DNA of 40,218 nucleotides from Caldithrix sp. (GTDB taxonomy: Bacteria; Spirochaetota; Leptospiria; Turneriellales; Turneriellaceae). The stretch is taken from positions 1 to 40,218 of the forward strand of contig DYKF01000006.1 of NCBI GenBank assembly GCA_020722745.1, in the 5' to 3' direction. Of this stretch, positions 1 through 40,218 are shown in pieces. The notes under the pieces were generated by a model that saw only the letters and a program-made list of their open reading frames with translations, had not been told where the DNA came from and did not search any database. Position 1 is the first letter of the stretch; the number at the start of each line of letters is the position of its first letter. The translations under genes and the position numbers were made by a program.

Positions 1-51
1 CCCCGGCGTCGCGGAACTCCGGAAACCGCAACCGTGGCACAAGATTTTTAA

Positions 52-112
52 CCACGGAAAGCACGGAATTCACAGAATTGATTTCTTCCGTGTTTTTCTG
101 TGTGTTCCGTGG
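52..112. terminator. Long imperfect hairpin downstream of hsdR
   Basis: Nested inverted repeats are visible: CCACGGAA (52-59) pairs with TTCCGTGG (105-112), and CACGGAA (62-68) can pair with TTCCGTG (86-92). On the minus strand the hairpin lies just past the hsdR stop, so it may terminate that transcript. The repetitive CACGGAA/CACAGAA wording is also typical of dispersed intergenic repeats in many bacterial genomes, so it may be a repeat family member as well. Positions 1-51 hold nothing I can name. Confidence 0.45.
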
Positions 113-134
113 CTTTTTCTTTTCCTGTGTTTCC

Positions 135-3098
135 TCACTCATACGAGCTCAACCCCGCAATCTCCCGCCCACCAGAAAGCTTTTTCAACAAAGGAATCAA
201 TTCTTCCATCAATTCCAGTTCCTTCTTTGTTCTCTCTTTCCATCCAAGTCCGAGCGGCTCCATGAGCTCACGGAGTTTCTCCCCATCAAATACCATCCGA
301 TCCATAATCCCTCCAACAAAGGATTTTAATTCCCCAGGTGCAAGCCCGTATTTTGGGGCAAGAGCAGTCAACCCTTCGTCCATCTTGTCAGACTTAAACT
401 TCTGGTAGCCTTCACGAATCTCTTTTTCGCTCAAACGTTGACCTGCTTGTAATGCGTTAATGTACGCGATAATATCCTCGCGTTCTTCCATAAGGTTTGT
501 AGTGGAACTGAGCAGATTGATAAGCTGCTCACGGCTCATCTTTTGTCTGGTTGGAGAGGCCTGTGTGTATCTGGAGATGAGAGACATGATATAGTCGTAA
601 TCAATAATGGCCGATGAAAATAGCACAAACTCAAAATCAAGATCTCCAGTAAGATCAGCGTCCTCGTCTCCTTTTGCCCGCTGTGCCTTCAGCCTCTGGG
701 CCGTTTCAATGTATACACTCCGGAATTGACTCAGCGTGTTTTCCGAAATAAGGGTTTCAATTTTTGTTTTGTCTTCCCCGGAAAGGTCTGTATACTGATC
801 CAATTGGGTTTTTAATCGCTGGATTTCCTTAAACCGATTGATAAACTCACCCCGGGCACGGTCGCCTTTCAGATTATTTACTTCATTAGGAGAAAAAGAA
901 AGTCCCTGGGATTGCATAAAGGATTCAAGCTCTGTGACAGCTTCATCCAGTTTGCTCACAACAACGGGGGCAGGATCCACCAGCCATATTTCTTTTGCCT
1001 TGCTTGTATCCTGTCCGGAAAACAGGGCGATGGCCTCGTCCACTTCTTTTGTTTGCTGACGAAAATCCAGAATATTACCGTATGGTTTGGTATCATTCAA
1101 AATCCGGTTCGTTCTCGAAAAGGCCTGTATCAGGTTATGATGCTTCAGGTTTTTATCGACATACAATGTGTTCAAATATTTGGAATCAAAACCAGTTAAC
1201 AGCATATCGACGACAATCACAATATCAATTTTTTTATCGTGGGGAAAATCCGCGTTGGAATACTGCTGGTCTTTGATGCGCTTCTGGACGTCCTGATAAT
1301 ACAGGTCAAACTCGCTTATTTTGTGGTTCGTGCCATAGAGCTCGTTATAATCGGAGATAATTCTTTCCAACGCTGCTTTCTTCTTCTCTGGCTCACTTTG
1401 ATTATCCGCCTTTTCCTGTGGTAAGTCCTCCTGGATTTGCTGCACATCTTTGTTGCCCTCTGCCGGCGGGGAAAAAACACAGGCAATATTTAAAGGCTGA
1501 AAGTTTTCATCTTTTTCCTGGCGTGCTGCCTGGCGTGCTTTGAACAATCCATAATACCCAACAGCATCGTTGATGGAGGCAGTCGCAAAAATAGCATTGA
1601 ACCGCCTTCCCGCCGTGATGGAATCGTGCTTATCGAGAATGGCTTCCACGATAGCTCCTTTCCCTTTGATCTCATCGATTTTTTGCCCTTTTTTCTTTTC
1701 CGGCTTATAATATTCAACGCGGAATCGAAGAACATTCCTGTCATCAATGGCGTTTGTAATGGTATAGGCGTGGAGCTGCTTGTCAAAGACATCCGTGGTG
1801 GTGACCATGCGTGCTTTGGTGCCCTCAACGGTTTTGTAAGTCGCGTTTTCCTCGAAGATGGGCGTGCCGGTAAAGCCGAACAGCTGCGATTGGGGGAAGA
1901 ATTCGCGGATTACCCTGTGGTTTTCGCCAAACTGCGAGCGGTGACATTCGTCAAAGATAAAGACAATTCGCTTGTTTCGATGAGACTCTATACGCTTGCG
2001 GTATTCTTTGCGGTGGCTGGCATCGAGTGCGAGCCCCAGCTTCTGGATGGTGGTGACAATCACTTTGTCCGCGTAGTCATCGGATAGCAGGCGCTGTACA
2101 AGGGTCTCCGTATTGGTGTTTTCCTCTACACAGCCTTCCTGAAATTTATTAAACTCCTCACGGGTCTGTCTGTCCAGATCCTTGCGGTCAACGACAAATA
2201 ATACTTTTTCAATAGCGGGATTATCCTTTAGCAGGGTAGATGCCTTAAACGACGTAAGCGTTTTCCCGGAACCCGTTGTATGCCAAATATAACCATTGCC
2301 TCTGTTCTGGTGGATGCAATCGACAATGGCTTTCACGGCATAAATCTGGTAGGGACGCATGATTAAAAGTTTTTGCTCGCTGGTAACCAAAACCATATAA
2401 CGACTCACTAATTGTCCCAAAGTGCATTTGGCTAAAGTTGCCTCCGCGAAATCATGCAGGTGAGCAATTTTTTTGTTTTTTTCATCGGCGAGTTGATAAA
2501 TCGGCAAAAAACGCTCGTCGGCATTGAAACTGAAATGCTCTTTGCGATTATTGGAAAAATAATATGTATTGCTTTCATTGCTTACAATAAAAAGCTGCAT
2601 AAAACAGAGCAGAGAATTGGTGTACCCATTGCCAGGATCGTTTTTATATTCCACAATTTGTTCCATGGCGCGCCTGGGGGTTACCTGATGCGCTTTCAAT
2701 TCAATTTGAACAGCGGGCACTCCGTTAATTAAAAGAATCACATCGTATCGATGATGGCTGTAATCCGTGTTGATTTTTAACTGGTTGATAACTTCAAATT
2801 CATTCTTGCACCAGTCCTTAATATCTACCAAAGTGAAATGTAGCGGCGTACCGTCGTCGCGCTGGAATGTATTTGTCTCCCTCAGCGTTTTGGAGGCGGC
2901 AAAGACATCCGAAGTAATGATTCCATCGCGCAACCGCGCAAATTCAGAATCACTCAGATTCACTTTATTCAATCTTTGAAAATGCTCGCGGAAATTATTT
3001 TCGAGCGCAGCTTTATCGCGAATATCATCGCGATATGTATATTTTAAATCTATTAGTTTTTGTATCAAAGATTCTTCTATTTGTTTTTCGGATGCCAT
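135..3098 (-). CDS. hsdR: Type I restriction enzyme, R (restriction/translocation) subunit HsdR
   Basis: This is the ATP-driven DNA translocase and nuclease subunit of a type I restriction-modification complex. It cuts unmodified DNA when joined to HsdM and HsdS. The 987 residues match a full-length HsdR. The nuclease domain shows D119 followed by E133-x-K135 in a PD-(D/E)xK arrangement. Next come helicase motif I (TTGSGKT, about 274-280), a DECH box (383-386), GFTGTP (408-413) and a motif VI-like QAFSRTNR. A helical C-terminal region follows, as in EcoR124I-like enzymes. The start codon has an AGGA about 8 nt upstream. The frame is intact and no key residue is missing. No hsdM or hsdS is visible: the next gene upstream is lptD on the other strand. 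Partners may lie left of the window or elsewhere. The family assignment is confident. Confidence 0.95.
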   Translation of the reverse strand: MASEKQIEESLIQKLIDLKYTYRDDIRDKAALENNFREHFQRLNKVNLSDSEFARLRDGIITSDVFAASKTLRETNTFQRDDGTPLHFTLVDIKDWCKNEFEVINQLKINTDYSHHRYDVILLINGVPAVQIELKAHQVTPRRAMEQIVEYKNDPGNGYTNSLLCFMQLFIVSNESNTYYFSNNRKEHFSFNADERFLPIYQLADEKNKKIAHLHDFAEATLAKCTLGQLVSRYMVLVTSEQKLLIMRPYQIYAVKAIVDCIHQNRGNGYIWHTTGSGKTLTSFKASTLLKDNPAIEKVLFVVDRKDLDRQTREEFNKFQEGCVEENTNTETLVQRLLSDDYADKVIVTTIQKLGLALDASHRKEYRKRIESHRNKRIVFIFDECHRSQFGENHRVIREFFPQSQLFGFTGTPIFEENATYKTVEGTKARMVTTTDVFDKQLHAYTITNAIDDRNVLRFRVEYYKPEKKKGQKIDEIKGKGAIVEAILDKHDSITAGRRFNAIFATASINDAVGYYGLFKARQAARQEKDENFQPLNIACVFSPPAEGNKDVQQIQEDLPQEKADNQSEPEKKKAALERIISDYNELYGTNHKISEFDLYYQDVQKRIKDQQYSNADFPHDKKIDIVIVVDMLLTGFDSKYLNTLYVDKNLKHHNLIQAFSRTNRILNDTKPYGNILDFRQQTKEVDEAIALFSGQDTSKAKEIWLVDPAPVVVSKLDEAVTELESFMQSQGLSFSPNEVNNLKGDRARGEFINRFKEIQRLKTQLDQYTDLSGEDKTKIETLISENTLSQFRSVYIETAQRLKAQRAKGDEDADLTGDLDFEFVLFSSAIIDYDYIMSLISRYTQASPTRQKMSREQLINLLSSTTNLMEEREDIIAYINALQAGQRLSEKEIREGYQKFKSDKMDEGLTALAPKYGLAPGELKSFVGGIMDRMVFDGEKLRELMEPLGLGWKERTKKELELMEELIPLLKKLSGGREIAGLSSYE

Positions 3099-3125
3099 TA
3101 GATTGTTCCTGTGTATTTCGCAATA

Positions 3126-3159
3126 TTGACTTCTTTTAAAATGGATTTAGGTAAGTCAA
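3126..3159. promoter_or_regulatory. Inverted repeat in the hsdR/lptD divergent intergenic region
   Basis: TTGACTT (3126-3132) and AAGTCAA (3153-3159) form an inverted repeat with a 20-bp spacer, so each strand carries a TTGACT that could serve as a -35 box for one of the two divergent genes. I see no convincing -10 hexamer at the right distance on either strand, so promoter or operator function is only a suggestion. Confidence 0.25.
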
Positions 3160-3267
3160 TTTACTTATTCTTTGCTGGCTGCCCTGCGCGGGTAACGCAC
3201 ACATCCCCCCACACAACTTCCAAAAAAGAAATGCCATCCTGACTTAAAAGCATGATCTGGATTATCG

Positions 3268-5634
3268 ATGAACTTGCGCAAGGCAGCAATACTGGCATTT
3301 TTTGCATGGTTACCCATACAGGCGGAGACAATAGAAATCATACGCGCAGGGGAGGCCACATACCTCGAAGCAGAAGAAGCAGGGGGAATCGTTACCCTCA
3401 CCGGCGGAATTATCCTGCGCTTTTCCGATAAAGAAATACAGGCAGACACCATTCACTATCGGTCAGAAACGGGAGAAATTTTTGCGGAAGAAGGCGTGGT
3501 GCTGCGCGATGCATCCGGAGAACTCTCCGGAAAATCTATCATTTATAACGTAAAAGCGGGCAGTGGAACGCTGTACGGATCGCGCCTCAATCGCGAAGGA
3601 TTTTTCATTGAATCAGTTTCCATACACGCGGCAGAAGAAGGGTACGCGCTGCAAAAGGCAAAAGTCACGAGCTGCACGGAAGCATCTCCCCATTATTATT
3701 TTCGGGCAGATAAAATGTATCTTTATGAAAGCGGCGATTTATTTGCCGTAAACGTAATTACTTACGTGGGACACACGCCCGTGTTCTACCTTCCCGTTGC
3801 CATCAGCAAATACGAAGGAACTGGAATTGTCACGCAGTTTGGGCAGAGTCGGCTGCGCGGGTATTTTCTCCAGAATACATACCGCCACAACGAAAAGAAT
3901 CCCGTCTTGATTTTGCCCCAAACCATGCAGATTACGGGAGACTGGTATGACTATGGAGGAGAGTCTGGCGGATTGTCTGCCTCCCGCAGGGAAAAAAATT
4001 ATCACTACGATCTGCTTTTTTCCATGGCGCGGCGCGAAGCCACAGAAATCGTGAACGGGCATCTCACCGATCGCGTTCTGCAGGACGACGGTTCGCGAAG
4101 CCGCGAGTCGGATCTCTGGATTAGAACAAAGGGAGATGCAGCCGTTTCTTTTGCCCATGGCTCTCTGCTCTCTACATTTTCCGCTAATGCCAATTATGCA
4201 ACGCATCGCAATTACGACCAGGAGTTTGGCGAGCGCGTTTTGCCACAAACGACTATGGAAGCGATGTTTTCGGATGCGTTGTTGCAGGGAAAATTTCTAC
4301 TCGATGTAACCCATTACAATGTGGGCTATTCCCTGGCCCATCCCAATCTTACGGCAACGGTGACAGCAGGGCGTTCGTATTTGTGGGATACCACGGGCAG
4401 CGAATCGTATATTCCTCTGCGCGACACCGTTCCCGCCCATTCGTTACGCGGTGCATGGAAGTTACCGCTGCAGGGACCGGCAGAAGCCATTCTGATGGAA
4501 CAGAATCTCGATGGTCTGTACAGCCGGGAATACAGTTACGGCCATCTCGTGTTTGAACAGATTCGCGAGAAAGAAGAACTGCGCGCCGGGCTGCTTTTCT
4601 ATCCAGTTTCGGGGCTCTCTCTGGTACCCTTTGCCGGCCCTGGCTTTTCGTGGCGACAAACCGGGGAGTCTGCTGAAAACAGTGGCTTTGAACAGGAAGA
4701 TAAGCGACAAAACTATTTGTATGGAACAATGGGGCTCTCCGCCAAATGGCAGGGAAAATACACGGATGCGCATGCTCTCTACAGGGCAGAACTGTCTGCC
4801 GTTTCTCAGGAAAAAGATCCCGATTTCGGGGATGAGAGAGAGCATACCCTGTACACAGACTTCTCGTTTTTCCCGTGGCATATAGTTCGCCTTTCCGGAT
4901 CCACGCTGCGGGAAATGAGAACCAATGTGCCGGCAACAGAAGAGAGTCGATACAGATGGGCGCGGGCCTCTGTGCTCAGCCGCTTTGATTTTAAGTACGG
5001 TTTTCCGGAAAGTAAATTTGGCATCGCACCACTGCATTCCACGCAGCAGGAAATTCTTGCCGAAGTCTCCCATGAATATTCGCCGCGCTACCAGACGCCA
5101 GTATTTACGCGCTACAGCGGCATGCTGCGCTTTGGGGGGTATTCGCTGCTTGGATGGTCTTTTTTAGAGACATTCTGGGTTGGCGGAAAATGGATGCAGA
5201 ATCACGTGCACCAGAGAGCCACCCAGGCCGCTCTTTCCATGGGCTTTACGATTGCTCTGCATCCATTCTGGAAACTGAAGATGGAGGGAGAGTCACTGGC
5301 AGAGGAGGCCTGGCGCTATTACACAGGAGGCAGCGGGCACCTGGCATTTGCAGACGATATTGTGGGCAGCTTTACGGGCGGTGAGACCGTCATGAATATC
5401 CACTATCTGCATGCTGTCATTATCCACGATCTGCACGATTTTCTGCTGGAACTCAGTTACGATCTATCCCGCGATCCCTATTATCACGGGTCAGGATTGC
5501 GGGAAAGTAAGACGTTTTATGAACACCGCGTATTTTTATCTTTTTATCATAAAATGCTTGGGGAAAATCCGGTGTATCGAGGATTGATTTATCGGAAAGA
5601 TCCCTTGCGCGATGGCACGGCAGATTTGCCGTAA
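3268..5634 (+). CDS. lptD: LPS-assembly outer-membrane protein LptD (OstA/Imp)
   Basis: LptD is the outer-membrane barrel that inserts lipopolysaccharide into the outer leaflet, fed by the periplasmic LptA bridge. The 788-residue product starts with a signal peptide (cleavage near residue 19-20, after IQA). An OstA/LptA-like beta-jellyroll follows (about 30-120, with the alternating GGIILRF / IQADTIHYR / GVVLRDASGELSG pattern). Then comes the typical connector SCTEASPHYYF...FYLPV (about 134-178), and a long aromatic-rich beta-barrel fills the rest. The length equals that of E. coli LptD. Only one cysteine (in TSCTEA) is visible, so the two disulfides of E. coli LptD cannot form. No lptE is nearby. 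The start is chosen because it gives a clean signal peptide, although no strong ribosome-binding site precedes it. It is divergent from hsdR and probably transcribed alone. Confidence 0.88.
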   Translation: MNLRKAAILAFFAWLPIQAETIEIIRAGEATYLEAEEAGGIVTLTGGIILRFSDKEIQADTIHYRSETGEIFAEEGVVLRDASGELSGKSIIYNVKAGSGTLYGSRLNREGFFIESVSIHAAEEGYALQKAKVTSCTEASPHYYFRADKMYLYESGDLFAVNVITYVGHTPVFYLPVAISKYEGTGIVTQFGQSRLRGYFLQNTYRHNEKNPVLILPQTMQITGDWYDYGGESGGLSASRREKNYHYDLLFSMARREATEIVNGHLTDRVLQDDGSRSRESDLWIRTKGDAAVSFAHGSLLSTFSANANYATHRNYDQEFGERVLPQTTMEAMFSDALLQGKFLLDVTHYNVGYSLAHPNLTATVTAGRSYLWDTTGSESYIPLRDTVPAHSLRGAWKLPLQGPAEAILMEQNLDGLYSREYSYGHLVFEQIREKEELRAGLLFYPVSGLSLVPFAGPGFSWRQTGESAENSGFEQEDKRQNYLYGTMGLSAKWQGKYTDAHALYRAELSAVSQEKDPDFGDEREHTLYTDFSFFPWHIVRLSGSTLREMRTNVPATEESRYRWARASVLSRFDFKYGFPESKFGIAPLHSTQQEILAEVSHEYSPRYQTPVFTRYSGMLRFGGYSLLGWSFLETFWVGGKWMQNHVHQRATQAALSMGFTIALHPFWKLKMEGESLAEEAWRYYTGGSGHLAFADDIVGSFTGGETVMNIHYLHAVIIHDLHDFLLELSYDLSRDPYYHGSGLRESKTFYEHRVFLSFYHKMLGENPVYRGLIYRKDPLRDGTADLP

Positions 5635-5650
5635 GCGTGCATCCAGTATC

Positions 5651-5693
5651 CCAGGCAGTGGGCGAGGGAACTTAGTTTGCCCACTCTGCCTGG
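5651..5693. terminator. Hairpin between convergent lptD and coiled-coil gene
   Basis: CCAGGCAG (5651-5658) pairs with CTGCCTGG (5686-5693), and TGGGC/GCCCA extend the stem across a 2-nt bulge to 13 pairs around a 15-nt loop. It sits 16 bp after the lptD stop, between two convergent genes, so it can serve both as a bidirectional terminator. No U-tract follows directly, but a weaker TTGGA/TCCAA hairpin with CTTTTT behind it lies at 5745-5766. Confidence 0.5.
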
Positions 5694-5790
5694 TCGATGA
5701 GTTTAACGGCTTCCCTCAGAGCAAACGATCAGCACGCTCCAAGCTTGGATAACTTTCCAACTTTTTGCTGCTGTATCGAAAATCTGTCAC

Positions 5791-6162
5791 TTAATTAAAA
5801 ACCCGCATGAAGCCTATGAGAATGGCCAGCAGCGAAATACCTAAACCAATGAGCCATTGTAGCATGGAAAATCGCTTGTCCATGTAGCCCTGCATGTCGC
5901 TAAATCTTTTGTCCATATCGCTTTGCATATCGGAAAACCTTTTGTCCATGGAGCGGTGCATTTCTTCAAAGCGCTTGTCAGAATTCTGTTGTATCAATAA
6001 AAGCATTTCCCTCTGGTGGGAGAGTTCTTCTTCTACACGGATCATACGCTCGTGCAATGCGAAAAATTTATCATCCAGGGATTGCCCATCCTTGCCGGAT
6101 TTCTTTTTTGCCGGTTTGCTGGGCTTTGCGGAGGCAGATGCTTTTTCCAGGAGGGCGTGCAT
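5791..6162 (-). CDS. Small hendecad coiled-coil protein with C-terminal membrane anchor
   Basis: I do not recognise a named family. The 123-residue product has a Lys/Pro/Ser-rich N-terminus (1-25), then a long amphipathic helix. Within this, four 11-residue units (beginning SDKRFEEM, MDKRFSDM, MDKRFSDM and MDKRFSML, about 61-102) form a hendecad coiled coil. A single hydrophobic segment (about 103-121) ends the chain. This predicts an inner-membrane-anchored, oligomerising protein with its coiled coil on one side. The start at 6162 is preferred over upstream in-frame ATGs because the upstream extension is compositionally odd and would run through the promoter at 6168-6195. With that promoter the mRNA would begin at or next to the ATG, which explains the absence of a ribosome-binding site. 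An internal start at Met40 is the alternative. Confidence 0.7.
   Translation of the reverse strand: MHALLEKASASAKPSKPAKKKSGKDGQSLDDKFFALHERMIRVEEELSHQREMLLLIQQNSDKRFEEMHRSMDKRFSDMQSDMDKRFSDMQGYMDKRFSMLQWLIGLGISLLAILIGFMRVFN
5857..5982 (-). repeat. 33-bp coding repeat encoding four 11-residue coiled-coil units
   Basis: The DNA repeats with a 33-bp period and encodes the DKRF-containing 11-mers of the coiled-coil protein. The middle two units are nearly identical, the first has diverged and the last is partial, running into the membrane segment. Such in-frame units can expand or contract without breaking the frame. Confidence 0.7.
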
Positions 6163-6167
6163 GTAAA

Positions 6168-6195
6168 ATGATATCTTGGGGATATTCTGTGTCAA
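6168..6195 (-). promoter_or_regulatory. Strong sigma-70-type promoter for the coiled-coil gene
   Basis: On the minus strand a perfect TTGACA (-35, 6190-6195) is followed after 16 bp by TATCAT (-10, 6168-6173). Only 5 nt separate the -10 box from the ATG at 6162, so the expected transcription start falls on or next to the start codon, implying a leaderless mRNA. Confidence 0.6.
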
Positions 6196-6434
6196 GAAAA
6201 AAAAATATATATAATAAGAACTATAAGACCAATAATAGATAGAATAAAATGAGAACGGTAGTCGCTCTGGGGGTACAGTAACACCTCTCGGCGGGAAACT
6301 AAGCCGCGCGCAGCGCCCTTTTTCAGAGTTTACCTGAAGGGAACCTCTAAACATTAATTTTTCCCGCTTTCTTCATGGAGTATAGTGAGAGATAAAATTA
6401 AAATTTTTTCATAAATTAGAAAAATTAGAAAAAA

Positions 6435-6446
6435 GGTTGACCAACC
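6435..6446. promoter_or_regulatory. Candidate TetR operator palindrome upstream of the export operon
   Basis: GGTTG-AC-CAACC is a 12-bp inverted repeat 23 bp before the preferred tetR ATG at 6470. Its position in the leader of a TetR-led operon suggests an autoregulatory operator. The region between the coiled-coil gene and tetR (6163-6436) is otherwise AT-rich. It contains a TATAGT that could be a -10 box, but I see no good -35. Confidence 0.4.
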
Positions 6447-6469
6447 GGATAATTAAATCAGCGTTGCCC

Positions 6470-7168
6470 ATGGAACCGGGTACCAAAAGACAGATACTGA
6501 ACGCGGCAAAAGACGAATTTGCCAGGGTTGGTTTTTCCGGTGCGCGCATGGATTCTATTGCAAAAAGGGCCGGGGTCAACAAAGCCATGATCCACTATTA
6601 TTTTTCCACCAAAGAACAACTTTACGAATCTGTGATAGAAAGACTCTCCGAAGAAATCCATGCTTCGGATTCTCTCGTAGACAGCATCATTCAAATGGAT
6701 TTACCTGTTCAAGACAGATTAAACGCCATTTTATACTTTTTTGTCAAGCAGCATTTTCAGTGTTTTGACGAAGACATGATCCGCATTATCCACTGGGAAA
6801 AACTGGAGAAGGGAACGTTTTCGTCTTTTCCGGCACGGCTCATGATGGGTATGGGCAAACTAACTATCCTTATTAAAGAGGGAATTGCAAAAAATGTTTT
6901 TGAAACTCGCTATCCAGAACTCGTCGTGATGCAGTTTGTCTCTGGTCTGCTGTTTTATCTCAATACGACGAGCACGGCTTCCATAAAACATGTTTTGCCC
7001 GAATACCAGTGGGATGCATTTTATGAATTTTTGAAAACATCTGTTTTTAAGATGCTTGCTGTTGCAGAGAAAGTCCCGGAACTATCCCCCATCCCCGAGG
7101 GTCTAATTCAAATGATTGATCAATTCCTTTCCCAAAATAAAATCGAAATCCCGGAAGGTTCTCCATGA
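6470..7168 (+). CDS. TetR/AcrR-family transcriptional regulator
   Basis: This is a ligand-responsive repressor, most likely of its own operon. The N-terminal helix-turn-helix is clear: KRQILNAAKDEF, then MDSIAKRAGVNKAMIHYYF and STKEQLYESV. A helical ligand-binding and dimerisation domain follows (about 60-230). From the ATG at 6470 the protein has 232 residues, with the usual 6-7 residues before helix 1. A TTG at 6437 would add 11 residues, but it lies inside the candidate operator palindrome and has an AAGG directly abutting it, so I prefer the ATG. Neither start has a well-spaced ribosome-binding site. The stop overlaps the start of the tolC-like gene (ATGA), so the regulator is the first cistron of the TolC-RND operon. 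The inducer cannot be guessed. Confidence 0.9.
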   Translation: MEPGTKRQILNAAKDEFARVGFSGARMDSIAKRAGVNKAMIHYYFSTKEQLYESVIERLSEEIHASDSLVDSIIQMDLPVQDRLNAILYFFVKQHFQCFDEDMIRIIHWEKLEKGTFSSFPARLMMGMGKLTILIKEGIAKNVFETRYPELVVMQFVSGLLFYLNTTSTASIKHVLPEYQWDAFYEFLKTSVFKMLAVAEKVPELSPIPEGLIQMIDQFLSQNKIEIPEGSP

Positions 7169-8706
7169 AACGAAAGCTCCTGTATTCTATTTTCGCAATT
7201 CTTTTAACGTTTGGCTATGCCATGGGGGAGGAGCCACAAGCGACCCAAGCGCAAGACAAAGAACAGAACATTTACATTAACGGAATGAAAATTCCTCTGG
7301 CCGATGCCCTGGAGCTCGTGTTGCGAAACAACCTTACGCTGCGCAAGTCCAAATACGATGTCATCATGTCGGATTCTGCCGAGCGCCGTGCCCGCAAAAA
7401 ATATGCGCCCGTGGTAGATGTGGAGGCCAGCGTTCTCAAACAGAAGCAGCCGGCTTCCGGAAGCACCGTTTTTTCGGGCGATGAATTTGAACAATACGAA
7501 CTCACTGCCAGCATCAGTAAGCTTTTCGGCACGGGTACCGTCCTCTCTGCCGGCGTTACGCAGCATCTTTCGGACAGCAACGATCCTGAAATTCCCATGA
7601 TGAAAAAGCAGGATCCCGCATATTACAAGCCTTCTCTTCTCTTTAGTGTCCAGCAAGAACTGCTCAAAAATTCATTCGGAGTAAATCATCGCAGGGAAGC
7701 CAAACTCAACAAGCTGAATTCTGCCATCACGCGTTCCGCTCTTCTCGACCAGCTTTCTGGCCTTGTCGTCCAGGCGCTCATAGACTACTGGCAGGTGACG
7801 ATAGAAAAAAAGGGAGTCGAGAACGCTCAAAAAGGAGTCGAGACCGCTACGTTTGTCCGCAATATCATTGCGCGCAATGTTCGCCTTGGTATTTCTGAGC
7901 AGTACGAACTCAACCAGTACAACTCCATCGTTGCTTCTGCCGAAAGCCGCTTAAGCCAGCGCGAACAGGCGTACCGCGAAGCTGTTAGAACTCTGCTGCG
8001 CACGGTGAACATGCCACCCGAAACACAGGTCACGGGGATTACCGATCTCACCGACGTATTACCTTCGCTGAACGAGCAGGAGTCTCTGGAAGCCGCCTTT
8101 GCCAAACGCACCGATTATCGCAATGCGCTTCGCGCTCTCGAGATTGCCCGCGAGTCCAATAAAATCAGCGAGAATAATGCTTTGCCTTCTCTGTCTGCAG
8201 TTGTATCTGTACAGGGAAAGGGGCAGGACGAGGATATTCTTGCAGCCAATGCCGACTTACCGGGATTTACGTATCCGACATGGCAGGCTTCTGTAAAAAT
8301 GAGCTATCCACTGTGGGATGAGGAAATTCGCACTTCTGTGCGCGATTCACGTCTGACCATTAAACAGCGCGAAATAGAAATAGAGAAACTCAAAAGTGAA
8401 ATTCGCGATGATGTTCTGAATCGTCTGGAGCAGGTTCGCCTTGCCCACGACGTTCTTCTGAAAACGCGCCGAGTTCGCACTGAGTCCGAGGCCTACTATG
8501 CCAAAGTAATAGCTCGCAGCAACCAGGGGCGCCTGAATGCAACTGTCGTAAAAAACGCCATGGATTCCTTGAATACATCGCGGCAGGATGAATTAGCACG
8601 CCTTATTGAATTCAATGTTGCGCTGCTTCGCCTGGATCTTGCAAAAAATGAAATTTTTGAACGCTACCAGATTGATATTGAAAAACTGATAGCAGAGGTG
8701 GAATAA
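7165..8706 (+). CDS. TolC-family outer-membrane efflux protein
   Basis: This is the outer-membrane channel of a tripartite export system. The 513-residue product begins with a signal peptide (MKRKLLYSIFAILLTFGYAMG, cut near residue 20-22). Two long helical-hairpin repeats of the OEP family follow, the first opening with the typical DALELVLRNNLTLRKSKYDV. The periplasmic helices are rich in Glu, Arg and Gln, and short beta segments mark the membrane strands. Length is normal for TolC-like proteins. Translation is coupled on both sides: its ATG overlaps the tetR stop by 4 nt, and its TAA shares one base with the ATG of the RND gene. It most likely partners with that RND protein. I see no lipobox. 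Confidence 0.93.
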   Translation: MKRKLLYSIFAILLTFGYAMGEEPQATQAQDKEQNIYINGMKIPLADALELVLRNNLTLRKSKYDVIMSDSAERRARKKYAPVVDVEASVLKQKQPASGSTVFSGDEFEQYELTASISKLFGTGTVLSAGVTQHLSDSNDPEIPMMKKQDPAYYKPSLLFSVQQELLKNSFGVNHRREAKLNKLNSAITRSALLDQLSGLVVQALIDYWQVTIEKKGVENAQKGVETATFVRNIIARNVRLGISEQYELNQYNSIVASAESRLSQREQAYREAVRTLLRTVNMPPETQVTGITDLTDVLPSLNEQESLEAAFAKRTDYRNALRALEIARESNKISENNALPSLSAVVSVQGKGQDEDILAANADLPGFTYPTWQASVKMSYPLWDEEIRTSVRDSRLTIKQREIEIEKLKSEIRDDVLNRLEQVRLAHDVLLKTRRVRTESEAYYAKVIARSNQGRLNATVVKNAMDSLNTSRQDELARLIEFNVALLRLDLAKNEIFERYQIDIEKLIAEVE

Positions 8707-11700
8707 TGAATAAACTTATCGCGGCTTTTGTTCACCGCTCTGTTCTTGGCAATCTTGCCTCTTTTGCCGTTTTTGCACTTGGATTGTTTTCCATGTTTTC
8801 GCTGCAGCGCGAGGCTTTTCCCAATATCGATTTTGATATTGTTCTCGTAGAGACCGTGTACCCGGGTGCATCTCCCGGAGAGGTTGAGAAACTCGTGACG
8901 ATTCCTTTAGAGCGCGAGCTCAAAGGGTTAGACAATATCAAGAGCTCTTCTTCAACATCTCTCGATTCGCGTTCTACCGTAGTTCTAACGTTAGAGCCAG
9001 ATTTAAAGGACAAGCTTTCCACTCTTCAGGAAATCCGCGATGCCGTAGATTCTGCCGAACGGGAATTTCCTTCGGATGTAGAAGACTCTGCAGTAATGGA
9101 AATTTCTACTTCGCGCTCGGCTATCATAGAAGTCGCTGTTTCGGCAAAGGATTCCTCTGTTACAGAACTTGAGCTGCGCGAATGGGCAGACCGCCTGCAA
9201 GACCAGACCGAGACGATTAACGATGTAGCAACGGTAGAAATGCGCGGCTACCGCAATCGAGAAATGTTTGTCGATATTATTCCTGAGCGATTGTTTGCGT
9301 ATAATGTTTCGGCAGACGATGTCGTAGCCGCAATTGCTGCCCGGAATATCAACTTTCCGGGTGGAGAAGTAACAGACGGGGGAAAAGAATACGCACTTCG
9401 CACCGTTAAGCAATTCTCGACGGCTCCGGAGATTGCTGACCTCGTGGTTCGATCTAACGACATAGGTCGCTCTGTTACTGTTGGCGATGTAGCCCGCGTG
9501 CGCGATTCTTTTGAAGAAAAAAATATTGTCGAAAAAGCCAACGGAGAAGAAGCCATTATTCTCACGATTCTCAAAAAAGAAAAGGGCGATGCCATTCATC
9601 TTGTGGACGAAGTCCTGTCTGTAATTCATAAACTGAAGCAGACAAAAGGTGCCGAAAAAATTGAATTTACGACAATGAATGATTTGTCGTATTTTATTCG
9701 CCGTCGTCTGAGTGTGCTCATTGGGAATGTTTCCGTGGGTATGGTTCTCGTTGCCATTTCTCTCTATCTTTTTCTTGGCTGGCGCGTGGCTCTCATGGTT
9801 GCCATCGGAATTCCCATTTCTTTTGCAGCCACCTTTCTATTTATGAAATTGTTTGGTGTCAGCATTAATCTGTTGAGTCTATTTGGTCTCATTATTGTCT
9901 CCGGAATGATTGTGGACGATGCCATTGTGATTGGGGAAAACTTTTATCGGCATCTGGAGAAGGGATTGTCCCCTGTGAGAGCGGCCATAGTAGGGACAAC
10001 AGAAATGGTGGCCCCGGTTTCGGCGGCAGTTTTTACCACTATCGTCGCTTTTGCACCGCTGCTTATGATGGGTGGAATTATGGGAAAATTCATGTGGAGT
10101 TTGCCGGCAGTCGTCATTATTGCCCTGCTGGCCTCGTTGATAGAAAGTATCTTTGTATTGCCCAGCCACCTTGTCGACATTAGTCCTGACAAAAAGAAAG
10201 GCGAAAAGCCGCACGAAAGCCGTTTTGAGGCAAGGCTCTATAATTTTCTGCTTCGATTTTACCGTCCCGTGATTGAATGGTCCGTGCCCAACCGCTATAC
10301 GGTGATTGTTATTACGATAGGCGTTGTTCTGCTGGGCTTTTCTCTGCTGCCCAAAATAGGATTTGTCCTGTTTCCTACAAATAATATAGAAATGGTTTTT
10401 ATCAAGGCAGAAGCAGTCCAGGGATTATCGCTTTCCGAAATGGAAAAGAAAATATCTTTCTTTGAACACGGTGTATCCGTTCTGCCCAAAGAAGAGCTGA
10501 CCGATTATTCTGCCCGAATCGGCATACAGCAGGAGAGCTCTGCCGATCCGTTTACCAAACTGGGAAAAAATTACGGACAGGTGACTTTGTATCTTACGCC
10601 AGAGAACACGCGCGCGCGCACGGCGGGGGAGATTATTCTATATCTGCAAAAGCGACTGGATCCATCGAACCCTGTTGTTTTCGCCGGCTTTTCTGAACGG
10701 GACAACCTGCTGTATATAATGCGTCGCGATAGAATCATGCAGGCATATAGCCCAGACGCGCCTGGTCGCATTGCAAAAAGTTATGTAGTCGATTCCGATG
10801 TATGGCTCAAGGGAGTTCTGTTGCCCGGTAATAATCTGGTGGCAGCTTATACCATAGCAAATGAATTTATTGTGGTAGACCCGACTACAGGAAAAATTGT
10901 TCAGAAAAAGCAGTACGACCTAAGACGATATGATTCGCCTTCTTTTGCTACATTTTCGCCAGACGCATCGAAAGGATTTCTTTTTACTCAGCTTGGCGAT
11001 GTATTTGAACTCACACCACAATCGCTCAAAAGAACGCAAAAGGGAAAATTCAAAGAACCGGTAAACTCCATCGTCTGGGATGAAAAATCTGAGAATTTTT
11101 ATGTTGCTTCTCCTGCCGGGACAGTCACACAATTCCACAAAAATTTTAAAAAAGGTTTTGTGATTCGCCACTCGCTTATCCGCGCAGAACCGCCCGAAAA
11201 AAAAGGTAAGCAGGCTTTTGCGCGTCTTGCACCCGTGACAGATGTATTGGTACGAGGAGATAAACTGTTGTTTACCGCAACGGACGGTTTTTTGAGAGAA
11301 GTGTCCATAACACAAAAGAAAATATTAAAAGAGACTAAGTATTCGCAGGAAGGTCTGTATTCGATTATTCCTGCCAGAGAAAACAGAATGTATCTTGGTC
11401 TTATCAATGGTCTCGTCTCTGTTGGTCCAGAGCAATTGAATTCTTCTCAAATCATTTCTTTTTCTGGAACTCCGCAATTCTTTCCCGATGCAGAAAAGGC
11501 GGGCATCCTTCCGGGAACGCACGGGTTGCTGCTGGAAAATCGTGCCAGCCTTCGCGTTATCCAGAACGGAGATCGCTGGCTCGAAAAAATTGAATATAGG
11601 CAGGCAGGTGGCGGTCCCCCCGTTGGGGCACCCGTCCAGTTTGAAATTCGAGGCAATGATTTTGAAGAGCTGCGCAGCGTGACCAGAGAGGTAAAAGAAA

Positions 11701-12764
11701 TTCTCTCCGGAATTGAAGGCGTATACGACATTCGCGACAACCAGGAAGAGGGCAAGCAGGAATACCACGTGCAAATCAATGAGGCGCGTGCTGCCATGGC
11801 GGGGGTGAGCGTCACCCAGATTGCGAGTACCATTCAAACTTTTTTTGAAGGCAGGGTGGCATCTTCCATTAAAGAAGCAGAAGAACAAATTGATATTCGT
11901 GTTATTCTTCCCGAAGACTACAGAAATTCTCTCGATTCCTTGAGGCAGGTGAAGGTTCGCAATAACTTTGGCAATCTGGTTCCGATCACAGAGCTTGCCT
12001 GGTTTGAGAAAAAAAATGGAGTCTCGCTGATAACCCACTCCGATTTTGTTCGCACCATTTACATTAAGGCCAACATTGACGAGAACAGAAATTCTTCCGT
12101 GCGCGTCAACACCGAGCTCATGAGCAAAACAAAAGCAATACAGGAAGCGCATCCCAATTTGACATTTAAGGCTGGCGGAGAATACCAAGACACGCAGGAT
12201 TCCATGAAGGATCTCGGCTTCTCTTTCCTCGTAGCTGTTTTTGGAATATTGATTATTCTCGTCCTCATGTTTGGCAATCTGCGCCATCCGCGCGTAGTCA
12301 TGATGGCTATCCCCCTTGGCCTCGTGGGCGTAATCTTTACCTTCTTTATCCACAAGGTATTCTGGATCCCCAATTTAACGCTCAGCTTTCTCGCCACGTT
12401 TGGAATTATTGGTCTCGCTGGTGTCGTCGTCAATGACGCCATTGTTCTCGTCGATTACATCAATAAATTGCGCTCACAGGGAAAAAGCCGGGAGCAGGCC
12501 GTCGTGGAGGCCGGAACCACGCGCCTACGCGCCGTATTGCTTACGACCATTACAACCGTGTTTGGGCTTCTACCTACTGCGTACGGAATCGGAGGCGATG
12601 ATCCTTTCTTGAAGCCCATGGCGCTCACGATAGCATGGGGACTAGCCTTTGCCACCCTTATCACTTTGATTGTAATTCCTGTATATTATACCATTTGGGA
12701 AGACAGGGCGTATATTTTTCATAGAGTGATTACCAAACATTTGCGTGAACCGGAGAAGGATTGA
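8706..12764 (+). CDS. RND (AcrB/MdtB-like) transporter with a propeller-like periplasmic insertion
   Basis: This is a proton-driven inner-membrane exporter of the HAE/RND superfamily. The 1352 residues show the full RND order: TM1 (about 13-31), periplasmic loop 1 beginning with the [20 protein letters not shown] region, and TM2-TM6 with [13 protein letters not shown], where D404 and D405 match the proton-relay aspartates. TM7 follows near 530-550, then periplasmic loop 2, and TM8-TM12 with [21 protein letters not shown] pumps are usually about 1020-1060 residues. Here residues about 665-960 are extra, sitting between the PC-type strand ending VVFAGFSER and the familiar [15 protein letters not shown]. 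The frame is continuous, so this is a genuine in-frame insertion. TolC lies directly upstream, but no membrane-fusion adaptor gene is present. The substrate is unknown. Confidence 0.95.
10698..11585 (+). other. Propeller-like domain inserted in RND periplasmic loop 2
   Basis: Residues about 665-960 of the RND protein are not part of the standard fold. They contain repeated units of roughly 40 residues in which short beta-strands surround turns: [60 protein letters not shown] and [20 protein letters not shown]. The pattern of hydrophobic strand, acidic/Gly turn, strand, then a Gly-x-(V/L) strand resembles WD40, YVTN or PQQ-type beta-propellers. I infer a propeller of perhaps six or seven blades. 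The boundaries are approximate. Confidence 0.7.
12753..12760 (+). promoter_or_regulatory. Ribosome-binding site fixing the RDD-like gene start
   Basis: GAGAAGGA lies inside the last codons of the RND gene, 5 nt before the ATG at 12766. It supports that start over an in-frame ATG at 12745, and it implies translational coupling because the RND stop (12762-12764) lies between the site and the start. Confidence 0.7.
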
Positions 12765-12765
12765 T

Positions 12766-13419
12766 ATGGCTAAAAAACAAATCCTATCCGAAGAAATGCA
12801 GGAATTCCGGGATAACGCTCTTCGCTTGAAGAGTGACGATCTGCTGGAACTTCTCAATATTATCGATTCCGATAAAGATGCGGAGAAATATGAAATATTG
12901 CGGGAGGCCTGGTTTGCCTTGGAACATTCTCCCATTGACAGGGCTCCCATGGAAATACGGATCTGGACGCATTTTTACGAGCGCTATCTCCTTCGCCTGG
13001 GAATCATCGTATGGGGTGTGATTGCCATGGTTTTTCTAAAAGGTTTTTTTCAGGGAGATTTGTCATCCGCGCAGCGACCTGCCTTTGCTGCGGGCGCATT
13101 GCTCCTTTGGGCCCTTTGGCATGTCTGGATGGCTTTTCTGGAATCCAGAACCAGTCGCGGGGGCAGCAGCTTTTTGCGTCGCAGCATGAATATTCGCGTA
13201 GTCACCAAAGACGGCAGACCGCCTTCTTTTTTGAAATCGTTGTTGCGCAGTTTTTTCAAAGGATTTCCCATTAATCTGTTCGTGACGGTTACCATGGAGC
13301 ATTCTTCGCAGGTGCGCGGGATCCACGATAAAATCTTTGGTACCTATGTCGTTCGAGTGAACGATGAATCTGTTACAGAGAATGACATTGCCCGTTTTAT
13401 CCGGGAGAATTACCGATAA
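12766..13419 (+). CDS. RDD-like membrane protein, last gene of the export operon
   Basis: The 217-residue protein has a charged, helical N-terminal region (1-65), two hydrophobic segments (about 74-93 and 106-124) and a C-terminal section that fits the RDD pattern. This section has MNIRVVTKDGRPPS, then LLRSFFKGFPINL, and finally GIHDKIFGTYVVRV, where the HD...GT.VV signature is clear. RDD-like proteins are small membrane proteins of mostly unknown function, some linked to ion or compatible-solute transport. The start at 12766 has a strong ribosome-binding site and lies 1 nt after the RND stop, so the gene is part of the export operon and its product may assist the pump. The last 10 bp overlap the 3' end of the convergent DUF115 gene. 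The RDD assignment is by pattern only. Confidence 0.75.
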   Translation: MAKKQILSEEMQEFRDNALRLKSDDLLELLNIIDSDKDAEKYEILREAWFALEHSPIDRAPMEIRIWTHFYERYLLRLGIIVWGVIAMVFLKGFFQGDLSSAQRPAFAAGALLLWALWHVWMAFLESRTSRGGSSFLRRSMNIRVVTKDGRPPSFLKSLLRSFFKGFPINLFVTVTMEHSSQVRGIHDKIFGTYVVRVNDESVTENDIARFIRENYR

Positions 13420-14465
13420 CGCTGCGACAGAATGCGGAAATAATTTTCTGCCGTAATGAATCGGTTTGCTTGCGTTGCCATGCGCCGGTGGTAGGCAGAT
13501 CCCCTGAGATGGGAAACGAGCCCGCTGTGCAAACCCGTTCCTCCAATCAATTTTGGTAGCTCTTTTTCAGGAAATAGTTTACTGAATAACGCTGTCATGA
13601 TTCCCTTTACGTCTCCCGAACCGTTTACGAGGGCTGGCAGACTTTTGGGTGTAAGAGGGTGGCTGCTCGAATACGAATATTTTTTACGAAAGGGCAATGC
13701 TAATACTGCAGGATGAGAGAGAAAGTCAACAAAGATGTCCAGTTTTGAAAGATCCTTCCTTGGGATGCCCAAAAAATGTTCGCGGCTCGCAAATCCAGCA
13801 TCTACCGAAACCACGAGTGAGACAGAAAATCCCCGGTGCAATACCGGATACAGGGCGGTATCGGCCACCCAGAGTACGGCGCCCGAGGGAATATTTCTTA
13901 GAGCATTATCTACCTGCGGACCACCCAGAATAAAATAGTTCGGTTTTTCTAATTTTTCTGGAAACGTAAAAGCCTTCCATTGCTCTGCATTCCTGCGGGC
14001 ATTGTATTGCCAGGTTTTAGAAAAGTGGCGCAGCGTTTTTAATCTTCCCGCAGCGTAAGCAAGAGAATGGCGAAGGCAGTTTTCTATGGTATCTCTGTAC
14101 GTAGAAGGGGGAATAGAAGGATGCAGCACAACGGTGAGAGAATCTTCCGGACGAATGGAATGCAGAAAATCAATCCATTGATCAACTGAGACAATTATTT
14201 TTGTTCCCTCTGTTTCGTATGAACCGCCAATCGGAATCCAGGCTTCAAAGTACGATTCTGCTTCTATCCATTTTGCGTGGTACGGTCCTGCATAAATCAA
14301 TTTGCCGCTATTTTCTTTGCGCAACGAAGAGAGCAGTTGTATTTCGCGCGCTACACCCCGTTCGCTGTACAATGGACTGTTTAGAAAAGGTAAATAGTAT
14401 CGTCCTTCTTTTTCGATTAGTTGCCATTGAAGTATTTCTTTGATGCATTCTCTACTTTGTTCCAT
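13410..14465 (-). CDS. DUF115 / MAF (6-hydroxymethylpterin pyrophosphokinase MptE-like) family protein
   Basis: The 351-residue protein has the DUF115 core at about 176-225: PNYFILGGPQVDNALRNIPS, then VLWVADTALYPVLHRG and VSLVVSVDAG. The order is a glycine-rich loop, an ADTAL strand-loop and a VSVD strand. An upstream W-x-x-N-x-x-x-N segment (152-159) is also typical. In related proteins this domain occurs in flagellin glycosylation factors (motility accessory factors) that transfer nonulosonic acid sugars, and in archaeal MptE. Here no flagellar or sugar-biosynthesis gene is adjacent, so the acceptor is unknown. It is the last gene of a minus-strand operon, overlapping the lipoprotein gene by 14 bp at its start and the convergent RDD-like gene by 10 bp at its end. 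Family confidence is fair, and the biochemical role is not established. Confidence 0.78.
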   Translation of the reverse strand: MEQSRECIKEILQWQLIEKEGRYYLPFLNSPLYSERGVAREIQLLSSLRKENSGKLIYAGPYHAKWIEAESYFEAWIPIGGSYETEGTKIIVSVDQWIDFLHSIRPEDSLTVVLHPSIPPSTYRDTIENCLRHSLAYAAGRLKTLRHFSKTWQYNARRNAEQWKAFTFPEKLEKPNYFILGGPQVDNALRNIPSGAVLWVADTALYPVLHRGFSVSLVVSVDAGFASREHFLGIPRKDLSKLDIFVDFLSHPAVLALPFRKKYSYSSSHPLTPKSLPALVNGSGDVKGIMTALFSKLFPEKELPKLIGGTGLHSGLVSHLRGSAYHRRMATQANRFITAENYFRILSQRYR

Positions 14466-14901
14466 GAACGAATTCCAGGATAATATCTTTTTTAACTTCT
14501 ACGGAGTGGTTGCATTCCAGTGTTACCGTGAGAGGCAACTGATACCCGACTGGCTGTAACGGTTGCAGGCTGGATTGAAAAAAATCGGCTACATTGGCAG
14601 CCAGTTCAAAAGTATATAAGTATTTGTCTTTTTTAGACATGATTAATTCCATGCTTTTCGATTTTTGATCGCTGAGGATAAGGAGCGGTCCCTCGCATGG
14701 TTTGCTGCGTGAAAACGATATTGTTTTTCCTGCAAAGTAGAGTGAGTCGATTGTTTTTTTGTTGAGAGTATGTTTGGAAATACGGTATTGCAGTCGCTTG
14801 TGCGAAGAGCGGCAGGGCACCTGGTTAGCGCAAATCTGCAAGTTGCTGTTGCAGGCACCAAAAAACAGTGCAAGGGGGAGCAACCAGAGGAATCGTTTCA
14901 T
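14452..14901 (-). CDS. Small predicted lipoprotein
   Basis: The 149-residue product begins with a lipoprotein signal peptide, MKRFLWLLPLALFFGAC, with the lipidated cysteine at position 17. The F-G-A-C lipobox is loose, as is common in spirochaetes. The mature part has further cysteines (C24, C30, C69, C129) that could form disulfides. It looks like a compact mixed alpha/beta or beta domain ending with a basic/acidic tail. I recognise no family. Its ATG overlaps the stop of the membrane-protein gene by 4 nt, and its 3' end overlaps the DUF115 start by 14 bp, so the three are translationally coupled. Confidence 0.8.
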   Translation of the reverse strand: MKRFLWLLPLALFFGACNSNLQICANQVPCRSSHKRLQYRISKHTLNKKTIDSLYFAGKTISFSRSKPCEGPLLILSDQKSKSMELIMSKKDKYLYTFELAANVADFFQSSLQPLQPVGYQLPLTVTLECNHSVEVKKDIILEFVHGTK

Positions 14902-15329
14902 GGGAAAAGTGGCAACAGGAATGCCAGTATAAAGACACCGGCCAGAGAGATGAGAACTCCTGTTTTGGTTGCGCTGTCTGGATTGTCTGCCACGCGATCC
15001 GTCTGGCCAATATAATTGCGGATGAGAAAGAAAGAGAGCATGATGAGGAGCATTTTAGCAGAGAAAATGGAGGCATACTCAAAATTGCCCAGGCTGCGGC
15101 GGTAGAGAATAAACAGAGCGGCTCCAGAAACAAGAGAAACGGTGAACGAATACAGCATGTATTGCAAAATCTGGTTGATTACGATGGATCTTAAAGAGAT
15201 AAAAAAATCATAATCTCGGAAGGAGCGCGTGATGGAAGAAAAAACGAACAGGAAAAAAAAAGCGGCTCCCGTCCAGAGGGTGCCGCTGATCGCATGAACA
15301 GTAACGAGCGTTAAACGGAGCAGTTCCAT
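14898..15329 (-). CDS. Four-helix membrane protein, CopD/DUF2269-like
   Basis: The 143-residue protein is almost entirely hydrophobic, with four predicted transmembrane helices (about 8-30, 50-76, 86-104 and 122-142). The first helix carries H-A-I-S-G-T-L-W-T-G (from His12), which resembles the H...W.G motif of CopD, DUF2269 and related small membrane families, some of which bind heme or copper. No enzymatic role can be read from it. It lies 11 bp after the VOC gene and overlaps the lipoprotein gene by 4 nt, so it is the second gene of that operon. Confidence in the gene is high, in the family moderate. Confidence 0.72.
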   Translation of the reverse strand: MELLRLTLVTVHAISGTLWTGAAFFFLFVFSSITRSFRDYDFFISLRSIVINQILQYMLYSFTVSLVSGAALFILYRRSLGNFEYASIFSAKMLLIMLSFFLIRNYIGQTDRVADNPDSATKTGVLISLAGVFILAFLLPLFP

Positions 15330-15340
15330 GCGTGAAAATG

Positions 15341-15700
15341 TTACTCTTCCTGCAGGTAAAACAGTTCGAGAAGATTTCCAGAGGGGTCTGCTATTATAAG
15401 TTTTTCTCCAGATGCATCTTCTACGGGTCCGGACACAATCTTAATGCGCTCTTTTTCGATGAACTGCAGCGCATCCGTAAAATCGTCTACGTCCATGGAA
15501 AAAGAAATCATCGGAAACGAAGCCGGTGATACTTTGTCTGTTTTAAACAATCTGAGTCGGATATTTTCAAAGGAAATTTCCGCAGAATCGCTTGATTTTG
15601 ATATTTCATCAAAATCAAAAAACATGGTGTAGAAGTTTACGGATTCTTCTATATTCGATGTCGGTACATTTAAATGTTTAAGTTCTTCTAATACTATCAT
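15341..15700 (-). CDS. VOC (glyoxalase/bleomycin-resistance) superfamily protein
   Basis: The 119-residue protein has the two beta-alpha-beta-beta-beta modules of the vicinal-oxygen-chelate fold. The first is LKHLNVPTSNIEESVNFYTM with FDFDEI. The second ends IADPSGNLLELFYL, with the typical DPxGNxLE motif. The N-terminal His of KHLNV and the final Glu of LLELF occupy usual metal-ligand positions, while the middle ligand region (MISFSMDV) has no obvious His. Function could be a lyase, an isomerase or a non-catalytic binder. The start at 15700 is chosen because GGAG lies 10 nt upstream. An ATG at 15709 would be only 1 nt from it. It is the first gene of the VOC / membrane / lipoprotein / DUF115 operon. 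Confidence 0.85.
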   Translation of the reverse strand: MIVLEELKHLNVPTSNIEESVNFYTMFFDFDEISKSSDSAEISFENIRLRLFKTDKVSPASFPMISFSMDVDDFTDALQFIEKERIKIVSGPVEDASGEKLIIADPSGNLLELFYLQEE

Positions 15701-15722
15701 ACTGTTCATTCTCCACCTGTGT

Positions 15723-15751
15723 CAGATATCGACTTAAGAACCTGCTTTCAA
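15723..15751 (-). promoter_or_regulatory. Candidate sigma-70 promoter of the VOC-DUF115 operon
   Basis: On the minus strand TTGAAA (15746-15751) is followed after exactly 17 bp by TATCTG (15723-15728). The -10 box is 22 bp before the VOC start. It sits in the 83-bp gap after the PBP gene, making the VOC operon a separate transcription unit. An adjoining GTCTT-TTTT-AAGAC inverted repeat (15752-15765) may terminate the PBP transcript weakly. Confidence 0.45.
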
Positions 15752-15783
15752 GTCTTTTTTAAGACGCCGGAGCAAAGAGGCGG

Positions 15784-17622
15784 TTATTCTGCTCCCGGTC
15801 CAAACGAAAAACTAAACGAGAATGAATAGGGTGCCGTAATGGCAGCCCCTGGTTTTGGGTCCTGCGAAGAAAGATATCCAGCTCCGTGGAATGTGTGGTC
15901 TCCAGGGTAGTGTGAATACACAATGCTCAATACTTCCTTTTTGCTTTTTCCAATCAGATTCGGCATGGTCGTTTGGGAATATTCTCCCTGAAACCACGGC
16001 AGGGCAGACATGGGTTTCACTTGAATTTCTTTTCCTCTGTGAATGTTGGCGATAATTCTTTCCAGGACTTTGCGGAATGCCGGAGCCGCTACAGATCCGC
16101 CCTGGTAGGCAGCTCCGCTAGGTTCATCAAACATGATAAAAATACTGATTTCCGGATTGTCGCAGGGAAAATACCCAATAAAAGATGCTATATGTTTGTT
16201 CTTCAAATATCCAGTAGAATCTGACTTAATGGACGTTCCTGTTTTACCGCATACTTTTTGTTCTGTGCCTAAACTGGCCAGGGCACCCGTGCCGGCAGAA
16301 GATACTACTCTTTCAAGATAGTGGCGCACTTTGGAGCCTTGCTGGTTATTCAGAATCCGCAGTTTTTTTCGGGGAGAAAACAATTTTACCTCCTTATTGT
16401 CTGCAGTCGTGATGGATTCTACAATCATGGGTTTTTGGAGATAGCCTCCATTTGCCATTGCATTGGCTGCGGTAATCAGCTGAATGCCCGTAGCAGAGAT
16501 TCCGTGACCAATCGGTATAGACATTTTTCGATAGACGTCCCAGGTTTGTGCGCGAGGTAAAAATCCGGATGCCTCTGCCGGCAGATCCATTTCGGTTGAG
16601 CTGCCAAAACCCAGAGATTGCAGTGTGTTGTGCATGCGGTCTACCCGAACGGGCCAGGCAGCTTGTATGATCCCCGTATTGCATGAATTCTGGATTACCT
16701 CTTCCAGCGTCTGTTTACCGTGAACGCTCCAGCAGTTCGTTCTTGCTCCATTGTGTTCAAAGTGGCCTGGGCAGTAATATGTTCGCGTTTCGTCTAACAG
16801 GTTTTCGTGAATAATCGCTGCCAGCGTAAAAATCTTGAACGTGGAGCCCGGCTCAAATGAATCTGTAATGGCGCGGTTGCGGTGATTCGCTTTGGGAAAG
16901 CTGGTCGCGGAATTTGGATCAAAGTCGGGCAGAGAGGTCATCGCGAGGACCTTTCCGGTAGCGACTTCAGAGACTATTCCAACTGCACCAATAGAATTTG
17001 TCTCCCGAAACGTTTCTCCCAGAACGTTTTCAAGCTGGTATTGGATATAGGCATTGATGGTAAGCGATATATTCCTTCCCATTCTCTGCTCTGTGTCGGA
17101 GGTCGTTAAATCGGCGTTGTATTGATACTCAATGCCAGAGAGGCCTTCTGTATCAACTCCGGTAAAACCGAGTACGGCAGAAGCGAGATGTCCGTTGGGA
17201 TAAAAACGGTCTGGCTCTCTCGAAAAATCGAGACCAGGAATTTTCATTTCTTCCAGTTTTTTCCCCACAGATTCCGGGATTTTTCTTTTGATGTACAAGA
17301 AAGATTTGTCTTTCTGCGAAAGGGTCTGCTTTAGTTCTTTAGATGGCATGCCCAGAATGCCGGATATTTTTTCTGCCACGGATGCCGGGTTTTCTATCTG
17401 GCCGGGACGCGCTCCCACAGAGACAGTATCGAGCGTAATGGCAAGTTCATGCCCCACAGAGTCCAGGATCATTCCACGTCGAATGGGTTCGGGAACAGGC
17501 CGCACGGAGGAAGGGAGAGGGCTGGCAAAAAACAGCTCTGCCGCACGTAAAACCAGAATCACGTAAATGGCAGCAAGAAGACCAGCTGCAATGTAGTAGG
17601 AATGTATGCGGGTGGATTTCAT
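15784..17622 (-). CDS. Penicillin-binding protein (class B transpeptidase, FtsI/PBP2-like) with C-terminal PASTA domain
   Basis: This is a peptidoglycan D,D-transpeptidase. The 612-residue chain has an N-terminal membrane anchor (about 9-32) and a pedestal/dimerisation domain (about 45-180). The transpeptidase domain carries S260-T-F-K263, S313-C-N315 and K460-T-G-T-S464. A single PASTA domain follows (about 551-600: TMPNLIGKSKKEVL...QDPKPGAAI). The chain ends in an alternating Ser/Phe tail. Septal FtsI proteins of Gram-negatives usually lack PASTA, which is common in Firmicutes, actinobacteria and some spirochaetes. Its start lies 3 nt after the lepB stop, so it is the last gene of pth-lepB-PBP. 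It may act in division or elongation, and the usual dcw neighbours are absent. Catalytic motifs are complete. Confidence 0.92.
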   Translation of the reverse strand: MKSTRIHSYYIAAGLLAAIYVILVLRAAELFFASPLPSSVRPVPEPIRRGMILDSVGHELAITLDTVSVGARPGQIENPASVAEKISGILGMPSKELKQTLSQKDKSFLYIKRKIPESVGKKLEEMKIPGLDFSREPDRFYPNGHLASAVLGFTGVDTEGLSGIEYQYNADLTTSDTEQRMGRNISLTINAYIQYQLENVLGETFRETNSIGAVGIVSEVATGKVLAMTSLPDFDPNSATSFPKANHRNRAITDSFEPGSTFKIFTLAAIIHENLLDETRTYYCPGHFEHNGARTNCWSVHGKQTLEEVIQNSCNTGIIQAAWPVRVDRMHNTLQSLGFGSSTEMDLPAEASGFLPRAQTWDVYRKMSIPIGHGISATGIQLITAANAMANGGYLQKPMIVESITTADNKEVKLFSPRKKLRILNNQQGSKVRHYLERVVSSAGTGALASLGTEQKVCGKTGTSIKSDSTGYLKNKHIASFIGYFPCDNPEISIFIMFDEPSGAAYQGGSVAAPAFRKVLERIIANIHRGKEIQVKPMSALPWFQGEYSQTTMPNLIGKSKKEVLSIVYSHYPGDHTFHGAGYLSSQDPKPGAAITAPYSFSFSFSFGPGAE

Positions 17623-17625
17623 AGA

Positions 17626-18147
17626 TCATTGCGTCGGAAAAAAAACAATGCCGCGTATCTGCTTGCAGGGCAAAAAGCCTCTGTGTCGCGAGTCAATGGA
17701 AGCATCCGCATTTTCACCGGTTACAAAGCATGCATTTTCCGGTACAGCAATTTTTTCCTCTTCGGGCGGAAAAGGCCATTCTGTATTTTCTACAAACGAA
17801 ATCCAGTCCGGATTCTTTTGTCGAATAATATTATTTTTCCAATTTTGTATGGTAACGCCATTGACATCCAGGCTGTGTGGCTTAATCCGAACTATATCTC
17901 CAGGGCAGGCGCGGATTGTTTTTATGCGAAGGCTCCCGCCGGTATCAAAGACGACTGTCCTGTTTCTGTGGCAAAAGTATTTGTCTTGCAGAAAAATTTT
18001 TTCTATCCAGACAAAATCGCCGCTTTGGTATGCGGGCTCCATGGATTCTCCAGATACGACAATGACATCGACAAAAAACTTCTGGGCAATTCCCGCTAAC
18101 AGAAGGCCGACTACCGTGGCGTAAAACAATGCTGACAGAACGCGCAT
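17626..18147 (-). CDS. lepB: Signal peptidase I
   Basis: This enzyme removes signal peptides from secreted proteins at the outer face of the inner membrane. The 173-residue protein has one N-terminal transmembrane segment (about 5-24). The catalytic serine lies in SGESMEPAYQSGD (S35), and the general base lysine is K76 in LRIKTIRACPGD. The C-terminal box GENADASIDSRHRGFLP matches the family's GDN..NS.DSR..G.v. The length is that of short Gram-positive-type enzymes, with no large second domain. Three nucleotides separate it from both neighbours, pth upstream and the PBP gene downstream. Assignment is secure. Confidence 0.93.
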   Translation of the reverse strand: MRVLSALFYATVVGLLLAGIAQKFFVDVIVVSGESMEPAYQSGDFVWIEKIFLQDKYFCHRNRTVVFDTGGSLRIKTIRACPGDIVRIKPHSLDVNGVTIQNWKNNIIRQKNPDWISFVENTEWPFPPEEEKIAVPENACFVTGENADASIDSRHRGFLPCKQIRGIVFFPTQ

Positions 18148-18150
18148 GGG

Positions 18151-18669
18151 TCAATGTGGCAGGCCCTGTTCGGAAAGCAGTCTGCGAACGTCGTCCAGTG
18201 AGGGCCACTGCGAGGCAGGCATGCGCGAGAGTACGTAGTCCGATACAGAAAATGCGGGATTTTCTGGTCTGCCAACTCCCAGGCGAATGCGGTGAAAATC
18301 AGCATTGGAAAATACGCGAAGAATATCGCGCAATCCGTTATGGCCCTTGTGTCCCCCACCAAATTTATAGCGAACCTCTCCCTGAGACATTTCTATTTCG
18401 TCGTGAAAAACGACAATCTTTTCCGGATGAATGTTCCACTTTTTAGCAGCGGCCTGCAGGGCCTTTCCGCTCAGGTTCATAAAGGTCTGCGGAAAGATCA
18501 GATAGATTCGGTCGTCATTTTGGGTAAGTTCTCCCGTGAGAGAATGCAGAGTAGAAGATTCCTTGAGCGACACCGGAAAAAGGCTGCGAAGAATGTCGGC
18601 TCCCAGATTGTGTCGGGTGCCTTCATATTTGCTCCGGGGATTTCCCAGCCCGGCGTACAGATAATCCAT
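18151..18669 (-). CDS. pth: Peptidyl-tRNA hydrolase
   Basis: Pth recycles peptidyl-tRNAs that drop off the ribosome. The 172 residues align closely with the family: GLGNPRSKYEGTRHNLG near the N-terminus gives Asn10 and the catalytic His20 at the canonical numbers. These are followed by PQTFMNLSG (Asn65), FHDEIEM (Asp90) and GGHKGHNGLRDI (Asn111). The start at 18669 is chosen because it gives exactly this numbering. A longer reading frame upstream (to 19002) has no family similarity and is antisense to the neighbouring gene. No clear ribosome-binding site precedes the ATG. The gene is divergent from the nucleosidase-like gene with only 42 bp between, and it leads the pth-lepB-PBP operon. Confidence 0.95.
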   Translation of the reverse strand: MDYLYAGLGNPRSKYEGTRHNLGADILRSLFPVSLKESSTLHSLTGELTQNDDRIYLIFPQTFMNLSGKALQAAAKKWNIHPEKIVVFHDEIEMSQGEVRYKFGGGHKGHNGLRDILRVFSNADFHRIRLGVGRPENPAFSVSDYVLSRMPASQWPSLDDVRRLLSEQGLPH

Positions 18670-18711
18670 GGAATATACTTGACACGGCGTGCCGGGCGTA
18701 AAGGGAAATGT

Positions 18712-19710
18712 ATGCAGCTGCTCCATTTTGTTCACCGCGCCGAAGCAGAATTTTTTCTTCCGCGCGCTGAACCTCTGGAGTTTCCACTGCCGGGGGCCTA
18801 TACTATTCCCGGCGGAATCCTGATTATTTCGGGAGAAGGTGCGCTGCCCTCGCTTTCTTACGTCAGTGCCATGCTCGGCGCATATCCGCAAATTGACACA
18901 GTGATTCATTATGGTCTTGCTGCCAGGCTTGCCCCCTTGCCGCATGGCGTCGTATCGGTGCGGACGCTCTACCAGGCCAATGGCAGCGAACCAGACTTCC
19001 ACAGTATAACGACTTCCGATGCACAGGCACGCGAAGATCTCCTCTCTGTTGCGCGGCGACTGTTAGATCCTGAACAGAGTACGCAATTCTCTCACTTTGC
19101 AGGAATGCTGGACAGGGAAGCCTATGGGGCGGCCTTTGCGGCGCATCTTTTTCGCCAAAAGGTGTTCATCTATAAAATTCCCGTGGATTCAGTAGAGAAC
19201 GGAAAGGTCTGCACAGATATTCGAAATCTATCTTCAACATATTCTCAGATGTATTTGGAGCACTATGAGGCAAATCATCAAAACGCTAAAAAAGAAGAAA
19301 CCGCAGAGATTGAACTACCAGAAGGCTTTTATTTTACCGTTCACCAGAAGCATTTGTATAAAAAATATTTACAGTATGCAGAAATAGATTCTGCCGATCC
19401 AGAGCTGCTGGATTTTGTACGGCAGGGAATAAAACATCCCAAAAAAAGAACGGCCAGGCTGTTAGAAATTCTGCGGAAAGAAAACAATCCCATTGAGGCC
19501 CGCGCAGAAGAACTCCTTGACGAGCTCTTTGCTCCATACCGCCATAAGGGAGTGGACATTAAATTACCAGATGCCATGGAAACAAATTCCATCCGGCTTA
19601 GCCTGGACATATCGCGCTTTCCGTCCATGAAAGAAGCCGCCGAAACAATAGCCAGCTTTCCGCGCGAACAAGCTGTCCGCATTATGAACGGAAGTTTTTC
19701 TAAACTATGA
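18712..19710 (+). CDS. Nucleoside phosphorylase/MTA-nucleosidase-like protein with extra C-terminal domain
   Basis: The N-terminal half (about 1-165 of 332) resembles the nucleoside phosphorylase/MTAN fold. It shows LIISGEGALPSLSYV (glycine loop), IDTVIHYGLAARLAPLPHGV (matching the family's D..I..G.AG.L..G), LYQANGSEPDFHS, then LDREAYG at 133-139, where E136 sits like the family's substrate-binding MExxA glutamate, and PVDS. The C-terminal half (about 200-332) is charged and helical, with no family I recognise. The ATG at 18712 has AAGGGA about 6 nt upstream. The stop overlaps the ATG of the SPL-like radical SAM gene (ATGA), so the two are co-translated. It may process a nucleoside or AdoMet by-product for that enzyme, but this is inference. 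Catalytic competence is uncertain. Confidence 0.72.
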   Translation: MQLLHFVHRAEAEFFLPRAEPLEFPLPGAYTIPGGILIISGEGALPSLSYVSAMLGAYPQIDTVIHYGLAARLAPLPHGVVSVRTLYQANGSEPDFHSITTSDAQAREDLLSVARRLLDPEQSTQFSHFAGMLDREAYGAAFAAHLFRQKVFIYKIPVDSVENGKVCTDIRNLSSTYSQMYLEHYEANHQNAKKEETAEIELPEGFYFTVHQKHLYKKYLQYAEIDSADPELLDFVRQGIKHPKKRTARLLEILRKENNPIEARAEELLDELFAPYRHKGVDIKLPDAMETNSIRLSLDISRFPSMKEAAETIASFPREQAVRIMNGSFSKL

Positions 19711-20735
19711 TTTTTCCACGCATTTTTATTGAGAAGAATCTCGAAAACCATCCGGCCGTATTGAAAATTCTACAAAAACTTCCGGGAAGAGAAATTCGCT
19801 ATATCGATTCGTATACCGATGTCTTTGGCAAAGTCTATAAACCTTTTTCCCACCGAAAAAAAAATATCGATTTGTTTCTGGCTCAAAAAAAGGGCAGCCT
19901 TGTACGGGAAGCGCCGCCCGCCTATGGTATTTCTGGTGCCCCTCATTATTATTTTATTCATACGTACAATTGTGTGTTTGAATGCCAGTACTGTTATCTT
20001 CAGGGCTATTTTCATTCTCCCGATATGGTCGTGTTTGTGAACCACGAAGAAATTCTGGAGGAAATGCAGAACACTCTTGCGCAGCATTCTGGCGATGTAT
20101 GGTTTCATGCCGGTGAATTTTCGGATTCGCTGGCTCTTTCGCACATACTGGATGACTGGCCCGTCTTCTGGGATTTTTTTCGCGGGAATCCGCGCGCCCG
20201 ACTGGAGTTGCGAACCAAGTCTGCCAATATACGCGCGCTAAAGCAGTTGGAACCATTGCCCAATGTGACGGTCAGTTTTTCTCTCTCGGCAGAGAGGACA
20301 GCGGCACAATTTGAAAAAAAATCTTCTCCCGTGAGAGCACGGCTGCGCGCCATGGGTATTCTATCGCGACTGGGGTTTCGCATAGGCATTCATCTCGATC
20401 CCATTATTTATACACCATCGGTGCTGCAGGATTATGAATGGCTGGCAGAGCGAATGCGGGAAGAGGCCGGGATAAATTCTATCGATTACATATCGATTGG
20501 AGCGATACGCTTTAATTCTGATCTTGCTCATAAAATTGAAAAAAATTATCCGGGAACGCGCCTCCTGCTCACGGACTACGTTCGGTCTGTCGATGGAAAG
20601 TTGCGCTATGCACGGCCTAAACGCATGTTTCTTTTGCAGTCCGTGGAGGAAATCTTGCTTCGTTCCGGTTTTCCTTCGCACAGAATTTACATTTGCATGG
20701 AATCGGATGATTTAGTGTATTCAGAAAAAGAGTGA
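19707..20735 (+). CDS. Spore photoproduct lyase-like radical SAM protein
   Basis: The 342-residue protein carries a radical SAM cluster motif CVFECQYC (C89, C93, C96) in the context PHYYFIHTYNC...CYLQGYF. It has the SPL-family layout of N-terminal extension, partial TIM barrel and a late IDYISIGAIRF strand. Spore photoproduct lyase repairs the 5-thyminyl-dihydrothymine lesion in spores. In B. subtilis SPL a cysteine (C141, from memory) in an AACTSD segment donates a hydrogen atom. The matching segment here reads HAGEFSD, so that position is Glu137, and no other cysteine is nearby. The only further Cys is in YICMESDD near the C-terminus. It may repair a different thymine lesion or modify another nucleic acid. 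It overlaps the upstream nucleosidase-like gene by 4 nt. Confidence 0.85.
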   Translation: MIFPRIFIEKNLENHPAVLKILQKLPGREIRYIDSYTDVFGKVYKPFSHRKKNIDLFLAQKKGSLVREAPPAYGISGAPHYYFIHTYNCVFECQYCYLQGYFHSPDMVVFVNHEEILEEMQNTLAQHSGDVWFHAGEFSDSLALSHILDDWPVFWDFFRGNPRARLELRTKSANIRALKQLEPLPNVTVSFSLSAERTAAQFEKKSSPVRARLRAMGILSRLGFRIGIHLDPIIYTPSVLQDYEWLAERMREEAGINSIDYISIGAIRFNSDLAHKIEKNYPGTRLLLTDYVRSVDGKLRYARPKRMFLLQSVEEILLRSGFPSHRIYICMESDDLVYSEKE

Positions 20736-20842
20736 GGGTTCCTGTTGCAATAAATGTTGTGTTTTCCCGTTCGTGCCCGTCAGAATATGCAGATGGAGAG
20801 AAAGGATGGAGCGTGCAGTTTAAGCCATTTCCAATAAAGTTC

Positions 20843-20870
20843 GTTGTACTTTTTCTCGATTGTATACAAC
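20843..20870 (+). promoter_or_regulatory. Possible promoter/operator in the 217-bp region before the PorV-like gene
   Basis: The region 20736-20952 has no gene. It contains GTTGTA (20843-20848) and TACAAC (20865-20870) as an inverted repeat, overlapping a TATACA (20863-20868) that could be a -10 box. The best -35 at 17 bp (TTCGTT) is poor, so this is a weak call. The PorV-like gene itself has AGAGG 5 nt before its ATG. Confidence 0.3.
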
Positions 20871-20952
20871 GTACCGATAAGGAATGCATATAACTGTAAT
20901 TTGTGCAGCCATGAAGCGTTTCGGTTTAAATAAAGTGTGGTAAGAGGCAGCA

Positions 20953-22173
20953 ATGAAACAAATACGGATTCTACTGGTAACCGCCCTTTTTTTGATGGCG
21001 CAATCCGCGTTTCCTTGGTTTGAGGAATTCAGGCAGTCTGTAAAAGGCAAGTCCATGGGGAATGCCTCTTATGGCACATTCGATGGTGTTGCCTCCTTAT
21101 ACTACAACCCGGCTTCCATTGCTCACCAGGAAAAGGTCGATGTCATGATGTCTGTTTTTGAGCCAGCTGGGGGATTTACTAAATTTGACGATGGCTCATC
21201 GCTGTTCCAGTTCGATATGGCTGTCGTTACGCCATTTGCCAATCCCGTGAATCTCAAAACGGCTGGCTGGGCAGGCGATTTTATTACTACAGACGCTGGT
21301 TTTGGGCTTTCTTTTATCCAGCAATCGTACGATTCGGGCGATGGTACGGCTACTGTTGCCCAGCGCTATGTGGGTCTCTCCTATGCTAAACGACTCGATG
21401 ACGTATTATTCAAAGGGGCGCGCCTTTCCGCTGGAATCACGGGGAATATTTATATGCTCAGTTTTGCAGGGCAGGATATAGGAAACAATGCTGCCTTTAA
21501 GAATACGAGTTCGGCGGCCTTTTCTCCTGATATTGGCGTAATCTATAATTTTTCGGACGATATTCTCGTCTCTGTCATTATGGAGAACCTGCTCCCGACT
21601 TCGGTTTCGCCTTTTGATGACGGAGAGCGGCTCACTTCTAATACCATACTTGGCCTTTCGTATGCCTTTGGCGATATCGGTGCTCTTCCCCTATTACAGG
21701 ACATTACTATTAACGGCGCCTGGAAAATGATCTCTCCGGCAGACCAGGGGAAGAACTCTACCGCTCATCTGGCAGCGACAAATACATACCATCTTGGCTG
21801 GGAATCGTGGTATAAAATTCCGGAGATCGAAGTGGCTGCGCGCAGCGGTTTTTCCATGGGAGATATGGAGTACTCGGAATACAGTTTTGGCTTAGGGATA
21901 GGCCGCGCAATAGACCCCGCTCAAAAACATCGCGTAGATTTGGATATGGCGTGGGCGTGGTCGAGCATGTTCAATGGCATGGGAGCGGATCACCGGTATT
22001 ATGTTTCCCTCCTCTATAAGTACAAGTTTGATTCCTATTTGCTGCCCAGACAAAAGGTGCAGAGAAGTCTGGACGTGAAGGAAGATCTTGTGCCAGAGGC
22101 ACCTGAGGAGACAACACCGCCCAAAACAGAAAACGGAAAAGCAAAGATTAACGTAAAATCAAAGGAGCAGTAA
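20953..22173 (+). CDS. PorV/UPF0164-like outer-membrane beta-barrel protein
   Basis: The 406-residue protein has a signal peptide (1-20, MKQIRILLVTALFLMAQSAF). Its opening motif KSMGNASYGTFDGVASLYYNPASIA (about 33-57, quoted in part) is typical of FadL-superfamily PorV/PorQ-like and treponemal UPF0164 barrels. Alternating strands fill 60-350, for example GFGLSFIQQSY, LSAGITGNIYML and HRYYVSLLYKYKF. After the last strand comes a hydrophilic Pro/Glu/Lys tail of about 45 residues, unusual for a barrel and probably periplasmic. In Bacteroidetes, PorV delivers T9SS cargo to the cell-surface attachment complex. Here it directly precedes two giant secreted proteins: its stop codon abuts the next ATG, and the shared AAGGAG lies within its last codons. 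A role in their export or anchoring is plausible but unproven. Confidence 0.75.
   Translation: MKQIRILLVTALFLMAQSAFPWFEEFRQSVKGKSMGNASYGTFDGVASLYYNPASIAHQEKVDVMMSVFEPAGGFTKFDDGSSLFQFDMAVVTPFANPVNLKTAGWAGDFITTDAGFGLSFIQQSYDSGDGTATVAQRYVGLSYAKRLDDVLFKGARLSAGITGNIYMLSFAGQDIGNNAAFKNTSSAAFSPDIGVIYNFSDDILVSVIMENLLPTSVSPFDDGERLTSNTILGLSYAFGDIGALPLLQDITINGAWKMISPADQGKNSTAHLAATNTYHLGWESWYKIPEIEVAARSGFSMGDMEYSEYSFGLGIGRAIDPAQKHRVDLDMAWAWSSMFNGMGADHRYYVSLLYKYKFDSYLLPRQKVQRSLDVKEDLVPEAPEETTPPKTENGKAKINVKSKEQ
22162..22167 (+). promoter_or_regulatory. Ribosome-binding site coupling the PorV-like gene to giant protein 1
   Basis: A perfect AAGGAG lies 6 nt before the ATG at 22174. The PorV-like stop codon (22171-22173) sits between the two, so the genes are directly coupled. 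Confidence 0.75.
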
Positions 22174-25100
22174 ATGTTGAGATTTCTTTCTGCGGCACTC
22201 TTAGCCTTTGGTTCTTTGTCGGCCACGAGTTTTTATTATTACAACGATTACAGCAGTGGCACGCCCAATGTAGTTTGGTATGGGCGGGATGGCCATATTC
22301 AGCCAAGTAACTCGAGCAATAATACAACGATCACCGGAGGAGTAATTCAATTTTCCGGCGAGGTGAACAATGGTGACGGGAACTACTATGGAATCTGGCT
22401 TGGCCGCATGCAGCAGGAGGGAGATGTATACTCGGCTTCTTCTCAAAAACCGTTTGGCGTCCAGGTAATCAAATCTGCTGCAAGGCTTGACCCGAGCGAC
22501 GATACCTCTAATCCTGAATCACATAGGCACATGAATGGGATGAGCTTTTATCTGTACAGCGATGAAGACGTTTTTAATGACGCAGGGCGCGTTTTATCTG
22601 ATTTTACTTACATGTACGAGATCTATCGCTCCCAGCGCACTGCTTACCAGAGTCCCCATGACTGGAGTACAACGGATTTGCCCCTGAGCATGTGGGGCTA
22701 TTATTCTGCCGCAGAGACCAATTTTTCCATGGTTTCCAGCGTTCGACCAGATAATACCTCGATAGATCTCAGTTACCAAGGTATTGGCAGCCAGCAGGTG
22801 GAGTGGAATTACGATGACAGGTATTCGAGCTGCCCAAGCGGGGGTGGGACATGTTTTGACAATAATGGGGGAGGTGCAGATGACAATGGCACACTCAATG
22901 AAAATCCCGCCAATAACAACCTTATTGGAATGCGGATGGTTCACGATGGAGACACCATTCGGTTCTTTATCAATCCAGATCCCGATGAAAATGACCCTCT
23001 TCCAAATGAGTATATTGAGGCGGGCTCTGTTGCGGCCACATTTAGCAATAATCTTAAATTTATGTTTGGTGTGGAATCGGCGCGCGCAGACACAGAAACG
23101 CAGATAGCGTCTTTCGACAATCTTCTCGTTCGCTCGGTTGCCGATGGCGACACCACCTATGCAGAAATCAATCCAACGCAGGTGCATGTTGGGGATTCTG
23201 TTCCTTTCTCCCTGGTACTAAACCCAACGCTCAATACAGACGATGCCGGTATTGCCGAACTTAAAATCACCAAACCATCTGTCTATGCAGGCTGGGATAT
23301 TAGCTCTCTTGGCGTGTTTTCCACCCACGGTGGCGGAGCAGCTTGGAGTGAAATAAGCGCTCTCAAAAGCCATACCGTTAACAACAAGGGTACCAATTGT
23401 TCTTACAGCGTTCCAGCCGACGGCGGCGTAGATGTCTGTACCAGCGGCAACGATCTCATTGTAAGATTTCGCGCCGTCTCTTCTGCCGATAACGATGTGA
23501 TACAATCTGCGGATGCCGAAAAACGCATAGGAATTACTTTTACGTTTACGGCTCCCGGAACGCCCGATGCAGCTGGACAGGAGTTTGCTGTCTTTGCCCG
23601 CAACGAAAAATACGATACCTCGCACACGGATAACACAACCGGCAATGATGGACTTCGCTATGCAACTACCGGATGGCAGAAGGTGCGCGCAGGGGATGCC
23701 CATACCTGGACGTCCGATCTTCTCAAGGTAAAAGTGTTGGATTTGCCCGTTGGGTATTCTACGTTTTCTCCCTCTGTACTTTATGTTGGTTTCCCGCAGG
23801 ATCTTGCACACTACATAGCAACGCCAAACGATCCCAATAATTCCGGAATAGACAAAGTAGAATTTGAAATTTACAGCCAGACGTATACAGAAGGCAACGG
23901 AAGCTGTACCGGCGCAGGTATTTCGGCCTCTAATCCAGATTGTTATGTGGACAATGCAGCAATCCCTTGGTCAGATTTTGGCGTAAGCGGAACTAATTTT
24001 GCCACCAGTCTGTTAGATGCTGGATTAAGTTCTTCGCTGTCCGGCAATACGGCTGTCGTGCAGTACAATTCATCCGCCATGATTCCTGGAGACGGCGGTC
24101 TGGATAAAATTACCTTTCCCGGAACGGCAACTCCATCGGTTACATCTCCCTCTTACTTTCGCGTGAAGGCGCGCGTCTTTAACACTACCTTGTCTGCGAG
24201 TTCCACCAATGCTGCAACAGGAATATTCCCGGCATTTGGCCAGTTTTTTGTATTGCGCCCAGCCAAACCACTGGCCACGGCTATGATTACGCCTTCCGTG
24301 GCCTGCAATTCCAATGCAGCTGCGTATGGGCCCAATGCTCCGCCAACGGAACCCAACTATACGGTTTGCAATAACACAAGTTCTTCTACGGTAACGTTTC
24401 AGCTTACCAACCAGGGAAAAGATGGAAACAATATAAAAACAGTTCGTCTTAATTTGCCAGATGCGATTACCTCGGTTACGAATGTTTCTGTGGATGTGGT
24501 TCAGGGCGGCGAATCGTTTTCATTTACTGACTCAAGTCATTCTTCCAAGATTGTTTTTAACAATACTGCCGGAGCCAAAACTCTTACGATTTATCTGGAT
24601 GGTATCAAAGGCAGTGGCGACGGCAATCTGGGCCTATTGGGCAGCAGCGGTGCCAAAAATTCCATGAGTGTAACCATGACGCTGGGAGATTCCGTGGCGA
24701 CTCTTTCTGGCACAACGGTATTTGATATTACGGGCAACATTGACAACGGCAACGGAGATGCCTTAACCGACAACGTCTATTCACAGGATTCCGCCGGTAC
24801 CTATGCGCTTACCTATGTCAATCCTTTCCCGCGCGCTAAGGCAGAGGTCGGGCGCAGCACTGCGTTTTCTTATCCGATACAGGATCCATCGGGAAGCCGC
24901 GAATTGTACGTTACTAGCTCTAATGATTCTGTTCGCCTGAGTTACAAACTGTTTAACCCTTCTGAAACAGAGGATTCCACTAACGCGGGGAACGGGATCA
25001 AAATGGCCCGGATTTTTGTTCCGGCGGTGTTTACTTCTATTTCCAATGTTACTTCTGCGCGGGGAGGCAGTGCGGCTGTAAGTGGGAATGAAATCACCCT

Positions 25101-28100
25101 GACATATGCAACGCCCGTTGCTCCGGGAGATTTTGATGAGATCACTTTTGACACGATAGAAAATAATAATGCTTTGTCTTCCCATGCGTTTACCTCCAAT
25201 GTGAGCAACTCTACAGATACGGCTGACTATAAAAACACGGCTGCCCTTTCGGCATCTTCCGATGAAATAAGTTTTGTCTACCAGCCTCTGAACGCTGCCG
25301 GGTATGCAGAGGTATGCCACAATTCTCCGGAGGCTGGTCGCTGTTCCCATACCGATTCTGCCGATAACGAGAGCAATCCTTTGCTCATCGATAAATCTCT
25401 TGCATGGGATAACGGAAGTAGACAAAACACAATTCGTTACTATTTTACGAACACGGGAATGGCGGGAGCTCCCATCAATAAACTGCGCCTGTATATTCGC
25501 AAAGATGCAGAGACTGGGTGGGATGCAGCGGGCGCCGATGCTCTGGATACCGCGTGGCTTGCCACGGGAGACAGCAAGGCCTTTGATTCTGTTACCGGCT
25601 TTGTAAACGGAAGTTCCTCCAGCGTGAGTTGTACGGCAGATGCAGCCTACTCAAACAAATATATTGAGTGCGATTTTTCTGCCGCAGGTGGGGTAGACAC
25701 AGACGATACCGACAATTATATTGAGCTTAAGATGGGGCATTTACAAAGCGCCATGCCTTCTTCACAAACGATATCGTTTCGTGCTCGTGGCTATAACCAG
25801 CTTTCCGCTGCAACGGGTGGAACGTGGTATCCATCGAACAACTCTGCCGATTTTATCCCGGTTGCTTCTACGGCAGAAATGGCCAACAGCACGCAGCAGG
25901 TAAAATTTTCTGTAGCCAAACCTAAGGCATCGGTTCAAGCCTATTTGACTTTGAGCAACGCAGCGGCCATCAACTCCATGCCTGCCGTAAGTGCGGCTAC
26001 GCCCGTCAAAGCGTATCTGCATCTAAAAAACAGCGGTGTGGGCACGAACTATATTTACAAGGCTAAAATAGACATTCCTTCTGCATGGCAGGGAAAAATT
26101 TCCAGCATAGATAATGGTGGGACCTCTACCCAGGGAGCAACAGTTACAGATAATGGAGATCATCTGCTCGTGAATTACGAAGGGCTTGCCGATTGTTCCG
26201 GCGACAGTTATACCGTTGGCTGTTTAACGGCTTCTGGTACCGACGGCATAGAGATTACGCTGAACCATACCTATAATGCTTCTGCCTCTTCGCTCTGGTC
26301 GGTGAGTGCCAGCAACGATTCTTCTCCCGATACCGTGGTTTACGATTCGGGTACGGCCCAAAGCGGGTATTCCCTGTCTCTTGGAATCAACAAAAAGGGT
26401 CTCACGCGCCTGACCAGTTCTTCGGATAAGAATACGGTAACGCCCGGAAATCCCGTTCAGCTGTATACGACAGATTCTTTGGGGAGTATCCTATACCGTC
26501 TGACCAACGAAAATCCATCGGGAGGTCTATCCATTGGAAGAGCGCGCATTGCCATTCCGGGAGGATTTATCGTTTCGAATATTGAATCGACGCAGTTGGG
26601 CAGCAGCCCAACCACTTATGGAAATCAGTCTAAGTCGGGGTATGGTGAAATTTCAACGGATGGCATTGGCAATGATGATGGAATCTGCGATGAGTTGGAG
26701 GCCTGTAGATATGTCTATCTGAGTTATTCTTCCGGACTTGCGGCAGGAGATCTTGACGACATTTCTATATCGTTTAAGAAAAATCCATCGGGAGATAACT
26801 TTTCCGCAGGCAGCCATACATGGACTGCCGAAGCAGTATACCAGGACAGTACAACAGATTCAGTTGCCGATGTGCCGCAAAATTTTTCGGGAACCGGTGG
26901 CGACTGGTACGATCTCTCTTCCCAAATTGTGAGCGGAGGATCTGTTACCACTGAATTTATTCTGCCCCCCATGCCGGCATCGGCTTATCTTTCGGTGAAT
27001 ACAAATGTCTTTGACAACCGCAAAAATCATTTGTCTTATGCATTTCCTGCCTGGGGTTCGGTGCCAGAAACGACTCTCGATGATGGGGCCTTGAGTTTCT
27101 TTGTGAAAAACGAGAGTTCTATTGCCGGCAACGACATGCAGTATATCCGCATCAGCAGTCCGGCACTGGTAAGTAGTCTAGATAAAACCACTCTTGCGTT
27201 AAAAAAAGACGGAACCCTTTTGACTGCTGCCAATACCACTTCTCCAGATGGCCAGTGCGATGGCTGGGATTTTTCAACGGGGGATTTCTGCTACGACGAC
27301 AATTCCGATCCCAAAGATATTATTGTGAAGTTTAAAAAGGGCGTGGCGAACCAGGGTAGTCTATTGGAAATAAATACGAAGGCGACATTCAGCTCACATG
27401 CGAGCGGCGATTCCGCTGCGTTTACCGTGAGCGTCAGCAATGATCCAGGCAGTACCAATTTAACCCCTGCAGTTACACCAGTTGTGGAAGGTGAAAGCAA
27501 CACGGATCGTAGTCTTACTTTGCACTTCTATGAGCCTCTTCACGCGATGCAAATGTATGTGCAAAAAACAAATGTAGAGGATGGCGATCCCTCGAGCGAT
27601 ATATCTTTGTATAAGAGCGGGGTCGATCATTCCGTGAGTCTTTTTGTTCGCAATGCAGGACATGCCAGTGCAGAGCTAAACCAGATCACCGTGAGTCTGC
27701 CACTTTCCGTGTTTAAGGCGGATGGAAATTCCACCTACGCATTGTATCATGCCGACGGTACTACACTGTTTACCGATGGAACAGATTACAGTTGCAGTGG
27801 CGATTGTACGAGTGGAACATTAGATCCTGCGGCAGATGGAAACGGTTCCAATTTTATTGTCACTTTTACGAGTGCCGCAGCGACCATTCCAAGAGACAGT
27901 TTTGTGGAGGTTCGTTTTACGGGTCTTGAAAGCTCCGATGCGGCTGTTTCCGATGCGGCTTCTGTTTATCCTGTAACCGTAACAGCTGCGGATCGTTTTC
28001 AGGTGAGTGGGCGTTTTTCTACCGGTTATACCCAGACTTATACGGCAACCGTTTTAACGGGTAAGAGCGATGTCATGTATCTCAAGCAGCCGGATCCATC

Positions 28101-30384
28101 GGTAGACGTAACGCTTGCGGGTGATGATATCCAGTTGTTGACCACGGCCGGCGCATGGTATACCGTGTATGGCCACCAGAACGAGACAGATGCATCGGTA
28201 GTTGCCACAGGAAATAAACGAAAAATCCGGCTGAATGTAACGAATACGGGAAATGGAGCCAATGCAATCTCTTCCGTAAAAATTACATTCCCCGATTTTG
28301 TAGCCGAGTATCTGAAAGATCCCGATAAAGATGGCAGCTGGGATGGGGACGATGCCACTCTGCTGGGTGGCGAGATAACAGCTACTGCATTGAGCGGAGA
28401 TATTTCCGGAGCCGGTGCAGAGGATTTTTCTTCCATAGCATCGAATACTTTTACCGTTTCGTTTTGTAATGCGGGTGCACCGGTTTTAGATCCCAACGAA
28501 AAAGCCCAGATTGAAATACCGGTCAACTATAAAATTTTGTCTATTCCGGATACACCGGCAACGTGGACGGTAGAAGTTTCTAACCAGCCATGTGCTGCTG
28601 TCAGCACGTACCAGGCTGCAAATCTTGCTCTGGGCGGGACTCTTTCTCATGCTTTTACCTCCCCGCCGTCGATTGTAGAAGTAGAAGTGATCGAGGGAAA
28701 AAATTTGTATAGTTATTCTAACGAAGCCGACAACCGCGCGTTTACGCACACGCTCAAAGTAAAAGTGACCAATGGAGCGGCTCCTCTGCCGTACTTTGCC
28801 TTTCGTGTTCCAGGATCGGAGTTTGGAGTGAGCTCGGTTACCGCAACGTCGTCAGTCGACGGTGAAATAACTCCCCAATCGGGCTCTGATTTTTATGTGA
28901 TACCGGTCGATTATGGGGCCGGAACCGGGCTTGCCGCCAATGCAACGGATACTGTAACCGTAACGCTTAAAGGAAGCATGAGCCGCAGTTATGCAACCCC
29001 AGCCGACTATGCTTTAGAAACGCGCATTCCCTATACGGGCATTTGCGATTCAGGTGTTGCTGACGTCACAAATGATTTGTTGAACGAAACGGCCAACTGC
29101 ATTGCCCCAACGGGAGACAGAGATTTCTCTATTATTCCCGCTCCCTTTGCCGGCATTACCGGTACAATTCTGCCAAAGCAGAATGTAAAAGATAAAAATA
29201 TTCAGGTCTCGGTTTCTCTCTACGACACCAATGGAACGGCTTTAGTCGATTTCTCCGGGGATCGCATGGCGGTCAATACTGCTTCGGGTGTGGGTCAGGT
29301 CACTTTTACCGGCGGAAGCAGCACGCTTGCGGATGCATCGATTGCAGGTTCGGGCAAGGGAATTCCGATGTGTACGGATATTGCTGGCAGTTCCTGTTCT
29401 GCCAACAAAACCATTTTGCTGAAAGCATCGGCGCCTGGTTATATAACCGCCTCCAAAGAAATAGTCTTAGAGCGCAATACCTACAAAGATCTGGGCGATA
29501 TTCTGACTCTGGAAGAAGCGCCGTTCACCGTTGGCGGTTCGGATGAGAATATAGCCGTGGGCCGCGATGGAACCGACAAATGCGCCATTATTGAAATTCC
29601 CGGAGAGGCTATTAACGAGACATTTTTTGTGAAACCAAAATGTTATACTGTTTCGCAGTGGGAAAGCTCTACCCATGCATGGGATCAGAAATATGCATCC
29701 GGTGGTTCTTCTGCCATATTGGCCGGAAAAAAGAATATCCGCAAGCCGGAAGTTATGGCGTTGCCCAATGTTCCCGTTTTCGCTCTGGATCTCCAGGATG
29801 CTGCTGGAAATTCCATTGAGACAATGGATCTGCTGCATCGCGAACTGAGCAAGGGAATCAACGAGACAAAAGCTAACGGAAAGATTACGTTTAAGTATAA
29901 AGAAGAGAATATTGCGGCAGCCGGCTGGAGTGAGAACAATCTCTCCGTGTTTGCCTATGATTTGTACAGAGGCGAATGGATCAAAATTGGCTCCAAAATA
30001 GATGCTGCCGCCAACACGGCAACCATCAGCGTTGGAACTCTAAATAGATACTATGGAATCTTTGGAGCCGATTCTTCTGGTGGTGTTATTGCCGATGTGA
30101 CAGTATCACCGCGTGTATTTACGCCAGGGAAGGGAAGCCGCCATTTTGATCGCGTCTCACTGACGTATACAATCAACGGATCGCCAAATTCTCTGGAGGT
30201 TGCCATTTACACGGTGGAGGGCAAGCGGGTGTATTTTATTGAAAAGCCGGGCGATATGGGAGGCGGCCAGATTTTCTGGGATGGCCGCGACGATAACGGT
30301 AATTTGGTAAAGGGCGGAATTTACGTCTACGTGATTCGCGCCGGGGAAGAGCGGTACCGCGGTACCATTGTAATTGCGAGGTAA
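22174..30384 (+). CDS. Giant secreted repeat protein 1 with FlgD-Ig/CHU_C-like C-terminal domain
   Basis: The 2736-residue protein has a signal peptide (MLRFLSAALLAFGSLSA). An N-terminal lectin-like beta region follows (about 20-330; conserved GMRMVHDGDTIRFFINPDP). About eleven repeats of roughly 180 residues come next (335-2320), each with an Asn-rich ligand-like turn, an (I/V)xxPxxxxxI strand and a GD-D-(E/I)TF element reminiscent of DUF11-type Ig-like repeats. Then come a carboxypeptidase-regulatory-like domain (2323-2450), a ZU5-like region (2451-2635) and a C-terminal Ig-like domain (2640-2736). That last domain has SPRVFTPG, AIYTVEGKRVY, WDGRDDNGNLVKGGIYVYVI and final GTIVIAR. All 28 cysteines fall in short-range pairs. 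EF-hand-like Asp loops such as DPDKDGSWDGDD suggest calcium binding. It is likely a surface filament or adhesin. Function is unknown. Confidence 0.88.
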   Translation: MLRFLSAALLAFGSLSATSFYYYNDYSSGTPNVVWYGRDGHIQPSNSSNNTTITGGVIQFSGEVNNGDGNYYGIWLGRMQQEGDVYSASSQKPFGVQVIKSAARLDPSDDTSNPESHRHMNGMSFYLYSDEDVFNDAGRVLSDFTYMYEIYRSQRTAYQSPHDWSTTDLPLSMWGYYSAAETNFSMVSSVRPDNTSIDLSYQGIGSQQVEWNYDDRYSSCPSGGGTCFDNNGGGADDNGTLNENPANNNLIGMRMVHDGDTIRFFINPDPDENDPLPNEYIEAGSVAATFSNNLKFMFGVESARADTETQIASFDNLLVRSVADGDTTYAEINPTQVHVGDSVPFSLVLNPTLNTDDAGIAELKITKPSVYAGWDISSLGVFSTHGGGAAWSEISALKSHTVNNKGTNCSYSVPADGGVDVCTSGNDLIVRFRAVSSADNDVIQSADAEKRIGITFTFTAPGTPDAAGQEFAVFARNEKYDTSHTDNTTGNDGLRYATTGWQKVRAGDAHTWTSDLLKVKVLDLPVGYSTFSPSVLYVGFPQDLAHYIATPNDPNNSGIDKVEFEIYSQTYTEGNGSCTGAGISASNPDCYVDNAAIPWSDFGVSGTNFATSLLDAGLSSSLSGNTAVVQYNSSAMIPGDGGLDKITFPGTATPSVTSPSYFRVKARVFNTTLSASSTNAATGIFPAFGQFFVLRPAKPLATAMITPSVACNSNAAAYGPNAPPTEPNYTVCNNTSSSTVTFQLTNQGKDGNNIKTVRLNLPDAITSVTNVSVDVVQGGESFSFTDSSHSSKIVFNNTAGAKTLTIYLDGIKGSGDGNLGLLGSSGAKNSMSVTMTLGDSVATLSGTTVFDITGNIDNGNGDALTDNVYSQDSAGTYALTYVNPFPRAKAEVGRSTAFSYPIQDPSGSRELYVTSSNDSVRLSYKLFNPSETEDSTNAGNGIKMARIFVPAVFTSISNVTSARGGSAAVSGNEITLTYATPVAPGDFDEITFDTIENNNALSSHAFTSNVSNSTDTADYKNTAALSASSDEISFVYQPLNAAGYAEVCHNSPEAGRCSHTDSADNESNPLLIDKSLAWDNGSRQNTIRYYFTNTGMAGAPINKLRLYIRKDAETGWDAAGADALDTAWLATGDSKAFDSVTGFVNGSSSSVSCTADAAYSNKYIECDFSAAGGVDTDDTDNYIELKMGHLQSAMPSSQTISFRARGYNQLSAATGGTWYPSNNSADFIPVASTAEMANSTQQVKFSVAKPKASVQAYLTLSNAAAINSMPAVSAATPVKAYLHLKNSGVGTNYIYKAKIDIPSAWQGKISSIDNGGTSTQGATVTDNGDHLLVNYEGLADCSGDSYTVGCLTASGTDGIEITLNHTYNASASSLWSVSASNDSSPDTVVYDSGTAQSGYSLSLGINKKGLTRLTSSSDKNTVTPGNPVQLYTTDSLGSILYRLTNENPSGGLSIGRARIAIPGGFIVSNIESTQLGSSPTTYGNQSKSGYGEISTDGIGNDDGICDELEACRYVYLSYSSGLAAGDLDDISISFKKNPSGDNFSAGSHTWTAEAVYQDSTTDSVADVPQNFSGTGGDWYDLSSQIVSGGSVTTEFILPPMPASAYLSVNTNVFDNRKNHLSYAFPAWGSVPETTLDDGALSFFVKNESSIAGNDMQYIRISSPALVSSLDKTTLALKKDGTLLTAANTTSPDGQCDGWDFSTGDFCYDDNSDPKDIIVKFKKGVANQGSLLEINTKATFSSHASGDSAAFTVSVSNDPGSTNLTPAVTPVVEGESNTDRSLTLHFYEPLHAMQMYVQKTNVEDGDPSSDISLYKSGVDHSVSLFVRNAGHASAELNQITVSLPLSVFKADGNSTYALYHADGTTLFTDGTDYSCSGDCTSGTLDPAADGNGSNFIVTFTSAAATIPRDSFVEVRFTGLESSDAAVSDAASVYPVTVTAADRFQVSGRFSTGYTQTYTATVLTGKSDVMYLKQPDPSVDVTLAGDDIQLLTTAGAWYTVYGHQNETDASVVATGNKRKIRLNVTNTGNGANAISSVKITFPDFVAEYLKDPDKDGSWDGDDATLLGGEITATALSGDISGAGAEDFSSIASNTFTVSFCNAGAPVLDPNEKAQIEIPVNYKILSIPDTPATWTVEVSNQPCAAVSTYQAANLALGGTLSHAFTSPPSIVEVEVIEGKNLYSYSNEADNRAFTHTLKVKVTNGAAPLPYFAFRVPGSEFGVSSVTATSSVDGEITPQSGSDFYVIPVDYGAGTGLAANATDTVTVTLKGSMSRSYATPADYALETRIPYTGICDSGVADVTNDLLNETANCIAPTGDRDFSIIPAPFAGITGTILPKQNVKDKNIQVSVSLYDTNGTALVDFSGDRMAVNTASGVGQVTFTGGSSTLADASIAGSGKGIPMCTDIAGSSCSANKTILLKASAPGYITASKEIVLERNTYKDLGDILTLEEAPFTVGGSDENIAVGRDGTDKCAIIEIPGEAINETFFVKPKCYTVSQWESSTHAWDQKYASGGSSAILAGKKNIRKPEVMALPNVPVFALDLQDAAGNSIETMDLLHRELSKGINETKANGKITFKYKEENIAAAGWSENNLSVFAYDLYRGEWIKIGSKIDAAANTATISVGTLNRYYGIFGADSSGGVIADVTVSPRVFTPGKGSRHFDRVSLTYTINGSPNSLEVAIYTVEGKRVYFIEKPGDMGGGQIFWDGRDDNGNLVKGGIYVYVIRAGEERYRGTIVIAR
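23176..29138 (+). repeat. About eleven diverged ~540-bp coding repeats in giant protein 1
   Basis: By eye, module starts recur at phrases such as TYAEINPTQVHV, LATAMITPSVAC, PRAKAEVGRSTA, KASVQAYLTLSN, PASAYLSVNTNV and PSIVEVEVIEGK. Each is followed by an N-x-(I/L)xxhxhxxP strand and a closing NxxxDxxDxSG element. Copies are clearly homologous in pattern but strongly diverged, and I see no long identical DNA, so the expansion is old. Exact copy number and boundaries need a profile alignment. Confidence 0.65.
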
Positions 30385-30387
30385 ACC

Positions 30388-33300
30388 ATGAAGACAATAA
30401 AAAAAATAATTCTGACCATTCTGTTTTCTGGACTGCCACTGTTTGCGTTAGACGAATACCATGACAGTTTTGATGGCAGCAATACCACCTGCGGGAGTGC
30501 CAATAACTGGTGCATGAATTTTCCGTATGGGCGCAGTGGCTTTCTAGATGTAGATCACGGTGGATGGGAGAATTATAAGGCTGGTGACCCTATTGGTATG
30601 AGCACATCTACCGGGTATAGTGATAATTCCGTTCTACATATTAAAGATATGCCAAGCAATGGAGATCTTCTCTACAATAACTATTGGACTGGCAGGGTAG
30701 CCAGACTGGATTCTACTTACAGCGCCACTCCAGAGCAACCCTTTGGTTTTGAGGTTATTCGCTATTATTCTGTCGTAGATCCAAGTAACGAGAAGCAGGG
30801 AACTTCGACGTATCATCGTGCAGCATTGAATATCTGGCTAATTGAAAATTCAGCACTGTCTTCCATGAATGGGCCTTTCTCCCCGACGGATGCGGATTAT
30901 CAGTCCTATGATTTTTCTACATTACCAAACTTTATTTATTTCTATGAATTCCAGCAGGCTAATCAGTCATCGAGCCGATTGGGATATTTTTCTGGCTCAG
31001 AAAATGATTTTGATATTACTCAGGCGTTAAGTCCAGAAAAATCCGTAAACGATTTAAATCCTGATAATACCGGTTTGCTGTTTACTTCGGGATCTCCTTT
31101 TGACGGCGACGCCATTGGATGCACGGATCCCGATACCTCGAATAACGTCTCTTACAATGATAAAAATGACAACGATACTGACAGTAATCCCTATTTTACG
31201 GAGAACCGCTGTGGACGAGCGAGCAACCGAAAAATTGGAATCAGGATGACCCATGACGGCTCCGTTGTACGTTTTTACCTTAATCCTAACCCCGAAAGTG
31301 ATGGCGGGAATTATGCAGGGTATGCGAACTCATGGCATTATGTTGGGCAGAAGGTTGTTCCTTTTAATACCAACATGAAGGTTATGATTGGGCAGGAGCA
31401 ATTCTATTTTCGGACAGAAAATGTTTCTGCAATTTACGATCACTACCTCGTGCGCCCCGTTGCGCAAAGTGCCACAGTAGAGCTCACCTCTCCTCAATAT
31501 GGAGGTGAAATTCGCGCTCTGCTCGGTGCTGCCCAGGAATATGGATTAAAAATAACGCCCACGATGAATGCTACCGACGCGGGAGTGGGCGAAATTTATA
31601 TACAGAAACCGGATGCAGCGGGAGAATTGTTTAACGGAAGCAACTGGGATTTTAATAGCATTGTAGTTTGCCAGGATAACGACGCCGATGCTTCGAGCGG
31701 AAAAGCCTGTAACGGCGCGGGCGAGGTGCGCCTTACTTACAGCGGCAATGCCAGCAATCCTTCTGCAGGAAACTTTTCTGCCTTCTCTGTCAACAATGAC
31801 ACTACGGAAACCCTTGCCACGGGAGGGCAGGGTTCCATTGCCGTGCTGCGCTTTCGCAAAACCTCCGGTGCCGATAACCAGGTGTTTAAGCAGTTGGGAG
31901 CCGGCGCTCATATACGCGTATATTTCACTCTTTCCGCTGCCAACGCCGGTTCAGAAGGCCAGCAGTTTACAGCCTGGGTAGACAACCAGAAATTCAGCGA
32001 TACTGCGCAGGAATTTGCTCTCGATTCTAACGGTCTGCGTTATTCCACTACGCACAGAATGAAGGCATCACCTGCGAGCGCATCGGCTTTACAAGTAAAA
32101 ATATTTTCCCAGCCTGCTCTCAATATGGCAGTCAGCGTAAGTCCGGATCCGCTTTATTGGGGGGATCTGCTTCCGTTTGTCACCATTGAATTGAGAACAG
32201 ATGCAGCCGGTTCGGGTCCCGGAATAACCCGCGTTGTGCTGCAAATGCCATCCGAGGGAGATTTGGCTCCGTTCGATTTTGAACTTAAGGATGGTAGCAA
32301 TATCTCGTCCATTATCGATTCCCTGCGCATCCCCGATTCGTTGGAAACGGCAGATAAGATGATGGTTTTTTCTGGTGCCGCAGACGACCTAGACGATTGC
32401 ACCATGGGGACATATACGTATTGTTATTATACAAATTCTTCGTCACCTGCATACAGAAAACTTGTCGTCCATTATACGAGCAGCTATTATATACCTGGAA
32501 AGTCTGGTTACGACCGCATCACGTTTTTTATGAAGGCTGCACCAGAATTTTCAGCAGCTTCCCAGATTACGGCAAACTGGTCTGCTCAGGGTGATTCGGC
32601 GGCTTATGTAGAGGGAACCACGCTGCAGGCTGCAACGGCGTATAATGCGGATGCGGCCAACACCCAGACATTGGTGCGCGCAACGCCAGCCCAGACAATT
32701 GCCTGGCTCAATACCAATGTGGCCAGCAATAATGCTAATGGGGCCAATCCATCTACGGTGAATGTCACGTATTATGTGAAAAATCAGGGGGGGGCTTCTA
32801 ATATAGTGAAGAGAGTAGAATTGCTCATTCCCTATGAATCCTATACCTGCGATGATCCCGGCCCCGAGGCGGGAACCTGCGATGGGACGAGTGGCAGCAC
32901 GCGGGAAAATTTTGAAACAGTTGATTCGGGGGATATTGTTTCTGTGCTGGCAGATGGCAGTGCAGTGAGTCCCACGATTACCATAGTCGGAAACGAAACT
33001 ATTGGCGGAAATACCTACAGAGTGGTACGGCTCGATTTGTCTAGTTCCCCGCTGAACTCCGGTTCTACACTGGCTGTCAATATGAATCTGCGCTATTTTC
33101 GAGATACTAATGCAGCTCTTGCGCAGTACGCGATAAAACACAGGTCAGATAACGAAAATTACTCGGCGGCTCCGGGATATCCGTATCCGCAATACACGGA
33201 TGGCTCAGAAAATCCGGCTGCAAGCTGGTCTCTTTCGTTTACCCCTCCTGAACCGCGCGGTGAGGCTTTTGTATTCAGGGGAGACAAATCTGTACAGACA

Positions 33301-36300
33301 GATCAATTTTTGTCGCCACTGGTTTTAACCAGCGAAATCAGCAGTGGAGATATTTCCAATATTCATATGAAGGTTCTCAATAAGGGGGGCCTGTCTAATA
33401 ACATTGATTCCGTAGTCATCGATATTCCAGAATTTTTCGACGCGGATTTAGGCGGTGGAAATTATGGGATAGCAGATGTTTGCAGCACTTACCTGAATGT
33501 GCTTGGTGGAACATCGATTGATTGCGCTTCAGATGGAGGGAATATTACGCTGGATCATGGGAACCATAAGGTTACCATTGATTATTCCGGGGCGGGGTAT
33601 GTCTTAAAATCAGACCAGGACACTATCAGTGGAACGGTATGCCCGGGCGAGAGCAATGTCCCTTGCGAAATAGTTAGTTTTACCATACGACAAAATTCCA
33701 GTCTGGCCAATCCGGGGCTCTCGGATTCTCTGTATACAATCAGCGATGGTAACAGCGATGGAATATACGAGACCGTTACCAATGCAGGCTCCGATGGGAA
33801 CAGTGCGGTTCGCTCTGGAACATTCAGGGCCAAATTAAATAATTCGTCTGGTGTAACTTCGTATGCTCGGCAGAAAACGGGATCTACTTTGACAACAATG
33901 CTGGAATATCCAGACCCCTCTCTGGAATCCTTTGTGACATCGAATCTGGCGCAGTCAGAAGTCTACGAGGTAGATGCAACGTCTTCTACCTCTTCTGTCA
34001 AAGTCTATATCAAGAATCCTTCCGAGTTGGCCGGGAACGATATCTATAAAGTGGATATAGAGTTTCCCGACATTGTCTCTGGCATTCCGACAGTTTCTTC
34101 CTTGAACCGAGAAACATGGAATCCCACTGCTTCGCAGACAGAGCTTTCTGGAACGGATTTTACCAGCGCATGGGATGGCGCAGCGCGCAAACTCACGATT
34201 ACGTATGAATCAGGGAAGGAACTGCCTCCCTCTGCTAGCGCTGATTTTTCGGTGATAGACATAATAGCGCTTTCTTTCAGTGACACGGTTACAACGAGCT
34301 CTCTGCAGGCCTTAAAGCTGTACGGCTATAACAGGGTTTCTGCGAGTAATACGGGTAAATCCGCTCAAGCGTCTCTCTATAATGGAGCCGACCCAGATGA
34401 TACCTATAACGATGGCTCAACCGAAGACAATTCTATTCTGTACCAGATTCCTTCTGGTCTGGCTACAGCCGTTGTAGAACCTGCCGTGGCGTATACCACG
34501 TCTTCTTCGAGAACGCAGCAGAGCCGTTTCTATGTTCAAAACACGGCCATAAGTGGAACTACAAATTATATATATAAAATCCAGATTGGTCTTCCTTCCG
34601 GCGTAACGGTAGCACAGGCTTCTGACGTTTCGACTCGCTTTGGAGCCGGTGCTGGAGTAACTTGTTCTGGAGGAGATGGATTTACCGGAGGTTGTGCCGG
34701 ATCGAGTGAAAAAATTGAAATAGATAATTCGTCTTCCTATTCCATTCCCTGGTTAGACACGGCTTCTAATTCCAAAGACGTCATTTTGATAAAATGGTCG
34801 CATAATTTGTCTTCGGAGGATACAAGACAATTTGTCTTTGGTTTTGACAATAATGATGGGAATCTATATGCCGGAAATCAGGAATCTCTGCCTGCTTCGC
34901 TCACGACGGTTTCTATTGTGGCGGAACCGCAAATAAAAGTGGAAGTGCTTGAAAAAACAGGTGATCCTCAAAACCCGCCCTCTCGGATAGACAACCAGAG
35001 CATTGCCGTAACAGTTCCGGATACTTCGTATCATCGCTTCAAGATGAGCATTGCGGGAAACGCAGGCCTGCAGAAACTTGCGCGCGTAAAAATTATTCCA
35101 CCTTCCGTGTTTGATGTAGCTTCTCTCGATGCAGTCGATCTGCTGCCTTCTGGAACTTCCATGTCTATTTCTGGTGGTGAATGGATTGTCACGTTCCCCG
35201 GTGGAAAGCTGACAGCGGCAACGGCTACTCTGGAATTCCGAGTGCGCGAAAACCGGGACTTTAATATTCCTGGAACACATGTTAATGCCGAGGAATTGTC
35301 CTGGGTTGCACAGGCAGACTTTTTTACGGACATTTTAGATACAAATTTGTATGCTTATACAAATTTGCCGGGGCCTGCTTTTGACGGAAAAATTAATCCC
35401 GATTCTACAGATGACTCCATTGCCTATATAGCGGAATCGGATCTTTCTGCTCCCGCCGCTTTATCCCCTGTTTCTGGGGTTGGCGATGCCGGTATTGCAT
35501 GGGACAAAACTGTGTTGAGAAATCCAGACCCTTCGTTTATTGCTTATGCGAATCCCAATGAAGCGTACCGAATCAATCCAGGAAATCCCGATTACACGTG
35601 GACGCAAAATATTTACTTTGAAAACCAGGGAGAACTCTCCAACGATCTGCGAATTTTCCGCATCAAGGCTCCGGCTGTACTCACTGCTCTTGCGGGATGT
35701 ACGGATTCGGCAGCCTGTACTTTAGACGAGAATAGTTTTGAACTGAAAAAAGGCAATACTGGCAGCAATGAATCTGGCTGGGCGACCATTTCGACGACAG
35801 ATTTTACGGTGGCGAGTGTCGAGTCTGGCGGAAATTTTTCTCTCTCTGCGGAAGAAACGCTTCTCTTTACCCTTGCTGAATCGGTGCGCATTGAACAGGG
35901 GGAGACTCTAAAAATTGCGTTTTCCGCTTCGCACGCGGAAACGACGACATCGGCAGTCAACTGGTCCGTATTCTCTGGAAACTATAACGCGACCGAGAAT
36001 ATTTTGGCGGGAAGTGATCCCGTTCCGTTTGGTCATTCCGCCGAGCTTGCCGTTGTTTCGCCCACGTACGGTGCCAATTTTGTTCTAAGTTCTGTCAACG
36101 GTGTTGCGGGTGGCAGTTCCATAGACGCTGCGTCTTCCGCGAACAGTTTTTCGTTTTTGCTTACGAACAATTCTACGGAGGGAGACGCTCTCACAAACCT
36201 TCGCGTTGCGCTGCCAGGATATTTTGATCTGGATTCTGCGACGATTACGAGCAGCCGTGGTGGTACGGTTACTGTCCACGAAGATGTGGATCAGTACGAC

Positions 36301-39108
36301 ACGTCTACTATTGAAGGTGCCATAGAAACGACAGAAGTAAACACCTTTAATAAAGACCATTATTTTGAGATACAATATGCAGTTCCGATTCCCACAGGGG
36401 AGAGCGATACGATAACGGTAACCGGTCTGACAGATTCATTCTTCAGTGCTGCTTCGCTTACCATGAATGACAGGGCAGATGCCTGCGGTCTGATTTCCCG
36501 CCCTGAAACTACGGGCACGTTTACCTGTCCTGGTGGATCTTTGTCTAGCCAGACGAGTGGGGGCGCTGTCAGCTTTAAGGCATCGGCCTCTTACAACACG
36601 AGCTCCGGTGGCTATGCGTATATACGCTCCTTTCCCAATGGTTCCAATCGACTTGCTATGCGGCAGCAGCCTGCCGTGGTGCAGGCTTCTTTGCCGGTTA
36701 CTAAATTGACAGGCCCGGAGGCCGGCCCACGCACGCACGAATTAAGCCTGAAGATCACCAATGGTGGACCAGCCACGCGACCCGATGACAGAATCTATCG
36801 CGCGAAGATTGTCATCCCGAAGTTGTCGGGGCTTATCACCAGCGTGACTGGTGTGGGTTCTTCTGTTATTGCAAACGATGCTGTTGACGTAAGCGTGGTG
36901 CAAAGTGGCGCTAACGACTACTACTTTGTATACCTTAACTATGAAAACGATGGTGGTCTATTGCCGGGCATCTCCGACACCATTACATTCACCATTGAGG
37001 AAGATTTGGAAAATAACGGAAACCTGTCTATTCAGGCCTTCGCGGATAACCACTCTTCCATCACGGCAACTGGCGCTTCTGATGACAATATTTCTGCTGG
37101 AAATACAAATGGCTGGATAAGTTTAACGGATGATACCGGACTTATACAGGGAACGCAAGCGATGGGAGAGCTGCGCCTCACCTTTGTGCCAGAGGATTAT
37201 AAAGCAAAGGGTAAAATTGTCTATTTTGTGGACCCTTCTGTGACCGATATTTCCCGGGCAGCAGATTTGGAGATTCTCAAGAATAACTGTTCGCCCTCTG
37301 CCCCTTCTTTGGAGATTGCCTGCGATGCGAGGTTTGCCGGCTACCTGATAGACAATTTTGGATCGGCTGCACAAACCGCATACGACAATACGTTTAAGAT
37401 AACCTACCAGATAAAAAATGCCTCTAGCAATTTTGCCATTACTCAGTCGCAGCTCGATATTATCGTGGCGCCCAATTCGCTTGTGATGGGCAGCCTTGCC
37501 GATTACTTCCAGATTGCCGGCATTACGTCTTCTAAAGGCGGCTCTGTTTCTGCCGTTAGCTGGCAGGATACCAGAAAAGCTGATGGCTCAGAGGGAACAG
37601 ATTCTGTCAATGAGACCATGCGCTTTACGGTAGATTACAGCGGAGCGGGAAATTTGCTCAAGGGAGAAACCGATACCCTCACCATTACGCTGGCCTGGAA
37701 AAATACTCTGCCCTCCGTGCTGCCTGCGGGAAGTGTTGATAAAAGTATTTTGAGCTCAACGGATGCCTATCAGGTGGATGGTTCCAAAGGTAGTACCTTT
37801 GATGCGAAGTTTTCCGATCCTAATAAAATGAACATTCAATTGGAAACCGCTCTTACTGCCACGTTTGAGACGGGAGCAGAGCGAACCGCCGAAAATTCCG
37901 GACAAAAGTATTTCCACATTCGCAAGGCTCCGTTTGGAAGAATTCTCGGAGAGGTGGCGCCTGCATCGAGAAGTTTGTCGTTCTCTCTGTATACGGATAC
38001 TTCGGGCAGCCTCGCTACGGCAAAAGATATACTCAATGGCGATATAGCACCTTCCATTTCTGTGACGCGTTTGGGAGAACAATACGGCCAGTTCGTCTTT
38101 GACCGCATTCCAGCGGGGACAGCCTATGTAATCAAGGCGAGCTCATCGGATGCGGATCTCGAGAGCGAAGATTATCTGAAAACCAAAACAGAGAAAAATC
38201 GCTGGTCGCTGTTTACAGTAAATTCCAATGCAGCCTTGGATCTTACCGTAACCCTTCCGGGTCCTTACGAAGTAAAATACAGACAGCTGTCGGCGGAAAC
38301 AGGTGGTACGGTAACTGCTCCTCTGGACGGGAAGAGCAAAATTATTTTGCCTCCTGGGGCATTGGATAATTCGCCAAGAATCAATATTCGCATAGAGGAG
38401 ACTGCGTCGCAGGTGTGGGGCCTGCTGTCGGATGCTGGAGCCCAAATGACCGGCTATTCGATGCCGTCGGCAAACCGCGCGACTCATCCCGTCTACAATC
38501 TCGTCAACGAACTCGATAACGGAAGCGGCATAGAGCCCGTGGTAGAAAACCAGTTGAAGGGAGATGCAACGCTGGTTCTCGCTTATGACAACTCTTTGAT
38601 TTCCAGCAACAACTGGAGCGAGGACAGCCTTGGGATTCATTACTGGGATTTTACAAGGAAGAAATGGGTTGCGATTGGTGGAAAAGTGGATATTACGGAG
38701 AACACGGTAACGGCGGAGATTTCTTACATGCATAGAACGTATACCGTAATGCCGCTTTCTGGCGCTGGAGAGATTGCCAACGTTACATTGTTTCCGAGAG
38801 TGTTTACGCCGGGAAGAACGGATTCGCATTACAGTGGAGCCGATCCAATGGCGGGCGGTGAGAAAACGTTTGGAAACATGAAGATTTCCTTTACTCTGCC
38901 CAATCCGGTTTCGGAATACCGAGTTGCCATTCTCGATTTGCGCGGTCGCAGGGTTAAGCTTTGGGAAAAAGATACGCAGACAGGGCAGGGGAGCGTATAC
39001 TGGGATGGCCGCGACGAAGCAGGCGCCCTGGTTCCTGGTGGGATATACCAGTATGTTGTAGAGGCAGAAGGGAAACGATATAGAGGAACGGTTGTCGTGG
39101 CAAGATAA
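30388..39108 (+). CDS. Giant secreted repeat protein 2 with ZU5 and FlgD-Ig/CHU_C-like C-terminal domain
   Basis: This 2906-residue paralogue of the preceding protein starts 3 bp after it, with AGGT inside the previous gene's end. It has a signal peptide (MKTIKKIILTILFSGLPLFA) and an N-terminal lectin-like region (about 25-360) sharing the motif KIGIRMTHDGSVVRFYLNPNP. About eleven repeats of about 195 residues follow (361-2513), then an APFGRILGEV-type linker domain. A clear ZU5 domain comes next (about 2628-2790, with GGTVTAP...KIILPPGALD), then a C-terminal Ig-like domain (2796-2906: FPRVFTPG, AILDLRGRRVK, VYWDGRDEAGALVPGGIYQYVV, GTVVVAR). All 22 cysteines occur as local pairs. The composition is Ser/Thr/Asn/Asp-rich, typical of surface proteins. 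Same-operon tandem duplication suggests that both are displayed or assembled together, perhaps by the PorV-like barrel. The role is not known. Confidence 0.88.
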   Translation: MKTIKKIILTILFSGLPLFALDEYHDSFDGSNTTCGSANNWCMNFPYGRSGFLDVDHGGWENYKAGDPIGMSTSTGYSDNSVLHIKDMPSNGDLLYNNYWTGRVARLDSTYSATPEQPFGFEVIRYYSVVDPSNEKQGTSTYHRAALNIWLIENSALSSMNGPFSPTDADYQSYDFSTLPNFIYFYEFQQANQSSSRLGYFSGSENDFDITQALSPEKSVNDLNPDNTGLLFTSGSPFDGDAIGCTDPDTSNNVSYNDKNDNDTDSNPYFTENRCGRASNRKIGIRMTHDGSVVRFYLNPNPESDGGNYAGYANSWHYVGQKVVPFNTNMKVMIGQEQFYFRTENVSAIYDHYLVRPVAQSATVELTSPQYGGEIRALLGAAQEYGLKITPTMNATDAGVGEIYIQKPDAAGELFNGSNWDFNSIVVCQDNDADASSGKACNGAGEVRLTYSGNASNPSAGNFSAFSVNNDTTETLATGGQGSIAVLRFRKTSGADNQVFKQLGAGAHIRVYFTLSAANAGSEGQQFTAWVDNQKFSDTAQEFALDSNGLRYSTTHRMKASPASASALQVKIFSQPALNMAVSVSPDPLYWGDLLPFVTIELRTDAAGSGPGITRVVLQMPSEGDLAPFDFELKDGSNISSIIDSLRIPDSLETADKMMVFSGAADDLDDCTMGTYTYCYYTNSSSPAYRKLVVHYTSSYYIPGKSGYDRITFFMKAAPEFSAASQITANWSAQGDSAAYVEGTTLQAATAYNADAANTQTLVRATPAQTIAWLNTNVASNNANGANPSTVNVTYYVKNQGGASNIVKRVELLIPYESYTCDDPGPEAGTCDGTSGSTRENFETVDSGDIVSVLADGSAVSPTITIVGNETIGGNTYRVVRLDLSSSPLNSGSTLAVNMNLRYFRDTNAALAQYAIKHRSDNENYSAAPGYPYPQYTDGSENPAASWSLSFTPPEPRGEAFVFRGDKSVQTDQFLSPLVLTSEISSGDISNIHMKVLNKGGLSNNIDSVVIDIPEFFDADLGGGNYGIADVCSTYLNVLGGTSIDCASDGGNITLDHGNHKVTIDYSGAGYVLKSDQDTISGTVCPGESNVPCEIVSFTIRQNSSLANPGLSDSLYTISDGNSDGIYETVTNAGSDGNSAVRSGTFRAKLNNSSGVTSYARQKTGSTLTTMLEYPDPSLESFVTSNLAQSEVYEVDATSSTSSVKVYIKNPSELAGNDIYKVDIEFPDIVSGIPTVSSLNRETWNPTASQTELSGTDFTSAWDGAARKLTITYESGKELPPSASADFSVIDIIALSFSDTVTTSSLQALKLYGYNRVSASNTGKSAQASLYNGADPDDTYNDGSTEDNSILYQIPSGLATAVVEPAVAYTTSSSRTQQSRFYVQNTAISGTTNYIYKIQIGLPSGVTVAQASDVSTRFGAGAGVTCSGGDGFTGGCAGSSEKIEIDNSSSYSIPWLDTASNSKDVILIKWSHNLSSEDTRQFVFGFDNNDGNLYAGNQESLPASLTTVSIVAEPQIKVEVLEKTGDPQNPPSRIDNQSIAVTVPDTSYHRFKMSIAGNAGLQKLARVKIIPPSVFDVASLDAVDLLPSGTSMSISGGEWIVTFPGGKLTAATATLEFRVRENRDFNIPGTHVNAEELSWVAQADFFTDILDTNLYAYTNLPGPAFDGKINPDSTDDSIAYIAESDLSAPAALSPVSGVGDAGIAWDKTVLRNPDPSFIAYANPNEAYRINPGNPDYTWTQNIYFENQGELSNDLRIFRIKAPAVLTALAGCTDSAACTLDENSFELKKGNTGSNESGWATISTTDFTVASVESGGNFSLSAEETLLFTLAESVRIEQGETLKIAFSASHAETTTSAVNWSVFSGNYNATENILAGSDPVPFGHSAELAVVSPTYGANFVLSSVNGVAGGSSIDAASSANSFSFLLTNNSTEGDALTNLRVALPGYFDLDSATITSSRGGTVTVHEDVDQYDTSTIEGAIETTEVNTFNKDHYFEIQYAVPIPTGESDTITVTGLTDSFFSAASLTMNDRADACGLISRPETTGTFTCPGGSLSSQTSGGAVSFKASASYNTSSGGYAYIRSFPNGSNRLAMRQQPAVVQASLPVTKLTGPEAGPRTHELSLKITNGGPATRPDDRIYRAKIVIPKLSGLITSVTGVGSSVIANDAVDVSVVQSGANDYYFVYLNYENDGGLLPGISDTITFTIEEDLENNGNLSIQAFADNHSSITATGASDDNISAGNTNGWISLTDDTGLIQGTQAMGELRLTFVPEDYKAKGKIVYFVDPSVTDISRAADLEILKNNCSPSAPSLEIACDARFAGYLIDNFGSAAQTAYDNTFKITYQIKNASSNFAITQSQLDIIVAPNSLVMGSLADYFQIAGITSSKGGSVSAVSWQDTRKADGSEGTDSVNETMRFTVDYSGAGNLLKGETDTLTITLAWKNTLPSVLPAGSVDKSILSSTDAYQVDGSKGSTFDAKFSDPNKMNIQLETALTATFETGAERTAENSGQKYFHIRKAPFGRILGEVAPASRSLSFSLYTDTSGSLATAKDILNGDIAPSISVTRLGEQYGQFVFDRIPAGTAYVIKASSSDADLESEDYLKTKTEKNRWSLFTVNSNAALDLTVTLPGPYEVKYRQLSAETGGTVTAPLDGKSKIILPPGALDNSPRINIRIEETASQVWGLLSDAGAQMTGYSMPSANRATHPVYNLVNELDNGSGIEPVVENQLKGDATLVLAYDNSLISSNNWSEDSLGIHYWDFTRKKWVAIGGKVDITENTVTAEISYMHRTYTVMPLSGAGEIANVTLFPRVFTPGRTDSHYSGADPMAGGEKTFGNMKISFTLPNPVSEYRVAILDLRGRRVKLWEKDTQTGQGSVYWDGRDEAGALVPGGIYQYVVEAEGKRYRGTVVVAR
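31468..37926 (+). repeat. About eleven diverged ~590-bp coding repeats in giant protein 2
   Basis: Modules begin at phrases such as ATVELTSPQYGG, LNMAVSVSPDPL, AQTIAWLNTNVA, RGEAFVFRGDKS, PSLESFVTSNLA, LATAVVEPAVAY, PSFIAYANPNEA and PAVVQASLPVTK. Each continues with NxIxxxxI.IP strands and GG turns. They match the modules of giant protein 1 in pattern, supporting common descent. Boundaries are estimates. Confidence 0.65.
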
Positions 39109-39137
39109 ATAACGAGGAGTAAAGGAAAAAATTCTTT

Positions 39138-39166
39138 ACAGTGAACGCAGAAATAACTGTTTTTTT
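39138..39166 (+). terminator. Weak intrinsic terminator candidate after giant protein 2
   Basis: ACAGT (39138-39142) and ACTGT (39156-39160) can pair around a 13-nt loop and are followed by a run of seven T. The stem is short, so strength is doubtful. An unused GAGGAG-like site at about 39113 precedes it. The same stretch leaves the nuclease gene without a nearby ribosome-binding site. Confidence 0.28.
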
Positions 39167-39168
39167 AT

Positions 39169-39798
39169 ATGAAGATGATCCGCGTCGAGATAATGGAAAT
39201 TGCCGTTACGCAAATGGGATTCGCCATGGTTTTACAAAGTAACGCCGCCGAAAAAATTGTACCTATCTTTATTGGTCCTTTAGAAACTTTTTCCATCTCT
39301 TCTATTCTCGAAAACCGCCGGTCCGAAAGGCCTCTCACGCATGATCTCATGGAGACCATCTTAAAAAACCTGGGTCAGTCTGTTGAAAAAGTAGAAATAC
39401 ACGATTTTAAGGATGGCGTCTTTATTGCCAGGCTGTATATAAAGAGTAACGACGGCAGCCGCATTTACGATGTTAGGCCATCGGATGGGGTTGCCATGGC
39501 CATTCGCTTTCGCGCGCCCATTTTTATGAGTGAAGAGGTATATAAACAGACTTCACTGGATGCTTCGCTGTTAACCAGATCCGAAGATGATGGATTGGAA
39601 AGCGAGCTTCACCAGGATATTCTGGAAGAATTAAATTATGAAACCGAGGGACTCAGGAGCCAGGGAGAAACCTCTGAAAAAGAATCCCGTCTCAATATCC
39701 TTCGGCGCAAACTGGACGAAGAGGTAGCTCTTGAAAATTATGAAGAAGCAGCGCGACTTCGCGACGAGATTTCGCTGTTATTGGGCAGAGAGTTTTGA
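39169..39798 (+). CDS. Bifunctional nuclease (BFN/DUF151) domain protein with UVR motif
   Basis: The 209-residue protein has an N-terminal BFN/DUF151 domain (about 3-135). Its recognisable elements are VLQSNAAEKIVPIFIGPLET, RPLTHDLMETILKNLG, VFIARLYI and the signature DVRPSDGVAMAIRFRAPIF (101-119). A linker follows, then a UVR/UvrB-UvrC-type coiled-coil motif (about 173-203, KLDEEVALENYEEAARLRDEI). BFN proteins of plants and some bacteria are reported as RNase/DNase enzymes. The UVR motif suggests interaction with DNA-repair or Clp-type partners. The DUF151+UVR combination is common in several phyla. The start is ATG-AAG-ATG; Met3 is an alternative and no good ribosome-binding site is visible. 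It is 60 bp after giant protein 2 and may be partly read through from it. Confidence 0.88.
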   Translation: MKMIRVEIMEIAVTQMGFAMVLQSNAAEKIVPIFIGPLETFSISSILENRRSERPLTHDLMETILKNLGQSVEKVEIHDFKDGVFIARLYIKSNDGSRIYDVRPSDGVAMAIRFRAPIFMSEEVYKQTSLDASLLTRSEDDGLESELHQDILEELNYETEGLRSQGETSEKESRLNILRRKLDEEVALENYEEAARLRDEISLLLGREF

Positions 39799-39844
39799 CC
39801 CATTGTTGAAACGGATTCGAAAACTTTGATCGTCGTTTTCGCCA

Positions 39845-39862
39845 TTTGCCACGGATGGCAAA
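39845..39862. terminator. Perfect 7-bp hairpin downstream of the nuclease gene
   Basis: TTTGCCA and TGGCAAA pair around a CGGA loop, 46 bp after the BFN stop. No U-tract follows. The core TGCCACGGATGGC recurs at 39902-39914, so it may instead be part of a dispersed repeat. The stretch 39799-39998 carries no gene I can support. Confidence 0.35.
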
Positions 39863-39927
39863 CGCGCTTCGACAAAGCAACTTCGTCCACTGCGTGACAG
39901 CTGCCACGGATGGCCGCGAGCGTTGCT

Positions 39928-39946
39928 AAGGGCGGCAAGAGCCCTT
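39928..39946. terminator. Second hairpin downstream of the nuclease gene
   Basis: AAGGGC (39928-39933) pairs with GCCCTT (39941-39946) around a 7-nt loop, with one more T after it. It may help terminate the nuclease transcript. Confidence 0.3.
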
Positions 39947-39998
39947 TCGGGATTGCTCCTGGTAGACTTTCCTCATAGATGAGACATAATGCGGGTCG

Positions 39999-40218
39999 TT
40001 TGTTAGATAACAAAAAATCGGAATTATGTCACATCTTTAAGGTTTGTTAGATAACAAAAAATCGGAATTATGTCGCATCTTTAAGGTTTGTTAGATAACA
40101 AAAAATCGGAATTATGTCGCATCTTTAAGGTTTGTTAGATAACAAAAAATCGGAATTATGTCACATCTTTAAGGTTTGTTAGATAACAAAAAATCGGAAT
40201 TATGTCACATCTTTAAGG
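39999..40218. repeat. Five tandem 44-bp repeats, each with a palindromic core
   Basis: Five head-to-tail copies (39999-40042, 40043-40086, 40087-40130, 40131-40174 and 40175-40218) are identical except for one A/G position: copies 1, 4 and 5 read TCACATC, copies 2 and 3 TCGCATC. Each begins with TTTGTTA-GA-TAACAAA, a perfect 7-bp inverted repeat with a 2-nt centre. There are no spacers, so it is not a CRISPR array. It runs to the window end and may continue. Confidence 0.95.

Follow-up and report, generated by a model that had tools for sequence, protein, structure and literature searches.

In Flavobacterium johnsoniae and Porphyromonas gingivalis, a PorP/SprF-like barrel, usually the product of a neighbouring gene, picks up the type B cargo of the type IX secretion system (T9SS) and serves as its anchor (PMC12618676, PMC9143113), and the complex of PorP with PG1035 forms independently of both PorU and PorV (PMC9143113). 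At the translocon, PorV spans the lateral opening of SprA, and substrates exit with their C-terminal domain (CTD) first (PMC10994853). A genome-wide survey placed the T9SS in Bacteroidetes only (PMC4793230), and recent reviews describe it as restricted to Bacteroidota (PMC7463736, PMC10202324). Sorting domains without matching machinery have been recorded in some phyla, e.g., the Poribacteria (PMC3909097). Our searches for T9SS in spirochaetes, made in the literature outside most subscription journals, found no such system described. Here, we analyze three adjoining genes of a spirochaete that, in our judgment, are likely to constitute a type-B-like cargo module that serves a type-IX-like, SprA-based route of secretion in spirochaetes.

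A barrel gene followed by two genes for giant proteins

The window, i.e., the whole stretch of DNA analyzed (40,218 nucleotides), is an entire contig (C409) of a 3.05-Mb metagenome-assembled genome (MAG) of 430 contigs that is 98.9% complete and 2.0% contaminated. The host is a Turneriella-like spirochaete, as the first-pass annotation of the bare sequence had considered possible; Turneriella is placed in the Spirochaetota, Leptospirales. The module comprises the following features.

P0001, 20953..22173, + strand: outer-membrane beta-barrel of the PorV/PorP-SprF superfamily, 406 aa (ORF and translation)
P0002, 22174..30384, + strand: giant secreted protein, 2736 aa, with N-terminal domain, repeats and C-terminal domain (ORF and translation)
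P0002 repeat region, 24382..28302, + strand: 7 units detected, residues 737-2043 (iterated HMM in the giants, spacing)
P0002 CTD, 30097..30381, + strand: FlgD-Ig/T9SS-CTD-like (Pfam and alignment)
P0003, 30388..39108, + strand: giant secreted protein, 2906 aa, paralogue of P0002 (ORF and translation)
P0003 repeat region, 32755..36849, + strand: 7 units detected, residues 790-2154 (iterated HMM)
P0003 CTD, 38776..39105, + strand: FlgD_ig match of 39.6 bits, cut-off 27

The direct coupling of a barrel to two giants, proposed in the first-pass annotation, was confirmed: the three ORFs abut on the + strand, with a 0-bp gap between P0001 and P0002 and a 3-bp gap between P0002 and P0003. Judged by eye, both giants start with a signal-peptide-like sequence. 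They carry repeats that lie ~180-200 aa apart (iterated HMM) and are paralogous in two parts, the first ~900 aa and the C-terminal ~187 aa. The latter residues are 37% identical (E 5e-36), and FTPG, GxRV, WDGRD, and YRGT(V/I)V(V/I)AR align in both, in agreement with the shared C-terminal domain that had been read from the sequence. Orthologues of P0002 with conserved gene order are found in two relatives, G017 (83-84% identity) and G048 (about 40%); in the comparison with G048, the final 36 residues are the best-conserved stretch (72% versus 42% overall). We infer that P0002 and P0003 are adhesin-like surface proteins.

The CTD had been described as near to both FlgD-Ig and the type B sorting domain, and of these two likenesses the former is the better founded. 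The CTD of P0003 lies above the cut-off of Pfam FlgD_ig (PF13860), and that of P0002 lies below it (6e-5, 23.4 bits, cut-off 27). CHU_C matched weakly, with 17.4 bits (0.0047) for P0002 and 12.2 bits for P0003, both below the cut-off of 27, and the type B model TIGR04131 matched one of seven CTDs (0.0043). Matches of the window CTDs to T9SS CTD models were weak; all seven CTDs had matches among these models (TIGR04183 at 3.6e-5, PorZ, PorU). A two-sequence model of the P0003 CTD reached a mean pLDDT of 60.7 (about 70-85 across residues 61-130), and a search of the PDB with it returned FlgD as the closest structure, followed by PorU, PorZ, a T9SS substrate CTD (8glk_D; NucA-CTD), and the mirolase CTD. 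In sequence and in fold, the CTD is nearest to FlgD-Ig, and the T9SS CTD families stand further from it than the flagellar FlgD-Ig does. The fold alone is not decisive, because FlgD-Ig and T9SS CTDs have one fold in common. Unlike the Ig-like domain of FlgD, which belongs to the flagellar hook cap, the window domain forms the extreme C terminus of giant exported proteins encoded beside a barrel.

P0001 has a signal peptide, an NPA motif, and a charged C-terminal tail. Its initial description as PorV/UPF0164-like can be retained for PorV with reservation, and UPF0164 was not among what the P0001 searches returned. P0001 matched NCBIfam PorP/SprF (TIGR03519) with E 1.4e-8 and 34.6 bits, well below the cut-off of 90.55, and PorV/PorQ with E 2.7e-7, also well below the cut-off; a Pfam search gave no match. 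Among 18 members of the family, 16 were matched by PorV_fam and 12 by PorP_fam (best PorP_fam E 3.8e-10), and the best, though weak, PDB match of the family profile was the PorV subunit in the structure of SprA with PorV (E 0.0026). Weak FadL/TodX matches occur in searches with the family as well. An AlphaFold model of P0001 made without an alignment had a pLDDT of 30 and did not yield the fold. Overall, P0001 is no less similar to PorP/SprF, the type B shuttle, than to PorV, and it adjoins a type-B-like cargo gene both in the window and in 13 distant genomes. We propose that it is a dedicated shuttle/anchor.

This arrangement is reminiscent of SprB-SprF in F. johnsoniae, where a giant adhesin-like cargo with a conserved CTD likewise goes together with an adjoining barrel of the PorP/SprF superfamily and with SprA in the genome. 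It differs in that the window CTD is FlgD-Ig-like with weak CHU_C/type B matches, in that two giants accompany one barrel, and in that the barrel scores under the PorP cut-off, PorU was not found, and the phylum is Spirochaetota. The window fits the type B plan, in which cargo pairs with an adjacent PorP/SprF shuttle that also anchors it.

Further features were noticed elsewhere in the window. An AcrB-type RND pump of 1352 aa (8706-12764) exceeds the usual length and has ACR_tran matches in two stretches; by eye, the ~250-300 residues after residue ~653 resemble an inserted propeller-like domain, and the orthologue in G017 has 1353 aa (L143:9814-13875). Just ahead of the module (18292-20735) lie an uncharacterised 472-aa ORF and a radical SAM protein resembling spore photoproduct lyase (19707-20735). 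At 39998-40218, five copies of the 44-bp tandem unit GTTTGTTAGATAACAAAAAATCGGAATTATGTCACATCTTTAAG, 98% matching, run up to the contig end.

An SprA-like protein and the search for other T9SS components in the host

The host genome does contain a homologue of a T9SS core gene. A search for SprA/Sov returned a homologue of 1968 aa on contig C113 (L008:12627-18533; TIGR04189 E 4.1e-38) with a score of 130 bits, below the curated cut-off of 200. A PDB search with a single SprA-like sequence gave chance antibody matches only and is superseded by one with a profile built from an alignment of 20 such Spirochaetota proteins, in which F. johnsoniae SprA was the sole match (E 4.9e-44), aligning collinearly with positions 83-734 and 810-1225 of the profile. 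The host protein is thus homologous to SprA/Sov of the SprA-PorV complex (PDB 6H3I) across about 1,150 profile positions, and the PorV subunit of this same complex is the structure that the barrel family matches best. In contrast to SprA/Sov, it is about 1,970 rather than 2,403 aa long, its C-terminal third is unmatched, and it falls under the NCBIfam SprA cut-off.

The MAG "Turneriella parva isolate SulCav_GS09" (L099) encodes an SprA-like protein 93% identical to that of the host, and the neighbourhood of the gene was found again in related genomes of the host family. In a tree made with a quick method, which has some long branches and leaves out Bacteroidota sequences, the host-order sequences cluster by family and the Spirochaetota stand apart from the Fibrobacterota. 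Within Spirochaetota, the SprA-like tree is deep and in line with the host families. Contamination is an unlikely source of the gene, given that the locus recurs in the family and that sequences of the host order fall into their families in the tree.

PorU, one of the components looked for, was not found in the host, where its model NF033707 matches CTDs only; in Fibrobacterota controls, the same model gave full-length matches with E ~1e-120. With this model, PorU was absent from all but one (G047) of 38 SprA-positive spirochaete genomes. Peptidase_C25 had no match in the host in a search run without a control, and GldL and GldM were unmatched in the host and likewise in the Fibrobacterota controls. 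The host system is not a canonical T9SS. The T9SS-like module proposed at the outset is partly supported, by an SprA homologue, PorV-like barrels, and CTD proteins.

G047, a distant member of the Spirochaetota, shows part of a PorU-like peptidase and matches GldL weakly (L129, L198), perhaps signs of a fuller T9SS. This genome and the presence of SprA, PorV-like, and CTD parts could be taken to mean that a complete canonical T9SS (PorU, GldKLMN) came from Bacteroidota and that the missing parts fall into assembly gaps or are too divergent. We regard this as very improbable given the completeness of the host genome (98.9%), the lack of PorU in 37 of the 38 SprA-positive spirochaete genomes with a working control, and an SprA-like tree (without Bacteroidota SprA) that goes deep in Spirochaetota and follows the host families.

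A parallel for cargo handling without PorU is found in PorP-PorE-PG1035 of P. gingivalis, in which type B cargo is held by a barrel with no dependence on PorU or PorV (PMC9143113). In contrast to that system, the window module lacks a PorE-like gene, and a separate Lsa66-like host protein (L010) joins a FlgD-Ig/CHU_C-like domain to an OmpA domain. This protein of 900 aa (L010:5704-8406, C357), a relative of Leptospira Lsa66, has a probable barrel part at the N terminus, the FlgD-Ig/CHU_C-like domain, and a peptidoglycan-binding OmpA end; the N termini of its relatives match PorV_fam. It looks like a shuttle, a CTD-like domain, and a cell-wall anchor in a single chain. Its FlgD_ig match was rejected as a terminal signal, as the domain is internal to the Lsa66/OmpA-like protein.

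For the module itself, a type-B-like mechanism can be envisaged. P0002 and P0003 would leave the cytoplasm by means of their Sec signal peptides, and the shared C-terminal Ig-like domain would act as an export and targeting signal that is recognised in the periplasm at the SprA-like barrel encoded on C113. P0001 might dock at the lateral gate of this barrel, collect the CTD as SprF and PorP do, and remain bound to the cargo as its surface anchor, in which case a PorU sortase would be unneeded.

Barrel-CTD pairs in the host and across the Spirochaetota

Other CTD proteins next to barrels do occur in the host genome. It encodes five barrels of the PorV family, all under the cut-off (in relatives such as G156, G160, and G075, PorV is over the cut-off), and three of the four besides that of the window abut CTD proteins. 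On C105, a 516-aa barrel is directly preceded by a cargo of 903 aa that has a Calx-beta domain and whose type A tail exceeds the TIGR04183 cut-off (25.9 versus 23 bits). A 283-aa CTD protein precedes a barrel-TPR protein on C211, and a secreted CTD-only protein of 118 aa precedes a barrel on C159; for the barrel on C122, no CTD neighbour was found. The C105 and C211 pairs were found again in related genomes, and the C105-type barrels of G125, G048, and G156 have no adjoining CTD cargo. The C159-type pair is retained in SprA-negative G055 and G069 (L187, L188), and a CTD-barrel pair alone is therefore not diagnostic of SprA-dependent export. Accordingly, the C159 pair, considered as support for SprA export, is now weak evidence, since SprA-negative Turneriella also carry it.

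Small secreted CTD-only proteins (118-133 aa) encoded directly before a PorV-like barrel are widespread (L048:2526-3928, L187:1950-3387, L188:1778-3235), and in SprA-negative Turneriella the C159-type protein resembles a lipoprotein by eye. A CotH-like protein of 986 aa (C87, L098) ends in a strong type A sorting tail; it was set aside as a probable MAG contaminant, because its contig is 4.8 kb long and carries a transposase-like gene.

The first-pass annotation had envisaged a system built around a local barrel-cargo pair; the system is not local and is spread across the phylum. In a profile search, the P0001-family barrel was present in 21 of 393 Spirochaetota genomes, and 19 of these 21 are SprA-positive, compared with 64 of the remaining 372 genomes (Fisher 3.6e-12, a value that is too small because related genomes were counted as independent). 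The two SprA-negative genomes with the barrel are MAGs that are 76-78% complete; conversely, 64 SprA-positive genomes lack a P0001-family barrel. Outside the host family, 13 genomes have the barrel at a distance of 19-167 bp, measured between matches, from the same CTD, which mostly belongs to a giant. The ORFs beside these distant barrels end in the same domain, FTP...WDG.D...G.Y...Y.GT. Six of the 13 have a second CTD 7.7-7.9 kb further on and therefore two tandem giants (~2,550 aa). The barrel comes first in the row in the host family and last elsewhere, and in G014, G026, and G045 it is apart from the giants. As a side observation, the complete, single-contig genome G026 has two similar tandem giant-CTD pairs at two sites (L195, L197) and the barrel elsewhere (L196), which makes these duplicated surface loci.

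Within the host family, the SprA-positive members G017 and G048 retain the entire module. G125 retains a P0003-like giant and G156 has a CTD protein of 5442 aa, with the barrel undetected in both. In the seven genomes of the SprA-negative Turneriella sister genus (g3), neither a window-type barrel nor strong window-type CTDs were found, and the PorV genes are only of the C122 and C159 types, as judged by length (in G055 also by sequence). The arrangement and motifs of the module recur in further genera and families and are therefore not due to chance.

Such linkage might nonetheless reflect co-regulation only. The barrel would then be a FadL-like transporter, the giants would reach the surface by another route, and the CTD would have a structural or assembly role such as capping or dimerising. 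The FlgD kinship of the CTD is in line with this, as are the weak FadL/TodX matches, the FadL-like fold class to which PorV and PorP belong, and the persistence of a small CTD-PorV pair without SprA. The near confinement of the barrel family to SprA-positive genomes, the fact that in 13 distant genomes it abuts the same CTD, and the matches of all seven CTDs to T9SS CTD models too (TIGR04183, PorZ, and PorU) argue against it, and we consider this explanation unlikely.

The wider distribution of SprA bears on another alternative. SprA-like proteins were matched in 83 and TIGR04183 in 144 of the 393 Spirochaetota genomes, and at least two TIGR04183 proteins occur in 34 of the 83 SprA-positive versus 8 of the 310 SprA-negative genomes. 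The SprA-like protein might have a different envelope job (other cargo or outer-membrane maintenance), its co-occurrence with the module reflecting shared ancestry and lifestyle. It is indeed four times as widespread as the module (83 versus 21 genomes), and TIGR04183 is unmatched in 24 SprA-positive genomes. Yet SprA co-occurs with the CTDs and also with the barrel family, and SprA and the module are jointly missing in sister Turneriella, which leaves this alternative with a rather low probability.

Implications for surface proteins of spirochaetes

In our preferred reading of the window as a type-B-like cargo module, a type-IX-like route probably serves some spirochaetes for the display of giant proteins on their surface. 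A broader reading, which we put forward tentatively, is that the Spirochaetota own an old SprA-based secretion lineage without PorU and possibly without the Bacteroidota motor, in which barrel-plus-giant modules are a type-B-like branch and the barrel serves as export partner and permanent anchor. If so, "type IX" secretion would not be special to the Bacteroidota and would represent a single branch within a broader SprA family. A natural sortase-free variant would help to tell apart what translocon, shuttle, sortase, and motor each contribute, and it may offer a hint for phyla that have sorting domains yet no matching machinery, such as the Poribacteria (PMC3909097). For the spirochaetes themselves, an SprA-type translocon with linked barrel-cargo modules in many families would represent a second route of building the cell surface besides lipoproteins, one that would account for giant surface proteins in uncultured lineages.
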